NCBI RefSeq assembly: GCF_001463905.1
Contig: NZ_BBWR01000018.1
Coordinates: 1-64,000, forward strand
Length of the DNA stretch: 64,000 nt
Reading direction: 5' to 3'
DNA from: Aureimonas frigidaquae
Lineage (GTDB): Bacteria > Pseudomonadota > Alphaproteobacteria > Rhizobiales > Rhizobiaceae
The translations under genes and the position numbers were made by a program. Positions within the stretch are counted from its first letter, which is position 1. Every line of letters starts with the position of its first letter. Below the pieces are notes generated by a model. That model was not told where the DNA came from, ran no database searches, and worked only from the letters and a program-made list of their open reading frames with translations. Below are positions 1 through 64,000 of this stretch, piece by piece.

Positions 1-375
1 GCAAGAGCGCAAAAACCCGACCGGATCAAACAGGCATGCCGCCCGATCCAGTCATACCAGAACCAATCAGACCAAACCGGCCCCCTCAGTCCCGTCCAGC
101 GCTCCCGCCGTCTCGATGGCCGTTATTTAGGCGCATCCCGTCCGGGCGTCAACACCCTTTTTCACCCAACCATCATGAAACTTGGAAAGGCTCGAAAAAA
201 CAAATGGTTCCCGCCGCGCCGACGTGGCAAGACCTGGATGCGGGCGATGCCGGGGCCATAAAATTCCGCCCTCTCCCGCTATGAATCACCCATCCGAGCG
301 CCAGCTTTGCTACTGGCGCGGAAACCACTAATGTGCGGCCGCTTCTCAACGACGGACTTCAGATTGTCACAGCCC
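1..375. other. Upstream non-coding stretch with one hairpin
   Basis: I see no convincing coding frame here. The stretch probably holds the 5' leader of the sensor kinase that follows and possibly the promoter of a leftward gene outside the window. The only structure I can support is an inverted repeat, GCGCCAG at 298-304 and CTGGCGC at 313-319 with an 8-nt loop, about 57 nt before the preferred kinase start. It has no T-tract, so it is not a standard terminator. Confidence 0.4.
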
Positions 376-2424
376 ATGCCCGACGACATCGATAGGCCCA
401 CTTCGGCGTCGGGCGGCGACCTGCCCTTCTGCGACGCCCGCGAGGCGGCGCTGGCTGCGCTCGAGGCCCTGGACATCCTGGACACGCCGGCAGACGAGAA
501 TTTCGACAGGCTGACGCGGCTCGCGACATATATATGCGATGCCCCGGTCGCGCTGGTCAGCCTGGTCGATCGACAGCGGCAATGGTTCAAATCGCGCGTC
601 GGCTTCGAGCCGACAGAGACGCCGCTGTCCCAATCGGTGTGCGCTCATGCGATCCTGCAGGACGGCGTGACGGTCATACCCGATCTCACGCTCGATCCGC
701 GGACGTCTGCCAACACGCTGGTGACAGCGCCACCGCATATTCGCTTCTATGCCGGCGCGCCGCTGCGCGACCGCTCCGGCAATGTTCTGGGAACGCTCTG
801 TGTCATCGACACGGTTCCGCGACCGGGCGGACTGACGAAGCGACAGACCGACGCCCTCGAGACGCTCGCCTCACAGGTCATGGCGCAGATCGAGTTGCGC
901 GGCGTGGTGGCCGAGCGCGGCGAGCTCCTGCGTGCCCTGTCAACGGCGCATGAGCGCGTCTCGGCCGATCTGCGCCAGTTTTCCGCAATGTTCGACGATG
1001 CGCCGAGCTTCATGGCCCTCCTGCGTGGGCCGGACCATGTCTTCGAGATGGTCAATCGCGCCTATCTCGGCATTATCGGTCGGACCGATGTCGTGGGTAA
1101 GTCTGTGGCGCAGGCGCTGCCGGACGCCGCCGAGCAGGGTTACCTGCAGCTCCTGGACACGGTCTACCGCACGGGCGAAGCCTATACGACATCGGCAGCC
1201 CGCTACGATGTCCAGCCAAAGCCCGGTGCGCCGACGATCGAGCGCTATCTCGACTTCATATTCCAGCCAATCCGCGATGCCTCCGGCAGCGTGACGGGGA
1301 TCTTCGTCGAAGGATTCGACGTCAGCGCACGCGTTCTCCAGATGAAGCGCAGCGACGCCCTGCTCAAACTGGGCGACAGGATCCGTTTGTTGACGGACGT
1401 TTCGGCAATCGCGCAAGTCGCTGCCGAGGTGACGGCGGAGACCCTCGGCGCCGCACGGGCCGGCATCGGCACTGTGGACGCAGTCGCCGAGACGGTCGAA
1501 TTGGCGTCGAACTGGTGCGCGCCCGGGACGGCGGAGCTGACCGGCCTTTACCGGTTTCGTGACTATGGCACCTTCATCAACGACCTGAAAGCCGGACAGG
1601 CCGTCATCATTCAGGATGTGAGCGCTGATCCGCGTACCCGTGACAAAGCGAGCCAGTTCGATGAACTCGGCATAGCTGCGCTCGTGAACCTGCCGGTCAT
1701 CGAACACGGTCAGATCGTGCTGCTGGCCTTCGTGCATTATAAGACGCGGCGCGAATTGACCGAAGAGGATATCGCCTTCATCCGTCAGGTGGCGGACCGC
1801 GCGCAATCGGCCATTGCCCGCGCACGCGCGGAAGAGCATCAGCGCATCCTGAACCTGGAACTGAGCCACCGGCTGAAGAACACGCTCGCCACCGTCCAGG
1901 CGATCGCTTCACAGACGCTCAGCGGCGTGAGCGAGCGCCCCCTGGTCGATACGTTCCTGCGGCGCCTGCATGCTCTGGCGTCCGCCCATACGGTGCTCCT
2001 GCAACAACAATGGGCGGATGCGCCGCTGGACGAGATCGTGGCCGGCGCCCTCGGCACGCTCGGCATCGCCCACCGGGTCAAGGCGAGCGGCCCATCGCTG
2101 CGTCTGGGCGCCACGGCAGCCCTCTCCTCCTCCCTTCTGCTCCACGAGCTCGGCACCAACGCCTTGAAGTACGGCGCCTTGTCCAACGACACCGGACAGG
2201 TCGAGCTGGCATGGACCATCGAAGACGAAAACGGGGCCGACTCCGTCGTCCTGCGATGGCGCGAACGCGGGGGACCGACTGTATCGGCACCCACGCGCCG
2301 CGGCTTCGGCTCGCGCCTTGTCGGACGTGGGCTCCTTGGAATGGGGGGCGCGCAGCAGCTCTACGCCGCGGATGGTCTGGTGGTCCGCCTCTCGGCGCCC
2401 CTGGCGCAGCTTCAAAGCAGCTGA
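376..2424 (+). CDS. GAF-PAS-GAF sensor histidine kinase, HWE family
   Basis: Predicted soluble sensor kinase of 682 residues with no membrane segment. An N-terminal GAF domain lies at about 30-175, a PAS domain at about 200-320 and a second GAF domain at about 330-470, followed by an HWE-type kinase core. The H-box reads ELSHRLKNTLATVQ with the likely phosphorylated histidine at H498. The N-box is HELGTN starting at H590, and a late W-R-E-R-G-G-P block is typical of HWE kinases, which in Alphaproteobacteria serve light, redox or general stress signalling. No response regulator lies beside it, so it is an orphan here. Upstream in-frame starts exist at 307 and 331; the ATG at 376 is chosen because homology begins shortly after it, and no start has a strong ribosome site. 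The family is clear but the signal is unknown. Confidence 0.88.
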   Translation: MPDDIDRPTSASGGDLPFCDAREAALAALEALDILDTPADENFDRLTRLATYICDAPVALVSLVDRQRQWFKSRVGFEPTETPLSQSVCAHAILQDGVTVIPDLTLDPRTSANTLVTAPPHIRFYAGAPLRDRSGNVLGTLCVIDTVPRPGGLTKRQTDALETLASQVMAQIELRGVVAERGELLRALSTAHERVSADLRQFSAMFDDAPSFMALLRGPDHVFEMVNRAYLGIIGRTDVVGKSVAQALPDAAEQGYLQLLDTVYRTGEAYTTSAARYDVQPKPGAPTIERYLDFIFQPIRDASGSVTGIFVEGFDVSARVLQMKRSDALLKLGDRIRLLTDVSAIAQVAAEVTAETLGAARAGIGTVDAVAETVELASNWCAPGTAELTGLYRFRDYGTFINDLKAGQAVIIQDVSADPRTRDKASQFDELGIAALVNLPVIEHGQIVLLAFVHYKTRRELTEEDIAFIRQVADRAQSAIARARAEEHQRILNLELSHRLKNTLATVQAIASQTLSGVSERPLVDTFLRRLHALASAHTVLLQQQWADAPLDEIVAGALGTLGIAHRVKASGPSLRLGATAALSSSLLLHELGTNALKYGALSNDTGQVELAWTIEDENGADSVVLRWRERGGPTVSAPTRRGFGSRLVGRGLLGMGGAQQLYAADGLVVRLSAPLAQLQSS

Positions 2425-2425
2425 C

Positions 2426-2442
2426 GGGCCGCAAAGCGGCCC
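2426..2442 (+). terminator. Hairpin directly after the kinase gene
   Basis: A perfect 7-bp inverted repeat, GGGCCGC-aaa-GCGGCCC, starts two bases after the stop codon of the sensor kinase. It is followed by A-rich rather than T-rich sequence, so it is not a classical intrinsic terminator. It could pause polymerase or protect the 3' end of the message. Confidence 0.35.
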
Positions 2443-2613
2443 AAAAGCAAAGAAGACCGAGCCGACTTCCGGCCACTTAGATTCGCGCCCGACAGCACGC
2501 CGCAATATTGCCACAACTTGACATGAGCGCCGTCGAGTTCTATGGCCGGGGCTCCTGAAAGCCATCGTGACATTATCCGCGATCGTTCCTACCAAAAGAG
2601 ATTAGCCGCTTAC

Positions 2614-4152
2614 ATGCTATTTTCCGAGCTCGGACTCAGCGCCAAGGTACTGGCGGCCGTCGAGAAGGCCGGTTACACCGAGCCCACTCCCATTCAGGCC
2701 CAGGCGATCCCCCATGCGCTCGAGCGTCGAGACGTTCTGGGAATTGCGCAGACCGGCACCGGCAAGACAGCATCTTTCGTGCTGCCGATGCTGACCCTTC
2801 TGGAAAAGGGCCGCGCCCGCGCACGGATGCCACGCACGCTCATCATTGAGCCGACACGTGAGCTCGCCGCGCAGGTCGAGGAGTCGTTCGAGAAGTACGG
2901 CGTCAACAGCAGGCTGAATGTCGCTCTCCTGATCGGCGGCGTCTCCTTCGAGGATCAGAACCGCAAGCTGGAACGCGGTGTCGACGTGCTCATCGCCACG
3001 CCGGGCCGGCTTCTGGATCATTTCGAGCGCGGCCGCCTTCTGATGACGGGCGTCGAGGTGCTGGTGATCGACGAGGCCGATCGCATGCTCGATATGGGCT
3101 TCATCCCCGACATCGAGCGGATCTGCAAACTCATTCCCTTCACGCGGCAGACGCTCTTCTTCTCTGCGACCATGCCGCCGGAAATCACCCGCCTTGCGGA
3201 CCAGTTCCTTCAGAACCCTGTCCGCGTGGAAGTGGCCAAGGCATCCTCCACGGCGCAGACGGTCGAGCAGAAGCTTGTCGCAACCGGCTCCAAGGATTTC
3301 GAGAAGCGCGAGACGCTGCGCGGCCTTATCCGCGCCGAAGGCGAGTCGCTCACCAATGCGATCATCTTCTGCAACCGGAAGCGGGACGTATCACTGCTTT
3401 TCCGCTCGCTCAGCAAGCACGGCTTCTCCGTCGGCGCCCTGCATGGAGACATGGATCAGCGCAGCCGCACCATGACGCTGCAGGCCTTCCGGGACGATAA
3501 GCTGTCCCTGCTGGTTGCCTCCGATGTCGCGGCGCGCGGCCTCGACATTCCGGCTGTCAGCCATGTCTTCAATTTCGACGTTCCGATCCATGCCGAGGAC
3601 TACGTCCACCGCATCGGCCGGACGGGACGCGCCGGGCGTTCGGGCAAGGCCTATACGCTCGTGTCACGCGGCGATCAGAAGTATCTGGATGCGATCGAAA
3701 AGCTGATCGCCAAGGATATCGATTGGGCGGACGGCGATCTGTCCACCGTGGTGGAAAGCCCCGGTGAAGAGAAGGAACGCCGCGGCAAGCGCGGGTCCCG
3801 CAAGGACGGCGCGGCGGCGGCGCCTTCGCGCTCGCGCAAGCCCGCCCGCGCGAAAGCCCCGGCCGAAGGCGATGACGCGAGTGAAGCACCGGAGGCTATC
3901 GTTGACGAAGCGCCCGTTGCTTCCGACGTGACCGTGTCCACAGACGACAACCTGCCGCCCAAGGACGAGAAGCCGGCACGTGGCCGCGCCGCCCGCCCGC
4001 GTGAGGCGGCACGCCCGCAGGCGCCGGTGCAACAGCCGACCGCACAGCCGCAGCGCCCGCAGCGCGGGCGCGACGATGGGCGTGACGACCGCACGACCGT
4101 CGGCTTCGGGGACGATATTCCAGCCTTCATGCTGATCCGCACGGCGGGCTGA
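2614..4152 (+). CDS. rhlE: DEAD-box ATP-dependent RNA helicase, RhlE type
   Basis: ATP-dependent RNA helicase of 512 residues, expected in the cytoplasm to remodel RNA during ribosome assembly or RNA decay. It starts directly with the Q-motif region (FSELGLS, then PTPIQ). Walker A is AQTGTGKT at 45-52 with K51, the DEAD box is at 153-156, SAT follows at about 184, and the last helicase motif HRIGRTGR is at 332-339. After about residue 390 comes a long low-complexity tail rich in K, R, A, P and Q, as in many alphaproteobacterial RhlE proteins, probably an RNA-binding extension. The ATG at 2614 is preferred over an in-frame ATG at 2542 because it begins at the conserved Q-motif. The gene stands alone and ends in a clear terminator. 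The choice between RhlE and a close paralogue is less certain than the family. Confidence 0.93.
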   Translation: MLFSELGLSAKVLAAVEKAGYTEPTPIQAQAIPHALERRDVLGIAQTGTGKTASFVLPMLTLLEKGRARARMPRTLIIEPTRELAAQVEESFEKYGVNSRLNVALLIGGVSFEDQNRKLERGVDVLIATPGRLLDHFERGRLLMTGVEVLVIDEADRMLDMGFIPDIERICKLIPFTRQTLFFSATMPPEITRLADQFLQNPVRVEVAKASSTAQTVEQKLVATGSKDFEKRETLRGLIRAEGESLTNAIIFCNRKRDVSLLFRSLSKHGFSVGALHGDMDQRSRTMTLQAFRDDKLSLLVASDVAARGLDIPAVSHVFNFDVPIHAEDYVHRIGRTGRAGRSGKAYTLVSRGDQKYLDAIEKLIAKDIDWADGDLSTVVESPGEEKERRGKRGSRKDGAAAAPSRSRKPARAKAPAEGDDASEAPEAIVDEAPVASDVTVSTDDNLPPKDEKPARGRAARPREAARPQAPVQQPTAQPQRPQRGRDDGRDDRTTVGFGDDIPAFMLIRTAG

Positions 4153-4183
4153 CACTCGCTCCAACGCATCTGTAAAATTTGAA

Positions 4184-4210
4184 AGGCGCGCCGCCCGGTG
4201 CGCCTTTTTT
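4184..4210 (+). terminator. Intrinsic terminator of the helicase gene
   Basis: A GC-rich stem AGGCGC (4184-4189) pairs with GCGCCT (4200-4205) around a 10-nt loop and runs straight into a T-tract up to 4210. It lies about 30 nt after the helicase stop, between that gene and the convergent mfd gene. This is the clearest intrinsic terminator in the window. Confidence 0.85.
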
Positions 4211-4265
4211 GTTGCCCGAACGGCTGCGGAGGCCATCGGCTCGGCGCGGTCCCGAAACCTGGCTC

Positions 4266-7200
4266 TCAGGCAGCGGTGTCGGCGACCTTATCGACCATGC
4301 GGGCAAGTTGCGTGGCGATGACGGCTGCGCCGTTCAAACGCTGCTCGGGCTTGGCCCAGTCGCGCATCAGGACGATGGACTGGTCGGGCCGAATCTTGGC
4401 CGATACGCCCTGTTCGCCGATATAGCGCACCAGTGCCGCCGGGTTGGCGAAGTTGCGGTCACGGAACTGGATGACGAGCCCCTTCGGGCCGGCATCCAGC
4501 TTTTCGATATTGGCGCGCCGGCACAGGGACTTGATGAAGACGACTTTCAAAAGATGATCGACCTCATTCGGCAGCGGGCCGAAACGATCGATCAGCTCGG
4601 CGCCGAAGGCATCGATCTCCTTGGCGTCGGCAAGCTCGGCAAGGCGGCGATAGAGCGTCATCCGCAGTTGCAGGTCCGGAACGTAGCTTTCCGGGATCAT
4701 GACCGCCGTGCCAAGGGTGATCTGCGGCGACCAGCTTCCATTGCTTTCGGGCTCCACGCCCTTCATTTCCGCCACGGCTTCCTCGAGCATCTGCTGATAG
4801 AGCTCGAACCCCACTTCCTTTACATGGCCGCTCTGCTCCTCGCCCAGTATGTTGCCGGCCCCGCGCTGGTCGAGATCGTGGCTGGCAAGCTGGAAACCGG
4901 CGCCGAGCGTGTCGAGCGATTGCAGAACCTTCAGCCTGCGGTCGGCCCCGGCGGTCGGTGTCTTGTTGGCGGGAATGGTCAGGAGGGCGTAGGCGCGCTG
5001 CTTGGAGCGCCCGACACGGCCGCGGATCTGGTAGAGCTGCGCCAGGCCGAACATGTCGGAGCGATGGACGATCAGCGTATTGGCAGTCGGGATATCCAGC
5101 CCGGATTCCACGATCGTCGTGGACAGGAGAACGTCGTACTGGCCTTCGTAGAAGGCGTTCATGATATCGTCCAGCTCCCCGGCCGGCATCTGGCCGTGGG
5201 CGACGGCCACCTTCAGCTCCGGTACTTCCGCCTCCATGAACTCGCGGATCCCGGCAATATCCGACAGGCGCGGCGCCACATAGAAGCTTTGCCCGCCGCG
5301 GTAGCGCTCACGCAGCAGCGTTTCGCGCACGACGAGCCGATCGAAGGGTGAAACGAAGGTGCGCACCGCCATCCGGTCGACCGGCGCCGTGGTAATGAGT
5401 GACAATTCCCGCACGCCGGTGAGCGCCAGTTGCAAGGTGCGGGGGATCGGCGTTGCGGACAGGGTCAGGACGTGGATGTCGGACTTGAGCTCCTTCAACC
5501 GCTCCTTGTGCTTCACGCCGAAATGCTGCTCCTCATCGATGATGAGCAGGCCGAGATTCTTGAAGTCGATGGTCTTGCCCAGGAGCGCATGCGTGCCGAC
5601 GACGATGTCGACCGTGCCTTCCGCAAGCCCCTTGCGGGTTGCGTTCAGCTCCTTGGCCGTCACCAGCCGCGACGCCTGGGCAAGGTTCAGCGGCAGGCCG
5701 CGGAAGCGCTCGGAGAAGGTCTTGTAGTGCTGGCGCGCCAGAAGCGTGGTCGGGACCACGACGGCGACCTGAAGCCCGTTCATGGCCGCGATGAAGGCGG
5801 CCCGCAGTGCAACTTCCGTCTTGCCGAAGCCGACATCGCCGCAGACCAGGCGATCCATCGGCCGCCCGGCGCCCAGATCCTCGACCACAGCCTCGATGGC
5901 CGCGAGCTGGTCCTCGGTTTCCTCATAGGGGAACCGCGCCTGGAACTCGTCCCACAGGCCCTCGGGCGGCAGAAGCTTGGGCGCGCCGCGCGTTTCGCGC
6001 ACGGCCGCGATGCGGATGAGTTCGCCCGCCATATCCAGAAGACGCTTCTTCAGCTTGGCCTTGCGCGCCTGCCAGGCGCCGCCGCCCAGCTTGTCGAGCA
6101 GGGTTTCGGTCCCCTCGCCGCCATAGCGTGACAGGAGCTCGATATTTTCCACCGGCAGAAACAGCCGGTCGTCGCCGGCATAGCGCAGTTCGACGCAATC
6201 ATGCGGGGCGCCCGCGGCCTCGATCGTCTTCAGGCCGACGAAGCGCCCGATGCCGTGATCCACATGGACGACGATATCGCCTTCCGCCAGACCGGCGACC
6301 TCGGAAATGAAGTCGGCCCCACGCTTGCGCCGCCGCGCGCGCCGGATCAGCCGGTCGCCCAGTATGTCCTGTTCGGCGACAACCGCGATGCGGTCGGTTT
6401 CAAAGCCGGATTCCAGCCCCAGGACCGCCGTCGCCACCATATGGCGCCCGTTTTCCAGAGCCTGTTTCAGGCTGTCGGCGGGTTTGATGTTGCCGAGGCC
6501 GTGTTCCTCGACGATCTGGGTCAAACGCTCGCGGGAGCCTTCGGTCCAGGCGGCCAGGATCACCTGGCGGCCATCGGCACGCAGGCGCGCGATGTGATCC
6601 ACCGCAGCGGAAAAGACGTTGACGTCGCCGGCCTGGCGCTCGCCGGCAAAGTTGCGCCCGCGCGCCACGTCGAGGTTGACGATGTCGGTCGCCGCGGCAG
6701 CATCCGTCTGTGCATAGGCCGAAAGCCGAACCGGCGTGGTCCCGGCGATGCGGTCCGTGACTTCGTCCAGCGGCAGATACAATTCGTCCGGCTGGACCGG
6801 ATTGTACGGCACGCCACCGGCGCTTTCCGCCGCCACGCTCTGCCTGCGCGATGCGTAGTAATCCTCGATCAGCTTGCGCCGCTCGCCGAAGGCTTCCATC
6901 ACAAGATGGTCCAGGACGACGGGGAAGCCGTCGACATAATCGAACAGCGTCTCCACCCGGTCGTAGAAGAGCGGCAGCCAGTGCTCCATGCCAGCAAAGC
7001 GCTTGCCCTCCGAGATGGAGGCGTAGAGCCCATCCTCGCGCGCGGGCGCCCCGAACCGCTTAATGTAGTTGCTGCGAAAGCGTGAAATTGCCTCGTCCCG
7101 AAGGGACACTTCCGAGACGGGGGCAAGTTCGAAGGTCTTGCGCGTTCCGGTGCTGCGCTGGGTTGCGGGGTCGAAGGAGCGGATCGTCTCCAGCGTATCG

Positions 7201-7778
7201 CCGAAGAAATCCAGCCGCACAGGGTCATCCTCGCCCGGGGCGAAGAGGTCCAGTATGCCACCCCGGACCGCGAATTCGCCGGCCTCCCGCACGGTCGTGA
7301 CCCGCTCGAAGCCGCCCAGTTGCAGGGCGTTGACGATATGGCCCATGGAGATGCGGTTGCCGGCCCGGGCGCGGATCGTTTCATCGGCCAGGGTGGCGAG
7401 CGGGGGCATTCGCTGCAGCGCCGCATTGGCTGTCGTCAGGATGATGGCGCGGTGCGGCTTCTCGCGCAGCTCGGCGATGGCCGCCATCGCGGCAAGCCTC
7501 GTGGCCGCCGTGCCCGCTGAGGGGCCGACGCGATCGTAAGGAAGGCAATCCCAGGCCGGCAGGCTGAGCACGGGCAGCTCGGGCGCCACGAAACGCAGAG
7601 CGTCCTCGATCTCTCCCATCCGGCCGCCATCGCGCATGATGAACAGGATCGGCTTGTCGCCACCGCGCAGCCTTGCAATCTCCGCCAGAACGAAGGGAAC
7701 ATAGCCGTCCAGCACGTTGCCGATCGTGACACTGCCGGCCCGGGCGAGCCGCTTCTTCAGGTCCGGCGTCTGGCTCAT
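4266..7778 (-). CDS. mfd: Transcription-repair coupling factor Mfd
   Basis: Full-length Mfd of 1170 residues, the usual size. It removes RNA polymerase stalled at DNA lesions and recruits UvrA for nucleotide excision repair. The UvrB-like N-terminal part includes a GxRGGILD-type segment. The CarD/RID polymerase-binding domain shows VVHVDHGIGRFVGL at about 500-515. The helicase core has Walker A GDVGFGKT at 647-654 (K653) and the Mfd-type Walker B IDEEQHFGVKH at about 747. The RecG-like second motor half and the C-terminal TRCF regulatory domain follow. The start at 7778 overlaps the stop of the upstream sdhE gene by 4 bases, so the two are probably co-transcribed and translationally coupled. 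Nothing looks broken. Confidence 0.98.
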   Translation of the reverse strand: MSQTPDLKKRLARAGSVTIGNVLDGYVPFVLAEIARLRGGDKPILFIMRDGGRMGEIEDALRFVAPELPVLSLPAWDCLPYDRVGPSAGTAATRLAAMAAIAELREKPHRAIILTTANAALQRMPPLATLADETIRARAGNRISMGHIVNALQLGGFERVTTVREAGEFAVRGGILDLFAPGEDDPVRLDFFGDTLETIRSFDPATQRSTGTRKTFELAPVSEVSLRDEAISRFRSNYIKRFGAPAREDGLYASISEGKRFAGMEHWLPLFYDRVETLFDYVDGFPVVLDHLVMEAFGERRKLIEDYYASRRQSVAAESAGGVPYNPVQPDELYLPLDEVTDRIAGTTPVRLSAYAQTDAAAATDIVNLDVARGRNFAGERQAGDVNVFSAAVDHIARLRADGRQVILAAWTEGSRERLTQIVEEHGLGNIKPADSLKQALENGRHMVATAVLGLESGFETDRIAVVAEQDILGDRLIRRARRRKRGADFISEVAGLAEGDIVVHVDHGIGRFVGLKTIEAAGAPHDCVELRYAGDDRLFLPVENIELLSRYGGEGTETLLDKLGGGAWQARKAKLKKRLLDMAGELIRIAAVRETRGAPKLLPPEGLWDEFQARFPYEETEDQLAAIEAVVEDLGAGRPMDRLVCGDVGFGKTEVALRAAFIAAMNGLQVAVVVPTTLLARQHYKTFSERFRGLPLNLAQASRLVTAKELNATRKGLAEGTVDIVVGTHALLGKTIDFKNLGLLIIDEEQHFGVKHKERLKELKSDIHVLTLSATPIPRTLQLALTGVRELSLITTAPVDRMAVRTFVSPFDRLVVRETLLRERYRGGQSFYVAPRLSDIAGIREFMEAEVPELKVAVAHGQMPAGELDDIMNAFYEGQYDVLLSTTIVESGLDIPTANTLIVHRSDMFGLAQLYQIRGRVGRSKQRAYALLTIPANKTPTAGADRRLKVLQSLDTLGAGFQLASHDLDQRGAGNILGEEQSGHVKEVGFELYQQMLEEAVAEMKGVEPESNGSWSPQITLGTAVMIPESYVPDLQLRMTLYRRLAELADAKEIDAFGAELIDRFGPLPNEVDHLLKVVFIKSLCRRANIEKLDAGPKGLVIQFRDRNFANPAALVRYIGEQGVSAKIRPDQSIVLMRDWAKPEQRLNGAAVIATQLARMVDKVADTAA

Positions 7779-8071
7779 TGCGCGGACCCTTCCGGCAAGG
7801 CGTAGAAATCGCGGATGCGCCGGAAGATCGTCGTATCGAAGTGTGCCGGCACCGCCTCCGTGCCGGTGATCCAGGAGAAGATCTCCCGGTCGGGCTCCTC
7901 CATCAGCGCCTCGTAGACATCGAGCTCGGCATCGGTCAACCCGGCCAGCTCGGCATCGGCGAAACGGCCAAGCACGAGGTCCATCTCGCGCGTGCCACGA
8001 TGCCAGGAGCGGAACAGCGCCTTGCGCCTGCGAATGTCGAGTTCACTGGACGAGAGGTTCGTACCGGACAT
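7775..8071 (-). CDS. sdhE: FAD assembly factor SdhE (SDH5 family)
   Basis: Small protein of 98 residues that promotes covalent attachment of FAD to the flavoprotein subunit of succinate dehydrogenase, acting in the cytoplasm before complex II assembles. The diagnostic RGxxE motif is present as R25-G26-T-R-E29 within an arginine-rich first helix (RRRKALFRSWHRG), followed by the usual acidic helices, including LMEEPDREIFSW. Length matches the family. The ATG at 8071 is chosen; an in-frame start at 8107 would add a poorly conserved leader. The gene overlaps mfd by 4 bases, and recG is divergent about 150 bp away. The sdhE-mfd pairing next to recG is, from memory, common in Hyphomicrobiales. Confidence 0.93.
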   Translation of the reverse strand: MSGTNLSSSELDIRRRKALFRSWHRGTREMDLVLGRFADAELAGLTDAELDVYEALMEEPDREIFSWITGTEAVPAHFDTTIFRRIRDFYALPEGSAQ

Positions 8072-8222
8072 CGATGTCTTTCCTTCAGAGCGCGCGGGGC
8101 CCGGCATCGGACGCGCGGGCAGCCAGCGCGCGAAGAAGCGCGCCGGGACGGGACCATATAGGCATGCGGACGGCTCCTGTCAGCCTTTGCAGCGCGCATC
8201 GCCACAGGATATTGGGGTTGTC

Positions 8223-10328
8223 ATGCGCCCATCCACCCTCGACCCCCTCTTTGCTTCCGTGACCAGCCTTCCGGGCATCGGCCCGAAGGTCGGCGGGCTG
8301 ATGACCGGCCTTATCGCACCGGCCGGCGCCGCCGATGCCAAGGTCCGCGACCTTCTCTTCCACCTGCCGAGCGGGACGATCGACCGCCGGCGGAGGGTGC
8401 TTGTGGCCGACGCCCCGGAGGCTGAGATCGTCACGCTGTGCCTGCGCATCGGCCGGCATGCCTATCCGGCCAAGGCAGCAGGCAACCAGCCGGCCCGTAT
8501 CCTGGCGGAGGACGCCTCGGGCGAGATTACCCTGACCTACTTCCGGCCGAACCGGCCGTGGCTGGAACGGCTGCTGCCAGAGGGCGAGGAGATGATCGTC
8601 TCCGGCAAGGTGGAGCGCTTCAACGGCCGCGCCGCCATGGTCCATCCCGACTTCGTCGCCCCGGTCGCCGAGGCGGAGCTCATGGCGCTGGTGGAGCCGA
8701 TCTATCCGCTGACCGCCGGCCTTGCCGCCCGCACGCTGCGCAAAGCCATCGACGCGGCCCTGGAGCGTGTGCCAGACGTGCCGGAATGGATCGATCCCGA
8801 ACTCGTCCGGCGGCACGGATTGCCGGCTTTCGATCAGGCCTTGAAGCGGATCCACGCACCGCAGACACCCTTGGACGCGACGCCGCAGGCCCCCGCCTGG
8901 CGCCGCCTCGCCTATGACGAGTTCCTAGCAAGCCAGATGGCACTGGCGCTGTCACGCCAGCGTATGCGCAAGACACGCGGCCAGGTCCTGGGTGGCGATG
9001 GCACGCTGCGCCGCCGTATCGAAGCGGCGCTGCCCTTCACGCTGACGCAGGCGCAGGCGCAGGCGCTCCGGGAAATCCATGCCGACATGGCCGCGCCGGA
9101 GCGTATGATCCGCCTGTTGCAAGGCGATGTCGGTGCCGGCAAGACGGTGGTCGCCCTTCTGGCCATGGCGGCCGCGCGTGAGTCCGGCGCGCAAAGCGCG
9201 CTTCTGGCCCCGACGGAAATCCTGGCCCGCCAGCACCATGCCGGCATGGCGGCAATCGCCGAGGCTGCCGGGCTGTCTCTCTGTCTTCTGACCGGGCGCG
9301 ACAACGGGCGCGCACGCGCGGCCAAGCTGGAAGCCATCGCCTCGGGACAGGTCGATATCGTGATCGGGACGCATGCCCTGTTCCAGGACGATGTCGCCTA
9401 TGGGCGGCTCGGCCTCGTCGTCGTGGACGAGCAGCATCGCTTCGGCGTGCATCAGCGCCTTCAGCTGACACGCAAGGGCAACGCCCCGGACCTGCTCGTC
9501 ATGACTGCCACGCCCATTCCACGCACGCTAGTCCTGGCCGCCTTCGGCGATATGGACGTGTCGCGGCTGCATGGAAAGCCAGCAGGCCGCCAGCCGATCA
9601 CAACCGTTGCCGTCCCTATGGAACGGCTCGGGGAAATCGCCAACCGGGTCGGCCGCGCCATCGAACAGGGCGAGCGTGTCTACTGGGTCTGCCCGCTTGT
9701 GGAGGAGTCGGAGAAGAGCGATCTGACGGCCGCCGACGAGCGCTACGCATCGCTCAGGCAATTGTTCGGCGATGCGGTCGGCCTCGTCCATGGCCAGATG
9801 TCGGCGGAGGAAAAGGACGCCGCCATGACGGCCTTCAAGTCCGGGCAGACGCGCATCATCGTGGCGACGACCGTCATCGAGGTGGGCGTCGACGTGCCGG
9901 AAGCCTCCATCATGGTTATCGAACATGCGGAGCGGTTCGGCCTGTCGCAGCTTCACCAGTTGCGGGGCCGCGTGGGGCGCGGCAGCCGCGCATCGAGCTG
10001 CGTACTCCTGTATCGCGGCCCGCTCGGCGAAACCGCCCGGGCTCGGATCGCCATCTTGCGGGAAACCGAGGACGGCTTCCGCATTGCGGAAGAGGATCTG
10101 AAACTGCGGGGCGAAGGCGATATTCTCGGCACCCGCCAGTCCGGCCTGCAAAGCTTCCGCATGGCGCGGCTGGACGAGCATGCAGACCTGATGGAGATTG
10201 CGCGGGACGATGCGCGCCTGATGCTGACGCGCGATCCGACGCTCGAAACACCCCGTGGCGCCGCCATGCGGCAGCTCCTTTACCTCTTCGGCAAGGACGA
10301 GGCCGTCCGGCTGCTCAAGGCGGGCTGA
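8223..10328 (+). CDS. recG: ATP-dependent DNA helicase RecG
   Basis: Branch-migration helicase of 701 residues that remodels stalled replication forks and Holliday junctions. The N-terminal wedge/OB domain includes an early LPGIGPK helix-hairpin-helix-like segment and an ASGEITLTYF strand. The motor has Walker A GDVGAGKT (K307), DEQH at 402-405, MTATPIPRT, and the RecG signature QLRGRVGRG near the C-terminus. The frame is open upstream to 7992, but the ATG at 8223 is chosen because similarity begins there and GGGG lies 6 nt upstream. It is transcribed away from sdhE-mfd and ends 13 bp before the convergent end of glmS. Confidence 0.97.
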   Translation: MRPSTLDPLFASVTSLPGIGPKVGGLMTGLIAPAGAADAKVRDLLFHLPSGTIDRRRRVLVADAPEAEIVTLCLRIGRHAYPAKAAGNQPARILAEDASGEITLTYFRPNRPWLERLLPEGEEMIVSGKVERFNGRAAMVHPDFVAPVAEAELMALVEPIYPLTAGLAARTLRKAIDAALERVPDVPEWIDPELVRRHGLPAFDQALKRIHAPQTPLDATPQAPAWRRLAYDEFLASQMALALSRQRMRKTRGQVLGGDGTLRRRIEAALPFTLTQAQAQALREIHADMAAPERMIRLLQGDVGAGKTVVALLAMAAARESGAQSALLAPTEILARQHHAGMAAIAEAAGLSLCLLTGRDNGRARAAKLEAIASGQVDIVIGTHALFQDDVAYGRLGLVVVDEQHRFGVHQRLQLTRKGNAPDLLVMTATPIPRTLVLAAFGDMDVSRLHGKPAGRQPITTVAVPMERLGEIANRVGRAIEQGERVYWVCPLVEESEKSDLTAADERYASLRQLFGDAVGLVHGQMSAEEKDAAMTAFKSGQTRIIVATTVIEVGVDVPEASIMVIEHAERFGLSQLHQLRGRVGRGSRASSCVLLYRGPLGETARARIAILRETEDGFRIAEEDLKLRGEGDILGTRQSGLQSFRMARLDEHADLMEIARDDARLMLTRDPTLETPRGAAMRQLLYLFGKDEAVRLLKAG

Positions 10329-10341
10329 CGGCCCTGGACGC

Positions 10342-12168
10342 TTATTCCACCGTGACGGATTTCGCCAGGTTGCGCGGCTGATCCACATCCGTGCCCATCT
10401 GGACCGCGGTGTGATAGGCAAGGAGCTGCAGGGGAATGCTGTAGACGATGGGCGTCAGGATTTCCGGCATCTCCGGCAGGACGAGAAGCCCGATATCCTC
10501 CATGCCGGCCGCCCTGGCGCCCTTCGCATCGGTGATCAGGAGGATGCGCCCGCCCCGCGCCGCGACCTCCTGCATGTTGGAGACGGTCTTGTCGAACACC
10601 CGGTCATAGGGCGCCACCACGACGACATCCATCGTCTCGTCGATCAGCGCGATTGGGCCGTGCTTGAGCTCACCCGCCGCATAACCTTCTGCATGTATGT
10701 AGCTGATTTCCTTGAGCTTCAAAGCGCCTTCCAGTGCCAGAGGATAGGAGAAGCCACGGCCGAGGTAAAGTGCATGGCGCTTGCCGGCCAGGTCGTGGGC
10801 GAAGTCTTCCGTCTCACCCTCCAACTGCAGGGCCTCGTTCACGAGCCGCGGCGCCTCCATCAGGATGCGCGTCAGTTCCAGCTCCGCATCCGCATCCAGC
10901 ACGCCGCGCTGGACGCCGGCATTGACGGCAAGCGCAGCCAGCGCGATCAACTGGCAGGTAAAGGCCTTGGTGGACGCCACGCCGATCTCCGGGCCGGCGA
11001 GTGTCGGCCAGGCGACATCGGCTTCGCGGGCAATGGTGGATTCCGGCACGTTGACGAGCGCCGCCGTCTTCAGGCCACAGGATTTTGCGTAGCGCAGGGA
11101 CGCCAGCGTGTCGGCCGTTTCGCCCGATTGCGAGATGAACAGCGCCAGATCGACATCCTCCAGCGGGCTTTCGCGGTACCGGAACTCCGACGCCACGTCG
11201 AGATCGCAGGCGATGCGCGCGTAACGCTCGAAGAAGTAGCGGCCGACGAGCGCGGCGTAGTAGCCGGTGCCACAGGCCGACAGAGCGATGCGGCGAACCT
11301 TGGAGAAATCGATCGTCTCACCCTGCGGCAGGCGCGCCCGGCCCGTGGCCATGTCCACATAGGCGCTCAGCGTATGCGAGAGGACCTCCGGCTGTTCGAA
11401 CATTTCCTTCTGCATGAAGTGGCGGTAATTGCCCTTGTCGACCTGGAACGTGCGGCCGACGGCCCGGCGTACAGGACGTTCGACGCTCCTGCCCTTGGCA
11501 TCGAAAATCTGCGCGCTGGAGCGTGTCAGAACGGCGTAGTCGCCATCGTTCAGGTAGCGCACCTCGTCGGTGAAGGGCGACAGGGCGATGGCGTCCGACC
11601 CCAGGAACATCTCGCCCTCGCCCGCGCCGATGGCGAGCGGGCTGCCGCGCCGGGCGGCGATGAGGAGATCCTCTTCCCCCTCGAACAGGAAGGCCAGAGA
11701 AAATGCGCCTTCGAGCCGCGGCAGGATGCGCTCGACAGCCTCACGCGGGGCGGCCCCGCGATCAACCTCACGCGCGGCCAGGACGGCGACGGTCTCCGTG
11801 TCGGTATCGCTGGAAAAGCCGTAGCCTTGCGCGATCAGCTCGGCCTTCAATTCGCGGAAGTTCTCGATGATGCCGTTGTGGACGACGGTGACGCGGCCAC
11901 TGGCATGGGGATGCGCATTGGCGACGGTCGGCGCACCGTGCGTCGCCCAGCGTGTATGGCCGATGCCGATGGTTCCGGGCAGCGGCTCCTGGGCGAGCAG
12001 CGCTTCCAGGTTGCGCAGCTTGCCCTCGGCACGGCGCCTGTCCATGCGGCCGCCATCGAGCGTGGCGATTCCGGCGGAATCATAGCCCCGATATTCGAGC
12101 CGCTTCAGCGAATCCACGAGCCGTTCCGCCACCGGCCGCGTGCTGATGATTCCGATGATTCCGCACAT
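10342..12168 (-). CDS. glmS: Glutamine-fructose-6-phosphate aminotransferase (isomerizing)
   Basis: GlmS, 608 residues, makes glucosamine-6-phosphate from fructose-6-phosphate and glutamine, the first step toward UDP-GlcNAc for peptidoglycan and lipid A. The start is fixed by the processed Ntn-hydrolase terminus MCGIIG, whose Cys2 is the glutaminase nucleophile. The GATase2 domain (about 1-220, with HTRWATHG) is followed by two SIS domains, and the C-terminus DQPRNLAKSVTVE is the standard GlmS ending. A 20-residue upstream extension is open but would bury the catalytic cysteine. It lies 107 bp downstream of glmU in the same direction, so the two amino-sugar genes may form one unit. I saw no glmS ribozyme-like leader. 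Confidence 0.98.
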   Translation of the reverse strand: MCGIIGIISTRPVAERLVDSLKRLEYRGYDSAGIATLDGGRMDRRRAEGKLRNLEALLAQEPLPGTIGIGHTRWATHGAPTVANAHPHASGRVTVVHNGIIENFRELKAELIAQGYGFSSDTDTETVAVLAAREVDRGAAPREAVERILPRLEGAFSLAFLFEGEEDLLIAARRGSPLAIGAGEGEMFLGSDAIALSPFTDEVRYLNDGDYAVLTRSSAQIFDAKGRSVERPVRRAVGRTFQVDKGNYRHFMQKEMFEQPEVLSHTLSAYVDMATGRARLPQGETIDFSKVRRIALSACGTGYYAALVGRYFFERYARIACDLDVASEFRYRESPLEDVDLALFISQSGETADTLASLRYAKSCGLKTAALVNVPESTIAREADVAWPTLAGPEIGVASTKAFTCQLIALAALAVNAGVQRGVLDADAELELTRILMEAPRLVNEALQLEGETEDFAHDLAGKRHALYLGRGFSYPLALEGALKLKEISYIHAEGYAAGELKHGPIALIDETMDVVVVAPYDRVFDKTVSNMQEVAARGGRILLITDAKGARAAGMEDIGLLVLPEMPEILTPIVYSIPLQLLAYHTAVQMGTDVDQPRNLAKSVTVE

Positions 12169-12275
12169 AGAGCTACTCCGTCTTGTCCACCGCCTGCATA
12201 GACGATGTCGCTGCACAGGCAGCGTCACATTTCATGTCGCATCGTATCGCCGCAAAGAGGCTTCGCGCGATGCCG

Positions 12276-13637
12276 TCAGGCCTTGCCGCTCCGCGCCGCC
12301 TTGGCAGCGGCGTTGCGTTCCCGCACGGTGCGTCCGTAGCCATCCTTGTTCACCTGCCGCCCGCGCGCGATGGCCATGGCATCCGGCGGGACATCCTCGG
12401 TGACGACGCTGCCGGACGCCACATAGGCGCCATCCCCGATGCGCACCGGCGCGACAAGGGAGGAGTTGGAGCCGACAAAGGCGCCGGACCCAATATCCGT
12501 ATGGTGCTTGAGCGCGCCATCGTAATTGCAGGTGATCGTGCCCGCGCCGATATTGGCGCCGGCCCCCACGCGGGCATCGCCAATATAGGACAGGTGGTTG
12601 ATCTTGGCGCCGGCCTCGACCTCCGCGTTCTTGGTCTCGCAGAAATTGCCGACCTTCGCCCCTTGCCCGAGCTGCGTTCCCGGCCGCAGCCGGGCAAAGG
12701 GGCCGACGGCGCAGTCCTCGGCGATGGTCACGCCTTCCAGGTGACAGAAGGCATGAATCACGGCCCCGGTGCCGATGCGCACACCCGGGCCGAAGACGAC
12801 ATTCGGCTCGATCACGCAATCGGCGTCCAACACGGTATCGTGGGCCAGAAAGACGCTCGACGGATCGATCATCGTGGCCCCGCCCAGCATGGCCTGTCGC
12901 CGCTGGCGGGCCTGCCAGGCGGCCTCGACTTCGGCCAGTTCCACCCGCGTGTTGACGCCGACGAGTTCGGAGGCGTCCGCCTCCAGCGCCACGACGCCGT
13001 GGCCGGCCTGACGCGCCAGGGCGACGATGTCGGTCAGGTAGTATTCACCCTTGGCATTGTCGTTGCCGATCGCATCCAGAAGCGGCGCAACCCGGCGACC
13101 GTCCAGCACCATGACGCCGCCGTTGCAGAAGGTGATCGCACGCTCTGCTTGCGAAGCGTCCTTCTCCTCGCGGATGGCGTGGAGCTGCCCGTCAGCCACG
13201 ATCAGGCGGCCGTAGCCTTCCGGACGCTGCGTGTGGAAGCCGAGGACGACGACCCCGGCCCCCGTGCCCAGCAGCGCGCGCGCCGTGCGCAGCGTATCGG
13301 CCGTCAGCAGCGGCGTATCGCCGAACAGGACCAGGAGATCGTCGTAACCCTGCGCAATGGCATCGCGCGCCGCCAGGACCGCATGCGCCGTTCCGAGCCG
13401 CTCGATCTGCCGATGGAAGCTGGCTGCCGGGAACCGCGCGGCCACGAAGCGCTCGACCGCTTCGCTGTCCCGGCCCGTCACCACGGCCATGGCATCCGCG
13501 CCGGCGGCCGCTGCCGCATCGGCGACATGGCCGACCAGCGGCAGCCCGGCCACCGGATGCAGGACCTTGGACATGCCGGAGCGCATCCGCGTGCCTTCGC
13601 CCGCGGCCAGGATGATGGAAAGGCAGCTTCTTGTCAT
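12276..13637 (-). CDS. glmU: Bifunctional UDP-GlcNAc pyrophosphorylase / GlcN-1-P acetyltransferase
   Basis: GlmU, 453 residues, acetylates glucosamine-1-phosphate and couples it to UTP to give UDP-GlcNAc in the cytoplasm. The N-terminal nucleotidyltransferase domain has the signature [19 protein letters not shown], and the C-terminal half is a left-handed beta-helix of hexapeptide repeats, including [21 protein letters not shown]-type turns around the acetyl-CoA site. Length is normal. It sits between ccdA (27 bp upstream) and glmS (107 bp downstream), all leftward. A short inverted repeat CGCTGC-acag-GCAGCG at 12209-12224 lies in the glmU-glmS gap but has no T-tract. Confidence 0.97.
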
Positions 13638-13664
13638 GCGTCTCGTTCCGTTCAGGGCGTGTGG

Positions 13665-14405
13665 TCAGCCAATGGTCTGAAGGGCGGGAAAGGTTTCAAG
13701 CAGCCAGAAGGACATGGCCTGCATGCCGCCGGTCAGGAACAGGAGGCCGGTCACGACCAGAAGGCCCCCCATGGCCTTCTCGACCGTGGCGAAATGAGCG
13801 CGGAAGCGCCCGGCCAACCGCAGGAACGCGCCCGAGAAGCTTGCCGCCAGAATGAAGGGAATGCCGAGCCCGGCCGAATAGAAGCCGAGCAGAACGGCGC
13901 CTTGGCCCACCGTCTGCTGCGTTCCGGCCAGGCCCAGAATGGCCCCGAGAACGGGGCCGATGCAGGGTGTCCAGCCAAAGGCGAAGGCCAGTCCCATCAG
14001 ATAGGCGCCCCAGAAGCTGCGCGGGCGGTCCGGCGCGGAAAGGCGCACCTCGCGCGAGAGGAAGGACAGGCGGAAGACGCCCAGGAAATTGAGCCCCATC
14101 ACGATGATGGCGATTCCGGCCAGAATACCGAGAATATCGAGATTGCGCCGCAGGATCTGGCCGATCGTCGAAGCGCCCGCTCCCAGCGCGACGAAGACCG
14201 TCGCAAAACCCAGGACGAAGAGCACCGCACTCAGGACGACACGCCCCTGACGCGCCGCCGATACGGCGCGCCCGGCCCGCAGCTCGTCCACCGAAACGCC
14301 GGCCATGTAGCAGAGGTAAGGTGGCACAAGCGGCAGAACGCAGGGCGACAGGAACGACAACGCTCCCGCCAGCACGGCGGTGGGATAGGACAGTTCGCCG
14401 ATCAC
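13665..14405 (-). CDS. ccdA: CcdA-type thiol-disulfide membrane transporter
   Basis: Membrane protein of 246 residues of the CcdA/DsbD transmembrane family, which carries reducing equivalents across the inner membrane for cytochrome c maturation or periplasmic thiol repair. About six hydrophobic helices can be seen. The two redox cysteines sit in the expected proline-flanked positions: C22 in SPCVLPLVPP and C148 in GWTPCIGPVLG. The short form without DsbD's periplasmic domains is usual for CcdA. It begins the leftward ccdA-glmU-glmS group. No cytochrome c maturation genes are adjacent, so its exact client is not shown here. Confidence 0.9.
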   Translation of the reverse strand: MIGELSYPTAVLAGALSFLSPCVLPLVPPYLCYMAGVSVDELRAGRAVSAARQGRVVLSAVLFVLGFATVFVALGAGASTIGQILRRNLDILGILAGIAIIVMGLNFLGVFRLSFLSREVRLSAPDRPRSFWGAYLMGLAFAFGWTPCIGPVLGAILGLAGTQQTVGQGAVLLGFYSAGLGIPFILAASFSGAFLRLAGRFRAHFATVEKAMGGLLVVTGLLFLTGGMQAMSFWLLETFPALQTIG

Positions 14406-14583
14406 GGCATCGCGCCTTCAGACTTCATGCCCGGTTCATATCGCGCGGCCCGATCGGACGCAAACGGACCGGATGCCAAATCTACGATAGCGGCAACCGG
14501 TCCAGGCCGGCCTCGGGGATGACCCCTGTCTCCGTCCCGCAACACCTCGCCCGGCGCCTCCACACATTCGCCCAAAGGCACCC
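14406..14583. other. Intergenic region between ccdA and the iron operon
   Basis: This is the left part of the 297-bp divergent gap. It must carry the leftward ccdA promoter, but I could not pick out convincing boxes. A leftward reading frame of about 166 codons runs through it and into the opposite strand of the receptor gene. Its composition looks like an antisense shadow and I do not call it. Confidence 0.4.
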
Positions 14584-14616
14584 GAACTAAGTTGACTCGA
14601 CTTGTCATATTAGTTC
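14584..14616. promoter_or_regulatory. 33-bp palindromic operator, RirA-type core
   Basis: GAACTAA (14584-14590) and TTAGTTC (14610-14616) form a perfect 7-bp inverted repeat centred on base 14600. On the same centre lies TGA-N9-TCA (14593-14607), which matches the core I know for RirA iron-responsive sites in Rhizobiales. Of the 16 symmetric base pairs across 33 bp, 12 match. It sits 86 bp before the receptor start and overlaps the possible -35 box, consistent with repression when iron is replete. The regulator is inferred and not encoded in the window. Confidence 0.6.
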
Positions 14617-14620
14617 TACC
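14592..14620 (+). promoter_or_regulatory. Possible promoter of the siderophore uptake operon
   Basis: TTGACT at 14592-14597 is a good -35 match. Seventeen bases later TCTACC at 14615-14620 would be a weak -10. The element lies almost wholly inside the palindromic operator, as expected for a repressed iron promoter, and leaves a leader of about 75 nt. The -10 match is poor, so this is tentative. Confidence 0.3.
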
Positions 14621-14702
14621 GGCACCCAAGAGGTGTCGGTTCCGGGGGCGATGAGCGCCGTTCGGAGGTGCCGGGGCCCCGCTCGATCCGAATGGCGCAC
14701 AT

Positions 14703-16853
14703 ATGACGAACAGCTCGCTTTCCCCTTCCGCCGACCGTTCCCGGCTTCGCGCCTTGGCAGCATCGCTTCTGGCGGGTTGCACGGCTTTGGCGGTGATGCC
14801 GCAGGGCGCGCTGGCGCAGGAGCCTGCTCCGGCCGCCGCTGCGGATGGGGGAACGATCGTTCTGGATACGGTCGTCGTCGACAACAGCGACGGCAGCAGC
14901 ATCTTCGGCGGGGGCTACTATAGCGGGCTGATCGTAGAGGACACGACAGCCGGCAGCCGCATGCCGACCCGCCTTTTCGAGACGCCGGCCTCCGTCTCCG
15001 TCATCACGCCGGAAGAGATCGCGCTGCGCAATGCCAGCACCGTCGAAGAGGCGCTCGACTATACGGCCGGCGTCTCGACGGGCTTCTACGGCTCCGACGA
15101 CCGGTTCGACTTCATTCGCATTCGTGGCCTGGATGCCTATGCGTTCCGGGACGGCCTGCCGCTGGGCCTGCCCTTCGGCGCCCCGCGTGAAGAAATCTAC
15201 GCCTTCGACAATATCGAGGTGCTGCGCGGCGCCAACTCCACCGGCTTCGGGCTGGCGGCGCCTGGCGGGGTGATCAACTACATCACCAAGCGGCCGCGGC
15301 GCGATACGTTCGGAGAGGTCTATGTGACGGGCGGCTCCTTCAACCACAAGGAGATCGGCTTCGACGGCGGCACGAATCTGACGGCGGACGATACGGTCTC
15401 GGTCCGCGTCACCGGAAAGCTGCAGGATTCCGACAAGGAATACGATTACTCGAACGACGACGAAAAGTTCTTCCAGGGCGGCATCACCTGGCGGCCGACG
15501 GCCTTCACCAATCTCAGCATCGTCTATGATCATCTCAATATCGACAGCGTGCCCGGCAGCGGCGGGCAACCCATCGGCTTCGATTTTCCCCGCAGCGCCT
15601 TCTTCGGCGAGCCGTCCTACAACTATCGCGGCACGCAGCGCGACACGGTCAGCCTGTTCTTCGACCATGATTTCGACAACGGCTTCAAGATCGCCTCCAC
15701 GGCGCGCTATTCCAGCTTGGACAGCGATTTCGGCTACGCCTATATCAGCAGCTCGCCGGTGGCTGGCTCGACCATCGCCAACCGCTCCTTCTTCGGCAAT
15801 GACAGCGGCTCGGACGTGTTCGTGGCCGATGTGCACGGCCTTTACGAAACGAGCTTCAACAGTGTGAAGAGCCGCACGCTCTTTGGCTTCGAATATCGCG
15901 ACGCATCGGGGAACAACGACACACTCTTCGGCGCCGCCCCGCCCATCGACGTACGCAACCCGTTCTATACGGGCGGCCCGACCTTGCTGCCGACCATCTC
16001 CAGCCAGAAGACGGACCAGCGCACCAAGGCGCTCTATGCGCAGGAGGAACTGACCTTCTTCGACAAGTTCATCGTGACGGCCGGCATCCGCAACGACTGG
16101 CTGGACCTCGAACAGACGAACAACTTTACCGACGTCACGCTCTCGGACGATCTCAGCGAAACGACCGGGCGGTTCGGCCTGACCTACCTTCTCACGAACG
16201 AAGTCTCGGTCTTCGGCAGCTATTCGGAATCGGTCGTGCCGGCGGCCATCGGCGTGAAGCCCGAGACGGGGGAACAGTACGAGCTTGGCGTGAAGTACCA
16301 GCCGGACGCGTTCCCGGCACTCGTGACGGCATCCATCTACGACCTGACGCGCGACAACCTGACCCGCACCGACCCGATCACCCTGCAGCGCGTGCCGATC
16401 GGAGAGATCGAGGTGCGCGGCCTGGATATCGAAGCCAAAGCCGAATTGCCTCACAACTTCAACCTGATCGGCAGCTATTCGTACCTGGATTCTGAGATCG
16501 TCGAGAACGGGACGCTCGGCAATGAAGGCAACCGCCCGGCCTTCGTGCCTGAGCATATCGCCTCCGCTTTCCTGACCTACACCTTGCCTGGCGCCGGCCG
16601 GCGCGGAAACCTGACCTTCGGTGTCGGCGCCCGTTACGAAGGCCAGTACTATTTCGACGATGCGAACACGATCGGCGTCGGCGGCCACACGGAATTCGAT
16701 GCGGTCTTGGTCTACGAGATCGCCGAGAACGCCACCCTGCAGGCGAATGCCCGCAACCTCTTCGACAAGAAATACGTGGCCTATGGCGGCTTCGGGGCGG
16801 ATTTCTACAATACCGGGACAGAAGTCGACGTCACCCTGCGCTACACCTGGTAA
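14703..16853 (+). CDS. TonB-dependent siderophore receptor, FhuA/FoxA-like
   Basis: Outer-membrane receptor of 716 residues that imports a ferric siderophore using TonB energy. A signal peptide covers about residues 1-38 with cleavage near ALAQ-EP. A TonB-box-like stretch (IVLDTVVVD) follows at about 50. The plug domain shows TPASVSVITPEEI, FIRIRGLD and VLRGANSTGFG...PGGVINYITKRP, typical of the ferrichrome/ferrioxamine class. The rest is a 22-strand barrel ending in the aromatic C-terminus LRYTW. The gene heads an operon with a full periplasmic-binding-protein ABC importer. Hydroxamate siderophores are the best guess from family resemblance, but the ligand cannot be read from the sequence. 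The ATG at 14703 lacks a strong ribosome site. Confidence 0.95.
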   Translation: MTNSSLSPSADRSRLRALAASLLAGCTALAVMPQGALAQEPAPAAAADGGTIVLDTVVVDNSDGSSIFGGGYYSGLIVEDTTAGSRMPTRLFETPASVSVITPEEIALRNASTVEEALDYTAGVSTGFYGSDDRFDFIRIRGLDAYAFRDGLPLGLPFGAPREEIYAFDNIEVLRGANSTGFGLAAPGGVINYITKRPRRDTFGEVYVTGGSFNHKEIGFDGGTNLTADDTVSVRVTGKLQDSDKEYDYSNDDEKFFQGGITWRPTAFTNLSIVYDHLNIDSVPGSGGQPIGFDFPRSAFFGEPSYNYRGTQRDTVSLFFDHDFDNGFKIASTARYSSLDSDFGYAYISSSPVAGSTIANRSFFGNDSGSDVFVADVHGLYETSFNSVKSRTLFGFEYRDASGNNDTLFGAAPPIDVRNPFYTGGPTLLPTISSQKTDQRTKALYAQEELTFFDKFIVTAGIRNDWLDLEQTNNFTDVTLSDDLSETTGRFGLTYLLTNEVSVFGSYSESVVPAAIGVKPETGEQYELGVKYQPDAFPALVTASIYDLTRDNLTRTDPITLQRVPIGEIEVRGLDIEAKAELPHNFNLIGSYSYLDSEIVENGTLGNEGNRPAFVPEHIASAFLTYTLPGAGRRGNLTFGVGARYEGQYYFDDANTIGVGGHTEFDAVLVYEIAENATLQANARNLFDKKYVAYGGFGADFYNTGTEVDVTLRYTW

Positions 16854-16866
16854 GGCAGCCGCGACC

Positions 16867-17853
16867 ATGAAGACATTCCTTCGCCGCTGGCTCGCCGCGC
16901 TCGCCACCACGCTCGCGGCCTGTGCCCCCGCTCTAGCCGACGAAACCTATCCCATCGTCATCGAGCATGCCCTCGGAACGAGCGTGATCGAGGCGCAGCC
17001 CCAGCGCGTCGCGACCATCGCCTGGGCCAATCACGAGGTGCCGCTGGCGCTCGGCGTCGTGCCCGTGGGCTTTGCCCGCGCCAATTTCGGCGATGATGAC
17101 GGGGATGGGCTGCTGCCATGGGTGGCCAGTCAGCTCCAGACGCTCGGCGCCGAGCCGCCGGCCCTCTTCGACGAAGGCGATGGCATCGACTTCGAGGCCG
17201 TGGCGGCCGTGCGGCCGGATGTGATCCTGGCCGCCTATTCGGGCCTCAGCCAGGCCGATTACGACACGCTGTCGCAAATCGCGCCGGTGGTGGCCTATCC
17301 GCAGGCGCCCTGGTCGACGGACTGGCGCGACATGATCCGGCTGAACAGCCGGGCGATGGGCCGCGCGGCCGAGGGCGATGCCCTGATCACCAGGCTGGAG
17401 GGTGAGATCGCCGATGCAGCGGCGGCCAACCCCGTGCTTGCCGGCAAGACCGCCATGTTCGTCACCCATATCAACCCGCTCGACCTCAGCACCATCAACT
17501 TCTACACGGCCAACGACACGCGGGTGAAGTTCTTCGAGGATCTCGGCCTTGCATCGCCGCGGAGCGTGCGCGATGCCTCTCGCACCGGGCAATTTTCCGG
17601 CTCCATCAGCGCCGAGCGCGTGGACCTGTTCGACGATGTCGACATCGTCGTCACCTATGGTGATCCCGCTGCAATCGAACAGGTCAAGGCGAACGCGCTG
17701 ATCAAGACCCTGCCCGCCATCCGCAACGGCGCCGTCATCGGCCTTGGCCGCGACCCGCTCGGCACGGCGGCGAACCCGACGCCGCTGTCCATTCCCTATG
17801 TGCTGGACAGCTATGTGAAGCTTCTGGCGGAGGCTGCGGCGAAGGCCCGATGA
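16867..17853 (+). CDS. Iron-siderophore ABC transporter substrate-binding protein
   Basis: Periplasmic binding protein of 328 residues of the TroA/FecB-like (cluster A-II) fold, receiving the siderophore from the outer-membrane receptor and handing it to the permeases. The signal peptide (about 1-27, KTFLRRWLAALATTLAACAPALA) has a cysteine in the hydrophobic core, but the cleavage site looks like a standard ALA-D site rather than a lipobox. The body has the expected RVATIAWANHEVPLALGVVPVG opening, a central helix, and a C-terminal lobe. It begins 13 bp after the receptor and its stop overlaps the first permease start by 4 bases. Confidence 0.92.
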   Translation: MKTFLRRWLAALATTLAACAPALADETYPIVIEHALGTSVIEAQPQRVATIAWANHEVPLALGVVPVGFARANFGDDDGDGLLPWVASQLQTLGAEPPALFDEGDGIDFEAVAAVRPDVILAAYSGLSQADYDTLSQIAPVVAYPQAPWSTDWRDMIRLNSRAMGRAAEGDALITRLEGEIADAAAANPVLAGKTAMFVTHINPLDLSTINFYTANDTRVKFFEDLGLASPRSVRDASRTGQFSGSISAERVDLFDDVDIVVTYGDPAAIEQVKANALIKTLPAIRNGAVIGLGRDPLGTAANPTPLSIPYVLDSYVKLLAEAAAKAR

Positions 17854-18887
17854 CCGGGCCGACGTCCCACAACGCTGCCTCGACCCCAAAGCGCTCCAGC
17901 CGGTCCCGGCTCCTGTGTCTTGCGGGCGCGCTGGCGGCGCTGTGCCTTTTCTGCGCCCTGTCGCTGGCCGTCGGCACGCGTGAGACGAGCTGGCAGGATG
18001 TCATGACCGCGCTTCGCGGCCAGGGGGACCCGCTCCTGCGGGCGACTGTTGAGCTTCGCATTCCACGCACGCTGCTGGCCGTTCTTTCGGGCGCTGCGCT
18101 GGCTTTGGCCGGGGCCGTCATGCAGGGCATCACGCGCAATCCGCTGGCCGATCCCGGCATACTCGGCGTCAACACCGGCGCCACCCTGGCCTTGGTGATC
18201 GGCATTGCCTGGTTCGGCATGTCGACACCCTACCAGTTCGTAACGACGGCCATATCGGGCGCCGCGCTCGCCGCCATTTTCGTCTACACGATCGGCTCGC
18301 TCGGGCGCGGTGGCGCCACGCCGCTCAAGCTCGCTCTGGCCGGCGCGGCGACATCCATCGCCTTCTCCTCTCTCGTCCTTGCAGTCGTCCTGCCGCGCAA
18401 CGACATTGCGGGCGGCATCCAGGACTGGCAGATCGGCGGCGTCGGAGGCGCCACCATGGACAGGACGCTCGCGGTCCTGCCGATATTCCTCGTCGGCTAT
18501 GTCGTCAGCCTTATCTGTGCGCGCAAGCTGAACCTCCTGGCGCTGGGTGACGATCTGGCCGCGGGCCTGGGTGAGCGCGTGCAGCCGGCGCGCATCGGCG
18601 CCGCCTTCGGCGCCATCGTCCTATGCGGAGCGGCCACCTCGCTCTGCGGTCCGATCGGCTTTGTCGGGCTCGTGGTTCCGCATTTCTGCCGACTGCTCGT
18701 CGGCATCGACCATCGATGGCTCCTGCCGCTTTGCGCACTCTGCGGCGCTGCGCTGCTGACGGGGGCCGATATCATGGGCCGGATCGTCGCCCGTCCTGCA
18801 GAGCTGGATGTCGGCATCGTCACCGCAATGATCGGCGGGCCGATCTTCATATCCTTGGTCCGCCACCGCCGGGCTCGTGAATTATGA
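17850..18887 (+). CDS. FecCD-family siderophore ABC permease, first subunit
   Basis: Inner-membrane permease of 345 residues of the BtuC/FecCD family, one of two subunits forming the iron-siderophore channel. Multiple hydrophobic helices are visible, with the family marks RIPRTLLAVLSGAALALAG, GITRNPLADPGILGVNTGA and, near the C-terminus, GPIGFVGLVVPHFCRLLVG, the region that contacts the ATPase. A cytoplasmic N-terminal stretch of about 25 residues precedes the first helix. It overlaps both neighbours by 4 bases (ATGA). FepD would be the closest functional analogue. Confidence 0.93.
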   Translation: MTGPTSHNAASTPKRSSRSRLLCLAGALAALCLFCALSLAVGTRETSWQDVMTALRGQGDPLLRATVELRIPRTLLAVLSGAALALAGAVMQGITRNPLADPGILGVNTGATLALVIGIAWFGMSTPYQFVTTAISGAALAAIFVYTIGSLGRGGATPLKLALAGAATSIAFSSLVLAVVLPRNDIAGGIQDWQIGGVGGATMDRTLAVLPIFLVGYVVSLICARKLNLLALGDDLAAGLGERVQPARIGAAFGAIVLCGAATSLCGPIGFVGLVVPHFCRLLVGIDHRWLLPLCALCGAALLTGADIMGRIVARPAELDVGIVTAMIGGPIFISLVRHRRAREL

Positions 18888-19918
18888 GCCTTGCCGCCGG
18901 CTCCCCCCTCGGCGCCATCCGGCGCCGCGCACGGCAGCGAAGGGCAGGGCTGCGCCTGGCGCTCGCGCTCATCGTGGCCGTGGCCTTCACGGCCACGCTG
19001 ATGTTCGGCCAATCCTATGTCCCGCTGGCCGATGTCGCCAGGGTGCTCCTGGGCGAAACGGTCGCGGGGGCAGGCTTCACCGTGGGGACGCTGCGCCTGC
19101 CGCGCGCCGTCTTGTCGGTCCTTGCGGGCATGAGCTTCGGGCTGGGCGGCGTCGCCTTCCAGATCATGTTGCGCAACCCGCTGGCGAGCCCGGACATCAT
19201 CGGGATCAGTTCGGGCGCCAGCGCGGCCGCCGTCTTTTCCATCGTCGTCCTGTCGATGAGCGGTCCGGCCGTATCGCTGATTGCGGTCCTGGCGGGGCTT
19301 GCGGTGTCCTTGGCCATATACCTTCTATCCATCCGCGGCGGCCAGGCGGGGACACGGCTGATCCTGGTGGGGATCGGCGTGTCGGCCATGGTGCAGAGCT
19401 TCATCGCCTATGTGCTGCTGCGCGCGCCCGACTGGAGCCGGCAAGACGCCATCCGCTGGCTGACGGGGAGCGTCAACGGCGCGCGGCTGGACCAGGCGCT
19501 CCCGCTCCTCCTGGCACTCGCGGTGTTCGGCGCGATCCTCCTGTCTCGCGCGCGGGATCTGGAAGCCCTGCGCCTGGGCGAGGATACGGCTGCCGCACTC
19601 GGAACGCGCGTGGCGGCATCGCGGATCGTCATCATCGTCTGCGCGGTCGGCATGATTGCGGTGGCGACGGCGGTCACGGGCCCGATCGCCTTCGTGTCCT
19701 TCCTGTCCGGCCCGATCGCCGCGCGGATCGCCGGGGCGAATGGCAGCCTGCTCCTGCCATCCGCCCTCGTCGGAGCCATCCTCGTACTGGCGGGGGATTT
19801 CTGCGGCCAGTTCCTGCTTCCCGGGCGGCTGCCCGTGGGCATCGTGACCGGCGCCCTGGGCGCGCCTTACCTCATCTATCTCATCATCCGCGTAAACCGG
19901 ACGGACAGGTCGCTATGA
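18884..19918 (+). CDS. FecCD-family siderophore ABC permease, second subunit
   Basis: Second permease subunit, 344 residues, paralogous to the preceding gene and expected to form a heterodimer with it. Family landmarks are TLRLPRAVLSVLAGMSFGLGG, LRNPLASPDIIGISSGASAA, a central TRLILVGIGVSAMVQS helix, and TGPIAFVSFLSGPIAARI toward the C-terminus. In that last segment the usual VPHxxR is replaced by SGPIAARI, as is common in FepG-like subunits. It is joined by 4-base overlaps to the first permease and to the ATPase gene, so subunit stoichiometry is probably set by translational coupling. Confidence 0.93.
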   Translation: MSLAAGSPLGAIRRRARQRRAGLRLALALIVAVAFTATLMFGQSYVPLADVARVLLGETVAGAGFTVGTLRLPRAVLSVLAGMSFGLGGVAFQIMLRNPLASPDIIGISSGASAAAVFSIVVLSMSGPAVSLIAVLAGLAVSLAIYLLSIRGGQAGTRLILVGIGVSAMVQSFIAYVLLRAPDWSRQDAIRWLTGSVNGARLDQALPLLLALAVFGAILLSRARDLEALRLGEDTAAALGTRVAASRIVIIVCAVGMIAVATAVTGPIAFVSFLSGPIAARIAGANGSLLLPSALVGAILVLAGDFCGQFLLPGRLPVGIVTGALGAPYLIYLIIRVNRTDRSL

Positions 19919-20754
19919 CGCAGGACGGATTGACCGTCGGCCGCTTGTCGGCCGGCTATGGAGACCGCCCGGTTCTGGAGGGGCTGGACCTTTCCGTAGC
20001 AGCCGGGCGTGTCACGGCGATCGTCGGCGCCAATGCCTGCGGAAAGTCCACCCTGTTGCGCGCCATGTCCCGCCTTCTGCGCCCGCAGGGCGGCCATGTG
20101 CTCCTGGACGGAAAGGACATTCACCGGACCGCGCCGCGCGAGCTGGCCCGGCGGCTCGGCCTATTGCCGCAATCGCCCATCGCGCCGGAGGGCATCACCG
20201 TCCTCGACCTCGTCGGCCGGGGCCGCAACCCGCATCTGGGGCTCCTGTCGCGCTGGAGCCGCAAGGACGAAAGCGCCGTGGCGGCAGCCATGGACGCCAC
20301 CGGGACGCTGGATCTTGCCGAGCGGCCGGTCGACGAACTGTCTGGCGGCCAGCGCCAGCGCGTGTGGATCGCCATGGCCCTGGCACAGGAGACGGAGATC
20401 CTCCTCCTGGACGAGCCGACCACCTTTCTGGACATCCGCCACCAGGTGGAGGTTCTGGACCTTCTCATCGATCTCAACCAGCGCCGTGGCACCACCGTCG
20501 TCATGGTGCTGCACGACCTCAATCTCGCCTCGCGCTACAGCGACGTGCTGATCGCCATGGCAGGCGGTCGGCTGCATGCGGCCGGAGCGCCGGCGGATGT
20601 GCTGACGGCCGCCATGGTGCGCCACGTCTTCGGCATCGACAGCCGGATCGTTACCGATCCCCTGTCCGGACGCCCGATGATGTTGCCCATCGGCCGCCAC
20701 CGCACCGAAGGCCACCGGCCGGGCGCGACAGACACGAAGGACATCGAGACATGA
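19915..20754 (+). CDS. Iron-siderophore ABC transporter ATP-binding protein
   Basis: Cytoplasmic ATPase of 279 residues that drives the FecCD channel, closest in type to FepC/FhuC. Walker A is GANACGKST with K44, the Q-loop follows at LPQSPIAPE, the ABC signature LSGGQ is at 142-146, and Walker B LLLDEPT has D166 and E167. The H-loop is VLHDLN. Size and motif order are normal. Another reading frame overlaps it but has no family features. The gene is coupled by ATGA overlaps to the second permease and to the siderophore-interacting protein. Confidence 0.95.
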   Translation: MTQDGLTVGRLSAGYGDRPVLEGLDLSVAAGRVTAIVGANACGKSTLLRAMSRLLRPQGGHVLLDGKDIHRTAPRELARRLGLLPQSPIAPEGITVLDLVGRGRNPHLGLLSRWSRKDESAVAAAMDATGTLDLAERPVDELSGGQRQRVWIAMALAQETEILLLDEPTTFLDIRHQVEVLDLLIDLNQRRGTTVVMVLHDLNLASRYSDVLIAMAGGRLHAAGAPADVLTAAMVRHVFGIDSRIVTDPLSGRPMMLPIGRHRTEGHRPGATDTKDIET

Positions 20755-21809
20755 CCGTTCACGACCTTTTCCGACTGTCCGGCTCGGCGACGCCGACCAA
20801 GGCGCGCGCCATCCTGGACGAGGTCTGCGACCATTTCGTCGAGCATGCGGAGGTCAGGCGCGATGGCGATACGGCCGTTCTCGTCAATGCGCTGGGCTCG
20901 GCCCGGCTGCAACTCATCGACGGGCGGATCGACATCGAGCTCGCCTGCCAGACGCAGGCCGCGCTCGACCTCAGCCGCAACGTCCTGGCCGAACACATGT
21001 TCTATTTCGCCGGGTCGGACGCGCTCGGCCTCGTCTGGCGCCAGCCGCCCGCGCCGGGCACAGTGGCGAACCTTCACGAGGTCACCGTGATCTCGGCTCA
21101 CGCGGTGACACGCAACATGCGCAGGGTGGTGTTTTCCTGTGCGGACGTAACCCCCTTCCTGACGGGCGATATCCACGTGCGGCTTCTCATTCCCCCGCTG
21201 GGGCGTGAACCGGTCTGGCCGGGCTACAGGGATGACGGGCGCCTCGACTGGCCCGAGGGAGAGGATGCCCTGATACCCCGCGCCTACACGATCCGCTCGG
21301 TCGACGCGGCAGAGGGCACGCTTGCGATCGACTTCCTGCAGCATACCGCCTGCGACACGCCGACGCCCGGCGCGGACTTTGCGCGCGACGCCCGGCCCGG
21401 GCAGCGCGCCGCCCTGCTAGGCCCCGGAAGCGGCGGCATACCGCACGCACCGTCCATCCTTCTGATTGGCGACGAAAGCGCCCTGCCCGCCATGGCCCGC
21501 ATCGTGGAAGAGGCGCCGGAGGGCACGCAGCTGACGGCCATCATCGAGGTCGAGGACGCGGCCGAGGAAGCCTACCTGCCGGGCCGGCCTGGACTGCGCG
21601 TCGACTGGCTGCATCGCGGCAGCGACTCCAGCGCCGCAAGCCATAGTCGGCTCATCGAAACCGCCCGCCCCGCCATTGAGAACGCCGGTCCCGATACGTT
21701 CATCTTCATCGCCTGCGAAAAACAGGACGTGCGCTCCCTGCGCACCATCCTGAAACGCCGCGGCCACGACCGAAGCTGCGTTTACGCTGCCTGGTACTGG
21801 GAGCGGTAG
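20751..21809 (+). CDS. DUF2218-siderophore-interacting protein (ferric-siderophore reductase)
   Basis: Predicted NAD(P)H- and FAD-dependent reductase of 352 residues that releases iron from imported ferric siderophores in the cytoplasm. An N-terminal DUF2218 domain (about 1-95, with VCDHFVEHAEV and LIDGRIDIELAC) is fused to the FAD-binding siderophore-interacting domain (about 100-235), whose flavin motif reads RAYTIRS. The C-terminal SIP domain follows, ending near CVYAAWYWER. DUF2218 is often a stand-alone protein; the fused form is known. It is the last gene of the operon, overlapping the ATPase gene by 4 bases, which gives a complete receptor-to-reduction route. The reductase role is inferred from family members such as ViuB and FpvC-type SIPs. 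Confidence 0.9.
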   Translation: MTVHDLFRLSGSATPTKARAILDEVCDHFVEHAEVRRDGDTAVLVNALGSARLQLIDGRIDIELACQTQAALDLSRNVLAEHMFYFAGSDALGLVWRQPPAPGTVANLHEVTVISAHAVTRNMRRVVFSCADVTPFLTGDIHVRLLIPPLGREPVWPGYRDDGRLDWPEGEDALIPRAYTIRSVDAAEGTLAIDFLQHTACDTPTPGADFARDARPGQRAALLGPGSGGIPHAPSILLIGDESALPAMARIVEEAPEGTQLTAIIEVEDAAEEAYLPGRPGLRVDWLHRGSDSSAASHSRLIETARPAIENAGPDTFIFIACEKQDVRSLRTILKRRGHDRSCVYAAWYWER

Positions 21810-21855
21810 GAGGGCCGCTGGCAACCGTGCCGGCCACCCGACCGAGCCGCGTGAC

Positions 21856-21981
21856 TTGTACGGCGATGGTCCAGGTTCACCCTACCGCAGTACCAGCAGT
21901 GGCCCGTTCGTGACCGAGAAGTACGGCGAGGCCCATCCCGACACCACGGCTCGCGAAAAGGAACCGAACCCACGTGGCTGA
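21856..21981 (+). pseudogene. Possible short coding remnant (S-x-x-G-x-F-V-T pattern)
   Basis: Frame 1 from a TTG at 21856 to the TGA at 21979-21981 reads a 41-residue peptide containing RSTSSGPFVTEKYGEAHPDT. From memory, the pattern R-S-x-x-x-G-x-(F/Y)-V-T-x-x-Y-x-x-x-x-P-x-T-T recurs in short uncharacterised bacterial proteins, often near toxin-antitoxin genes or on mobile elements. There is no good start or ribosome site, so it may be the tail of a decayed gene. It lies between the iron operon and the Fic module. Confidence 0.3.
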
Positions 21982-22064
21982 ATCGGTTTGGCGGTGCGTG
22001 CCTCGGCGGCTGCCCGAGTCAGTTTTGACTAGCGGTGGGTGGCAGCCATGGTAAGATTACAGCC

Positions 22065-22343
22065 ATGAACGATCCTAAAAGCAAATGTGCTCGTGCTGCT
22101 GACAGTGACCGGTTCCTGCAGGTCGATGGCCCGTCAGGAAAAAGCTTCGATGTCCAGAACCTGAAGCGCTCGGCCAAAAACGGACGTTTCGTGCTGACCC
22201 GACGCTCTGGCGAAGCCATCAGCGCTGTCGAAGGCCTGACGGTATCCCCGCGCATGGCCACACTGGTTCGTGATATGGACGAGAGAGGCCTGTCCCGCGC
22301 AGAGAGGCGCACCCACATCATTGGGCTTTTTCGTAAGAAGTAG
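22065..22343 (+). CDS. VbhA-like antitoxin of a class I Fic module
   Basis: Small protein of 92 residues placed directly before the fic gene, as class I Fic antitoxins are. Its C-terminal half (AISAVEGLTVSPRM, then RDMDERGLSRAERRTHIIGLF) can be aligned with VbhA, whose inhibitory helix carries (S/T)xxxE(G/N). Here the glutamate is E56 and is followed by G57, but the serine position four residues earlier is I52, with a serine at 53 instead. The N-terminal 45 residues are not familiar. A GTG at 22035 is an alternative start. The stop is 6 bp before the toxin start. The antitoxin role is inferred mainly from position and this partial match. Confidence 0.65.
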   Translation: MNDPKSKCARAADSDRFLQVDGPSGKSFDVQNLKRSAKNGRFVLTRRSGEAISAVEGLTVSPRMATLVRDMDERGLSRAERRTHIIGLFRKK

Positions 22344-22349
22344 CGTCGC

Positions 22350-22928
22350 TTGGCTTATACCTCGGAGGCCGATCCACTTTGCTATCCAGGCACCACGGTG
22401 CTGCGCAATCTGCTGGAGCTCCAGGTCCAGGAGGAACTAGATGAGGCGGAACTGATCCTGTTCCTCGAGCGCGCCGAAGAGCCCTTTCCCGCCGGCGACC
22501 TGGGTCCGGACCACTACCTCAGCCTGCATCACCACCTGTTCCAAGATGTCTACGGCTGGGCGGGTCAAATCCGCACGATCCGCATTGGCAAAGGGCAAAA
22601 CTGGTTCTGCTTTCCGGAATATATCCAAGTGTCTCTTGCCAAGGCTTTTGCTGAGTATGGCGATCCGGACGAGGTTGCTGCTTTGCCAGTGCAGATGTTC
22701 GTTCAGCGGACTGCCCATCTGCTGGCGGAAATTAATGCGGTGCACCCCTTCCGGGAAGGCAACGGGCGCACCCAACTGGCCTTTCTCAATCTGCTAGCGG
22801 CCAATGCCGGCTATACTATCGATCATGCCCACCTGGAGCCTGAGCGCGTGCTAGCGGCGATGATCGACAGTTTCGACGGAGACGAGCGCGCCCTTTCCGC
22901 TCTGCTAGCGGAGGCCTTGATGCATTAG
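22350..22928 (+). CDS. fic: Fic-domain protein (AMP-transferase toxin), TTG start
   Basis: Fic protein of 192 residues, a family that usually transfers AMP to target proteins such as gyrase or topoisomerase IV. The Fic motif HPFREGNGRTQ begins at catalytic H132 and continues to R140, and the flap GQIRTIRIGKGQNWFCFPEYI lies at about 73-93, all as in FicT/VbhT. The second motif arginine, expected at 143, is leucine. The start appears to be TTG at 22350 with AAGAAG about 9 nt upstream; no ATG allows a full domain. It follows the antitoxin by 6 bp. CTAG, a rare tetranucleotide, occurs four times in the gene, hinting at foreign origin. Activity cannot be assumed given the altered residue. Confidence 0.88.
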   Translation: MAYTSEADPLCYPGTTVLRNLLELQVQEELDEAELILFLERAEEPFPAGDLGPDHYLSLHHHLFQDVYGWAGQIRTIRIGKGQNWFCFPEYIQVSLAKAFAEYGDPDEVAALPVQMFVQRTAHLLAEINAVHPFREGNGRTQLAFLNLLAANAGYTIDHAHLEPERVLAAMIDSFDGDERALSALLAEALMH

Positions 22929-23271
22929 CACCGGTTGGAGCCGCCCGCACCCGCCTTATCGTACATGGTCACGCCGATGGTTGCATCTGCTTTTGCAGCA
23001 ACGGCCGACGCTGCGCCAATAACCGGACCGGGGCGCTAAGCCGCCATTTTACCTTTAAGAGCCGTCAATCCGCATCCAACCCCAGTTGAACCTTTTGGTG
23101 TCTGTGAACATGTCGACATGCTCGATCGAACGGCAGCCTCCTCAGTGCCAGGGTCTTGCCGGCCGGCCATGGTCGGGCGGTCCGGCTCCTTGGGCCGCTT
23201 TCATTCTGGAACCCCACAGAAACCCCGGCGCTAGCCGCGATCCGAGTAGGTCAGGGATGTCATGGGCTTGA
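22929..23271. other. Non-coding stretch between fic and tRNA-Lys
   Basis: About 340 bp with no gene I can support. A rightward open frame through it runs into the complement of the tRNA and is an artefact. The sequence faces the 3' end of the tRNA, the usual side for an integrated element, but I found no integrase and no second copy of the tRNA 3' end here. Confidence 0.5.
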
Positions 23272-23347
23272 TGGTGAGCGCGCAGGGATTCGAACCCTGG
23301 ACCCCATGATTAAAAGTCACGTGCTCTACCAACTGAGCTACGCGCTC
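23272..23347 (-). tRNA. tRNA-Lys (anticodon UUU)
   Basis: Read on the minus strand, the 76 bases fold as a canonical tRNA. The acceptor stem is GAGCGCG/CGCGCTC, the D arm GCTC-AGTTGGTA-GAGC, and the anticodon stem CGTGA/TCATG closes the loop CTTTTAA with anticodon TTT. The T arm is CAGGG-TTCGAAT-CCCTG. Discriminator A is followed by an encoded CCA (23272-23274). The 3' end points toward the Fic module. Confidence 0.97.
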
Positions 23348-23473
23348 ACAAACGCGCTGCAAGAGTCGCGAAGTGGGCGGACCATAGGGATGGAGCGCCC
23401 TGGCGTCAATGCGTCTGCCGGCTGAAAACGAATGCCACCCAGACGCCTTCCGGCCGAGGCCGTGGGCAGCGTC

Positions 23474-24616
23474 TTACACCTGCCCATCCGCCGTTCGCCA
23501 GGCGGCGTAGTCCTTCGCACCGTTGCCGGTGACGAGGCAGACGATGGTGTCATCTTCACCGATCAGGCCGTCATCGAAAAGTTGACGCATGGCGGCCAGG
23601 GACGTGGCGCCCGTCGGTTCGCTGAAGAGCCCGGCGCGGCGGGCAAGGTCGTGCATGGCCGACAGGATCATCGCATCGGGAACCGCGACGCCCTGCCCGC
23701 CCGTCGCGTGAACCAGCGACAGGGTCAGGCTGCCTTCGTCCGGGTAGGAGGCGAGCGGGTCCGATATGCCGGAGGCAAGCGTGTGCGGCGCGGGCCAGGG
23801 TGACACGTCCTGAAGGCCCTCCCGGAAGGCGGTGGCGATCGGGGCACAGCCTTCCGATTGGGCAGCGACGAGGCGCGGGACCTGCACGCTCCAGTCGCTG
23901 AAACCTTGCCAGACACCATGGACGAGCGGGCCCGAGCTCGTCGGCACCGCGACCCAGTCCGGCACGTTTCCGGAGAGATCGTCCAGGATCTCCTGCCCCA
24001 CCAGGCGCAGCGCGTCCACGCCATAGGCGTTCTGGTACGTGGTGGTGACGTTGGCGAAACCCGACTCGGCAGCAAGCTCGATCCCGACCTGAAAGGAACG
24101 GGAATAATCGCCCGGAACGCGGTGGAAGGTCGCGCCATAGGCGGCGATCTGGGCCACCTTGCCCTCCGGCGTCGATTCCGGGCACACGATGATGGCGGGC
24201 ACACCCGCATTGGCCGCGTAGCAGGCGGCCGCGGCGCCCGCATTGCCGCTGGATGCGCAGACGATTCCCGGTGCGCCCAGCGCGAGCGCGCGGCTGACAG
24301 CGGCGGCCACGAGCCGGTCCTTGAAGGAGCCGGAGGGGTTGCGCGTCTCGTCCTTCACGTAAAGCTGGCCGTGGAAGCGCTCATGCAGGAGGTCGGGCCG
24401 GACCTTGCGCATCAGGGTCCCGCCTTCGCCGAGCGTCACGCGCTCGCTGACGAAATCGGATGTCCGCCACCGGCGGCCGGCCGGCAAGGGCCGCTCGACA
24501 CGCAGGATCCCGCCGCAATCCGGGCAGCGATAGGCGAGCCTCGCCGCATTCCGCGCGTGGCAGCGCAGGCAGAACAATGCCGCTAAAGCGCCCTCGCTCG
24601 GTTGCTCATGCCTCAT
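23474..24616 (-). CDS. Threonine-synthase-like PLP enzyme with zinc ribbon
   Basis: Fold-type II PLP enzyme of 380 residues. An N-terminal zinc ribbon (C16-x2-C19 ... C31-x2-C34) is followed by the PALP domain with the PLP lysine K99 in NPSGSFKDR and a SSGNAGAA phosphate-binding loop. This layout is found in zinc-ribbon threonine synthases and related lyases. It is the last gene of a 12-kb catabolic operon and overlaps the D-threonine-aldolase-like gene by 4 bases. In that setting beta-elimination or beta-replacement on a hydroxylated or phosphorylated amino acid is more likely than housekeeping threonine synthesis, for which partner genes are absent. The reaction is therefore not assigned. 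The ATG at 24616 is chosen for the overlap and for the position of the zinc ribbon. Confidence 0.8.
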   Translation of the reverse strand: MRHEQPSEGALAALFCLRCHARNAARLAYRCPDCGGILRVERPLPAGRRWRTSDFVSERVTLGEGGTLMRKVRPDLLHERFHGQLYVKDETRNPSGSFKDRLVAAAVSRALALGAPGIVCASSGNAGAAAACYAANAGVPAIIVCPESTPEGKVAQIAAYGATFHRVPGDYSRSFQVGIELAAESGFANVTTTYQNAYGVDALRLVGQEILDDLSGNVPDWVAVPTSSGPLVHGVWQGFSDWSVQVPRLVAAQSEGCAPIATAFREGLQDVSPWPAPHTLASGISDPLASYPDEGSLTLSLVHATGGQGVAVPDAMILSAMHDLARRAGLFSEPTGATSLAAMRQLFDDGLIGEDDTIVCLVTGNGAKDYAAWRTADGQV

Positions 24617-25725
24617 TGCATCATCCCCCGCGCCGCCACGGGGAAGACGGTTTCGACCCGCTCGCCGCGCAGTCCCACATACCAGTCGTAACGGTCCACC
24701 GTCGGGTCGCAATGGCCGGGGACCAACCGCAACATCTCACCCGGCGCCGGCCCGGTAATCCCGCCCGCAAGCGCCAGCGTGCCGTGCTCGTCCGAGGCGC
24801 CGACGCAGGTCAGCCGGCCGTCCCATCCGGCCACGAGCGGCAGGCCGCTATCGACCGCAACGCCCTTGTGGCCGCAATCGACGACGACGCGGCCTGCCTG
24901 CGCGCTCATGACGGTCGACAGGACGAAGAGCGACTGGCGGAAGGCGGGCGCCGGATCGTTGCGTGCGTAATCGGCGTCCATGAAGATGTAGGAGCCGGTC
25001 TGCAACTCGTTGTAGACGCCGCTGTCCGCCTCCAACGCGAAGGTGCCCGTACCGGCACCGCCGACGATATCGCAGGACAGGCCTTTGAGTGCGATCAGCT
25101 CGATCGTGTGGCGCGTCAGCTCCGCCGCGCGGTGAATGGCCGCCTGGCGCTCCTCCACCTGGCGCATATGCTGTGCAGCGCCGTGATAGGCCTGCAGCCC
25201 GCCGAAGGTCAGGTGCGGGCTTGCGGCGATGCGCGCGGCAAGTTCCGCCGCGCCCGGCCCGGGCGCGACACCGCATCGCGCCCCGCCCATGACGTCGATC
25301 TCGACAAGCACGTTCAGACGCGTCGCCAGCGCGGCCGCCGCCTCCTCGATCCGCGGCAGAATGCGCGGATCGTCGAGACAGAGCGATATGCGGGCCATGC
25401 GCGTCAGCGCGGCCAGGCGCTTCAGCTTGGCGGGGGCCACGACCTCGTTGGAGACGAGGATATCCTCCACCCCGCCCCAGGCCAGGATCTCGGCTTCGGC
25501 CGGCTTCTGCACGCATTGGCCGATGGCTCCGCGCGCCCGCTGCCAATGGGCGATGACGGGCGACTTGTGCGTCTTGGCATGGGGGCGCAGCCGCACCCCC
25601 GCCGTGCGGCAGGCTGCGGCCATGGCGTCCATATTGGCCTCGAGCGCATCGAGGTCGATGATCAGGGCCGGCGTGTCGATCTCGCTCTCGTGCATGCCGG
25701 GCTCGGCGGGCGGGCGCTGTTGCAT
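24613..25725 (-). CDS. D-threonine-aldolase-like PLP enzyme (DSD1/AlrN family)
   Basis: Fold-type III PLP enzyme of 370 residues related to D-threonine aldolase and D-serine dehydratase. The PLP motif RPHAKTHKS has the likely Schiff-base lysine K51. Near the C-terminus PGHCDPTVD offers a His-x-Asp pair like the divalent-metal ligands of D-threonine aldolases; D-serine dehydratases use His-x-Cys instead. The enzyme could cleave or dehydrate a D-beta-hydroxy-amino acid. It starts 14 bp after the GMC gene and overlaps the threonine-synthase-like gene by 4 bases. The ATG at 25725 is preferred because an AGG lies 12 nt upstream; the ATG at 25695 is an alternative. Confidence 0.82.
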   Translation of the reverse strand: MQQRPPAEPGMHESEIDTPALIIDLDALEANMDAMAAACRTAGVRLRPHAKTHKSPVIAHWQRARGAIGQCVQKPAEAEILAWGGVEDILVSNEVVAPAKLKRLAALTRMARISLCLDDPRILPRIEEAAAALATRLNVLVEIDVMGGARCGVAPGPGAAELAARIAASPHLTFGGLQAYHGAAQHMRQVEERQAAIHRAAELTRHTIELIALKGLSCDIVGGAGTGTFALEADSGVYNELQTGSYIFMDADYARNDPAPAFRQSLFVLSTVMSAQAGRVVVDCGHKGVAVDSGLPLVAGWDGRLTCVGASDEHGTLALAGGITGPAPGEMLRLVPGHCDPTVDRYDWYVGLRGERVETVFPVAARGMMQ

Positions 25726-25739
25726 GATCCGCGCGGACC

Positions 25740-27368
25740 TTACGCCGCCAGCGACGAACGCGTCGTCGTGGACAGGCTCTGAAAATTGTCGCGGATATGG
25801 ACGGCCGCCCGAAGCGCCAGCGCCGAAATGGTGGGCGTCGGGTTGACCACGCCGCCCGTCGCCAGGACGCTGCCATCGACGATGAAGAGGTTCGGCACCT
25901 CCCAGCTCTGGTTCCACTTGTTGACGACGGATGTCTGCGGGTCGGACCCCATGCGGCAGGTGCCGATCATGTGCCAGGCCGGCGTGCGGTAGACCCCGTT
26001 CTCGTCGCGGTAATCCTGCAGGCTGTATTCGAAGGCGCCGCAGGCCTTGGCCAGCTCTTCCAGCCGGTCGAGCATGTAGTTCATCATCCGGCGGTCGTTC
26101 TCGCCCGGGGCGTAATGCGTGACGGCGGCCGGGACGCCGTCCGAATCCGTCAGATGGTCCGACAGGGTCACACGGTTGTCCGGGTTCGGCAGATCGTCGC
26201 CAATGGCGAAGACGCCGATCGAATGCCCGAAATGGCGCTGGAACCAGTCGTGATGCCCTTTGCCCCAGGGCGCGCGCGCCTTGCTGAACCAGCCGGCGGC
26301 AAGCTCGCCGGCCGAGGCGGTGGAGGTGATGCAGTTGAAATTGAAGCCGTTGACGAAACCCCGGGATACGTCCGTTTCGGCAAACTGGCGCGAGATGAGC
26401 GAGGCGACATAGCCGATCTGCCCGTCCACCGGCTCGTCCACGAACATCTCGCAGGCGACGAGCGTATGGTGCAGGAGGTACCGGCCGACCTGATCATTGC
26501 CATTGGCAAGATTGTCCGATGCCAGGAGCAGCCGGGGCGTGCCGATGCCATTGGCCGCGACGATGACGATGCGCGCTTTCTGGAACACCGTCCGGCCCGT
26601 GTTCCTGTCGATATACAGGGCGCCCGTGGCGCGTCCATCCGGGCCCTTCTCGATCTTGAGCACGCGGGCATGGGTGCGCAGCTCGCAGCCTGCGGCCAGC
26701 GCCTTCGGCCAGACGGACATGGAGTACTTGCTCATCGAGCCGCGCGGGCAGCCATTGCAGATCCCGCAATTGTTGCAGGCCGGCCGGCCGTCATAATCCT
26801 GCGAGACGGCGCCGGCTTCGACTGGCCACCAGTGCCAGTCCAGGCTGTCGAAGCCATCGGACAGGCGGCGGGCGACACTGGAAAAGGGCATGGGCCGCGT
26901 CGGGCACTGCGCGCGGGGCGGCATGGCCGGGTCCCCGGCCAGGCCCGACACGCCGACGATCTTGTCCGCCGCCTCGTAATAGGGGGCGATATCCTCATAG
27001 GCGATGGGCCAGTCCGGCTGCATCCCATGCTCGGTTCCCTTGCGGAAATCCGACGGGCGGTAGCGCGGCCAGATCGCCCCATAGATATTGGTCGAGCCGC
27101 CCACCGCATTCCACATGAGAATCTGGGACGAGTCCGAATCCACTGGAAAATCATCGGGATGGTGACGCTTGTTCACATCCGGACTCCAGTTGGTCTTGCG
27201 CTGCCAGGTCCAGTCCGCATGATGGTGCGGATGGTCCTGTGCCTCGACCCAGGAGCCCTGTTCCAGGCAGACCACGTCGAGCCCGCCTTCGGCCAGCACC
27301 ATTGCCGCCAGGGAGCCGGTGGCGCCCGCCCCGATGATCAGCACGTCACATGTGCGCGTTTCGTTCAT
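25740..27368 (-). CDS. GMC-family flavoprotein dehydrogenase
   Basis: FAD-dependent alcohol or sugar oxidoreductase of 542 residues, like the large subunit of gluconate 2-dehydrogenase or related membrane-linked sugar dehydrogenases. The dinucleotide fold IIGAGATGSLAA lies at about 10-21. A CNNCGICNGCPRGS segment around residue 190-205 suggests extra cysteines near an electron path. The C-terminal signature VDGSVLATGGVVNPTPTISA and the catalytic HMIGTCRMG region are present. No signal peptide is visible; in this family the small subunit often carries export. It overlaps the subunit-3-like gene by 4 bases. No cytochrome subunit is in the window, so the electron acceptor is unknown. Confidence 0.9.
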   Translation of the reverse strand: MNETRTCDVLIIGAGATGSLAAMVLAEGGLDVVCLEQGSWVEAQDHPHHHADWTWQRKTNWSPDVNKRHHPDDFPVDSDSSQILMWNAVGGSTNIYGAIWPRYRPSDFRKGTEHGMQPDWPIAYEDIAPYYEAADKIVGVSGLAGDPAMPPRAQCPTRPMPFSSVARRLSDGFDSLDWHWWPVEAGAVSQDYDGRPACNNCGICNGCPRGSMSKYSMSVWPKALAAGCELRTHARVLKIEKGPDGRATGALYIDRNTGRTVFQKARIVIVAANGIGTPRLLLASDNLANGNDQVGRYLLHHTLVACEMFVDEPVDGQIGYVASLISRQFAETDVSRGFVNGFNFNCITSTASAGELAAGWFSKARAPWGKGHHDWFQRHFGHSIGVFAIGDDLPNPDNRVTLSDHLTDSDGVPAAVTHYAPGENDRRMMNYMLDRLEELAKACGAFEYSLQDYRDENGVYRTPAWHMIGTCRMGSDPQTSVVNKWNQSWEVPNLFIVDGSVLATGGVVNPTPTISALALRAAVHIRDNFQSLSTTTRSSLAA

Positions 27369-27919
27369 CTCTGCAGCCCCCAGCGTTGCGTTACGGCCGC
27401 GTCGAGGTCGAGCTGCGTGGTGTCCACGCGTGTCACCTCGTCGGTCGTCAGGTAATGGCCGCGCCCGTGGCGCGGCGTGTCGCGGTTGAAGTCGAAGGGC
27501 GCCATCGGGTAGCCGGTCAGGTGCGGCCGGGCCGAATAGGGCCGGCCGCTGGCCTGGATGGCTGCGATCACGAAGGGCGTTTCGTAATAGGCCAGCACCG
27601 TCGCCGTGCGCAGGTGATCGAACAGCTTGGGCGAAGCCGCCTCAAAGGATGCCACGGCAGCTTCGCGGCGTGCCGCGTCCGGGCTCGACAACGCGCCCGC
27701 ACTCCAGCCGACCAGCCGGTCCAGCGTGTCGACGGCCGCATCGTCCCAGTCGGCCAGGACGCGCAGCGCCAGCAGACCGTGCACGCCGGCCTCGGACGCC
27801 GAGGGCCATTGCGCATCGCCCGGTATGAGCTCGTCCACCAAAGCGCGCATCATGCGCGCGCGCTCGGGTGGCGACAGGGGCGCGTTGCGCCGGTCCGACA
27901 TCGGTTCCGCCATGCTCAT
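27365..27919 (-). CDS. Gluconate 2-dehydrogenase subunit 3 family protein
   Basis: Small subunit of 184 residues expected to pair with the GMC flavoprotein encoded directly downstream. Recognisable features are the PLSPPERARMMRALVDELIPGD opening and the aromatic, proline-rich C-terminal part (YPMAPFDFNRDTPRHGRGHYL). There is no Tat motif or signal peptide, unlike many periplasmic subunit-3 proteins, so the complex could be cytoplasmic. The start at 27919 overlaps the aldehyde dehydrogenase stop by 4 bases; a longer upstream frame is open but lies within that gene. Identification rests on the family pattern and on adjacency to the GMC gene. Confidence 0.78.
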   Translation of the reverse strand: MSMAEPMSDRRNAPLSPPERARMMRALVDELIPGDAQWPSASEAGVHGLLALRVLADWDDAAVDTLDRLVGWSAGALSSPDAARREAAVASFEAASPKLFDHLRTATVLAYYETPFVIAAIQASGRPYSARPHLTGYPMAPFDFNRDTPRHGRGHYLTTDEVTRVDTTQLDLDAAVTQRWGLQR

Positions 27920-29385
27920 GGGCGCATTCCCCCACTCATCGTCACGGTGATCATCTTCAGCTCCGTCATCGCCTCGAGCGTGTGCCGCCCGCCGAGCCGG
28001 CCGATGCCGCTGCGCGTTCCCGAGCCGCCGCCGAAGGGAAGGTGAATTTCCCACCAGGTGCTGCCCGCATTGACGTTGACGATGCCGGCCGGGATCGCCC
28101 GGGCCATTTCCACGCCGCGCACGATATCGGTGGTGAAGACCCCGACAGACAGCCCGTACTCGCTGTCCAGCGCCAGCTGCAGCGCCTCTGCGTCGTCGTC
28201 GAAGGCAAGGACCGGAACGACAGGCCCGAAGGTTTCCTCGCGGTTGATTTTCATGTCCGGCGTCACATCGCGGATGATGGTCGGCTCGAAGTAGAGCGCG
28301 CTGCCCAGATCCTCCCGCGTGCGCCCGCCATGAAGGACGCCCGCTCCCTTTGCCACGGCGTCGTCCACATGCTCACGCACCTTGGCCGCCACCTTGGCAT
28401 TGTTGAGCGGGCCCATCGTCGTGCCCTGGTGGAAGGGATCGCCGAGCACGTGGCGGCGCGCATGCTCCACCAGCCTGTCGCACAAGGGCTCCACGATGGA
28501 GCGATGCGCGAGGACCCGGCCCGTCGCCGCGCAGACCTGGCCGGCATTGAAGAAGGCGCCGCCGGCCGCCGCCGCGGCCGCGGCGTCAAGGTCCGCATCC
28601 TCGAACACGACCACGGGGCCGTTGCCGCCGAGTTCCAGAAGAAGCGGCTTGCCCGCCGCCCGCTCGGCAATCCGCCGGCCCGTCGCCGCACTGCCGGTAA
28701 AACCGATCGCCGCTACGTCCGGGTGGGTGACGACCGCATCTCCCGCAACCGCGCCCTCACCGATGACGAGGTTGATCACCCCGGCCGGCAGGCCGCCTTC
28801 CGCGATGGCGTCCATGAGTTCGCAGGCCACGAGCGAGGTGGACGGCGCCGGCACCCAGACGATGGCGTTGCCCGTGGCGATGCCGGGCGCCAGATACTCG
28901 ACCGGAATATTGACGGGAAAATTCCACGGCGTGATGACGCCATAGACGCCCCTCGGCTCCCGCAGGGTCAGGACGAGCTTGGTCGGATCCTCGGCCGGAA
29001 GCGTCTCGCCGCCCATCTGCTTGACGAGTTCGGCGGCAAGTCGGAACCCGTCCGCGGCCTTGCCGACCTCTCCCATCGCCTCGGCCAGGACCTTGCCCTG
29101 CTCGGCCGACAGAACACGGGCGATGGCTTCGCGCCGCGTGTCGATCAAGGCGGCGATGGCCATGCAGATGCGCGCCCGCTCGAAGACGGGAACCTTGCGC
29201 CAGGATGCGCCCGCCGCCACGGCGGCGGCAACGGCCGCATCCACCGTCCTTGCATCCGAGCGCGGCAGGCGGGCGATCTCCTCGCCCGTCGCGGGGTTGA
29301 TGGCAGGCATGGTGTCGGCGTGAGCCAGCCATTCCCCGCCAATGTGGTTTGCCGGCACGCGGCGCAACGTATCGATACCGTCCAT
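27916..29385 (-). CDS. NAD(P)-dependent aldehyde dehydrogenase
   Basis: Aldehyde dehydrogenase superfamily enzyme of 489 residues that oxidises an aldehyde to the acid in the cytoplasm. The catalytic pair is intact: general base E251 in LELGGNG and nucleophile C285 in AGQVCAATG. The cofactor loop GFTGSAATGR precedes them, and TPWNFPVNIP is the usual early motif. Two starts compete. The ATG at 29403 would overlap the amidohydrolase stop by 4 bases. The ATG at 29385 has AAAGGA about 9 nt upstream and is preferred. Placed between the amidohydrolase and the GMC pair, it may act on the aldehyde the flavoprotein makes. Substrate specificity cannot be read. Confidence 0.93.
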   Translation of the reverse strand: MDGIDTLRRVPANHIGGEWLAHADTMPAINPATGEEIARLPRSDARTVDAAVAAAVAAGASWRKVPVFERARICMAIAALIDTRREAIARVLSAEQGKVLAEAMGEVGKAADGFRLAAELVKQMGGETLPAEDPTKLVLTLREPRGVYGVITPWNFPVNIPVEYLAPGIATGNAIVWVPAPSTSLVACELMDAIAEGGLPAGVINLVIGEGAVAGDAVVTHPDVAAIGFTGSAATGRRIAERAAGKPLLLELGGNGPVVVFEDADLDAAAAAAAGGAFFNAGQVCAATGRVLAHRSIVEPLCDRLVEHARRHVLGDPFHQGTTMGPLNNAKVAAKVREHVDDAVAKGAGVLHGGRTREDLGSALYFEPTIIRDVTPDMKINREETFGPVVPVLAFDDDAEALQLALDSEYGLSVGVFTTDIVRGVEMARAIPAGIVNVNAGSTWWEIHLPFGGGSGTRSGIGRLGGRHTLEAMTELKMITVTMSGGMRP

Positions 29386-29399
29386 CCCGTATGGTCCTT

Positions 29400-30557
29400 T
29401 CATTCGGCCGCTGTGGCGAGCTTCTGGCCCTGCGGCGCGATCTCCCGGCCGGCGATGACCAGCCCTGCGGCAAAGAGGCGTTCGCCGGCCACCACGGTTT
29501 CACCGCGCACGTCCTCCAGCGGGAAGCGGCCCTGCCGCATCTCCAGGATGCTGGCATCCCCCACGCTGCCGACCCGGAACGTGCCGAGTTCGGGGCGCTG
29601 CACGGCCGCCGCCGGCGCGCATGTCGATGCCGCGATGACATCGTTCAGCGGCATGCCGAGCGCCAGGAATTTGGACAATGTGGTGACCTGGTCGTAGGCA
29701 GGCCCGGTGATGCACAGCGAGTGCACATCCGACGAGATCGTATCGGGAAGGAAACCTTCCGCCATCATGGCGCGCGCCGTGCGCCAGGAGAATGAGCCCA
29801 TGCCATGGCCGATGTCGAAGATGACGCCCCGCTCGCGAGCCTCCCGGATGGCCGGCTTGACCTTTCCCCTGCCGTCGACGGGCGCATTCGGGAAGGGCCG
29901 GTAGCAATGGGTCAGGACATCGCCCTTGCGCAGCCGCGACACGACCTCCTCGTAGGAAGGCGGGGGCTCGTCGATATGGGCCATCAAAGGCAGCCCCGTC
30001 TCGTCGGCGACCTGCAGCGCCACGTCAAGCGGCTGGATGCCGGCGGGGCCGGATGCGTGGCGGCCGATCCGCACCTTGACGCCAATGATGACGTCACGGT
30101 TGGCCTCGATCACCTCCACCGCCTCGCGGGCGGCCAGTAGGCGCATGTCGTGGCCTTCGCCGAGCATGATGTTCTTGGCAAAGCCGTATATGCCCGCAAA
30201 GGACACATGCAGATAGACGAGGATGCGGCATTCGCTGCGCTCGATCACATGCCGCCGGAAGCCCGGGAAGTTGCCCGGCCCGGAACTTCCCGTATCGACG
30301 CAGGTCGCCACGGCGCTGTCGCGGGCAAAGGCATCGGGATCGACGCCGAGCGAGGTGCCGCCCCAATAGACATGGGTGTGCAGGTCGATCAGGCCGGGCG
30401 TGACGATCAGCCCGCTGCAATCGCGGCTCTTCGAACCGGACAGGCCATCGCCGATAGCGGCCACGACGCCGCCGGCAAAGGCCACATCGGCCACGCGATC
30501 GATATTCTGGGACGGGTCGACGACGCGTCCGTTGCGGAGCACCAGATCATACTGCAT
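29400..30557 (-). CDS. Amidohydrolase/deacetylase family metallohydrolase
   Basis: Metal-dependent hydrolase of 385 residues, dihydroorotase/imidazolonepropionase-like fold. Metal-site residues are visible in order: H60 and H62 in DLHTHVYWGG, K161 in GVKVRIG (probably carbamylated), H194 in AHIDEP, H217 in THCYRP and D277 in SSDVHS. This set matches the uncharacterised amidohydrolase/deacetylase subgroup often found beside sugar-acid or amino-sugar genes. It could open a lactam or remove an acyl group from an imported substrate. It overlaps the ABC ATPase gene by 11 bases, which ties uptake to this first enzymatic step. Confidence 0.86.
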   Translation of the reverse strand: MQYDLVLRNGRVVDPSQNIDRVADVAFAGGVVAAIGDGLSGSKSRDCSGLIVTPGLIDLHTHVYWGGTSLGVDPDAFARDSAVATCVDTGSSGPGNFPGFRRHVIERSECRILVYLHVSFAGIYGFAKNIMLGEGHDMRLLAAREAVEVIEANRDVIIGVKVRIGRHASGPAGIQPLDVALQVADETGLPLMAHIDEPPPSYEEVVSRLRKGDVLTHCYRPFPNAPVDGRGKVKPAIREARERGVIFDIGHGMGSFSWRTARAMMAEGFLPDTISSDVHSLCITGPAYDQVTTLSKFLALGMPLNDVIAASTCAPAAAVQRPELGTFRVGSVGDASILEMRQGRFPLEDVRGETVVAGERLFAAGLVIAGREIAPQGQKLATAAE

Positions 30558-31596
30558 GGATCAGACTTTCATTCTGTGTGTAGTTCTTTTCCAGGCGCCG
30601 GCCATCCGTGACGGAAAAATACCGGATGGCGTCCGGCTCGGCGGCCACGCTGATGGTCTGCCCGGTGGTCAGGCCCGAGGCGTCGCTGCATGTCGCGCGG
30701 GTCACCTGCCCATCGATCAGGATGTCCAGGAACTGGAAGGGGCCCGCCGGCTCCACCAGGATGAGCTCTCCCGTCATCGTCAGCCCGCCGCCCGGGCGGC
30801 GGACGGGCTTCAGATCATGCGGGCGCACGCCCACGATCTCGTCCGCCGGGCCGCCCAAAATGTGCGCCGGCAGGAAGTTCATCTGCGGGCTGCCGATGAA
30901 GCCGGCGACGAACTGATTGGCAGGCCGTGAATAGACCTCCATCGGCGGGGCGAACTGCTGCAGGACCCCGTCGCGCATGACGGCGATGCGGTCGGACAGG
31001 ACCATCGCCTCTTCCTGGTCGTGCGTGACGAAGATGACGGTGATGCCGAGCTCACGTTGCAGCCGGCGAATTTCGGTGCGCATGCGCACGCGCAGCGACG
31101 CGTCGAGGTTCGACAGCGGCTCGTCCATCAAAAGCGCTGCCGGGTTGCGCACGATGGCGCGGCCGACAGCCACACGCTGGCGCTGGCCACCGGACAAGGC
31201 CGCCGGCTGACGGTCCAGGAGCGTCTCGATGCCCAGAACGTCCGCCGCCCAGGCGACCTGACGCTCGATCGTCGCCGTATCGGCCTTTTGCTGGCGCAGC
31301 GGAAAGGCGATGTTCTCCCGCACGGTCATGTGCGGGTACAGCGCATAATCCTGGAAGACCAGCGCGATGTTGCGCTCGCGCGGGCCGAGTTCGGAAATCT
31401 CCTGCCCGTCGAAGCGGATCGAGCCTTCCTGCGTCGTTTCCAAGCCTGCGATGCAGAACAGGAGGGTGGACTTACCGCAGCCCGACGGCCCCAGGAAGGA
31501 GATGAACTCGCCATCGCGGATCGACAGGTCCAGATCCTTCAGGACATGCGTCTTGCCGTAGCGCTTGTTGAGGCCCGATATGGTGATGGACGCCAT
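30547..31596 (-). CDS. Carbohydrate ABC transporter ATP-binding protein, MalK/UgpC type
   Basis: ATPase of 349 residues that powers the fused permease. Walker A is GPSGCGKST with K42; Q-loop FQDYALYPHMTV, signature LSGGQRQRVAVGRAI, Walker B LLMDEPLSNLD and H-loop VTHDQEEA follow. A C-terminal TOBE region (about 240-349) is present, as in importers of the CUT1 class. It starts 14 bp after the permease and overlaps the amidohydrolase. MalK-type ATPases are often shared between systems, but tight placement argues for a dedicated subunit. Confidence 0.95.
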   Translation of the reverse strand: MASITISGLNKRYGKTHVLKDLDLSIRDGEFISFLGPSGCGKSTLLFCIAGLETTQEGSIRFDGQEISELGPRERNIALVFQDYALYPHMTVRENIAFPLRQQKADTATIERQVAWAADVLGIETLLDRQPAALSGGQRQRVAVGRAIVRNPAALLMDEPLSNLDASLRVRMRTEIRRLQRELGITVIFVTHDQEEAMVLSDRIAVMRDGVLQQFAPPMEVYSRPANQFVAGFIGSPQMNFLPAHILGGPADEIVGVRPHDLKPVRRPGGGLTMTGELILVEPAGPFQFLDILIDGQVTRATCSDASGLTTGQTISVAAEPDAIRYFSVTDGRRLEKNYTQNESLIHAV

Positions 31597-31610
31597 GGAG
31601 AGTGCTCCTT

Positions 31611-33512
31611 TCAGCCTTTGACCGCGCCGGACAGAGCGCCCTGCACCAGGAAACGTTGGAAGAAGAAGGCCACCGTGACGGGCGGCAGGATCGCCAGGAC
31701 GCTGGCGGCGAAGAGCGGCCCGTATTCGTAGAAGCGCGCCTGGTTCAGGAAGCCGGCGATGACGACCGGGATGGTCTGCGTGCGCGGCGTCGACGTCAGG
31801 ATCATGGCGAAGAGGAACTCGTTCCACGACACCAGGAAGGAGAAGATCAGCGCCGCGATGATGCCCGGCCGCACCACGGGCACGAGGATCTTGCGGAACA
31901 TGGCGAACCGGCTGCACCCGTCGATCAGCGCCGCGCGCTCCAGGCTTTCGGGAACGTTCTCGAAGGTCGACTTCATCATCCAGGCAGCCAGCGGCATGAG
32001 GATCGTCGAATAGGCGATGATGAGGCCGAGATGCGTGTCGATCAGGCCGAGCGTGCGGAACAGGACGAAGAAGGGCAGGACGAGCGTCAGCGCCGGCACC
32101 ATGCGCGTCAAAAGCAGCGCCCAGAGGCTGACCGCAAAGAAGCGCTTGGAGGCATGCCGCGCAAAGGCGTATCCGGCCAAAGTGCCGAGCGCCACGTTGA
32201 TCAACGCCACGCTGACGCCGATGAGCAGGCTGTTCAGGATCGACACGGGCACGCGCGCCGCCTGGACGCTCGTCGTTCCGCCATCCGGCAGAAGCACCGC
32301 ACGGTAATTGTCGAGCGTCAGGCTGGAGGGCCAGACGGAGGGCGGCGTGCGGATCAGGTCCGTCGCCGGCGACAGGCTGATCAGAAGAAGCGCCAGCACC
32401 GGCAGGAGCGACCAGACGAAGATCGCCCCGACGGCCAGCCGGAAGCCGGCCGATCCCAAATGCCGCGCGGCGGCCGGCGCCAGAACAGTCCGGCGGCGCG
32501 GCGTGGGCAGCGTCTCCATGCGGGGGCGCGCACCGCCGACAACGCGTTCGACCGTGGGCGTGTCGGCGTCGTTGCGGGCGGCTGTCACGCGGCGCGGACG
32601 CAGGACGACGAAGTACAGTATGGCGAAGGCGAGGCTGAGGAAGGTGAGGACATAGAGGATCGCCGCGCCCTCCCCGAACTTCAGAAACTGGAAGGACTGC
32701 ATGTAGCCGTGCCACGACAGGGTCGTCGTTGCCGCGCCAGGCCCGCCGCGGGTCATGATCAGGATGATGTCGAAGGTCATCAGCGCGTTGATGGTGGCGA
32801 TGACCATGGAAAAGACGAGCGTCGGCTTGAGCCAGGGCAACGTGATGGCAAAGAAGCGACGCACGGACCCTGCCCCGTCCAGAAGGGCTGCCCGGTGCAG
32901 GTTGGCGGGCATGGACTGCAGCGCCGACAGGAGCATGAGCGTGGTGAGCGGCGCCTGGTTCCACACCTGCGTCAGCGTGACGAGGTTCAGGGCGCGGAAG
33001 CCGTCGCCGAACCAGGGCCGTGCGAGGGAGCCGAGGCCAAGATCGTGGAGAAGCCCGTTCAACAGGCCGAAATTGCCCGCATAGACGAAAGACCAGAGCA
33101 CGCCGACCGAGACGGGCGCCATGGCCCAGGGCACCAGCACGACGCTGCGCAGAACCCCGCGCCCGAAGAAGGGCTGGTTCAGGACCAGGGCCATCAGCGT
33201 GCCGAGGACGGTCGTGCCGATCACGGCGAGGCTGGAGAAGTAAAGCGTGCGCCCGAGCGATGCCCAGAAGGCCGCATCGTTGAAGACCTTCTGATAGTTT
33301 GCAAGGCCCACGAAGACCCAGCGCTTGGTGATGGGATTGGTGCTGTTGAAGGACAGATACAGGCTGTAGAGCAAGGGCAGGCCGACGATCAGCACCATCA
33401 GGATGAGGGTCGGCGCCACGGCAAGATAGGCGAAGGCTGGCACGGACCGCTTCTTCCGGCGGCGCCCCTTGGGTGCCACCGACGCGGAAACGGACTGCAT
33501 GGGGATCGTCAT
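31611..33512 (-). CDS. Fused two-domain carbohydrate ABC permease (MalF-MalG-like)
   Basis: Single polypeptide of 633 residues containing both permease halves of a CUT1-type sugar importer. The first half (about 1-300) has six hydrophobic helices and an EAA loop HRAALLDGAGSVRRFF at about 203. A polar linker rich in R, P and T spans about 305-350. The second half has six more helices and an EAA loop LERAALIDGCSRFAMF at about 523. These subunits are normally separate MalF- and MalG-like proteins. The frame is continuous with no stop; an internal ATG at codon 332 could in principle also start the second half alone. The ATG at 33512 is chosen, since the frame upstream of it has no membrane or family features. 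Binding-protein and ATPase genes flank it. Confidence 0.9.
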   Translation of the reverse strand: MTIPMQSVSASVAPKGRRRKKRSVPAFAYLAVAPTLILMVLIVGLPLLYSLYLSFNSTNPITKRWVFVGLANYQKVFNDAAFWASLGRTLYFSSLAVIGTTVLGTLMALVLNQPFFGRGVLRSVVLVPWAMAPVSVGVLWSFVYAGNFGLLNGLLHDLGLGSLARPWFGDGFRALNLVTLTQVWNQAPLTTLMLLSALQSMPANLHRAALLDGAGSVRRFFAITLPWLKPTLVFSMVIATINALMTFDIILIMTRGGPGAATTTLSWHGYMQSFQFLKFGEGAAILYVLTFLSLAFAILYFVVLRPRRVTAARNDADTPTVERVVGGARPRMETLPTPRRRTVLAPAAARHLGSAGFRLAVGAIFVWSLLPVLALLLISLSPATDLIRTPPSVWPSSLTLDNYRAVLLPDGGTTSVQAARVPVSILNSLLIGVSVALINVALGTLAGYAFARHASKRFFAVSLWALLLTRMVPALTLVLPFFVLFRTLGLIDTHLGLIIAYSTILMPLAAWMMKSTFENVPESLERAALIDGCSRFAMFRKILVPVVRPGIIAALIFSFLVSWNEFLFAMILTSTPRTQTIPVVIAGFLNQARFYEYGPLFAASVLAILPPVTVAFFFQRFLVQGALSGAVKG

Positions 33513-33591
33513 GGCGGCGTCCTTGCGCGTATCGAAAAGTCTGGGGAGCGCGCCGGGGCGGCCGAACGGCCGCTCCGGCGTGTCGACCGGC

Positions 33592-34896
33592 CTAGCCGTA
33601 CTGGACCTTGAGCTCTTCGGCCTTGGCGGCCAGGGAGGCGACGAGCGCATCCGTGGAGCTGCCGGAGCGGATATATTCCTGCACCTGCTGCATCATGTAC
33701 ATGTCCCATTCCGGGAACCAGATCGTCTTGCCGATGGCGCGGGACGTGGCATTGGACAGCTGCTTCGACGCGACGTCGAGGTCCTTCCACTTGGAGAAGC
33801 TCGCCACCACTTCGGGGTCGGCCATCAGTTCCTTGTAGGCCGACCCTAAGCCGAACTCGAGCGCCCAGCGCTTGCTGACATAGTACTGGCCGTCCTTGGC
33901 CTTGCCGCCGAAGAACTGGAGCAGGTTCCAGACGCGCGCCTCGTCCACCGGGTTCGCGCCCATCAGATAGGCCGCCGTCCAGGCCATGGTGGATTGCGTT
34001 GCGCCCGGCATCAGCGCATTGCGCGCCTTGCCCGCGATCTTCGAGACGGCGGGATCGTTGGCGACTTTCTGGTTGTAATCATGGACGACCATGAATGTGT
34101 GCCGGCCCGACGCGTAGCTCGGCACGCCCTCGCCCGGCAGCGTCATGATGTCGGCCGTCACCAGGCCTTCGCGGTAGAAGGTCTGGTTGACCTCCAGGAT
34201 CTTGCGCAAGGCCGGCTCGTCGACGAAATTGCCCTGTTCGTCGAAGACTTTCGCGCCTTCCGAATACCAGGCCGAGAACATGTACCAGGACATGTTCGGC
34301 CATTGCTGCTGCCACATGCCGTGGAAAGGCGCGTCGGAAATGCCGTCGGCCTTCAGCTTGCGGCAGACGTCGAGGACCGCATCCCAGGTCTGCGGCACCT
34401 CTGCACCCGCCTTCGCCAGGTGTTCCTCGTTATACAGGAACGTATTGTACCCGGCGTAATAGGGCATGCCGCAAAGGGGGCCGCCATTGGGGAGCGACAG
34501 GCTTTCCACGCTCACCGGAAACATGCCGGCCTGGATCTCCTCGATCCCCGGCAGGCCGCTCAGATCGCGGATCCACTCGGCCGTGTGCCAGCGGGCAATG
34601 TAGTTTTCCTCGGAATAGAGCATGTCGATATGCTGGCCGCCGGTCAGCTTCGTTTCCGCAATGGGATGGTAGTCACCCGTGACGAGCTCGTAATTCACGT
34701 TCTCGTCGTAGAGCGACATGAACGTGCGCACGTTCTCTTCCACGATCTGCGGCTGATACTGCCAGCCGACGAAGGTCAGCGGTGTCGATGGCGCCGCGAA
34801 CGCGCGGCGCCCCATCATCCCCGCCGCGGCAAGGCCTGCCGTTCCGCGCAGAACCTGTCGCCTGGACAGCAGGTACCGATCCAGCAATGTCGTCAT
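33592..34896 (-). CDS. Carbohydrate ABC transporter substrate-binding protein (Tat-like signal)
   Basis: Periplasmic binding protein of 434 residues, family 1 (MalE/UgpB-like). The N-terminus LLSRRQVLRGTAGLAAAGMM carries a twin-arginine motif (SRRQVL), so the protein is probably exported folded through Tat, with cleavage near AFA-AP. Tryptophan- and tyrosine-rich stretches (MWQQQWPNMSWYMFSAWYSEG) fit a sugar-type ligand pocket. It is the first structural gene of the operon, with GGGGGA five bases before the ATG. A 79-bp gap separates it from the fused permease, leaving room for a stabilising structure that often raises binding-protein levels. Confidence 0.92.
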   Translation of the reverse strand: MTTLLDRYLLSRRQVLRGTAGLAAAGMMGRRAFAAPSTPLTFVGWQYQPQIVEENVRTFMSLYDENVNYELVTGDYHPIAETKLTGGQHIDMLYSEENYIARWHTAEWIRDLSGLPGIEEIQAGMFPVSVESLSLPNGGPLCGMPYYAGYNTFLYNEEHLAKAGAEVPQTWDAVLDVCRKLKADGISDAPFHGMWQQQWPNMSWYMFSAWYSEGAKVFDEQGNFVDEPALRKILEVNQTFYREGLVTADIMTLPGEGVPSYASGRHTFMVVHDYNQKVANDPAVSKIAGKARNALMPGATQSTMAWTAAYLMGANPVDEARVWNLLQFFGGKAKDGQYYVSKRWALEFGLGSAYKELMADPEVVASFSKWKDLDVASKQLSNATSRAIGKTIWFPEWDMYMMQQVQEYIRSGSSTDALVASLAAKAEELKVQYG

Positions 34897-35147
34897 GCCA
34901 GTCCCCCATGTCTTTAAGAAGATGAGCGAGCGCGTCGACGCGTGGCGTTGCCGCGCAGTCCGGTCAGTCGCGGCACCTGTTCAAGCGTGCCGGTGGAATG
35001 TCTTGCTATGAGGGGAAGCTAAGCGGGAATTCTGGAACCTGTCTACAGCTATTTTCATTTTCCGATCATTTTTCGCAGTCGCACCGCTGCATTGCGGTGT
35101 AATCGTGCAAATTTTGATCAGGAAATTAAAAAATCAGCAGAATGCCC
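34897..35147. promoter_or_regulatory. AT-rich control region of the catabolic operon
   Basis: The 251-bp gap before the binding-protein gene is much richer in A and T than the genes, most of all at 35040-35140. On the minus strand the core TGATC-(A/G)-(A/G)-AAA appears twice, around 35109-35119 and 35060-35075, one containing the palindrome TGATCA. These are candidate sites for the adjacent RpiR regulator. I could not place -35 and -10 boxes with confidence. Confidence 0.4.
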
Positions 35148-36092
35148 TCAATCGCAGAGCGGTTGGGTGTTGGGCGTGTTGCGGCGGTTGGCCAGTTGCT
35201 GGCGGACGCGGCGCAGCTTCTCGCGCCCGCCTTCCTTGCGCTCGATCGCCACGCCATAGGCGATGATGTCGATGGCGATCAGATGCGCGTAGCGGATCGT
35301 CGCAGGGCTGAGAATGTCCTCATCCGCCGGCATGTCCAGCCGTACGGCAACATCCACCGCTCCGTGCAGCAGGCTGTCGGAGGGTGCGATGCCGATGGTC
35401 AGGGCGCCATATTCCCGCGCCACGGTGACGGCGCGGGCGAGTTCCTCGTTGTCGCCGGTGAGCGAGCAGCACAGGACGATGTCGCCCCTGTCGATGGCCG
35501 ATGCCAGCATGAGCTGCATCTGGTGGTCGGCGCAGGGGATGACGCGGATGCCGAGGCGGAAGAAGCGGTTCTGCGCCTCCTCGATCATCCAGGAGGAAAC
35601 CCCGCCGCTGCCGAAGGCATAGAGTGTCGAGCAGGAAGCGATCAGGCGGATCGCTTCCTGCGCGCCGACAAGGTCGGCCGTGCGGAACATCTGGTCGATC
35701 GCCGCATGTGCGCGCGTGACGACCCTGTCGGCAATTTCGGCAACGCCCACCGGCTGCGTCTGCGGTTCGAGGTAGCGGATGCCGACCCGCATCGAGCCCA
35801 TGATGCGCAGCTTCAGATCTTTCAGGCCGTCACAGCCGATGCCGCGCGCAAAACGCGTGATGGTCGGCGCCGATACGCCGATCCACGTCACCAGCGCCTC
35901 GACCGGCGTTTCCACGAAACGGCGCGGTTCCGACAGGATGGCATCGGCAATCCTGCGGTTGGAGCGGGAATAGCTGTCCCGCTGGTCGATCAGATGGGCG
36001 ATGACGTCCTTGCGGGTGGGTGCCGGGGGGCGTACCGGACGGGAGGATTGCGTAGCGGAGCGTTTCTTTTCGCTGCCCGTCGTTCCCGCCAT
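35148..36092 (-). CDS. MurR/RpiR-family transcriptional regulator
   Basis: Regulator of 314 residues with an N-terminal RpiR helix-turn-helix domain (about 25-100, including IGVSAPTITRFARGIGCDG) and a C-terminal SIS sugar-phosphate-sensing domain (about 125-260, with LYAFGSGGVSSWMIEEAQNRF). The family responds to phosphorylated sugars or sugar acids. It lies upstream of the catabolic operon in the same direction and almost certainly controls it through the intervening AT-rich region. The ATG at 36092 has GGGGAGAGG 7 nt upstream and is preferred over a GTG at 36110. It differs from the second RpiR protein near 47 kb, so the two clusters have separate regulators. Confidence 0.92.
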   Translation of the reverse strand: MAGTTGSEKKRSATQSSRPVRPPAPTRKDVIAHLIDQRDSYSRSNRRIADAILSEPRRFVETPVEALVTWIGVSAPTITRFARGIGCDGLKDLKLRIMGSMRVGIRYLEPQTQPVGVAEIADRVVTRAHAAIDQMFRTADLVGAQEAIRLIASCSTLYAFGSGGVSSWMIEEAQNRFFRLGIRVIPCADHQMQLMLASAIDRGDIVLCCSLTGDNEELARAVTVAREYGALTIGIAPSDSLLHGAVDVAVRLDMPADEDILSPATIRYAHLIAIDIIAYGVAIERKEGGREKLRRVRQQLANRRNTPNTQPLCD

Positions 36093-36165
36093 CGCGCCGC
36101 CTCTCCCCACGGATCATCCCGTCCGTGACATGAGTACCATCTCCGCACGGCGGAAACAGTGCTGA

Positions 36166-36759
36166 TTACGAGGGCATGATCGCCACGTCCCCCTGGCGCT
36201 CGCGCTGGCGCAGAAGGTCCCGCTCCGCCGACCAGGAATGTCCGCTCCACCCGGCAAAGCCGAAGCCGAACAACCGGATCGGCCCGTGCGAGCGGTCCGG
36301 CGCCTGGTTGAGCGCGGCCAGCGTCACCAGGAGCCCGGTGCTCGGAATGGTCGGCGTTGCCGCGCCGTGGACACGCAGCGCGGCTTCGGCCTCTTCGTGC
36401 AGCGCCGTATCCAGCATGTGAAAGCTGTGCCGAGGCAGCTTGCGCTTGAGGCTGCGGGTCCAGCACAGCTCGTCCGCGCGGTCGGCCAGTTCGGGAAAGG
36501 GAAAGAGGATCGTCCGTGCCGATCGGACGACGTCCCGTTCGCCGAAACCGGCTTCGCGCGCCCATTCCGCCGGCTGCCCACCCCGGTTGACGAGCGCCAG
36601 ATGCGTGACACGCCGGCCTGCTGCGCGCCCGAAGGCCGGCGCGTTGTTGAACCGGATGACGCAGTCTGCCGCATCGATCATCGGCCCCTGTTCGGGCCGC
36701 ACTCGGCCGTTACCGACGATGGAAATGGAGCCGGATGACGCATGGGGCAGGTCGAACAT
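36166..36759 (-). CDS. GT29-like (sialyltransferase-fold) protein
   Basis: Short protein of 197 residues. Its N-terminal half matches the sialyltransferase L-motif pattern: SISIVGNGRV, then MIDAADCVIRFNNAP, with spacing as in bacterial GT29-like proteins. Later STGLLVTLAALN resembles the S-motif. Known GT29 members transfer sialic acid from CMP-sialate, but bacterial relatives of this size are mostly uncharacterised and no CMP-sialate genes are present here. It points leftward, divergent from the zinc-ribbon GT2 gene, and opens the glycan island. Function beyond a nucleotide-sugar-binding fold is not assigned. Confidence 0.72.
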   Translation of the reverse strand: MFDLPHASSGSISIVGNGRVRPEQGPMIDAADCVIRFNNAPAFGRAAGRRVTHLALVNRGGQPAEWAREAGFGERDVVRSARTILFPFPELADRADELCWTRSLKRKLPRHSFHMLDTALHEEAEAALRVHGAATPTIPSTGLLVTLAALNQAPDRSHGPIRLFGFGFAGWSGHSWSAERDLLRQRERQGDVAIMPS

Positions 36760-36854
36760 GAAGGACTCCGTTGAACTGTGGTGCCAACGCGATAGCTCGC
36801 ACTTCGTTGCGGCCGCCCCGATCGGGCGCCGCCATCTCGAAAGGCCATGACCCG

Positions 36855-37814
36855 GTGCTGCAACGCTGCCCGCTCTGCCAATCCAGGAATATCGAGCCCA
36901 CGCGCCGGGTCTTGCGCCATCGCGACGGCCGGCCGATCACCTACCCTGCAGCCTGCGCCGCGTGCGGGCTGCTCATCGATCCGGAGCGCTGCCACGGCCT
37001 TGCCGGCGCCCTGGCCCGCTGGTCCGCCGCCGGCCGTGTCGATGCTGCCTTGGGCTGCGGTTTTGGCATGGATGCCTACACGCTGCGCATGGCATCGACG
37101 CTGTTCCAGCAGCTCTTCGAGCCGCTGGGCGACAGCCAGGCAAAGGCCCTTGCCTTCCCCCATTCCGAGCATCCAGGCTGTGGCGCACTCATTCACGGGG
37201 GCGGGGCAGCGACAGCCGATATCAGCCTTGGCTATCTGTGCCGCCCGGACGCGGTCGACGCCATCCTGGCCGGAGCCGCGGTTCATCTGGCCTGGGCGCG
37301 CGAAATCGTGCTTTTGTGCGATGGCACTGCCCGCGTGCCGGCCCCCATGCCGAAGGGCGTGCGCATCGTCTACCGCCCGCTCGACGGCCATTTCGGCGAT
37401 CAGCGCAACGCGCTGCAGGATCTGGCCGTCAGCGACTGGATCCTGCAGCTCGATGCAGATGAAACCTTCCGCCCGGAAGCAGGTCCGTTCCTGCGAGCGC
37501 TGGCTGCCCATGCAAGCGCGCAGGACATTGCCTCTATCGGATTGCCGAGGCGGAACTTTGTGGACGGCGTCCTCTCCGATGTCTTTCCCGACACGCAGTA
37601 TCGGTTGAACCGCCGCGCCGTGCGCTTTGCCGGCCGCGTGCACGAGCGCCCCGACCGGCCGTGGCAAAGGAGCATGATCAGCCTCAACTGCGCGATCGAA
37701 CATCACCTGTCACGACGGCACGTCGTCGAACGCTCGCACCGATACGACAGGATGGCGCCCGGCCAGGGCCGGTTGGAGGAGGAGGCTGCGCTCCTCCTGC
37801 CCTATCGCGACTGA
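36855..37814 (+). CDS. GT2-like glycosyltransferase with N-terminal zinc ribbon
   Basis: Protein of 319 residues. It opens with four cysteines in zinc-ribbon spacing (C5-x2-C8 and C34-x2-C37). A GT2-type catalytic region follows in which DQRNALQDLAVSDWILQLDADE resembles WaaE/KdtX-like transferases; the DAD triad at about residue 200 would bind the metal-nucleotide-sugar. The C-terminal part (RRAVRFAGRVHERP) also fits that group. A GTG start at 36855 with AAAGG about 10 nt upstream is preferred. An in-frame ATG at 36771 would leave only 11 bp to the divergent gene and add an unconserved leader. Its end overlaps the convergent GT4 gene by 13 bp. Confidence 0.7.
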   Translation: MLQRCPLCQSRNIEPTRRVLRHRDGRPITYPAACAACGLLIDPERCHGLAGALARWSAAGRVDAALGCGFGMDAYTLRMASTLFQQLFEPLGDSQAKALAFPHSEHPGCGALIHGGGAATADISLGYLCRPDAVDAILAGAAVHLAWAREIVLLCDGTARVPAPMPKGVRIVYRPLDGHFGDQRNALQDLAVSDWILQLDADETFRPEAGPFLRALAAHASAQDIASIGLPRRNFVDGVLSDVFPDTQYRLNRRAVRFAGRVHERPDRPWQRSMISLNCAIEHHLSRRHVVERSHRYDRMAPGQGRLEEEAALLLPYRD

Positions 37815-38974
37815 CTGCGGGCGATGGCGGCCCGGTAGAGATCGAGCGTCTCCCGGCCGAGGCTGGCCCGCGTGAAGCGGCTTGCCGCAGCGAGCGCGCG
37901 GTTGCGCATGCCCAGGCGATGTTCCGGCTCCGCGATGAGTGGGCGCAGCACCTCCACCAGCGCGGGCGCGCTCGTCTGCGACGCCAGAACGCCCCCGGCG
38001 CCGACGAAGGCACGGGCGCTCGCATCCGATGCGCTGGCCACCACGGCCCGGCCATAGGCCAGCGCCTCCTGGTAGACCAGGCCGAAACTCTCATAGCGCG
38101 AGGGCGCCACGACGATATGGGCCGCCGCATATTCGCGCATCAGATCCTCCTGCGGGCGGCGGCCGAGCGCCTCGATCCGCCGGGCCGCACCGGGCGCCAA
38201 ACCCTCTGGAAGATCCTCCGGCGGCACGCCCAGCAAGCGGAGCCTGAAATTCGGAAGACTGCCGCGCTCCGCCTCCTCCGCAAGGATTCCGATGGCCTCG
38301 ATCAGCTCCGGGAAGCCTTTGCGCTCCTCGGCCCGTCCGACGAACAACAGCCGGACGTCGCCGGTGCCCGGATAGGGCGCCTGCGCTGCGGCTTGCAGGA
38401 ATTCAGGCGGCAGCGACAGGCCGATCGTCGCATGCGGCACATCCGGGTCGATGCCGTAATGCTGCGCCATGCGCGCGCCGTGATCCTGCGTGTTGGAGAT
38501 GAGGCCGGCGCTGCCCAGCACCTGGCGGCGCTCCAGCCGGTCGGCGCTCGCATTGTCGATCCGGTCGCGCAAACGCTTCGCCGCCACGCGCGAATAAGCT
38601 GCGGGCGTCGAATTGCGCGTGACGAGCGGCAGGTCGGAGCGCCCCGTCAGCAAGGCTGCCGGCGCATACCAGTTGGTCGCCTCGACCACCGCGAAGGGGC
38701 GGGCGCGATGCGCCGCCAGGACGGCGCGCCGGAAGGCCAGCGGCGCGGCAAGGTGCCCTGCCCCGCCCCACTTGCGCAACCGCGCCAGGGCCCCGGTCTC
38801 GAACGCCGCGCCCAGGATGCGGACCCCGCCCTCGACCGTTTCGCCCGTGCGGTCCAGGGTGATGACCGTCATGTCGCAGCCCTCAGCCACCAGGCTTTCG
38901 GCGATTTCGCGGGCGGCGGTGGACAGCCCGCTGGGCGACGGCGGATAGTCCCAGGCCAGAAGACAGCAGCGCAT
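37802..38974 (-). CDS. GT4-family glycosyltransferase
   Basis: GT-B fold glycosyltransferase of 390 residues. The N-terminal acceptor domain starts LLAWDYPPSPSGLSTAAREIA, and the C-terminal donor domain has LLFVGRAEERKGFPELIEAI and the E-x7-E motif in YESFGLVYQEAL. This is a retaining transferase using a nucleotide sugar. Start choice: an ATG at 38974 shares its A with the TGA of the upstream GT4 gene; a GTG three bases earlier is equally possible. The two leftward GT4 genes are thus coupled and probably act in sequence on the same acceptor. Confidence 0.9.
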   Translation of the reverse strand: MRCCLLAWDYPPSPSGLSTAAREIAESLVAEGCDMTVITLDRTGETVEGGVRILGAAFETGALARLRKWGGAGHLAAPLAFRRAVLAAHRARPFAVVEATNWYAPAALLTGRSDLPLVTRNSTPAAYSRVAAKRLRDRIDNASADRLERRQVLGSAGLISNTQDHGARMAQHYGIDPDVPHATIGLSLPPEFLQAAAQAPYPGTGDVRLLFVGRAEERKGFPELIEAIGILAEEAERGSLPNFRLRLLGVPPEDLPEGLAPGAARRIEALGRRPQEDLMREYAAAHIVVAPSRYESFGLVYQEALAYGRAVVASASDASARAFVGAGGVLASQTSAPALVEVLRPLIAEPEHRLGMRNRALAAASRFTRASLGRETLDLYRAAIARSQSR

Positions 38975-40041
38975 CACGACTCCAGAAGCTTGCGATACAG
39001 GGCGATATAGGCCTCTGCCATACGGTCGGAGGTGAAGCGCGCATCGAAGGCGGCCCGGATGGAACGCCGGTCGAGTTCCGGGATACGGCCGAGCGCGCGG
39101 ACGGCTTCCTCTTCGCTCGAGACGACGAACCCCGTCACCCCGTCTTGCACCACTTCGGGCACGGACCCGGCATTCCAGCCGATGACGGGCGTGCCGCAGG
39201 CCATGCTTTCGATCATGACCAGGCCGAAGGGTTCGGGCCAGTCGATGGGAAACAGAAGCGCCTCCGCTCGCTGCAGAAGCGTCTGTTTGGCGGCGTCGCC
39301 GAGCGGCCCTTCGTAGATTGCGTCCGGTCCGAGCAGGGGCGCCACCTGTTCCTCGAAATAGCGCGGATTGCCCACGTCGATCGTTCCGGCAAGGCGGATG
39401 GTTCGGCCGGCCGCCCGTGCCACGCGGATGGCCCGGTCCGGCCGCTTCTGATCCGTCATTCGGCCGATGAAGGCGACATAACCGCCATCGCCCCGGCCCG
39501 GCGCGTAGCGCGTGGCATCGATGCCGTGGTGAACGATCCCCGCGCGGTTGGCAGCCGGCAGCATATCCGATTGCGCCCTGGATATGGCGGCCACGGGAAG
39601 ATCGGGGAACGCGTCGAAGAACAGCGTCCGGTCGAGCTGGTCGACGCGCCAGTGGATGGTTGTGACAGAGTGGCGCCGCCTCGGCCCCAGCAGCGCCGCA
39701 TGAAAAAATTCACCATGACAATGGATGATGTCAAAGCGATCCATTTCCCGCCTTAGTTCCTCCATGCGCACTGCTTCCAGAACGGAAGGTGTTGACGGTG
39801 GAACATCTGAATATTTGCGTTCCAAGCTAAGCAAACTCGGTAGTTTTCCAACCTGCGGCACCTTTGCCGCACTGTCCGATGGGGCGAACAGCGTTACTTC
39901 CAATCCTGCCCTCATCAGAGCGACGGAGAGGTCGTGGACGATCCGCTCCGTTCCCCCATGGTCGGCAGGCGGTACAGGGAAAATGCTTGGGGCAACCTGT
40001 GCAACGCGGATTGGCAATGAGGTCTTGTGCGTGGCCGGCAT
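38974..40041 (-). CDS. GT4-family glycosyltransferase
   Basis: GT-B fold glycosyltransferase of 355 residues. Typical features are the N-terminal FPVPPADHGGTERIVHDLS glycine-rich loop, a central HGIDATRYAPG, GYVAFIGRMTDQKRPDRAI at the start of the donor domain, and the E-x7-E motif in WPEPFGLVMIESMACGTP. The real start is the ATG at 40041. The open frame extends more than 150 codons upstream, but that part lies antisense to the sucrose-phosphate-synthase-like gene and has no family features. Only 33 bp separate its start from that divergent gene. Confidence 0.9.
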   Translation of the reverse strand: MPATHKTSLPIRVAQVAPSIFPVPPADHGGTERIVHDLSVALMRAGLEVTLFAPSDSAAKVPQVGKLPSLLSLERKYSDVPPSTPSVLEAVRMEELRREMDRFDIIHCHGEFFHAALLGPRRRHSVTTIHWRVDQLDRTLFFDAFPDLPVAAISRAQSDMLPAANRAGIVHHGIDATRYAPGRGDGGYVAFIGRMTDQKRPDRAIRVARAAGRTIRLAGTIDVGNPRYFEEQVAPLLGPDAIYEGPLGDAAKQTLLQRAEALLFPIDWPEPFGLVMIESMACGTPVIGWNAGSVPEVVQDGVTGFVVSSEEEAVRALGRIPELDRRSIRAAFDARFTSDRMAEAYIALYRKLLES

Positions 40042-40074
40042 ACGCACTCCTGGTTTGGCGTAGAGGGAGCACGT

Positions 40075-42141
40075 ATGTTCGTCTTGCATGTCGCACTTCA
40101 AGGGTGCCTCAAAGGATGCGACGTCCAGTACGGCCTGACTGCCGATACGGGCGGGCACATCCGCTACCTTCTCGATCTGGTGGAAGCGGCCGCCGAGCTG
40201 CACCCGACCCATCGCCACGTGATCGCGACCCGCCTCTTCGACGGGATGGGAGAGGCCTATACGCGAACGGTCGAGCCGTGCCGCCCGGGCGTGGAGATCA
40301 TCCGGATCGCTTCGGCCAACCCCGCCTATCTTCCGAAGGAGGATATCCACACGGAAGTGGCGAGTTTTGCCGAGAACCTGATCGCCCATATCGAAGCCGG
40401 TGCCCGGCCGGACGTCATCCACGCGCATTACGCCGATGCGGCGCAGGTTGCGGCCATTGTTCGCCGGCGGCTCGGCATTCCCTTTGTCTTCACCGCCCAT
40501 TCGCTGGGGCGGGTCAAGCAGGCCATGCTGGACGGCACCGGCGACATGACCGGCATGGCGCAGCGCATTGCCGCAGAAGAGCTCGCCCTGTCGCAGGCAA
40601 GCCTTCTAATCGCGTCCTCCCGGGACGAGGCGGAGGTGCAGTATGCGCTCTACGATGCGTATGATCCGGGGCGAATCCGCGTCCTGCCGCCCGGCAGCAA
40701 TCTGTCGGCCTTCCGGAACGCCGTGCCGTCCGCCCGGATCGAGGCGGAGCTGGCGCGCTTCCTGCGCCAGCCGGATAAGCCCTGCATCCTGGCCATCGCC
40801 CGGCCCGTGCGCCGCAAGAACCTGACCGCGCTCATCGAAGCCTATGGCCGCAACGCCGCATTGCGGGACAAGGCCAATCTGATTCTGGTGGCCGGCACGC
40901 GCGACGATATCGAAACGCTCGACGGAGAGATGTCGAGCGTGATGGAAGACATGCTGCGGCTGATCGATCGCTATGACCTTTATGGCCAGGTGGCCTATCC
41001 CAAGCACCATTGCCCCCAGGACGTTCCGGGCTATTACGCCTATGCACGGGCCCGATGCGGGGTCTTCGTCAATCCGGCGCTGAACGAGCCCTTCGGCCTG
41101 ACGCTCCTTGAAGCGTCCGCTGCCAGCCTTCCCCTTGTCGCCACCGACAGCGGCGGCCCGAACGACATTATCGAAACATGCGGGAACGGCGTGCTGGTCG
41201 ATCCGCGCAACCCCGACGATATCGGCCGCGCGGCCCTGCGCATCATTGCCGACGAACGGCTCTGGAACCGCCTGTCGCGCGCTGGCGACGCCGCAGCGGC
41301 CGCCTATGACTGGGGCCGCCATGCGCGCCGTTATACAGGCCTTCTGAACGGGCTGAGGCAGCCGGCAGCGCTACAGCCGACACGCCCGAACAAGCTTCTC
41401 GTCTGCGATATCGACAACACGCTGGTCGGCTGCGGCGAAGGTATCCGGGCTTTCCGGGACTGGCGCCCCTCGCAGTCGGGCCTGTCCTTCGGCGTGGCGA
41501 CCGGCCGCTCCTTCCACAGCGCCATGGCGATCCTGGAGCGGGAAGACATGCCACGGCCGCAGTTCCTCATCACCTCGGTCGGTTCGGAGATCTACCACCT
41601 CGACGCAAATGGGGTGACCTACAATTCAGACCGCGCCTGGCAGCGCCGCGTCGCCCGGAGCTGGGAACCGGACAAGGCGATGGCTTGCCTGTCCAATGTC
41701 GAAGGCATCATCCCGCAGGCGCCGTTGGAGCAACGGCCGTTCAAACTGTCCTATTTCTCGGACGGGCGGTCCGCCACGGCGGCGCAGGTACGGGTGCGAC
41801 TGCAGAAGGCCGGCATCGAGGCCTCCGTGATACACAGCCATGGCCGCTATCTGGACGTGCTGCCCTCCGGAGTATCCAAGGGATCGGCGGTCGATTTCGT
41901 CCGCCGGCTCCTCCGCCTCCCGATCGAAGCGGTTATCGTGGCCGGGGATAGCGGCAACGATGTGGAGATGCTGCGCAGCGTTCCGCAATCCATCATCGTG
42001 GCGAACCATTCGGACGATCTGCCCAATCTTCCCGCGCTCCGCCACTCCTACGTCTCGCACGACACGCATGCGCGGGGCGTGATCGAAGGTGTCGCCCATT
42101 TCCAGATGCTCGCGGGAGTGCCATGCAAGGCAGCGTCCTGA
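40075..42141 (+). CDS. Sucrose-phosphate synthase-like GT4 fused to HAD phosphatase
   Basis: Bifunctional protein of 688 residues. Residues about 1-430 are a GT4 transferase of the sucrose-phosphate-synthase type: QGCLKGCDVQYGLTADTGGH opening, FTAHSLGRVKQ, a RPVRRKNL donor loop and E338-x7-E346. Residues about 440-685 are a HAD phosphatase with nucleophile D445 and acid D447 in CDIDNT and the acidic loop GDSGNDVEML at 624-633, like sucrose-phosphate phosphatase. Together they would turn UDP-glucose and fructose-6-phosphate into sucrose, a compatible solute or a building block. The fusion order matches known bacterial SPS. The ATG at 40075 is preceded by GAGGGAG. A different acceptor cannot be excluded, since the neighbours are glycan genes. 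Confidence 0.85.
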   Translation: MFVLHVALQGCLKGCDVQYGLTADTGGHIRYLLDLVEAAAELHPTHRHVIATRLFDGMGEAYTRTVEPCRPGVEIIRIASANPAYLPKEDIHTEVASFAENLIAHIEAGARPDVIHAHYADAAQVAAIVRRRLGIPFVFTAHSLGRVKQAMLDGTGDMTGMAQRIAAEELALSQASLLIASSRDEAEVQYALYDAYDPGRIRVLPPGSNLSAFRNAVPSARIEAELARFLRQPDKPCILAIARPVRRKNLTALIEAYGRNAALRDKANLILVAGTRDDIETLDGEMSSVMEDMLRLIDRYDLYGQVAYPKHHCPQDVPGYYAYARARCGVFVNPALNEPFGLTLLEASAASLPLVATDSGGPNDIIETCGNGVLVDPRNPDDIGRAALRIIADERLWNRLSRAGDAAAAAYDWGRHARRYTGLLNGLRQPAALQPTRPNKLLVCDIDNTLVGCGEGIRAFRDWRPSQSGLSFGVATGRSFHSAMAILEREDMPRPQFLITSVGSEIYHLDANGVTYNSDRAWQRRVARSWEPDKAMACLSNVEGIIPQAPLEQRPFKLSYFSDGRSATAAQVRVRLQKAGIEASVIHSHGRYLDVLPSGVSKGSAVDFVRRLLRLPIEAVIVAGDSGNDVEMLRSVPQSIIVANHSDDLPNLPALRHSYVSHDTHARGVIEGVAHFQMLAGVPCKAAS

Positions 42142-42986
42142 CCCTCGTGCGTGGCCGCGACGGCCATCTGCGCAATCTGATGCGCAGCCTGCAGGCACAG
42201 ACGGTCCGCCCGCTCGAACTGATCATCGCCTATATGCAGGATGCCCCCGTCCACGACCTGCCGGATCCGGGCTGCCCGGTGCGCGAGATCATCGTGGATG
42301 GCGAGCCCATGCCCCTGGCGCGGGCCCGCAATGCCGCGGCGGCCGCAGCAGCGGGTGAGGTCCTCATCTTCCTGGATGTCGATTGCATCGCATCGCCCGG
42401 CCTGACCGGAGCCTATCTCGACGCAGCGTCCGCTGCGCGGGGATTGTTCCTAGGCGAGGTCCTGTACCTGCCGGGCGGCGCCGTCGGTGACGCGCTGGAC
42501 TATGGCCGCCTCGACCGGCTGGGCCAGCGCCACCCGGCCAAGCCGGACATGCCCGCCACCGGCCTTCGGGCAGAGGAAGACAGCGGCGAATTGTGGGGGC
42601 TGTCCTTCGCGCTTGCCGCAAGCGAGTGGGCGGCGCTCGGCGGCATGGACGAGGCCTTCACCGGCTATGGCGCCGAAGAAACGGATTTCGCCGCCCGCGT
42701 CGGCGCTGCCGGCCTGCCCGTCTACTGGACGGCGGGCGCGCGGGCCTATCATCAGCACCATCCCGTCCACATTCCGCCGCTGCACCACTTCGACCACATC
42801 CTGCGCAACGCGGCCCTGTACCGGGAACGGCATGGGCGCTGGTGCATGGATTACTGGCTGGGCCAGTTCGCGCAGGCCGGGCTGATCGACTGGAGCCTCG
42901 ATGCCGAGGCGATCGGCGTGCGGCGGCGTCCGACGGCGGACGAGGTCGCCGCCGCGCGGCAGCCCGATCACATCCTCTATTCCTGA
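42123..42986 (+). CDS. GT2-family glycosyltransferase
   Basis: GT-A fold glycosyltransferase of 287 residues. It begins with the GT2 nucleotide-binding strand (VLTLVRGRDGHLRNLMRSL) and contains the metal-binding DVD triad in VLIFLDVDCIASPG. A later WGLSFALAASEWAALGGMDE block and GYGAEETDFAARV contain the conserved acceptor-side ED-like motif. It overlaps the preceding bifunctional gene by 19 bases and is followed 11 bp later by the MurG-like gene, so it belongs to the rightward half of the glycan island. The sugar it transfers is unknown. Confidence 0.9.
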   Translation: MQGSVLTLVRGRDGHLRNLMRSLQAQTVRPLELIIAYMQDAPVHDLPDPGCPVREIIVDGEPMPLARARNAAAAAAAGEVLIFLDVDCIASPGLTGAYLDAASAARGLFLGEVLYLPGGAVGDALDYGRLDRLGQRHPAKPDMPATGLRAEEDSGELWGLSFALAASEWAALGGMDEAFTGYGAEETDFAARVGAAGLPVYWTAGARAYHQHHPVHIPPLHHFDHILRNAALYRERHGRWCMDYWLGQFAQAGLIDWSLDAEAIGVRRRPTADEVAAARQPDHILYS

Positions 42987-42997
42987 AGCGGAGACGC

Positions 42998-44167
42998 ATG
43001 TCCGTGACCAAGCCGATCGCCTTCTTCGTCCACCATCAGGGGCGCGGTCATGCCAACCGCACCATGGCGCTCATCGAACGCATGTCACCGGACAGGCCCG
43101 TCACCATCCTGACGGCCGGCCCGGAACTCTTCGACGGGTTCGAGCGGCCGGTCGACATCGTCCGCCTGCCGAACATGATCGGGGCGGCGGTGCCCACGCC
43201 GCGCCTCTTCGCCGAGCCGACGCCGCAAGTCATGCATTGCGTGCCGCTCGGCCTGGCCGAGATGCGCCGGACCATGCGCCTGATCGTCGACGCGCTGGAC
43301 GAGCGGGATGTCGGCCTGTTCGTGGTGGACGTGTCGGCGGAAATCGCCCTCCTCTCGCGCATCGCCAGCACGCCCTGCGTCCAGATCCGCATGCACGGGG
43401 ACCGGTCGGATATCGGCCATATCGGCTCCTACGAAGCCTGCGTCGGCATGCTGGCCCCGTTCGACGAGCGGCTGGAACAGGCGGATTATCCGCCCGAGCT
43501 GCGAGCCAAGACATTCTATAGCGGCGGCCTGTGCACCACGCGCGAGCCCGTTGCCGAGCGGGCCGAGGCGCGGCGGCGCCTCGGGCTCGATCCGTCCCGG
43601 GAAACCATCGTCGTCCTGACCGGCGGCGGCGGCGCCGGCACGCCCTATGCGCCGCTGACGGTCGGCGCTCGCGCGGCGCCCGACGCGCTATGGCTGGTGC
43701 TCGGCCCCACGCTGGAAGAAGGCCACGAGACCGATTTTGCCAATCTGCAAAAGCTCGGCTGGGTCCCCAACGTCACCGATTACCTTGCCGCGGCCGATAT
43801 CGTCATCGCCTCGGCGGGCGACAATACGGTCCACGAAGTGGCCCGCGCCGGCGGGCGGCTCGTCGTCATGCCCGAATGGCGCTACTTCAGTGAGCAGCAC
43901 CGCAAGGCGGAAGCGCTCACGCGCATCGGCGCCGCGGCGTCCTGCCCTGCCTGGCCGGGCGATTTCGACGCATGGCGCAGCCTTTTAGGCCAGGCTCGGG
44001 CCCTCGACCCATCGGTTCTGCAAAGCCTCCACGCGCCCGATGCGGCATCCCGCGCCGCCGCCTGGCTCGAGGATTTGACGCAGACGCTGTGGCGGGGCGC
44101 TGAGCGCCCCGACCGCAGCGAGCCCGGCCTGCCGACGCCCCTGCAAAGGCCGGCCAACGCGGCATGA
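42998..44167 (+). CDS. MurG/GT28-like glycosyltransferase
   Basis: Glycosyltransferase of 389 residues with a GT-B layout related to MurG and MGDG-synthase C-terminal domains. It begins IAFFVHHQGRGHANRTMALIE, a glycine-rich acceptor loop, and the donor half has VLTGGGGAGTPYAPL and ADIVIASAGDNTVHEVA in place of MurG's GGS and GAxT motifs, the latter contacting the nucleotide-sugar. It is too divergent to be the peptidoglycan enzyme, and no cell-wall genes flank it. It overlaps the next gene by 4 bases. Donor and acceptor are not assigned. Confidence 0.85.
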   Translation: MSVTKPIAFFVHHQGRGHANRTMALIERMSPDRPVTILTAGPELFDGFERPVDIVRLPNMIGAAVPTPRLFAEPTPQVMHCVPLGLAEMRRTMRLIVDALDERDVGLFVVDVSAEIALLSRIASTPCVQIRMHGDRSDIGHIGSYEACVGMLAPFDERLEQADYPPELRAKTFYSGGLCTTREPVAERAEARRRLGLDPSRETIVVLTGGGGAGTPYAPLTVGARAAPDALWLVLGPTLEEGHETDFANLQKLGWVPNVTDYLAAADIVIASAGDNTVHEVARAGGRLVVMPEWRYFSEQHRKAEALTRIGAAASCPAWPGDFDAWRSLLGQARALDPSVLQSLHAPDAASRAAAWLEDLTQTLWRGAERPDRSEPGLPTPLQRPANAA

Positions 44168-45555
44168 GCACGAAGGGCACCTATGGTGGCTGGACGCGGG
44201 CGATGGACGCCGCGCCCTGTGCGGCGCCAGGCCTTCTAACTGGGCCGGGTGGGCTCGTTGTTCTGTCGCCGCACCCGGACGACGAGACACTCGGTTGCTC
44301 GGCGCTTATCAGGGATGCCGCCGCCCGTCGGCTCCCGCTCGGCATCGTGGCGGTCACGGACGGCGAAGGCTCGCATCGCCAGTCACCGCATATATCGCCG
44401 GCCGAGCTTGCGGCCATCCGCACCTTGGAGCAGGAGGCGGCCGTGGCGGAGCTTGCCGGACCGGCCGCGCAATGGCTGCGCCTCGGCCTGCCGGATGGCG
44501 CAAGCCGCTACGATTCGCGATGGGACGACGCCATCGCTGCGGTCGAGGCCTTCTGCCTGCGCCTCGGGGCCACGGCTGTCGCGGCCCCGCACCCGGACGA
44601 TCCGCACCCCGACCATCATGCAACGGCCGAAATGGTCCTTTGCCTGCGCGAGCGCCTGCCCGGACTGAGAGTCCTGTTCTATGAGATCTGGTCCTATCGC
44701 CTGGGGGTGGATGCGCCCTTCCGCAATGCCGGACTCAGCGCCTTCCGCACGCCGACGCCGCGGGACGACAAGCGCAGAGCGCTGGCCTGCCATCGCAGCC
44801 AGCTTGGCCTGGTGGTTCCCGATAGCGAGGGTGCGTTCCGCCTGCCCGATTGGTTCTTGAAACAACATGATGGACCGCTGGAGCGGATCGCGTGGCTCGA
44901 CATGCCGGGACAGTGTCCCAAGGCCGATCATTTCGACCGGCTCTATGCGGACGGCGCCGATCCCTTCGGAGTCCGTGACCGGCACTACGAATTGGAAAAG
45001 CGGGCGGCATCGGCAAGGGTGCTGGCGCGCGAGCGCTACTGCCGCGTCCTCGAGCTCGGCAGCGGTGAAGCCCATTTGTCACGCGATCTTCTGGCCGCCG
45101 GCATGGCCGTTGAGGCGATCGGCGTGGACCGTTCCGCCGGCGTGGTCGCGCAGGCGGCACGGGATGCGCCGGACGGTTTGAGCCTTATCGTCGGATCGCT
45201 CCCGGACGATCTGCCACAAGGTCGGTTCGACCTCATCCTCCTGCCGGAAATCCTCTACTATCTGTCGGAAGCCGAGCTGCGCCGGCTCGCCGCGCGGCTG
45301 CCGCACCATCTGACCGACGACGCGCAGATCCTGATCGTCAGCTATCGCGGCCCGACCGACACGCCGCTCGACGGCATCGCCGCCGCCGATTTCCTCATGG
45401 CCTCGCTCGGTGCGGTGCTGCGGCCCGTCACGCGGCAGGATCATCCCGCCTATCGGCTGGATCTTCTCGCATACGATCCCGGATGCGCAGAAGATCGGGC
45501 AGGTGGCGCACAAGATCGGAGTGGCGTAAGCGCCGTCGCGCAAGGCGCGGACTGA
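44164..45555 (+). CDS. PIG-L deacetylase fused to NodS-like methyltransferase
   Basis: Bifunctional protein of 463 residues. Residues about 25-240 form a PIG-L/LmbE zinc deacetylase, with ligands in SPHPDDETLG (H37, D40) and in the second motif PHPDDPHPDHH. Residues about 260-440 form a class I SAM methyltransferase of the NodS type: DHFDRLYADGADPFGVRDRH, then motif I VLELGSGEAHLSR near 296. In Nod factor biosynthesis, deacetylation and N-methylation of a terminal glucosamine are done by separate proteins NodB and NodS; here analogous steps sit in one chain. The last 128 bp overlap the convergent GT2 gene, and residues after about 437 (YDPGCAEDRAGG) look like an unconserved tail. Activity is inferred. 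Confidence 0.85.
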   Translation: MSTKGTYGGWTRAMDAAPCAAPGLLTGPGGLVVLSPHPDDETLGCSALIRDAAARRLPLGIVAVTDGEGSHRQSPHISPAELAAIRTLEQEAAVAELAGPAAQWLRLGLPDGASRYDSRWDDAIAAVEAFCLRLGATAVAAPHPDDPHPDHHATAEMVLCLRERLPGLRVLFYEIWSYRLGVDAPFRNAGLSAFRTPTPRDDKRRALACHRSQLGLVVPDSEGAFRLPDWFLKQHDGPLERIAWLDMPGQCPKADHFDRLYADGADPFGVRDRHYELEKRAASARVLARERYCRVLELGSGEAHLSRDLLAAGMAVEAIGVDRSAGVVAQAARDAPDGLSLIVGSLPDDLPQGRFDLILLPEILYYLSEAELRRLAARLPHHLTDDAQILIVSYRGPTDTPLDGIAAADFLMASLGAVLRPVTRQDHPAYRLDLLAYDPGCAEDRAGGAQDRSGVSAVAQGAD

Positions 45556-46594
45556 GCTCTTCCACCTGCATCCAGGCGAGCCCGTCCCCCGCTTCGGCAA
45601 GGCGGCCGATGCCCTCGCCCGGCACATCCAGGAAGGCCAGGAGCCGCAGGCGTTCCGAGCGGCCGGCAGCGCTAAGGAAGGCCTTCTGCGCCTGCAGGCG
45701 CGTCAATAGGGCAGCGGGCGGCTCCAGGAGTTCGTCCACGAGGGGGTCCACCTCTTCCCGGCTGCGCTTCAATTCGTCCGACAGGCCGCCGGGTGCCCGC
45801 CCATCGAGCCGGCATGATGTCAGAACCTGTGGCCCGTCGCTGTAGCGAATGCGCATTTCCATGGCGGCGCAGAGGCGGCGCAGTGCCCTGTCCTCCCCGC
45901 TGACCGGCGTCGGCAATCCGCCGATGCGCTCATAGGCCCGCGACGTGATGGCAAAGTTCGCGCCGCCAATATTGCCGTGATGCGGCCAGGGATTGTCGGC
46001 ATCGGGCAGGATACGTTCGGCGATTTCCCGGCTGGACACCCGATACTCGCGCACGACGCGGTCGGCGTCCGGGTCCGATGGCGGCAGGCAAGCGGCTTCG
46101 GCCTCAATGAAGCCGATGGCCCCGCAGATGAGGTCGAAGCCCTCCGCCAAGTGCCCTTCATAGGCACTGCGCAAGCCGGGTTGCACCAACGTGTCCGCAT
46201 CCGTCGACAAAAGCGCGGCCTGCGGCGCCAGAGCATGGGCAAGGTCCATGGCCAGGCGCCGCGCGCGCGGGGCAGATCCTGTCCCCGGCTCAAAATCGCC
46301 GTCGATCAGGAGGACGGGCCGCCGCCAGCCTGCCAGAGCACGCAGGGCGTTGCCGGCCGTATCGTCGCGGCAGCCATTCGTCAGAAGGACAAGGCCGTCA
46401 CTTTGCCCGAGCTCCCGGTCGAGCGCGGCGATGCTGGCGGCGACGCGGCTTTCCTCGTCACGGGCGGGGATACAGGCCACCAGCCCGCATTCCGCAAACT
46501 CCGCAAAGCCGGAACCGGCATGGACGAATCGGCTGTCGAAGGGGGACTGGGCGAGCATCGCCTCGACGTCATTGCCAAGCGGCGCCATTCCCAT
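45428..46594 (-). CDS. GT2-family glycosyltransferase
   Basis: GT-A fold protein of 388 residues. The nucleotide-binding strand is GLVACIPARDEESRVAASIAAL, the metal site LLSTDADTLVQPG carries a DAD triad, and GGANFAITSRAYERIGGLPT is the usual later block. From memory, GT2 proteins of this type often accompany PIG-L/NodS fusion genes. Here it is convergent and shares 128 bp with that gene. Alternative in-frame starts lie 2 and 12 codons downstream; the first ATG at 46594 is kept because GAGG lies a little upstream. Its C-terminal 60 residues are helical and charged. Confidence 0.88.
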   Translation of the reverse strand: MGMAPLGNDVEAMLAQSPFDSRFVHAGSGFAEFAECGLVACIPARDEESRVAASIAALDRELGQSDGLVLLTNGCRDDTAGNALRALAGWRRPVLLIDGDFEPGTGSAPRARRLAMDLAHALAPQAALLSTDADTLVQPGLRSAYEGHLAEGFDLICGAIGFIEAEAACLPPSDPDADRVVREYRVSSREIAERILPDADNPWPHHGNIGGANFAITSRAYERIGGLPTPVSGEDRALRRLCAAMEMRIRYSDGPQVLTSCRLDGRAPGGLSDELKRSREEVDPLVDELLEPPAALLTRLQAQKAFLSAAGRSERLRLLAFLDVPGEGIGRLAEAGDGLAWMQVEELSPRLARRRLRHSDLVRHLPDLLRIRDRMREDPADRRDDPAA

Positions 46595-46641
46595 CCCCGA
46601 CCCATCCTCTTCGACGACGCATCATATGGGACGGGTTGCCG

Positions 46642-47526
46642 TCAGAACCATTGGTTCTTCCGCATCTGGCTCAAATAGCGCTTCATGCGGATCAGCCTTT
46701 GGCTTTCCACGCGGCCGAGCCGCCGCGCGACGAGCGTCGACAGGATGTCCACCACCACCAACGCGGCGATGCGCGATGTGGTGGGCGTGTAGATATCCGT
46801 ATTGTCGAGGGTCTCGACGTTCAGGATGATGTCGGAGTAATTGGCAAGCGCCGTGTGCGAAGCGCCGGTGATGGCGATCACCTTGGCGCCCTGTTCGCGC
46901 GCCAGGCGCGCCAGTTCCACGATGGACAGGGTCGCGCCGGTGTTGGAAATCGCCACCGCGACATCCCCCGGGCGCAGCATCGACGCGGCCATCAATTGTT
47001 GATGGCTATCCATCGTGGCGTGGCATGGCACGCCGAGCAGCGGAAATTTTTGCTGCAGGTCCTGCGCCACGATGGCCGAGGCGCCGAAACCGAAAATCTC
47101 CACGCTGCGGGCCGTCAGGATCAGCTCCACCGCCGCGTTCATCTGCGTAATGTCGAGGTGGTGACGCGCCCAGTCGAGGGAGGTCATGGTGTAGTCGAAG
47201 ATCTTGGCGACCACTTCCTGCGGGCCGTCCTCCTCGGCAATGGCCGACTGGGTTGCCGGTGTTCCGAGGGCAAGGCTCTGGGCAAGCCTGATCTTGAAGT
47301 CCTTGTAGCCTTCGCAGCCAATGGCCGAGCAGAAGCGGATGACGGTCGGCTGGCTGACCTCGGCCAGCTCGGCCGTCTCAGCCACGGTCGCATTCAGGAA
47401 ACGATGCGGGTTTTCCAGAATCGCATCGGCGACCCGGCGGTCGGACTTGCGCAGATCCGGCCGCATCATGCGCATCGTCTCCAGGACGTTGCGCCCAGTT
47501 ATGATGGTGTCCGCCTGGTTGCTCAT
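46642..47526 (-). CDS. RpiR-family regulator, HexR-like
   Basis: Regulator of 294 residues. The helix-turn-helix region (about 20-95, including AELAEVSQPTVIRFCSAIGCEG) and the SIS domain (about 125-260, with VEIFGFGASAIVAQDLQQKF and SNTGATLSIVELARLAREQG) closely resemble HexR, which binds 2-keto-3-deoxy-6-phosphogluconate or similar in Proteobacteria. It is the last gene of the leftward operon that begins at the cupin gene. It probably regulates both that operon and the divergent RbsBAC-type transport operon through sites in their shared intergenic region, where a HexR-like box can be seen. Confidence 0.92.
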   Translation of the reverse strand: MSNQADTIITGRNVLETMRMMRPDLRKSDRRVADAILENPHRFLNATVAETAELAEVSQPTVIRFCSAIGCEGYKDFKIRLAQSLALGTPATQSAIAEEDGPQEVVAKIFDYTMTSLDWARHHLDITQMNAAVELILTARSVEIFGFGASAIVAQDLQQKFPLLGVPCHATMDSHQQLMAASMLRPGDVAVAISNTGATLSIVELARLAREQGAKVIAITGASHTALANYSDIILNVETLDNTDIYTPTTSRIAALVVVDILSTLVARRLGRVESQRLIRMKRYLSQMRKNQWF

Positions 47527-47540
47527 TGCCTATGCCCGCT

Positions 47541-48395
47541 TCAATCCTGTGCCAGACCATAGACAAGGCCGGTCTCAGCCGCCACTGCATGCGCAAGCGC
47601 GCTGTCGCGGGCAGCAGCCTCCACCGCAGCCCGCGGCACCGTATTGAAGTCGAACATGCCGAAATGATGGGCGATCAGCGCATCGATGCCGGCGGACCGG
47701 CATAGAAGGATCGCTTCCTCCATCGTCAGGTTGCCGGGCACGCCGCCGGCGGCGCGCTCGGCATCGCGCCCGTTGACGGGCATGAGGGCAAGATCGGCGC
47801 CGAGCGCCGCCAGTTCGGCGGACTGGCCCTCGAAGGGGATCGTGTCCCCCGTGTGAAGGATGGTCGCACCGCCGATCCGCATGGCAAGGCCGAGAAAGAG
47901 ATGGTTGCCATCGCCGTCGCGCTCGATCCGTTCATGCGCCGCGCGAACCGCACGGATGCGAAGGCCCGGCAGCGCCAGTTCATCGCCCGCATCCATCCCG
48001 TGCAGGCGGCCGGGCGCGATGCCGGAGCGGGTGGCCGCCACGGCAAGGCTCGCCCGCGGCACGACGAGCACCGCGTCCGGATTGGCCTCCAGCAATGGCG
48101 GCAGCGTCCCCAGATCGAGATGGTCCGTATGGGCATGCGTCGCCAGAACGGCATCGACATGTCTGATCTCATCCGCCGCGACGGGCGGCGGCATCATCCG
48201 ACTGTGCGGGTAGCGCGTGCCGGCATATTTCTGCGCCAGGCTGTCGGACAGGTAGGGATCGATCACCAGCCGGCGGCCCCCGCCCTCGATGACGAAACCC
48301 GCCTGCCCGAGCCAGAACAGGCGAATGGCGGCCTGCGGGGGCTGCGCAAGATAGGCCGCAAGCGGTGCCTTCAGCGGGCTTACGGTCAGCGTCAC
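47541..48395 (-). CDS. UlaG-like MBL-fold metallohydrolase, GTG start
   Basis: Metallo-beta-lactamase-fold hydrolase of 284 residues resembling UlaG (L-ascorbate-6-phosphate lactonase) and related enzymes. The metal motif THAHTDHLD gives H87, H89, D91 and H92; HTGDT and a late IAHHFGMFDFN supply further ligands. A lactone- or phosphodiester-opening role is plausible. The GTG at 48395 overlaps the dehydrogenase stop by 4 bases (GTGA), matching the coupling style of this window; the long open frame upstream is antisense noise within the dehydrogenase gene. It sits between a 2-hydroxyacid dehydrogenase and the HexR-like regulator. Confidence 0.86.
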   Translation of the reverse strand: MTLTVSPLKAPLAAYLAQPPQAAIRLFWLGQAGFVIEGGGRRLVIDPYLSDSLAQKYAGTRYPHSRMMPPPVAADEIRHVDAVLATHAHTDHLDLGTLPPLLEANPDAVLVVPRASLAVAATRSGIAPGRLHGMDAGDELALPGLRIRAVRAAHERIERDGDGNHLFLGLAMRIGGATILHTGDTIPFEGQSAELAALGADLALMPVNGRDAERAAGGVPGNLTMEEAILLCRSAGIDALIAHHFGMFDFNTVPRAAVEAAARDSALAHAVAAETGLVYGLAQD

Positions 48396-49342
48396 GCCGT
48401 CGCCCGCCGTTCCGCGCCATCCGCCAGATGCGCCAGGAGATTGTCCACCGCGGCCTCGGTGGCACGGTGGACGCTCGCATCCGTCAACCCGCCGATGTGG
48501 CTCGTCGCGATGACTCGCGGATGTGCCGCAAGCCCGCCGGCCGAAGGCGGCTCGACGGCAAAGACATCCGTCGCGTAGGTTGCAAGGGCGCCCCGGTCGA
48601 GCGCCTGGAGCAGCGCTTCCTCTTCCACGAGCTGGGCGCGCGCGGTGTTGATCAGGATGGCGTCGCCCTTCATCCGTGCCAGCGCCGCGCCGTCGATCAT
48701 GGGCCGGCCGTCCGCCGGCATCGGACAATGCAGGCTGACGATATCGGCCCGGGGCAGGAGTTCATCCAGTTCCACGAAGGCGACATCCGCCGCCAGCGCG
48801 CCGAGCGCAGGGCGGAACGGATCGACCGCCAGGACGGTGGCGCCCATGGCGAGCATGGTCCGCGCGACACGCCGCCCGATGGCCCCCATTCCGACGATGC
48901 CGACGACCGCGCCGTCGATTTCCCGCCCCTTGGGCCGGGGCCATTCGCCGGCCCGCACGCCGGCCGCGACCTGCGGCAGGTGACGGCAGGCCGCAAGGGC
49001 GAGCGCCACGGCAAGTTCGGCCACGCCGGCCGCATTGGCCGCCATGGCCCTGGCAACGGCGATGCCCCGCTCTTCCAGGTGCCCGAGCGGCAGATTGTCG
49101 ATGCCCGATCCGTTGCGGCTGATGATGCGCAGCCTTTCGGCCGCTGCCACAACGGCGGGCGAAACCGGCTCCACACCGGCCAGCCATCCGTCGATCTCTG
49201 CGATAAGCTCGATGAGTTCGGCTTCGCTCGGCATCTGCCCGGGCCGGCAGAAGACGAGTTCATGCCCCGCATGTTCGAGGCGGCCGAGAACCTGCGGCGG
49301 CTCGGCCGTCAGGGAACGCGGCGTGACGAGGATACGGGCCAT
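48392..49342 (-). CDS. D-isomer-specific 2-hydroxyacid dehydrogenase
   Basis: NAD(P)-dependent oxidoreductase of 316 residues, like phosphoglycerate or glyoxylate/hydroxypyruvate reductases. The Rossmann motif is GIVGMGAIGRRVA at about 145-157. Catalytic residues of the family can be traced: arginine in INTARAQLVEEEAL, glutamate in the following helix, and histidine in ATSHIGG. It starts 4 bp after the shikimate-dehydrogenase-like gene and overlaps the metallohydrolase gene. The substrate is probably a sugar-derived keto or hydroxy acid, but specificity is not visible. Confidence 0.9.
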   Translation of the reverse strand: MARILVTPRSLTAEPPQVLGRLEHAGHELVFCRPGQMPSEAELIELIAEIDGWLAGVEPVSPAVVAAAERLRIISRNGSGIDNLPLGHLEERGIAVARAMAANAAGVAELAVALALAACRHLPQVAAGVRAGEWPRPKGREIDGAVVGIVGMGAIGRRVARTMLAMGATVLAVDPFRPALGALAADVAFVELDELLPRADIVSLHCPMPADGRPMIDGAALARMKGDAILINTARAQLVEEEALLQALDRGALATYATDVFAVEPPSAGGLAAHPRVIATSHIGGLTDASVHRATEAAVDNLLAHLADGAERRATA

Positions 49343-49346
49343 TGCG

Positions 49347-50300
49347 TCAACCCCGCACCGTGTCGAGCGCGACGCGCGTCAGGCGGTCGATGGTCCCCGC
49401 ATCCGTGCCGATGCGGATGTGGAAGACTTCGGCGATCACCTGCGTCCAGCCGTGGATGAAATAGGTCCAGCCATCCACGATCGTCAGGTTCCGCGCCTCC
49501 GCCTGGCTGCGCGCCTGATCCAGGAAGATGAGATCGCCGCGGTAGTTCAGATCCCAGACGACGGCATCCTGCGGGAAAATGGCGGCATCGGTGAACGGCG
49601 AGCCCGGCGCATCCTTGCCGAGCCCCGTCGCATTGATGACGAGCGAGCCCGGCCGCAGCGTTGCCAGAACGGCATCGTTGTCCGCCGGCGTCGGGGCGAG
49701 CACATAGTCCAGGGGAACGTCGGTCGGTATCTGCGTATGGATATGCGCGATTTCGTCGAGCCGCGGCCGGGACCGGTTCGAGACGACGATCCGGTGCGGC
49801 ACGTCCGCCCCGCGCTCCTGGCGCATGAGGTGCCAGGTCAGGGCGATGGTCGAGCCGCCGGCGCCGATGGAGTAGAGGTCCGCGCCCGTCCTGGCGAAGT
49901 AACCCTCGCCCAGGAAGCCGTCTATCGCCAGCCCGGACGAAATCGGGTCCTTGGCATGGCAGACGAGCTTGCCGCCTTGCTTGGAAATGCAGGAGGTTTC
50001 CTTCAGCAATTGCGCGAAGGGATCGATCTCGTCGAACATGTCGCGGCAGGCGTTGAAGAGGTCGATCTTGTGCGTCGTCACCAGCGCGCCGGCCGACATG
50101 GGATCGTCCCGAATGAAGGCGACCGCCGCGCGATAGGCTTGCGGATCGGCATGCAGCGGAAAGTCGATGCCCTTGATCTCGACATCGCCGAGGCCGAGTT
50201 CCCGCGCCCAGGCGGGAAAGACCTTCATGATGGAGCTCTTGGCGGTCGTCACGCCGATGAAGTAGAGCGTCGGACGCTCAGCGGGTTCATAGATCGTCAT
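49347..50300 (-). CDS. Shikimate/quinate dehydrogenase-like oxidoreductase
   Basis: Oxidoreductase of 317 residues of the shikimate 5-dehydrogenase family. The N-terminal substrate domain includes GALVTTHKIDLF, with the family lysine K in THK, and the C-terminal Rossmann domain has SIGAGGSTIALTWHL. The substrate domain is longer and quite different from AroE (for example LYFIGVTTAKSSIMKVFPAW in place of the usual YxVxGxPIxHSxSP). A dedicated catabolic role on a cyclitol or a related polyol is therefore more likely than aromatic biosynthesis. It overlaps the cupin gene by 4 bases (start ATG at 50300). Confidence 0.83.
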   Translation of the reverse strand: MTIYEPAERPTLYFIGVTTAKSSIMKVFPAWARELGLGDVEIKGIDFPLHADPQAYRAAVAFIRDDPMSAGALVTTHKIDLFNACRDMFDEIDPFAQLLKETSCISKQGGKLVCHAKDPISSGLAIDGFLGEGYFARTGADLYSIGAGGSTIALTWHLMRQERGADVPHRIVVSNRSRPRLDEIAHIHTQIPTDVPLDYVLAPTPADNDAVLATLRPGSLVINATGLGKDAPGSPFTDAAIFPQDAVVWDLNYRGDLIFLDQARSQAEARNLTIVDGWTYFIHGWTQVIAEVFHIRIGTDAGTIDRLTRVALDTVRG

Positions 50301-50932
50301 GCCGCCACGCCTTCCGGAGCCAGGATGGCGTCGATTTCGGCCCTGGTGCGGTTGCGCCAGTCGGGGTTGTCCTGCGTGGTCCAACCGCCGGCCCCATCGT
50401 CCACGATGCGGTACCGCATGCCGCCCGAGCGTTCGATGATTCCGTAATCCTGGCCCGAATCCGCCGGATAGGCGAAGAACATGACGAGGTCTTCGCGCCC
50501 CACATTGACCGACCGGTGGATCCAGTAAGGCGGGACGTAGCAGACCTGGCCCGGCGCCATTTCGATGATCTTGCTGGTGCCGTCCGGGCTTTCGAGCTGC
50601 ATCAGCCCTTTGCCCGACAGTGTATGGTAGATTTCCGGACGGTCGCCACGCGCGTGGATATGGCCGCGCGTCAGGAAATACTCGTCGCCGACCTTGCCCG
50701 GCTCCATGCGCGTCACGCCCATGATGAGGTCCGACGTCTTCGCCCCGGGCGTATAGGAAGTCACCTCGTAGGCCACCTCGTCCGCGCGTCGATCGAGAAT
50801 CGCGGCAAAGGCATCCGCATCCCTGTACAGGCCGGCTAGATCGCGGAAATGCTTCTGGTAATGCCCGTTGGCATTGTCCAGACGCCCCTGTTCAACCGCG
50901 ATATCGCACAGCCAAGGCTCAGCGAACTCCAT
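50297..50932 (-). CDS. Cupin-type glucose-6-phosphate isomerase family protein
   Basis: Cupin protein of 211 residues of the archaeal-type phosphoglucose isomerase family. The metal motif is H91-x-H93-x6-E100 in GHIHARGDRPE, followed by a GKGLMQLE turn and a second-cupin-motif histidine in PPYWIHRSVN. Family members interconvert glucose-6-phosphate and fructose-6-phosphate; a related sugar phosphate is possible here. The ATG at 50932 has a strong GGGAGGG site about 5 nt upstream and is preferred over an ATG at 50986. It is first in the leftward operon and divergent from the binding-protein gene. Confidence 0.87.
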   Translation of the reverse strand: MEFAEPWLCDIAVEQGRLDNANGHYQKHFRDLAGLYRDADAFAAILDRRADEVAYEVTSYTPGAKTSDLIMGVTRMEPGKVGDEYFLTRGHIHARGDRPEIYHTLSGKGLMQLESPDGTSKIIEMAPGQVCYVPPYWIHRSVNVGREDLVMFFAYPADSGQDYGIIERSGGMRYRIVDDGAGGWTTQDNPDWRNRTRAEIDAILAPEGVAA

Positions 50933-50946
50933 CAAACCCTCCCAAT

Positions 50947-50967
50947 TTACGTAACTCTGATACGTGA
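50947..50967. promoter_or_regulatory. Inverted repeat TTACGTA-N7-TACGTGA
   Basis: TTACGTA (50947-50953) and TACGTGA (50961-50967) pair at 6 of 7 positions around a 7-bp spacer. The left arm also contains the perfect palindrome TTACGTAA (50947-50954). It lies just before the ribosome site of the cupin gene, so binding would affect the leftward operon. The binding protein is unknown. Confidence 0.4.
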
Positions 50968-51012
50968 TTTGCCCAATCATTGGCACGCAACAAGCAGCTT
51001 ATCAACCTATCT

Positions 51013-51027
51013 CGTAATTTTGCTACA
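51013..51027. promoter_or_regulatory. HexR-like half-palindrome CGTAATTTTGCTACA
   Basis: This 15-bp site agrees with the known HexR consensus TGTARTTNAAYTACA at about 11 positions; the outer GTA and TAC arms are intact and the inner right half deviates. It lies about 19 bp upstream of a possible -35 box of the rightward transport operon. The HexR-like regulator encoded at 46.6-47.5 kb is the obvious candidate to bind. Confidence 0.4.
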
Positions 51028-51045
51028 TTTCTGGAAAGTTTTCGG

Positions 51046-51074
51046 TTGACCGGTTGCGGTCGCGCGACTAGCGT
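51046..51074 (+). promoter_or_regulatory. Possible promoter of the RbsBAC-type operon
   Basis: TTGACC at 51046-51051 and TAGCGT at 51069-51074 are separated by 17 bases. The -35 is good and the -10 only fair. The leader would be about 75 nt, ending in GGGAGG five bases before the binding-protein ATG. The element fits the position of the operon start but is not strong on its own. Confidence 0.35.
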
Positions 51075-51156
51075 CCTGTTCCAGGGTTCGGCAGGTGGCG
51101 GCAACCGGGAGTGATGGTTTCCGCCGGCCCCGCCGAACTGACCTTGGGAGGATGAC

Positions 51157-52122
51157 ATGAAGCTTGCTGCCCTCGTCGGCGCCCTTGCGGGTGCCACGAT
51201 GATGACGTCTGCCGCTATGGCGCAGGAATCCTGCTCCGTCGGCATTTCCATGTACACGCTCGGCGCGCCCTATTTCGCCGCGCAGGAAGTGGCCGCCCGC
51301 CAGGCGGCGGAAGCGGCCGGCTGCACCGTGCGCTCGGCCGACGGCCAGAACGACATGGTCAAGCAGATCGGCGATATCGAGGACATGGTCGCCTCGGGCG
51401 TCAATGTCCTGATCGTCAACCCGCGTGACTCGCTGGGCCTCGTCCCGGCCGTGAACGCCGCGACGGCCGAAGGCGTGCATGTGGTCGCCATGGATTCCAT
51501 GCTGGATCCCTCCGCCGACTTCATCACCAACGTGTCGGCCTCCAACGAGGCGAACGGCAAGCTCGTCGGCGCCTGGCTCGCCCAGAAGATGGGCAACACG
51601 CCACTCAAGATCGCGCTGATCTCCGGCTCGCAGGGCAATGTCGTCGGCCAGGCTCGGCGCCTCGGCGTCCTGACCGGCCTCATGGACGCGCTCCTGACCA
51701 ACAACGGCAGCGCCAACGTCCAGATCGTCGGCCAGGGCTGGGGCAACTGGGCCACCGAAGGCGGCCTGAACGCCATGGAAGATCTTCTGACCGCCCATCC
51801 CGACATCAACGTCGTCCTGGGTGAAAACGACTCCATGGTGATCGGCGCGCGCGAAGCGCTGAAAGCCGCCAACCGGCTGGACGGCGTTTTGCTCGTGGCG
51901 GCGGCCGACGGCCAGAAGGAAGCCTACCAGCTCATCAAGAATGGCGAATATGGTGCAACCGGCCTGAACGATCCGGCCGCGCTCGCCAAGATGGCGGTGG
52001 ATATCGGCGTGAAGGCCCTGAACGGCGAGGAACAGAACCTCACCAAGTTCACCTTCACGGATCCGGCCGCCGTGACGCAGGAGAATGTGGACCAGTACTA
52101 CAAGCAAGACTCCATGTTCTGA
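51157..52122 (+). CDS. RbsB-like sugar ABC transporter substrate-binding protein
   Basis: Periplasmic binding protein of 321 residues of the ribose/galactose (CUT2) class. The signal peptide ends at about residue 22 (SAAMAQ-ES). The fold is visible from the two-lobed pattern: GISMYTLGAPYFAA, then DMVASGVNVLIVNPRDSLGL, LISGSQGNVVGQARRLGVLTGL and the AAADGQKEAYQLI hinge return. GGGAGG lies 5 nt before the ATG. It is followed 82 bp later by the ATPase gene. The ligand cannot be read but belongs to the pentose/hexose/polyol range typical of this class. Confidence 0.94.
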   Translation: MKLAALVGALAGATMMTSAAMAQESCSVGISMYTLGAPYFAAQEVAARQAAEAAGCTVRSADGQNDMVKQIGDIEDMVASGVNVLIVNPRDSLGLVPAVNAATAEGVHVVAMDSMLDPSADFITNVSASNEANGKLVGAWLAQKMGNTPLKIALISGSQGNVVGQARRLGVLTGLMDALLTNNGSANVQIVGQGWGNWATEGGLNAMEDLLTAHPDINVVLGENDSMVIGAREALKAANRLDGVLLVAAADGQKEAYQLIKNGEYGATGLNDPAALAKMAVDIGVKALNGEEQNLTKFTFTDPAAVTQENVDQYYKQDSMF

Positions 52123-52204
52123 CGATGACCCGGTGATGCACGGGCCGCCGGGACAGGTTCCGGCGGCCCGTCCCGGCATTTCAAAGACCAGGAGGGACGA
52201 AGCC

Positions 52205-53710
52205 TTGGCGGCGCTGATCCAGCTCGAGAACATCACCAAGTCCTTTGCCGGTATCCACGCTCTGACCGATGTGGACTTCGATCTGAATGCAGGCGAAGTC
52301 CATGCGCTGGTGGGCGAAAACGGGGCGGGCAAATCCACCCTGATGCGCGTTTTGGGCGGCGAGTTCCGGCCCGATGCGGGCCGCACGCTGATCAACGGGG
52401 CGGAGGTGCGGCTTTCCGGCCCGACCGACGCCATCCGCCGTGGCATCTCCGTCATCCACCAGGAAATGGCCCTTGCGCCGGACCTGACGGTGGCCGAGAA
52501 CATCTTTCTGGGCGTGCTGCCGGCCGCGATCAACTGGCGCAGCCTGAACGAGCGCGCCCGTGCGCTCATCCAACGTCTCGGCTTCGACATCGCCCCCGGC
52601 GAACAGGTCTCCGACCTGTCGGTGGCCCATCAGCAGGTGGTGGAGATCGCCAAGGCGCTCTCGCGCGATGTGCGTGTGATCGTCTTCGACGAGCCGACCG
52701 CCGTCCTGTCGACGGGCGATGCGCGCCGCCTCCTGCAGATCATCAAGGATCTGCGCGGCCAGGGCGTGGGCATCGTCTATATTTCCCACCGGCTGGACGA
52801 GATCTACGAGATTGCCGACCGGATCACCGTCATGAAGGACGGCCGGCGCGTGGGCACCGTCACTCCCACGGACACCCCGGTGGACGGGCTCATCCGCATG
52901 ATGGTCGGTCGGCCGCTGTCCCAGCTCTTCGGCGACAAGCCGCACACGACGCTGGGGGAAGAGATCGTGCGGGTCGAAGGGCTGACACTGCCCAATGGCG
53001 TGCGGGATGTGAGCTTCTCCATCCGGCGGGGCGAGGTCGTCGGGCTCGGCGGGCTGGTCGGCTCGGGCCGCAGCGAAGTGGCGCGCGCCCTGTTCGGCGC
53101 CGACCCGATCCGCAGCGGCACCATCGTCCTGAAGGGGGCGCCCTTCAAACCCCGCAACCCCCGCCAGGCGGTGCGGCGCGGCATCGGCCTGGTGCCTGAA
53201 GACCGCAAGGCACAGGGTGTCGTCCTGGACATGGCCATCCGCGAAAACGCCACCATGGCGGATGCCTCCCGCGTGACGCGGGCCGGCTTCTTCCGGGCCG
53301 GCGCCGAGCGCCGCCTTGTCCAGTCGCTGATCGCCTCGCTGCGGATCAAGCTGCAATCCATGAACGATCCCGTCTCCAGCCTGTCCGGCGGCAACCAGCA
53401 GAAGGTCGTCCTGGCCAAGTGGTTCAACACCGGGCCGGACCTCATCATCCTGGACGAGCCGACCCGCGGCGTGGATGTGGGGGCCAAGACGGAAATCTAT
53501 TCGCTGATCCATCGCCTGGCCTCGGAAGGCAAGGCGGTGATCGTCATTTCATCGGAGCACGCCGAACTGTTCGGCCTGTGCGACCGCGTCCTCGTCATGG
53601 GCGAAGGAACGCTGCGCGGCGAGCTCCTGCCGCCCGATTTCGAAGAAGAAAAACTTCTGACCCTGTCGATGACGGGCCAGCACCAACAGGCCCCGGAGGC
53701 CCGGACATGA
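52205..53710 (+). CDS. RbsA-like sugar ABC transporter ATP-binding protein, TTG start
   Basis: Tandem ATPase of 501 residues. The first domain has Walker A GENGAGKST with K43, a DLSVAHQQVVEIAKAL signature region and Walker B VIVFDEPTAVL. The second domain has the degenerate GLGGLVGSGRSEVARALFG and the signature LSGGNQQKVVLAKW with [14 protein letters not shown]. The TTG at 52205 is proposed because AGGAGGGA lies about 8 nt upstream and the family N-terminus follows at once; an ATG at 52136 would add 23 unconserved residues. The stop overlaps the permease start by 4 bases. Confidence 0.94.
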   Translation: MAALIQLENITKSFAGIHALTDVDFDLNAGEVHALVGENGAGKSTLMRVLGGEFRPDAGRTLINGAEVRLSGPTDAIRRGISVIHQEMALAPDLTVAENIFLGVLPAAINWRSLNERARALIQRLGFDIAPGEQVSDLSVAHQQVVEIAKALSRDVRVIVFDEPTAVLSTGDARRLLQIIKDLRGQGVGIVYISHRLDEIYEIADRITVMKDGRRVGTVTPTDTPVDGLIRMMVGRPLSQLFGDKPHTTLGEEIVRVEGLTLPNGVRDVSFSIRRGEVVGLGGLVGSGRSEVARALFGADPIRSGTIVLKGAPFKPRNPRQAVRRGIGLVPEDRKAQGVVLDMAIRENATMADASRVTRAGFFRAGAERRLVQSLIASLRIKLQSMNDPVSSLSGGNQQKVVLAKWFNTGPDLIILDEPTRGVDVGAKTEIYSLIHRLASEGKAVIVISSEHAELFGLCDRVLVMGEGTLRGELLPPDFEEEKLLTLSMTGQHQQAPEART

Positions 53711-54693
53711 GCGAGAACACGGTCACCTTCAACGAGGCCGAGAAGACCCGTCGGTTCAACTTCGGCAAGGCGTTCCGGCAATACGGGACCTTCGTCATCT
53801 TCGTGCTGCTCATCCTGCTCGCGCAGGCGCAGTCGGATGCCTTCCTGACCGAGCGCAACGTGATGAACGTCCTGCGCCAGATGTCGGGCATCGGCGTCAT
53901 GTCCATCGGCATGCTCTTCGTCATTCTGACGCGCGGCATCGACCTGTCGGTCGGCTCCATCGCGGCGCTCGGCGCCGTATCGACGGCCATTCTCCTGCAA
54001 TCCTATCCGCTGCCGGTCACGCTCGCCATGGTCGTCGGCATCGGCGCGGCCTGCGGCCTGATTTCCGGCGTCTTCATCGCCTTCTTCCGCCTTCCGGCCT
54101 TCGTCATCACGCTCGCCATGATGACGGCGGCGCGGGGCTTCGCCCTCATCCTGTCCAACGGCCAGCCGATCATGCTGGGCGAAGCCGGCCGCCCGCTGCA
54201 GGCCTTCGGCACCTCCTACACGCTCGGCGTGCCGCAGCCGGCGCTGCTCATGCTCGCCTGCTTCGCCATCGCCTTCGTGGTGCTGAACTTTACGCGCTTC
54301 GGCCGCATGGTGAAGGCGATTGGCTCCAACGAAGAGGCCGTGCGCCTGTCCGGCATCCAGGTTCCCTGGTACGTCCTGTCGGTCTATGTCATCTCCGGGG
54401 CGCTTGCGGCAGTGGCCGGCGTGCTCGTCACCTCCCGCTCGGGTGTCGGCTCGGCCTCCGTCGGCGCGGGCAACGAGCTCGATGTCATCGCTGCGGTGGT
54501 GATCGGCGGCGCCAGCCTGATGGGTGGGCGCGGCGGCGTCATCAACACCTTCATCGGCGTGCTGATCCTCGGCGTGATCGGCAACATCATGAATTTGGCC
54601 GGCGTCCCCGGCTACCATCAGCAGGTCTATCTCGGCGTCATCATCGTCGCCGCCGTGGTCCTGCAGCATGGCACCACGCTTCTGCGGCGCTGA
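53707..54693 (+). CDS. RbsC-like sugar ABC transporter permease
   Basis: Inner-membrane permease of 328 residues of the ribose-type family. A cytoplasmic N-terminus of about 25 residues precedes eight to ten hydrophobic helices. Recognisable segments are LTERNVMNVLRQMSGIGVMSIG, ILTRGIDLSVGSIAALGAV and AVVIGGASLMGGRGGVINTFIG, the last being the region that engages the RbsA-type ATPase. It overlaps the ATPase gene by 4 bases and ends 5 bp before the kinase gene. A single permease is expected to form a homodimer. Confidence 0.95.
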   Translation: MSENTVTFNEAEKTRRFNFGKAFRQYGTFVIFVLLILLAQAQSDAFLTERNVMNVLRQMSGIGVMSIGMLFVILTRGIDLSVGSIAALGAVSTAILLQSYPLPVTLAMVVGIGAACGLISGVFIAFFRLPAFVITLAMMTAARGFALILSNGQPIMLGEAGRPLQAFGTSYTLGVPQPALLMLACFAIAFVVLNFTRFGRMVKAIGSNEEAVRLSGIQVPWYVLSVYVISGALAAVAGVLVTSRSGVGSASVGAGNELDVIAAVVIGGASLMGGRGGVINTFIGVLILGVIGNIMNLAGVPGYHQQVYLGVIIVAAVVLQHGTTLLRR

Positions 54694-54698
54694 TAGCC

Positions 54699-56222
54699 AT
54701 GCAGGCAAGCATCGCAATCGACATCGGCACGGGATCCACCCGAGCCGCCCTGATGGGGATGGACGGCAGGGTGATCACCATCGCCGCCCGCCCCTACGAC
54801 CAGATCGTGCCGGCCTTCGGCTGGTCCGAGCAACGGCCCGACGACTGGTGGGCCGCCGCCGTGGAGACGCTACGCACCGTCACGGACCACGCGCGAGCGG
54901 AAGGAATTTCGATCGAGTCCGTCTGCGCCTGCGGCCAGATGCACGGCACGGTCCTGGTGGATGCCGACGGGCAGCCCGCGCGCGATACGGTACCGCTGTG
55001 GAACGACAAGCGCACGCTGGATTACGTGACGCGGTTCGAGCGGCAGGAAAAATCGGCCAACTGGCTGGCGCTGACCGCCAACCCGCCGACGCCCGCCTGG
55101 CCGGCCTTCAAGCTGCAATGGCTGCGCGATCATGACCCCGCCGCCTATGCGCGCGCCACCACGGTCATGATGCCCAAGGACTATGTGAACCTGCGGCTGA
55201 CCGGTCGCCGTGCCATGGACTGGACGGATGCCGCCTGCTCCTTCCTGGTCAACAGCGAAACGCGCCAATGGTCGCGCAGGGTCTTCGAGCGGCTTGGGCT
55301 CGATATCGCCAAGATGGCCGACATCGCCATGCCGACCGATATTCTCGGCACCGTCACCCGGGAGGCGGCGGCCCTGACCGGGCTGGCGGAGGGCACGCCG
55401 GTCCTTGTCGGCGCGGCAGATTTTCCCGTTGCCATGCTGGGCTCCGGCGTCTGCCGGCCGGGCCTTGCATCGGAAGTCGCCGGCACCTCGTCCATTGTCA
55501 CGCTTCTGGCGCACGAGCCCGTGCTCGACCCGGAAATCAGCAATGTCGGCACGCCGGAAGGCAATTGGGGGGCCTTCGTTCTTCTGGAGGCAGGCGGCGA
55601 CAGCGCACGCTGGGCGCGCCGGACATTCCACGGCGACACCCTGTCCTACGCGCAGATCCTGGATGCGGCTGCGCAGTCCAGGGCCGGGGCGGGCTCGCTC
55701 TTCTTCCTGCCTTATCTCGTGGGCGAGCGGCTCGGCGCGCACCGCAATTCGCGTGCGCAGTTCTTCGGCCTCGGCGCGGGCCATGGGCTCGACGACATGC
55801 ATCGCGCAGTGCTGGAAGGCGTTGCCTTCGCGGTGAACCGGCATCTGCGCGTCATGGAACGTGCAACGGGCACGGAGCCGGAGCTGCTCATCGCCTCGGG
55901 CGGCGGGGCCAAGGCGGATCTGTGGCTTAAGATAAAGGCGAGCGTCTACCAAAAGCCGATCCTGATCCCGGAAGAGGCCGAGTGTGGCCTGGTCGGCTGC
56001 GCGATCCTGTCGGCCGCCGCCGCAGGGCGCGGCAGCATCGAGGAGGCGGCCGGCCGGCTCGTCCGCCATTCCCGCCGGGTCGATCCGGATCCGCGCTGGA
56101 GCGATGTCTATGCGCGGATGCAACCCGTCTACGACCGCCTCTATGGCGAGGCGCAGCAGTTTTACGACGATCTTGACGCGCTCGACGCGGCGAACCGGTC
56201 AGAAGGGGACAATCTGCAATGA
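54699..56222 (+). CDS. FGGY-family carbohydrate kinase, xylulokinase-like
   Basis: Sugar kinase of 507 residues. It starts with the phosphate-binding AIDIGTGSTRAALMG, has the substrate-side GQMHGTVLVD and PLWNDKRT, and the second ATP-binding region AGTSSIVTLL and SGGGAKADLWLKIKA. The pattern GQMHG is seen in xylulokinases, but related enzymes act on ribulose, fuculose, erythritol and glycerol. It would phosphorylate the imported sugar or the ketose formed by the dehydrogenases of the operon. It overlaps the next SDR gene by 4 bases. Confidence 0.92.
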   Translation: MQASIAIDIGTGSTRAALMGMDGRVITIAARPYDQIVPAFGWSEQRPDDWWAAAVETLRTVTDHARAEGISIESVCACGQMHGTVLVDADGQPARDTVPLWNDKRTLDYVTRFERQEKSANWLALTANPPTPAWPAFKLQWLRDHDPAAYARATTVMMPKDYVNLRLTGRRAMDWTDAACSFLVNSETRQWSRRVFERLGLDIAKMADIAMPTDILGTVTREAAALTGLAEGTPVLVGAADFPVAMLGSGVCRPGLASEVAGTSSIVTLLAHEPVLDPEISNVGTPEGNWGAFVLLEAGGDSARWARRTFHGDTLSYAQILDAAAQSRAGAGSLFFLPYLVGERLGAHRNSRAQFFGLGAGHGLDDMHRAVLEGVAFAVNRHLRVMERATGTEPELLIASGGGAKADLWLKIKASVYQKPILIPEEAECGLVGCAILSAAAAGRGSIEEAAGRLVRHSRRVDPDPRWSDVYARMQPVYDRLYGEAQQFYDDLDALDAANRSEGDNLQ

Positions 56223-56983
56223 GTATCATGAGCCGCTTCAGCCTTGCGGGGCGCACGGCGCTCGTCACGGGCGGCGCCCGCGGCATCGGCTTGGCCACCT
56301 CCACGGCCCTGGCGGAAGGCGGCGCGGCGATCATCCTGGTCGATCGTGACGGCGAGGCCGCGGAAAATGCGGCCGCGCAGCTGCGTGAGCGCGGCTTCGA
56401 CGTGGTGGCCTACCCGCTGGACGTGACCCGCTCGGCCGATGTGACGGCGCTCGCCGACCGCTATTCGCATGTCGACATCCTCGTCAACAATGCCGGCATT
56501 GCGCGGTCCAACATCCGTGCGGAAGACATGACCGACGATGAATGGACCAGCGTCGTCGATATCAACCTCAACGGCATGTTCTGGTGCTGCCGTGCCTTCG
56601 GGCGCCATATGCTGGAGCGCGGGCGCGGGGCTATCGTCAATGTCGGCTCGATGTCCGGCTTCGTGGTCAACCGTCCACAGGAACAGGCGCAATACAACGC
56701 GTCCAAGGCGGCAGTGCACCAGTTGACCCGCTCCCTCGCCGCCGAATGGGCGCCCCGGGGCGTGCGCGTCAACGCCGTGGCGCCCACCTATATCGAAACC
56801 GAGATGACGCGTTACGTCTATGACAGCCCGGAGCTCATGCAGCACTGGATCGGCGGCACGCCGCAGAACCGCATGGGCCAGCCGGACGAGATCGCCGCCG
56901 TCATTCTTTTCCTGGCCTCGGACGCCGCGAGCCTGATGACGGGCTCGATCGTGCTGGCCGATGGCGGCTACACCTGCTGGTAG
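56219..56983 (+). CDS. Short-chain dehydrogenase/reductase
   Basis: Classical SDR of 254 residues, NAD(P)-dependent. The cofactor motif VTGGARGIGLA lies at about 16-26, NNAGIA follows the fourth strand, and the catalytic YNASK motif is in QYNASKAAVHQLTR; the active serine is in VNVGSMSG. The C-terminus DGGYTCW is typical of polyol or sugar dehydrogenases. It overlaps the kinase gene by 4 bases, consistent with oxidation of a polyol before phosphorylation. Exact substrate unknown. Confidence 0.92.
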   Translation: MSIMSRFSLAGRTALVTGGARGIGLATSTALAEGGAAIILVDRDGEAAENAAAQLRERGFDVVAYPLDVTRSADVTALADRYSHVDILVNNAGIARSNIRAEDMTDDEWTSVVDINLNGMFWCCRAFGRHMLERGRGAIVNVGSMSGFVVNRPQEQAQYNASKAAVHQLTRSLAAEWAPRGVRVNAVAPTYIETEMTRYVYDSPELMQHWIGGTPQNRMGQPDEIAAVILFLASDAASLMTGSIVLADGGYTCW

Positions 56984-56995
56984 GATTCCACACGA

Positions 56996-58066
56996 ATGTA
57001 CATCACCGGAGCACGCTTTCCCGGCCGCTACGTCCAGGCGCCGGGCCTCATCTCCCGCCTGGGAGCACAGGCCGAGACGCTGGGCAAACATGCCCTCGTC
57101 ATTCTGGACCGCAATCTGGCGGACGTCCTGCGCGGTCCGCTCGAAGAGGGCGTGAAACCCCTATCGGCGGTCATTTCCGTCCATGGCGGCGAATGCTCCG
57201 AACAGGAGATTACGCGGAACGTCGAGGAGGGCCGCGCAAAGGGCGTGGACATGATCATCGGCGTGGGCGGCGGCAAGGCGCTGGACACGGCGAAATCGGT
57301 GGCCTTCCGCCTGGGCGGCCTGCCATGCGTCATCGTGCCGACCATCGCCGCATCGGATGCACCCTGCTCCGCCCTCGCCGTGGTCTACAAGGAATCCGAC
57401 CATTCGGTCGATTACGACTACTTCCTGCCGCGCAATCCAGACCTCGTCCTCGTCGACACGCAGATCATCGCCCAGGCCCCGTCGCGCTTTCTGGCGGCCG
57501 GCATCGGCGATGCGCTCGCCACCTGGTACGAGGCCGAAAGCTCCCGGATCGCCGATGCGCCCAATTGCTGGGGCACGCACGGCTCTGCCCTCGCCTTCGA
57601 GATCGCCCGTTTCTGCCGGGATACGATCGTGGAATACGGCGCCGAGGCCCTGCGCGAATGCGATGCGGGCGAGGCCGGACCGGCCTTCGAGCGCGTGGTG
57701 GAGGCCAACATCCTTCTGTCCGGCGCTGGCTTTGAGTCGGGCGGCGTTGCCGGCGCCCATGCCATCCACCATGGCCTGTGCGAGTTGCCGGACGTGCACC
57801 ATCACCTGCACGGCGAAAAGGTCGCCATCGGCGTGTTGGCGACGCTGCTGATCCACGGCAATCGGGACGAATACGAAAAGGTGCGCGATTACTGCCTGTC
57901 CGTCCGGCTGCCCACGCGCCTGTCCGATATCGGCATCGTGGAGGTGAGCGACGAAAAGCTCCAAGCGGTCGCGCAGCGCGCCTGCCGGCCGGGCGAGATC
58001 ATGGAAAACGAACCCATCACCGTCACGCCGGACATGGTCGTGGCGGCGCTGCGGCAATTGGCCTGA
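56996..58066 (+). CDS. gldA: Glycerol-dehydrogenase-like metal-dependent alcohol dehydrogenase
   Basis: Iron/zinc-dependent polyol dehydrogenase of 356 residues, GldA family, oxidising a secondary alcohol group such as glycerol to dihydroxyacetone. The NAD loop GVGGGKALDTAK is at about 84-95. Metal ligands are D in AGIGDALATW, H in HAIHHGL and H in HLHGEKVAIG. Length is normal. It follows the first SDR by 12 bp. In this operon it may act on a longer polyol or an alpha-hydroxyketone rather than on glycerol, so the symbol names the family only. Confidence 0.88.
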   Translation: MYITGARFPGRYVQAPGLISRLGAQAETLGKHALVILDRNLADVLRGPLEEGVKPLSAVISVHGGECSEQEITRNVEEGRAKGVDMIIGVGGGKALDTAKSVAFRLGGLPCVIVPTIAASDAPCSALAVVYKESDHSVDYDYFLPRNPDLVLVDTQIIAQAPSRFLAAGIGDALATWYEAESSRIADAPNCWGTHGSALAFEIARFCRDTIVEYGAEALRECDAGEAGPAFERVVEANILLSGAGFESGGVAGAHAIHHGLCELPDVHHHLHGEKVAIGVLATLLIHGNRDEYEKVRDYCLSVRLPTRLSDIGIVEVSDEKLQAVAQRACRPGEIMENEPITVTPDMVVAALRQLA

Positions 58067-58092
58067 CAGAGTCCCGGGGAGGATTAAATCGC

Positions 58093-58851
58093 ATGCAAGA
58101 GACCGTCGAAACATTCCGCAAGGACCTCTTTTCCGGCCAGCACGTGATTGTGTCCGGCGCGACCAGCGGCATCGGGCTCGACATTGCCCGCGGCTTCGCC
58201 GCGCTTGGCGCCGAGGTAACGGCAACGGGATCGTCGGCCGACAAGATCGCCGGCATGGGAAGCGAGAGCGCAATCCGCTTCACGCGGCTGGATGTCCGCG
58301 ACCGGGCGGCCGTCAAGGCGTTCTGCGCCGATCAGGAGCGCTGCGATGTCCTGATCAACGGCGCCGGCATCGCCCGTGGTGGCGCGGAATGGGACGAAGA
58401 CATCTTCCTCGACACGATGGATGTGAACCTCAACGCCCAGTTCCGGCTTGCCATCGGCCTGAAGGACCGGCTGGCTGAGCGTGGCGGCAGCATCATCAAC
58501 ATCGCCTCGATGCTCAGCTACATGGCCGATCCGGGCGTGCCGGCCTACACGGCCTCCAAAACCGGTGTCCTGGGGCTGACCCGCGCGCTCGCGCACAAAT
58601 GGGGCCGCGAAGGAATCCGCGTCAACGCCGTGGCGCCCGGCTACCACAAGACCGACATGACCAAGCCGATCTGGTCGGTGCCCTTCGGCGAAGAGGCCGT
58701 GTCGCGCCGCACGGCGCTGGGCCGCTGGGGCACGACGATCGATCTCGTCGGTCCGTGCCTCTTCCTCGCCTCTCCGGCCGCGGCCTACGTGACCGGAATG
58801 TGCCTGGAGGTCGATGGCGGCTTCGTGACGGGCAACCCGCTGGAGGCGTAG
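58093..58851 (+). CDS. Short-chain dehydrogenase/reductase
   Basis: Second SDR of the operon, 252 residues. Cofactor motif VSGATSGIGLD at about 20-30, INGAGIA in place of NNAG, catalytic serine in INIASMLSYM and YTASK as the active-site pair. It is only moderately similar to the other SDR, so the two probably act at different steps. The ATG at 58093 follows a GGGGAGG about 10 nt upstream; a longer open frame overlaps the gldA-like gene and is not used. It is the last gene before the convergent LysR gene. Confidence 0.92.
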   Translation: MQETVETFRKDLFSGQHVIVSGATSGIGLDIARGFAALGAEVTATGSSADKIAGMGSESAIRFTRLDVRDRAAVKAFCADQERCDVLINGAGIARGGAEWDEDIFLDTMDVNLNAQFRLAIGLKDRLAERGGSIINIASMLSYMADPGVPAYTASKTGVLGLTRALAHKWGREGIRVNAVAPGYHKTDMTKPIWSVPFGEEAVSRRTALGRWGTTIDLVGPCLFLASPAAAYVTGMCLEVDGGFVTGNPLEA

Positions 58852-58882
58852 GCCAGCGGCACGTGCAGCACGGCATCTTTTT

Positions 58883-58901
58883 CGGGGGGCGGTGCCCCCC
58901 G
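58883..58901. terminator. Strong hairpin between convergent SDR and LysR genes
   Basis: CGGGGGGC (58883-58890) pairs perfectly with GCCCCCCG (58894-58901) around a 3-nt GGT loop. A second short hairpin CCGCC-gttca-GGCGG follows at 58903-58917. Neither strand has a T-tract after the stem: on the plus strand the T-run precedes it, so it is not canonical. It may still stop both converging messages. Confidence 0.45.
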
Positions 58902-58909
58902 TCCGCCGT

Positions 58910-59788
58910 TCAGGCGGCTCCGGCGACGGAGCGCAGCAGGCCCGCAATCGTCATCGCGGCGGGCGAAAGATAGGCGTCCGGCCGATACAGGAGCCCGAAA
59001 GAGCGGCGATATGTCGTCTGTGCACAGCGCAGCTCGACAAGCTCGGAGGCCGCCAGCCGTTCCCCGGAGCAAAAGCTGAGCAGATCGCTGCCGCCGACCA
59101 GACGCGGCATGAGCACCAGCGAATTGACCTCGATCCGGACGCGGGGCTTGCGAAGTCCCGCACGCTCGAAAGCGTGGTCCAGCCATCGCCGGAGCACGAC
59201 CGAACTGGACGGCAGGATCCAGTCATAGTCGAGCATCGCTTCCATGCTTGCCTGCCGCCCGGCCAGCGGGTGGCCCGCCCGCGCCACGACGACGACATCG
59301 TCGAAGATCAGCGGCTCGGACTGGAACTCGTCCCCGCCCGGCCCCGTCGGGCTGACGAGCATGTCGAGTCGGTCCTCCCGCAGGGCGTTGCGCAGCACAT
59401 CGTTCATCCCGGTCACGAGATCGATGGTGATGCCGGGGGCCTCACGCATCATCCGCTCGATGACGTCGGGCAACAGCGTCTCGGTCACCGTCGCCGACGC
59501 GCCGAGCCGCACATGCCCACTGACGCCGGTGGCATGGTCGGACAATTCCCGCCTGGCATCGTCGATCCGCTGCAGGATCGACCGCGCCCTTTGATGGAAG
59601 ACCCTGCCGGCCGGTGTCGTCTCGACGTGGCGGCCCTTGCGCATCAGGAGCGGCGTGCGCAGCGCCTCTTCCAGCCGGTCGATGCATTTGGTGACCGCCG
59701 GCTGGGTGACGCCCAGCCGAGCCGCCGCCGAGCCGATGCCGCCCGTCTCGATCACCGCCGCGAAATAACGCAGATCCCGCTCGTTCAA
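58910..59788 (-). CDS. LysR-family transcriptional regulator
   Basis: Regulator of 292 residues. The N-terminal winged helix-turn-helix (about 1-60) reads RDLRYFAAVIETGGIGSAAARLGVTQPAVTK, the family hallmark, and the C-terminal part is a periplasmic-binding-like effector domain. It is divergent from the hydroxyacid dehydrogenase and RraA-family genes and is expected to control them, and perhaps the RbsC-type transporter beyond, through the 96-bp intergenic region. The effector is unknown. Confidence 0.94.
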   Translation of the reverse strand: MNERDLRYFAAVIETGGIGSAAARLGVTQPAVTKCIDRLEEALRTPLLMRKGRHVETTPAGRVFHQRARSILQRIDDARRELSDHATGVSGHVRLGASATVTETLLPDVIERMMREAPGITIDLVTGMNDVLRNALREDRLDMLVSPTGPGGDEFQSEPLIFDDVVVVARAGHPLAGRQASMEAMLDYDWILPSSSVVLRRWLDHAFERAGLRKPRVRIEVNSLVLMPRLVGGSDLLSFCSGERLAASELVELRCAQTTYRRSFGLLYRPDAYLSPAAMTIAGLLRSVAGAA

Positions 59789-59807
59789 AGCATTCCTCGA
59801 AGTTATA

Positions 59808-59821
59808 AATACTGGAATATT
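59808..59821. promoter_or_regulatory. Inverted repeat AATA-N6-TATT, candidate LysR site
   Basis: AATA-CTGGAA-TATT lies in the AT-rich intergenic region, 20 bp from the LysR start and about 64 bp before the divergent dehydrogenase. The short arms and the AT-rich flanks fit a LysR-type recognition site, which normally has a T-N11-A core within an inverted repeat. Assignment is by position only. Confidence 0.4.
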
Positions 59822-59884
59822 ATGTATTAGACAGAATTTTTCGGCAATGGTTGATTACCCCCCGTTCTGGGAGGATCAACGCAT

Positions 59885-60910
59885 ATGCCACCTATCGTTC
59901 TCGTCACGGCACCATCGCTGGCACCGGCCGGGCGCGCCGTTTTGGACAGCGCGGGCTGCGATATCCGCTACGTGTCGGGCTTTTCGGATGTGGACGGCCT
60001 GCACCGGCTCCTGCGTGAAGAGCGGGTCGAGGGGATCATCTCCCGGACCATGCATCTGACCGCCGACATGATGGATTCCTGCCCGAGCCTCAGCGTGATC
60101 TCCAAGCATGGCACGGGCACCAGCAACATCGACATGGACGCCGCCACGCAGCGCGGGATCGCCGTGTTTTCGACGCCCGGCGCCAATGCGCGCGCGGTGG
60201 CAGAGTTCACCATCGGAACGATGATCGCCGCCATGCGCCACGTGGCCCGCTTCGATCGCAGCGTGCGCAACGGCGAATGGGTGCGCAGCGGCGACGGCGC
60301 CGAACTGTCGGGGCGCACGCTCGGCCTGGTCGGCTTCGGCCGCATCGCCCGGCAGGTGGCTGCGGTCGCCCGCGCCCTCGGAATGCGGGTCATTGCCCAT
60401 GATCCGATGATCGACCCGACCATCGCCACGCTGGAGGGCGTCTCTCTGGTCCGTGAGCTGGACGCGCTGGTGCGCCAGAGCGATGTGTTGAGCCTGCATT
60501 GCCCGGCCGTGCGCGGCGCCCCGCCCATTCTCGATGCGCGGCGCCTGGCGCTGCTGCCGGTGGGCGCGGTCGTCGTCAACACCGCGCGCGGCGAACTGGT
60601 GGACGAGGCCGCCCTGGCGGCGGCACTCGAAGCGGGCCGGGTTTCGGCCGCGGCGCTGGACACCTTTGCGCAGGAGCCACTGGCGGACGGGCCCCTGCGG
60701 CGCAATCCCAACACCGTCCTGACGCCGCATATCGGCGGCTCGACGCCCGAGGCGCTGGCCGGCATGGCCGAACAGGCCGCACGCAACGTGGTGGCGTGCC
60801 TGAATGCCCGCAAAGCCGACAGGCCGCTGGCCGACGAGATCGCCGCCCTATGCCTCAACCGCAGCTTGCTCGAGGCGCAACCAGCGCATCTGCGCGGCGC
60901 AATTGCATGA
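59885..60910 (+). CDS. D-isomer-specific 2-hydroxyacid dehydrogenase
   Basis: NAD(P)-dependent dehydrogenase of 341 residues, of the phosphoglycerate/hydroxypyruvate reductase family. The Rossmann motif is GLVGFGRIARQVA at about 145-157; VVNTARGELVDEAAL carries the catalytic arginine and TPHIGG the histidine. GGGAGGAT lies shortly before the ATG. It is followed 70 bp later by the RraA-family gene. Paired with an RraA-type aldolase it may handle a branched or sugar-derived keto acid. It is distinct from the similar enzyme at 48.4-49.3 kb. Confidence 0.92.
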   Translation: MPPIVLVTAPSLAPAGRAVLDSAGCDIRYVSGFSDVDGLHRLLREERVEGIISRTMHLTADMMDSCPSLSVISKHGTGTSNIDMDAATQRGIAVFSTPGANARAVAEFTIGTMIAAMRHVARFDRSVRNGEWVRSGDGAELSGRTLGLVGFGRIARQVAAVARALGMRVIAHDPMIDPTIATLEGVSLVRELDALVRQSDVLSLHCPAVRGAPPILDARRLALLPVGAVVVNTARGELVDEAALAAALEAGRVSAAALDTFAQEPLADGPLRRNPNTVLTPHIGGSTPEALAGMAEQAARNVVACLNARKADRPLADEIAALCLNRSLLEAQPAHLRGAIA

Positions 60911-60980
60911 ATGACGGCCATCAAGGCCGCACCGTGACGACACCCCCTGTTCAAGCTGAGCGCATGAAGGACGAGCGACC

Positions 60981-61688
60981 ATGAATCAGACGATCAAGCC
61001 TGCCGCTGCGGCATGGCCAACCGGCTTCCAGGTCAAACCGCGCGTCGAAACAGTGCCGCAGGCGCTGATCGAGGCCTATCGCAGCGTGCCGTCCTGCCAT
61101 GCCGGCGACGTGATCGGCCGCCACAGCGGCTCGCGGGGGCTGACGCCTTACCATCGGGACCTGTCGGCCGTCATGGTCGGCCCGGCAATCACCGTGCGCA
61201 TCCGGCCGGGCGACAATCTGATGATCCATCTTGCCATGATGATGGCCGAGCCCGGCGACATCATCGTCATCGATGGCGGGGGCGATCTGTCGACGGCAGT
61301 GATCGGCGGCCTCATGCGCACCACGGCCCTGGCGCGGCGCATTGGCGGCTTCGTCCTGGACGGGGCGCTGCGGGACGTTGCCGAATGGGCGGAAGGCGGG
61401 ATCTGCGCCTATGCCATGGGCAACACATTGCGGGGCCCATCGAAGGACGGACCGGGCGAAGTGAACGTGCCGGTCTCCTGCGCCGGCATGAGCGTCCTGC
61501 CGGGCGACCTGATCCTTGGCGATGGCGACGGTGTGATCTGCATTCCCGCCGCGCAGGCGCAGGAGCTGCTCCCCCTGTGCCGTGCCCATGCGCAGAAGGA
61601 GAAGCAGATCGCCGCCGCGAACGCGACCGGCACACTGGATCGCGCGCGCTTCGACGCCCTGCTGCGCGCCAAGGGGTGCCCGGTCTAA
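60981..61688 (+). CDS. RraA-family protein, possible HMG aldolase-like lyase
   Basis: Protein of 235 residues of the RraA family. Family features are the early SCHAGDVIGR, GPAITVRIRPGDNLMIH, the phosphate-binding-like IDGGGDLSTAVIG and DGALRDVAEW, with the aldolase metal-site aspartate and arginine. Some members are class II aldolases cleaving 4-hydroxy-4-methyl-2-oxoglutarate or oxaloacetate; others inhibit RNase E. The metabolic neighbours here favour a lyase. It is co-directional with the hydroxyacid dehydrogenase. Confidence 0.85.
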   Translation: MNQTIKPAAAAWPTGFQVKPRVETVPQALIEAYRSVPSCHAGDVIGRHSGSRGLTPYHRDLSAVMVGPAITVRIRPGDNLMIHLAMMMAEPGDIIVIDGGGDLSTAVIGGLMRTTALARRIGGFVLDGALRDVAEWAEGGICAYAMGNTLRGPSKDGPGEVNVPVSCAGMSVLPGDLILGDGDGVICIPAAQAQELLPLCRAHAQKEKQIAAANATGTLDRARFDALLRAKGCPV

Positions 61689-61697
61689 AGCCGGCAT

Positions 61698-61713
61698 GCG
61701 CCCGTGAGGGCGC
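61698..61713. terminator. Hairpin between RraA and permease genes
   Basis: GCGCCC (61698-61703) and GGGCGC (61708-61713) flank a GTGA tetraloop, a stable GNRA fold. It lies between the convergent ends of the RraA-family gene and the permease gene. There is no T-tract, so efficient factor-independent termination is doubtful. Confidence 0.4.
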
Positions 61714-61719
61714 GTAGCC

Positions 61720-62742
61720 CTACCTGCCGAGCCGCGCCGGCCACAGGCCGACAATGTTGGCCCAGGGTCGGCCGGCCTTGCGCAGGACAAGGATGCCGTC
61801 CACCACCACGACGGCCACCAGCACGGCGCCGATCACCACGGCCTGCCATTCGGACGGCACGGACAGGAGGTTGAAGGCATTGGTCATCAGCGTCACGAAG
61901 AGGACGCCCGCCAACGCCCCGACATAGGACCCCTTGCCGCCCGCGATGGAGCCGCCGCCGATGAGGCAGGCGATGAAGATCTGCATCTCCAGCCCCTCGC
62001 CCATATAGCGGTTGGCCATGCCGACCCGCGCCGTCATCAGGACGCCGGCCAGCGCCGCCAGCCCGCCCGACAGGACGAAGCACCAGAACTCCACCCGTGC
62101 GGGGCGGATGCCTGTTGCGCTGGCAGCGCGCGGATTGCCGCCGAGGAACAGGAGCCCACGGCCCGGCGCCGTCAGGCGCAGGAAGGCTTCGAACAGGACA
62201 CAGAGCAGGAGCGCGAAGAGGAACAAGCCGGACAGGTTGCCAAAGCTCCATTGGCCGAGCGCGCTGAAGCCGGGCGGGAAGGATGTGAAGCCGGCCAGAA
62301 GCTGCCCGGACATGACCACCTCGATCACGCCGCGCGTCATGTACAGGACGCCGAGCGTGACGATGAGGTGGTTGATGCCCACATAGGCGACCATCAATCC
62401 GTTGAAGGCGCCGATGGCGAGGCCGAGGGCAAGCCCGGCGGCAACGGCCACGATTACCGGCGCGCCGGCATCCAGCGCCATGGCCGAGGCGATGCCCGAC
62501 ACGCCCATCACCGCACCGACCGACAGGTCGAAGCGGCCGATCATGAACAGCGTCATCATGCCGAGCGCCACGATCAGATTGGGCGCGATGGCCGTCTGGA
62601 GAGAGGCCAGATTGTTGGCGTTCAGGAAGGCCGGTGACAGGACGGCCAGAACGAGCGCCAGGACGAGCGCGGCGCAGAAGGTCAGTGCCTCCTGTTCCAG
62701 GCGGCCATGGCGCAGGAATGTGAGCTTGGAACGCTTGGCCAT
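61720..62742 (-). CDS. RbsC-like sugar ABC transporter permease
   Basis: Permease of 340 residues of the ribose-type family. After a cytoplasmic N-terminus (MAKRSKLTFLRHGRLEQE) come several hydrophobic helices with family segments MIGRFDLSVGAVMGVSGIA, VTLGVLYMTRGVIEVV and LIGGGSIAGGKGSYVGALAG. It starts 4 bp after another RbsC-like permease, so this transporter probably uses a heterodimeric channel, as in RbsC-YtfT/YjfF-type systems. The gene set continues to the right with the ATPase gene. Confidence 0.93.
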   Translation of the reverse strand: MAKRSKLTFLRHGRLEQEALTFCAALVLALVLAVLSPAFLNANNLASLQTAIAPNLIVALGMMTLFMIGRFDLSVGAVMGVSGIASAMALDAGAPVIVAVAAGLALGLAIGAFNGLMVAYVGINHLIVTLGVLYMTRGVIEVVMSGQLLAGFTSFPPGFSALGQWSFGNLSGLFLFALLLCVLFEAFLRLTAPGRGLLFLGGNPRAASATGIRPARVEFWCFVLSGGLAALAGVLMTARVGMANRYMGEGLEMQIFIACLIGGGSIAGGKGSYVGALAGVLFVTLMTNAFNLLSVPSEWQAVVIGAVLVAVVVVDGILVLRKAGRPWANIVGLWPARLGR

Positions 62743-62746
62743 GGTC

Positions 62747-63739
62747 CTACCGGCTCCGGCGGTTGAGGATGGTGTCGAAGGCTACCGTCAGGATCAGGAG
62801 AAGGCCGATGACGAATTGCTGGAAGACCGGCTCGATATCGTACATGATCATGCCGTTCAGAACGAGCGCCAGCAGAAGAAGGCCGAGCGCCGAGCCGCGC
62901 AGGTCCCCCCGCCCGCCATACAGGCTCGCCCCGCCGATGATGGCAGCCGTCACCAGCACGAATTCGAGGCCGAGCCCCATCCGCACATCGGCATGGGTGA
63001 TGCGCGAGGCGGTGAAGATGCCCGCCAGGCCCGCCGTGACCGCGCTCAGCATGAAGGCGAGGATCTTGATCCGCCCCACGCGAATGCCGTGAATGGCGGC
63101 CGAACGGGCATTCTCGCCGATGAAGCACATGCGACGGAACAGGCCGGACTTGCGCTGGAACAGCCAGGCGATGAGCAGGATCGCCACCATGGCCACGATC
63201 GTGATGCGGATGTCGAAGAGGTCGGTCCGCGCAAGGCTGCGGAAGGCCCGCGGATAAGTCCGCCCGCCCAGATCATTGGCAATGACATTCGACAGGCCGC
63301 GCACGAGCAGCATGGTGCCGATGGTGAGCATCAGCGAGTTGATGTTGAAGCGCACGACCAGGAAGCCGTTGAGAAAGCCGATTGCGGCCGCCGCCATGAG
63401 CGCCACCCCGGCGGCCGGCCAGAAGCCCCATCCGCCAACGAGCAACGCGCCGGTCAGCGTGCCCGTCAGCGCGAAGACCGAGCCGACTGACAGATCGATC
63501 TCCTTCATGACCATCACATAGGTGAAGCCGATGATGGCGAGGAAATCGATGGAAACGCCGAACAGGATGGAGTTGAGGTTCTGCGCTGTCGCGAAGTTGG
63601 GACGCGTCAGCGCCAGGAACAGGAGCACGGCCGCCACCACCAGCGCCAGCGCCAGGATGTTGGAGCCAAAGCCCGGGCTTGCCACGCGCCGTGTCGCGGC
63701 GGCGGCTGCCGGCTTGTCGATGCTGCGGGCCAAACCCAT
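62747..63739 (-). CDS. RbsC-like sugar ABC transporter permease, partner subunit
   Basis: Permease of 330 residues, paralogous to the one that follows it. Family segments are FGVSIDFLAIIGFTYVMVMKE, IDLSVGSVFALTGTLTG, TIGTMLLVRGLSNVIAN and AIIGGASLYGGRGDLRGSALG. The ATG at 63739 is preferred because AGAAGG lies 5 nt upstream; an in-frame ATG at 63760 would overlap the ATPase stop by 4 bases and is an alternative. Two dissimilar permeases point to a heterodimer. Confidence 0.93.
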   Translation of the reverse strand: MGLARSIDKPAAAAATRRVASPGFGSNILALALVVAAVLLFLALTRPNFATAQNLNSILFGVSIDFLAIIGFTYVMVMKEIDLSVGSVFALTGTLTGALLVGGWGFWPAAGVALMAAAAIGFLNGFLVVRFNINSLMLTIGTMLLVRGLSNVIANDLGGRTYPRAFRSLARTDLFDIRITIVAMVAILLIAWLFQRKSGLFRRMCFIGENARSAAIHGIRVGRIKILAFMLSAVTAGLAGIFTASRITHADVRMGLGLEFVLVTAAIIGGASLYGGRGDLRGSALGLLLLALVLNGMIMYDIEPVFQQFVIGLLLILTVAFDTILNRRSR

Positions 63740-63756
63740 GTCGTCCTTCTCCCCCG

Positions 63757-64000
63757 TCATCGTCCGCCCGCCGCAAGCGCCATGACCGACTCTTCGCCGA
63801 GCTCGGCGCCGCTGACCTCGCCGGCACGCCTTCGCCCGCGCATCACGACGATCCGGTGCGACAGGCGCAGAAGCTCCGGCAGGTCGGAGGAAAAGACGAG
63901 AACCGCCTTCCCCTCTCCGGCCTGCCGGCGGATGATGTCGTGCACCTCCGCCTTTGCGCCCACATCGACACCGCGCGTCGGCTCGTTCAACACGATCACC
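63757..64000 (-). CDS. RbsA-like ABC ATP-binding protein, C-terminal end only
   Basis: The gene runs off the right edge, so only about 80 C-terminal residues are visible. They contain the Walker B region of the second ATPase domain, [16 protein letters not shown], and the H-loop area [21 protein letters not shown], diagnostic of RbsA-type tandem ATPases. It lies upstream of the two RbsC-like permeases in the same direction. A note: the Walker B aspartate usually written LDEP reads LNEP here, an unusual change if the visible sequence is correct. Confidence 0.9.

What the first reader, a model, noticed from the sequence alone, without database searches (positions are those of the whole stretch)
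23474..34896. Nine-gene catabolic operon with unknown substrate
Importer, amidohydrolase, aldehyde dehydrogenase, GMC flavoprotein with subunit 3, D-threonine-aldolase-like and threonine-synthase-like enzymes are tightly joined, mostly by ATGA overlaps. I cannot match this set to a described pathway. One reading: an acylated or cyclic polyhydroxy amino compound is taken up, opened, oxidised in two steps, and then cleaved by the PLP enzymes.
Basis: inference. Interest (0 to 1): 0.65.

Follow-up and report, generated by a model that had tools for sequence, protein, structure and literature searches.

The report
Conserved operon, probably for amino sugars
A tightly packed set of genes, kept together in a range of soil- and plant-associated bacteria, looks like a complete uptake-and-breakdown route for an acylated, sugar-like amino compound that ends by snapping it into glycine and an aldehyde; the enzyme types are known, but this combination and its natural food molecule are not.

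Summary
In detail: nine genes on the minus strand (34896 to 23474), four of eight junctions ATGA overlaps, and upstream an RpiR-type regulator gene that the finding missed. The set is a real unit: of 38 loci found through the GMC gene, 38 also hold SUB3, 27 the amidohydrolase, 25 the binding protein, 24 the ALDH and 22 a D-threonine-aldolase-like enzyme; of 16 control loci of GMC paralogues 0, 0, 0, 3 and 0 do. A second version keeps the upper half and changes the lower half. Best reading: an N-acylated 2-amino sugar (or similar polyol) is imported, oxidised at C1 by a cytosolic fructose/glucose-dehydrogenase-type flavoenzyme, deacylated to a D-2-amino-3-hydroxy acid, and cleaved to glycine plus an aldehyde. 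Substrate, activities and step order are inferred, not shown. The 'threonine synthase' is an optional paralogue; a separate thrC exists. Two published pathways share the logic, Ong (PMC9537276) and chd (PMC13400229); it belongs to neither. New variant of a known kind; interest 0.5.

The parts
35148..36110 (-). RpiR/HexR-like regulator (RPIR), likely regulator of the operon
   Evidence: Pfam HTH_6 41.8 bits (cut-off 28.3), SIS 21.5 (below its 25); best NCBIfam HexR 158 bits, below its cut-off 296; near 18 of 38 orthologous loci
34990..35147 (-). conserved control region: two AT-rich boxes around GATC (about 35133-35109 and 35071-35051), 52 bases apart; a weak -35/-10 pair (35045-35017) read by eye only
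   Evidence: alignment of 16 of 20 extracted upstream stretches: GATC present in 14 of 16 first boxes and 12 of 16 second boxes by my count; a pattern modelled on the second box occurs nowhere else in the window (hit by construction); the strict palindrome TTTTNNGATCNNAAAA is absent and the promoter scan scored nothing here
33592..34896 (-). SBP: CUT1-type solute-binding protein with a twin-arginine-like (SRRQVL) signal read by eye
   Evidence: PF01547 54.4 bits; TAT_signal 20.0, below its cut-off 22.7; weak similarity to sugar-binding proteins in PDB; orthologues 58-92% in 25 of 38 loci
31611..33512 (-). PERM: both permease domains (UgpA-like and MalG/GlcU-like) fused in one protein
   Evidence: one frame, two BPD_transp_1 stretches; halves match UgpA and MalG/GlcU models, below their cut-offs; start codon read
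30547..31596 (-). ATPase of the importer (UgpC/MalK type)
   Evidence: PF00005 120.1 bits; UgpC 391.3 bits, below its cut-off 432
29400..30557 (-). AMH: amidohydrolase/deacetylase family metallohydrolase, proposed N-deacylase
   Evidence: NF006689 431.2 bits, above its cut-off 371; H60, H62, K161, H194, H217, D277 kept in the type-1 and type-2 copies aligned and aligned with 2ogj
27916..29403 (-). ALDH: aldehyde dehydrogenase of no named specificity
   Evidence: PF00171 504 bits; best NCBIfam 392.3 bits against a cut-off of 770; Cys in FNAGQVC and LELGG motif
27365..27919 (-). SUB3: gluconate 2-dehydrogenase subunit 3-like partner, no export signal seen
   Evidence: PF13618 24.1 bits, cut-off 23.4; no Tat-like signal by eye at the N-termini of the 29 called copies, one of which (L086) is a fragment; no PDB relative
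25740..27368 (-). GMC flavoprotein of the fructose/glucose dehydrogenase type
   Evidence: closest PDB: fructose dehydrogenase 192.7 bits, glucose dehydrogenase 177.2 bits; C198, C201, C204, C207 and N509 in 37 of 37 copies, H466 in 36 of 37
24613..25725 (-). DTA: fold-III PLP enzyme of the metal-dependent D-threonine aldolase type
   Evidence: closest PDB D-threonine aldolase 7dib 327-333 bits; lysine region and H-x-D metal site
23474..24616 (-). TS: threonine-synthase-like fold-II PLP enzyme with two CxxC pairs, optional member, role unknown
   Evidence: 148.4 bits to TIGR00260 (cut-off 167.1) while a separate gene of the genome scores 270.6; SFKDR motif and two CxxC; near 11 of 38 loci

Best explanation
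A probably RpiR-controlled operon for an N-acylated 2-amino-2-deoxy sugar or closely similar polyhydroxy amide. (1) A CUT1 importer brings it in (inferred from family). (2) The cytosolic GMC/SUB3 flavoenzyme oxidises C1, giving a lactone or acid (inferred). (3) AMH removes the acyl group, giving a D-2-amino-3-hydroxy acid such as an aldosaminate (inferred from neighbours of some of its relatives). (4) The D-threonine-aldolase-type enzyme cleaves it to glycine and an aldehyde, for a hexosamine a tetrose (inferred from its metal site). (5) ALDH oxidises that aldehyde, e.g. to a tetronate, which a four-carbon-acid kinase encoded elsewhere in the genome could take (inferred). Shown: gene set, its conservation, catalytic residues. 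Not shown: any activity, the substrate, the order of steps.
For: Conserved set in 38 loci against 16 paralogue controls. All 18 readable type-1 DTA copies keep H-x-D as in D-threonine aldolases, whereas three type-2 copies and a copy upstream of the A. altamirensis operon have H-x-C as in D-serine dehydratase 3anu. Type-2 loci change the lower half: dehydratase-type enzyme plus a fumarylacetoacetase-family hydrolase, and in part a CnbZ-family deaminase and a choline-dehydrogenase-like GMC. [quoted passage not shown] Importer and nearest GMC structures are sugar-type. Five AMH-bearing loci show no ALDH nearby, and the genome of one, L073, has none at E <= 1e-130, so GMC need not hand an aldehyde to this ALDH. 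A YgbK-like four-carbon-acid kinase is in 12 of 12 type-1 genomes tested against 93 of 199 genomes of the order. In print: OngB and OngC convert GlcNAc1A to KDG, with an RpiR-family repressor (PMC9537276, passages).
Against: No direct evidence of substrate; the binding-protein model is poor (mean pLDDT 54.3). Type-2 loci keep an ALDH although their dehydratase-type enzyme should not yield an aldehyde. The window's genome holds homologues of nagA and kdgK, so plain GlcNAc would not need this route. DTA is not found near 16 of 38 loci, and DTA-family homologues are common: 24 of 25 genomes or records searched have one. Six of nine AMH relatives read show no ammonia-lyase-family neighbour. No lactonase or electron acceptor is encoded among the nine genes.
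Confidence: 0.47

Rival explanations
1. Primary-alcohol route, as proposed for chloramphenicol: the substrate is an N-acyl-2-amino-1,3-diol or amino-alditol; GMC makes the aldehyde, ALDH the acid, AMH removes the acyl group, DTA cleaves to glycine and an aldehyde.
For: The chd cluster of Nocardia testacea CS1 joins ALDH, GMC, a threonine aldolase, an amide hydrolase and a transporter with this logic (PMC13400229, passages and section 21). ALDH stands beside AMH in type 1 and type 2.
Against: The GMC is of the fructose/glucose dehydrogenase type, whose named members act on ring or secondary hydroxyls (recalled), and scores only 26.7 bits to a chloramphenicol-inactivating oxidoreductase (8b7s). 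ALDH is missing near some loci that have AMH and GMC. A CUT1 importer suits a sugar.
Confidence: 0.24
2. Dehydratase reading: DTA acts as an ammonia-lyase on the aldosaminate and gives a 2-keto-3-deoxy acid that enters by a KDG kinase, as in the Ong pathway; ALDH oxidises glyceraldehyde.
For: OngC, a fold-III PLP enzyme, makes KDG from GlcN1A (PMC9537276). A KdgK homologue is present in 10 of 10 genomes tested. The regulator is nearest HexR, whose effector is KDPG (recalled). A. altamirensis L051 has an H-x-C enzyme upstream and no type-1 DTA in the operon.
Against: H-x-D metal site in 18 of 18 readable type-1 copies; the best matches are D-threonine aldolases, dehydratases score 92.4 bits or less. 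A. altamirensis also has a 46% DTA homologue elsewhere.
Confidence: 0.17
3. Amino-acid-like reading: import of an N-acyl-D-amino acid or a beta-hydroxyaspartate-type compound, DTA being a BhcC relative of the beta-hydroxyaspartate cycle.
For: The only NCBIfam hit of DTA is BhcC.
Against: 406.4 bits against a cut-off of 690; the importer is CUT1-type and GMC/SUB3 would have no clear role. BhcA, B and D were not sought.
Confidence: 0.06

Closest known systems
Ong pathway (GlcNAc1A from oxidised chitin, Pseudoalteromonas; PMC9537276, PMC12017989, passages)
   Same: Deacylating amidohydrolase followed by a fold-III PLP enzyme, no phosphorylation first, RpiR-family regulator
   Different: Ong has a D-aminoacylase-type deacetylase, a sodium symporter, outer-membrane receptors, a hexosaminidase and KdgK, and starts from an already oxidised sugar; the window operon has an ABC importer, its own GMC/SUB3 and ALDH, and a PLP enzyme with an aldolase-type metal site
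chd chloramphenicol cluster (Nocardia testacea CS1; PMC13400229, passages and section 21)
   Same: GMC + ALDH + amide hydrolase + threonine aldolase + transporter
   Different: Named there: an L-threonine aldolase, a hippurate hydrolase, a proton-dependent oligopeptide transporter and a GMC related to CapO/CmO/ChlOR; here a D-threonine-aldolase-type enzyme, another amidohydrolase family, a CUT1 importer and a fructose-dehydrogenase-type GMC with SUB3
DgaE-type D-glucosaminate-6-phosphate route (Klebsiella L090 cluster; Salmonella enzyme, PMC9529869, passages)
   Same: A relative of AMH (31% identity) sits directly before the DgaE-family enzyme and a KDGP aldolase
   Different: No DgaE-family enzyme or PTS among the operon's genes; [quoted passage not shown]
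Fructose dehydrogenase / glucose dehydrogenase complexes (7w2j, 6a2u)
   Same: Large-subunit similarity, catalytic His and Asn positions, cysteines in the same region
   Different: No export signal seen on SUB3, no cytochrome gene among the operon's genes

Membership tests
Amidohydrolase/deacetylase family metallohydrolase (NF006689) | score above curated cut-off and metal ligands | tested here: met
   431.2 vs 371 bits; ligand positions aligned with 2ogj and kept in type-1 and type-2 copies (the Granulicella relative L096 departs at H194); the narrower EF_0837 model is not reached (243.8 vs 432.15)
Metal-dependent D-threonine aldolase | Schiff-base lysine region and H-x-D metal site | tested here: met
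   H-x-D in 18 of 18 readable type-1 copies
Metal-dependent D-threonine aldolase | retro-aldol activity on D-beta-hydroxy amino acids | not testable with these tools
   needs an assay
3-hydroxy-D-aspartate aldolase BhcC (NF045642) | score above equivalog cut-off 690 | tested here: not met
   406.4 bits
D-serine dehydratase type | H-x-C metal site as in 3anu | tested here: not met
   window has H-C-D
Fructose/glucose dehydrogenase-type GMC complex | large-subunit similarity, catalytic His and Asn | tested here: met
   192.7 and 177.2 bits; H466, N509
Fructose/glucose dehydrogenase-type GMC complex | exported small subunit and cytochrome c subunit | tested here: not met
   no signal on SUB3 by eye and no cytochrome among the operon's genes; a cytochrome elsewhere in the genome was not sought
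Threonine synthase (TIGR00260) | score above cut-off 167.1 | tested here: not met
   148.4 bits; another gene in the genome scores 270.6
Ong pathway | OngB-type (D-aminoacylase-like) deacetylase | tested here: not met
   by proxy: AMH aligns with solved D-aminoacylases over residues 3-63 only; OngB itself was not compared
Ong pathway | fold-III PLP enzyme acting on the aldosaminate | tested here: inconclusive
   Ala_racemase_N and D-ser_dehydrat domains; substrate not testable
chd-type chloramphenicol catabolism | GMC of the CapO/CmO/ChdB type | not tested
   those sequences were not compared; only 8b7s, 26.7 bits
CUT1 sugar ABC importer | SBP_bac_1, two permease domains, UgpC/MalK-type ATPase | tested here: met
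   the permeases are fused; CUT1 is a recalled label

The most novel reading that the evidence does not exclude
A phosphorylation-free route for N-acylated amino sugars that starts from the unoxidised sugar: a cytosolic flavoenzyme makes the sugar acid, it is deacylated and then split by a D-threonine-aldolase-type enzyme into glycine and a tetrose, with a second natural version that swaps the aldolase half for a dehydratase/hydrolase half. It would suit sugars that cannot be phosphorylated at C6, such as the 2-acetamido-2,6-dideoxyhexoses of bacterial cell-surface polysaccharides.
Probability: 0.3. Interest if true: 0.7.

Novelty: new variant of a known kind. Interest (0 to 1): 0.5.

Why it matters
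Known routes for GlcNAc, GalNAc, ManNAc and MurNAc start by phosphorylation, as the Ong paper stresses. A recurrent operon that looks like an oxidise-deacylate-cleave route would add another non-phosphorylating logic, in soil- and plant-associated Alphaproteobacteria; it would give a testable role to an amidohydrolase/deacetylase family that in some bacteria stands next to DgaE-type enzymes, and would offer D-threonine-aldolase-type enzymes that may act on sugar acids.

Tried and rejected
Binding-protein structure: AlphaFold2 on 16 orthologues gave mean pLDDT 54.3 and pTM 0.49; no fold search was made with it, so no ligand hint. Plain GlcNAc as the substrate: made less likely by homologues of nagA and kdgK in the same genome. 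Housekeeping threonine synthase: rejected. Strict palindromic operator: absent from the window; only looser boxes stand. Sigma-70 promoter: none scored in front of the operon. Genes beyond the operon as substrate hints: in the nine loci whose unassigned genes I listed they differ; the Brucella haematophila locus has SIS- and kinase-like genes next door, by eye only. The 'alanine racemase' of L047 was put in the DTA alignment but lacks the motifs and scores as a true alanine racemase, though under that model's cut-off (135.8 vs 168); it is not counted. Literature: ten searches gave no paper on this operon; phrases for QuiNAc/FucNAc catabolism and 'glucosaminate dehydratase' returned nothing, which says only that the held library lacks those phrases. 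A recalled link between a D-glucosaminate dehydratase and D-threonine aldolases could not be checked and is not used.

Papers: PMC9537276 abstract and passages; PMC12017989 passages; PMC13400229 passages and section 21; PMC12343721 and PMC9529869 passages; other papers only in search listings.

Full report
What is there. The window lies in a 4.1 Mb genome (G000, contig C18), closest by its GMC gene to Aureimonas altamirensis (89% identity). On the minus strand from 34896 to 23474 stand nine genes: SBP, a fused permease (PERM), ATPase, amidohydrolase (AMH), ALDH, SUB3, GMC, a D-threonine-aldolase-like enzyme (DTA) and a threonine-synthase-like enzyme (TS). Four of eight junctions are ATGA overlaps. 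A tenth gene, an RpiR/HexR-like regulator (35148-36110), reads the same way, 251 bases upstream of SBP.

Is it a unit? I used the GMC alignment A1 (five sequences) to scan genome contigs (84,980 species by its description). Two peptide patterns were used; 86 stretches matched and 38 loci were confirmed. tblastn of the window proteins against these loci, and against 16 loci of GMC paralogues of the same order (39-44% identity) as control, gave at E <= 1e-10: RPIR 18/38 vs 0/16, SBP 25 vs 0, PERM 32 vs 3, ATPase 34 vs 9, AMH 27 vs 0, ALDH 24 vs 3, SUB3 38 vs 0, DTA 22 vs 0, TS 11 vs 0. GMC is present in all by selection. Thirteen of the 38 loci are under 21 kb, so counts are lower bounds; several are close kin (two A. 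altamirensis, several Inquilinus and Mesorhizobium), so they are not 38 independent events. Some of the 38 hold SUB3-GMC with other partners: L063 (the same record as L047), L074, L075, L083, L084, L086 have neither AMH nor DTA. The GMC gene is rare: 4 of 297 genomes of the order have one at 76% identity or more, counting the window's own; of these G000 and G050 have the operon, G071 and G231 only SUB3-GMC beside another importer.

Two versions. Type 1 (window; Rhizobium, Mesorhizobium, Brucella haematophila, Inquilinus and others) has the order RPIR-SBP-PERM-ATPase-AMH-ALDH-SUB3-GMC-DTA-TS, with RPIR, ALDH, DTA or TS missing in some. Type 2 (Sinorhizobium RAC02 L048, from the plasmid search; Aminobacter HY435 L062 and Kaistia granuli L082; L066 likewise, but its stretch ends before the place of DTA) has AMH (44-46%), ALDH (51-52%), SUB3, GMC (77-80%), an importer with split permeases, a TetR gene and a distant fold-III PLP enzyme. 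L048 also has a fumarylacetoacetase-family hydrolase (187.8 bits to 2,4-didehydro-3-deoxy-L-rhamnonate hydrolase, cut-off 500), a CnbZ-family deaminase (384.2, cut-off 220) and a choline-dehydrogenase-like GMC (544.8, cut-off 605). The hydrolase recurs in all four loci, the CnbZ gene was called in L048 and L066. A close relative of the hydrolase (78-86%) is in 3 of 3 type-2 genomes searched; of 12 type-1 genomes three have one at E <= 1e-60, the best 53%.

The PLP step. The metal site separates the versions. H-x-D stands in 18 of 18 readable type-1 copies (17, L073; L072 is cut), as in D-threonine aldolases 7dib and 4v15 and in BhcC 6qkb; H-x-C in L048, L062, L082 and in the enzyme upstream of the A. 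altamirensis L051 operon, as in D-serine dehydratase 3anu. The more distant copies in L050, L078 and L081 are H-x-D. L051 has no type-1 DTA between GMC and TS, but that genome has a 46% DTA homologue elsewhere, and 24 of 25 genomes or records searched have at least one DTA-family protein. I read type 1 as aldol cleavage and type 2 as dehydration. This rests on family knowledge, not on an assay.

The deacylation step. AMH passes its NCBIfam cut-off (431.2 vs 371) and keeps the metal ligands. Of 204 plasmid records with an AMH match (40 listed) I read eleven annotated neighbourhoods, picked by hand (the plasmid gene tables are incomplete), and fetched a twelfth, L048, that has no annotation. Klebsiella has AMH-DgaE family enzyme-KDGP aldolase-lactonase in a row; [quoted passage not shown] Sagittula and Granulicella have weaker DgaE-like enzymes (276.3 and 156.7 bits, below the cut-off) with RidA; Granulicella also has a lactonase and a BBE-domain flavoprotein, and its AMH departs at one ligand. 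Dysgonomonadaceae zrk40 has RidA only. Chelativorans L050 has ALDH, a fold-III PLP enzyme and a FAH-family protein. Salmonella, Pantoea, R. lentis, Thermomicrobium and Azospirillum show none of this, nor does Mesorhizobium L049. So the link to DgaE-type enzymes is real in some members of the family, not in most that I read. [quoted passage not shown]

The oxidation step. GMC is nearest fructose and glucose dehydrogenases and keeps the catalytic His (36 of 37) and Asn (37 of 37) and four cysteines (37 of 37). SUB3 shows no export signal by eye, so the complex is probably cytosolic; its electron acceptor is unknown. In Geminicoccus L078 the GMC is followed by a D-cysteine-desulfhydrase-family enzyme and an L-fucono-lactonase-like protein (128.4 bits, cut-off 400); in L047 SUB3-GMC follows a weakly aldose-epimerase-like gene (29.1 bits, cut-off 251). 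These are hints, all below cut-off, that an aldose becomes a lactone. Five AMH-bearing loci (L073, L076, L078, L080, L088) show no ALDH nearby; of 12 genomes tested, those of L073 and L081 have no ALDH at E <= 1e-130, the other ten do.

After cleavage. If a hexosaminate is split, a tetrose results. A YgbK-like four-carbon-acid kinase is in 12 of 12 type-1 genomes tested, all at E <= 1e-50, and in 1 of 3 type-2 genomes; 93 of 199 genomes of the order have one at E <= 1e-50. The binomial figure (about 1e-4; about 2e-3 if collapsed to nine groups) ignores genome size and kinship, and some type-1 genomes lie outside the order; I treat it as suggestive only.

The TS gene. The genome has another gene that passes the thrC model (270.6 bits); the window gene scores 148.4, under the cut-off of 167.1. 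TS is near 11 of 38 loci, in one (L087) at only 38% identity, and no relative was found at E <= 1e-20 in G300, G305 and G308. Its role is open; a fold-II enzyme in the same place in Geminicoccus suggests a job on D-amino acids (inference).

Control. Of 20 upstream stretches extracted I aligned 16, leaving out L076, L080, L087 and L088. They show two AT-rich boxes; GATC stands in 14 of 16 first boxes and 12 of 16 second boxes by my count, 52 bases apart in the window. A pattern modelled on the second box hits only that site in the window, which is by construction. The strict palindrome is not in the window, and no sigma-70 promoter was scored there.

Known relatives. The Ong pathway (PMC9537276, passages) shows deacetylation of GlcNAc1A and deamination by a fold-III PLP enzyme to KDG, with an RpiR-family repressor; OngB is a D-aminoacylase-type enzyme (PMC12017989, passages), unlike AMH. 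The chd cluster (PMC13400229) couples GMC, ALDH, amide hydrolase and threonine aldolase on chloramphenicol; the roles of ALDH, hydrolase and aldolase there are themselves proposed. The operon works like a cross of the two and is a member of neither. Ten literature searches found no description of it in the held library.

Verdict. A real, conserved, probably RpiR-controlled catabolic operon whose enzymes fit an N-acylated amino sugar or similar polyol, cleaved to glycine and an aldehyde. Substrate and step order are inferred. New variant of a known kind; interest 0.5.

Noticed in passing
window 36166-36759 (-): A 197-aa protein matches the sialyltransferase family GT29 (29.5 bits, cut-off 23), unusual for a bacterium (recalled); a glycosyltransferase gene (37802-38977) lies nearby.
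   Followed up: no
window 23272-23347 (-): A tRNA-Lys gene lies just downstream of the operon's end; flanks outside the operon differ in the nine relatives listed, so it could mark an island boundary.
   Followed up: no
window 31611-33512 (-): Both permeases of the importer are fused in one polypeptide in type-1 operons, while type-2 operons have them split.
   Followed up: partly
window 16621-21809 (+): Siderophore-type uptake genes: periplasmic binding protein, two FecCD permeases, and a protein with DUF2218 and siderophore-interacting (SIP) domains.
   Followed up: no
window 22350-22928 (+): A Fic/DOC-family protein (61 bits) close to the tRNA-Lys gene.
   Followed up: no
L051 97-1212 (+): In A. 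altamirensis a D-serine-dehydratase-type enzyme (H-x-C) stands upstream of the regulator while the type-1 aldolase gene is missing from the operon: possibly a natural swap, though a 46% DTA homologue lies elsewhere in that genome.
   Followed up: partly
L048 25657-26451 (+): The type-2 locus carries a CnbZ-family deaminase (384.2 bits, cut-off 220), a family named for aminochloromuconate, in what looks like a sugar pathway.
   Followed up: no
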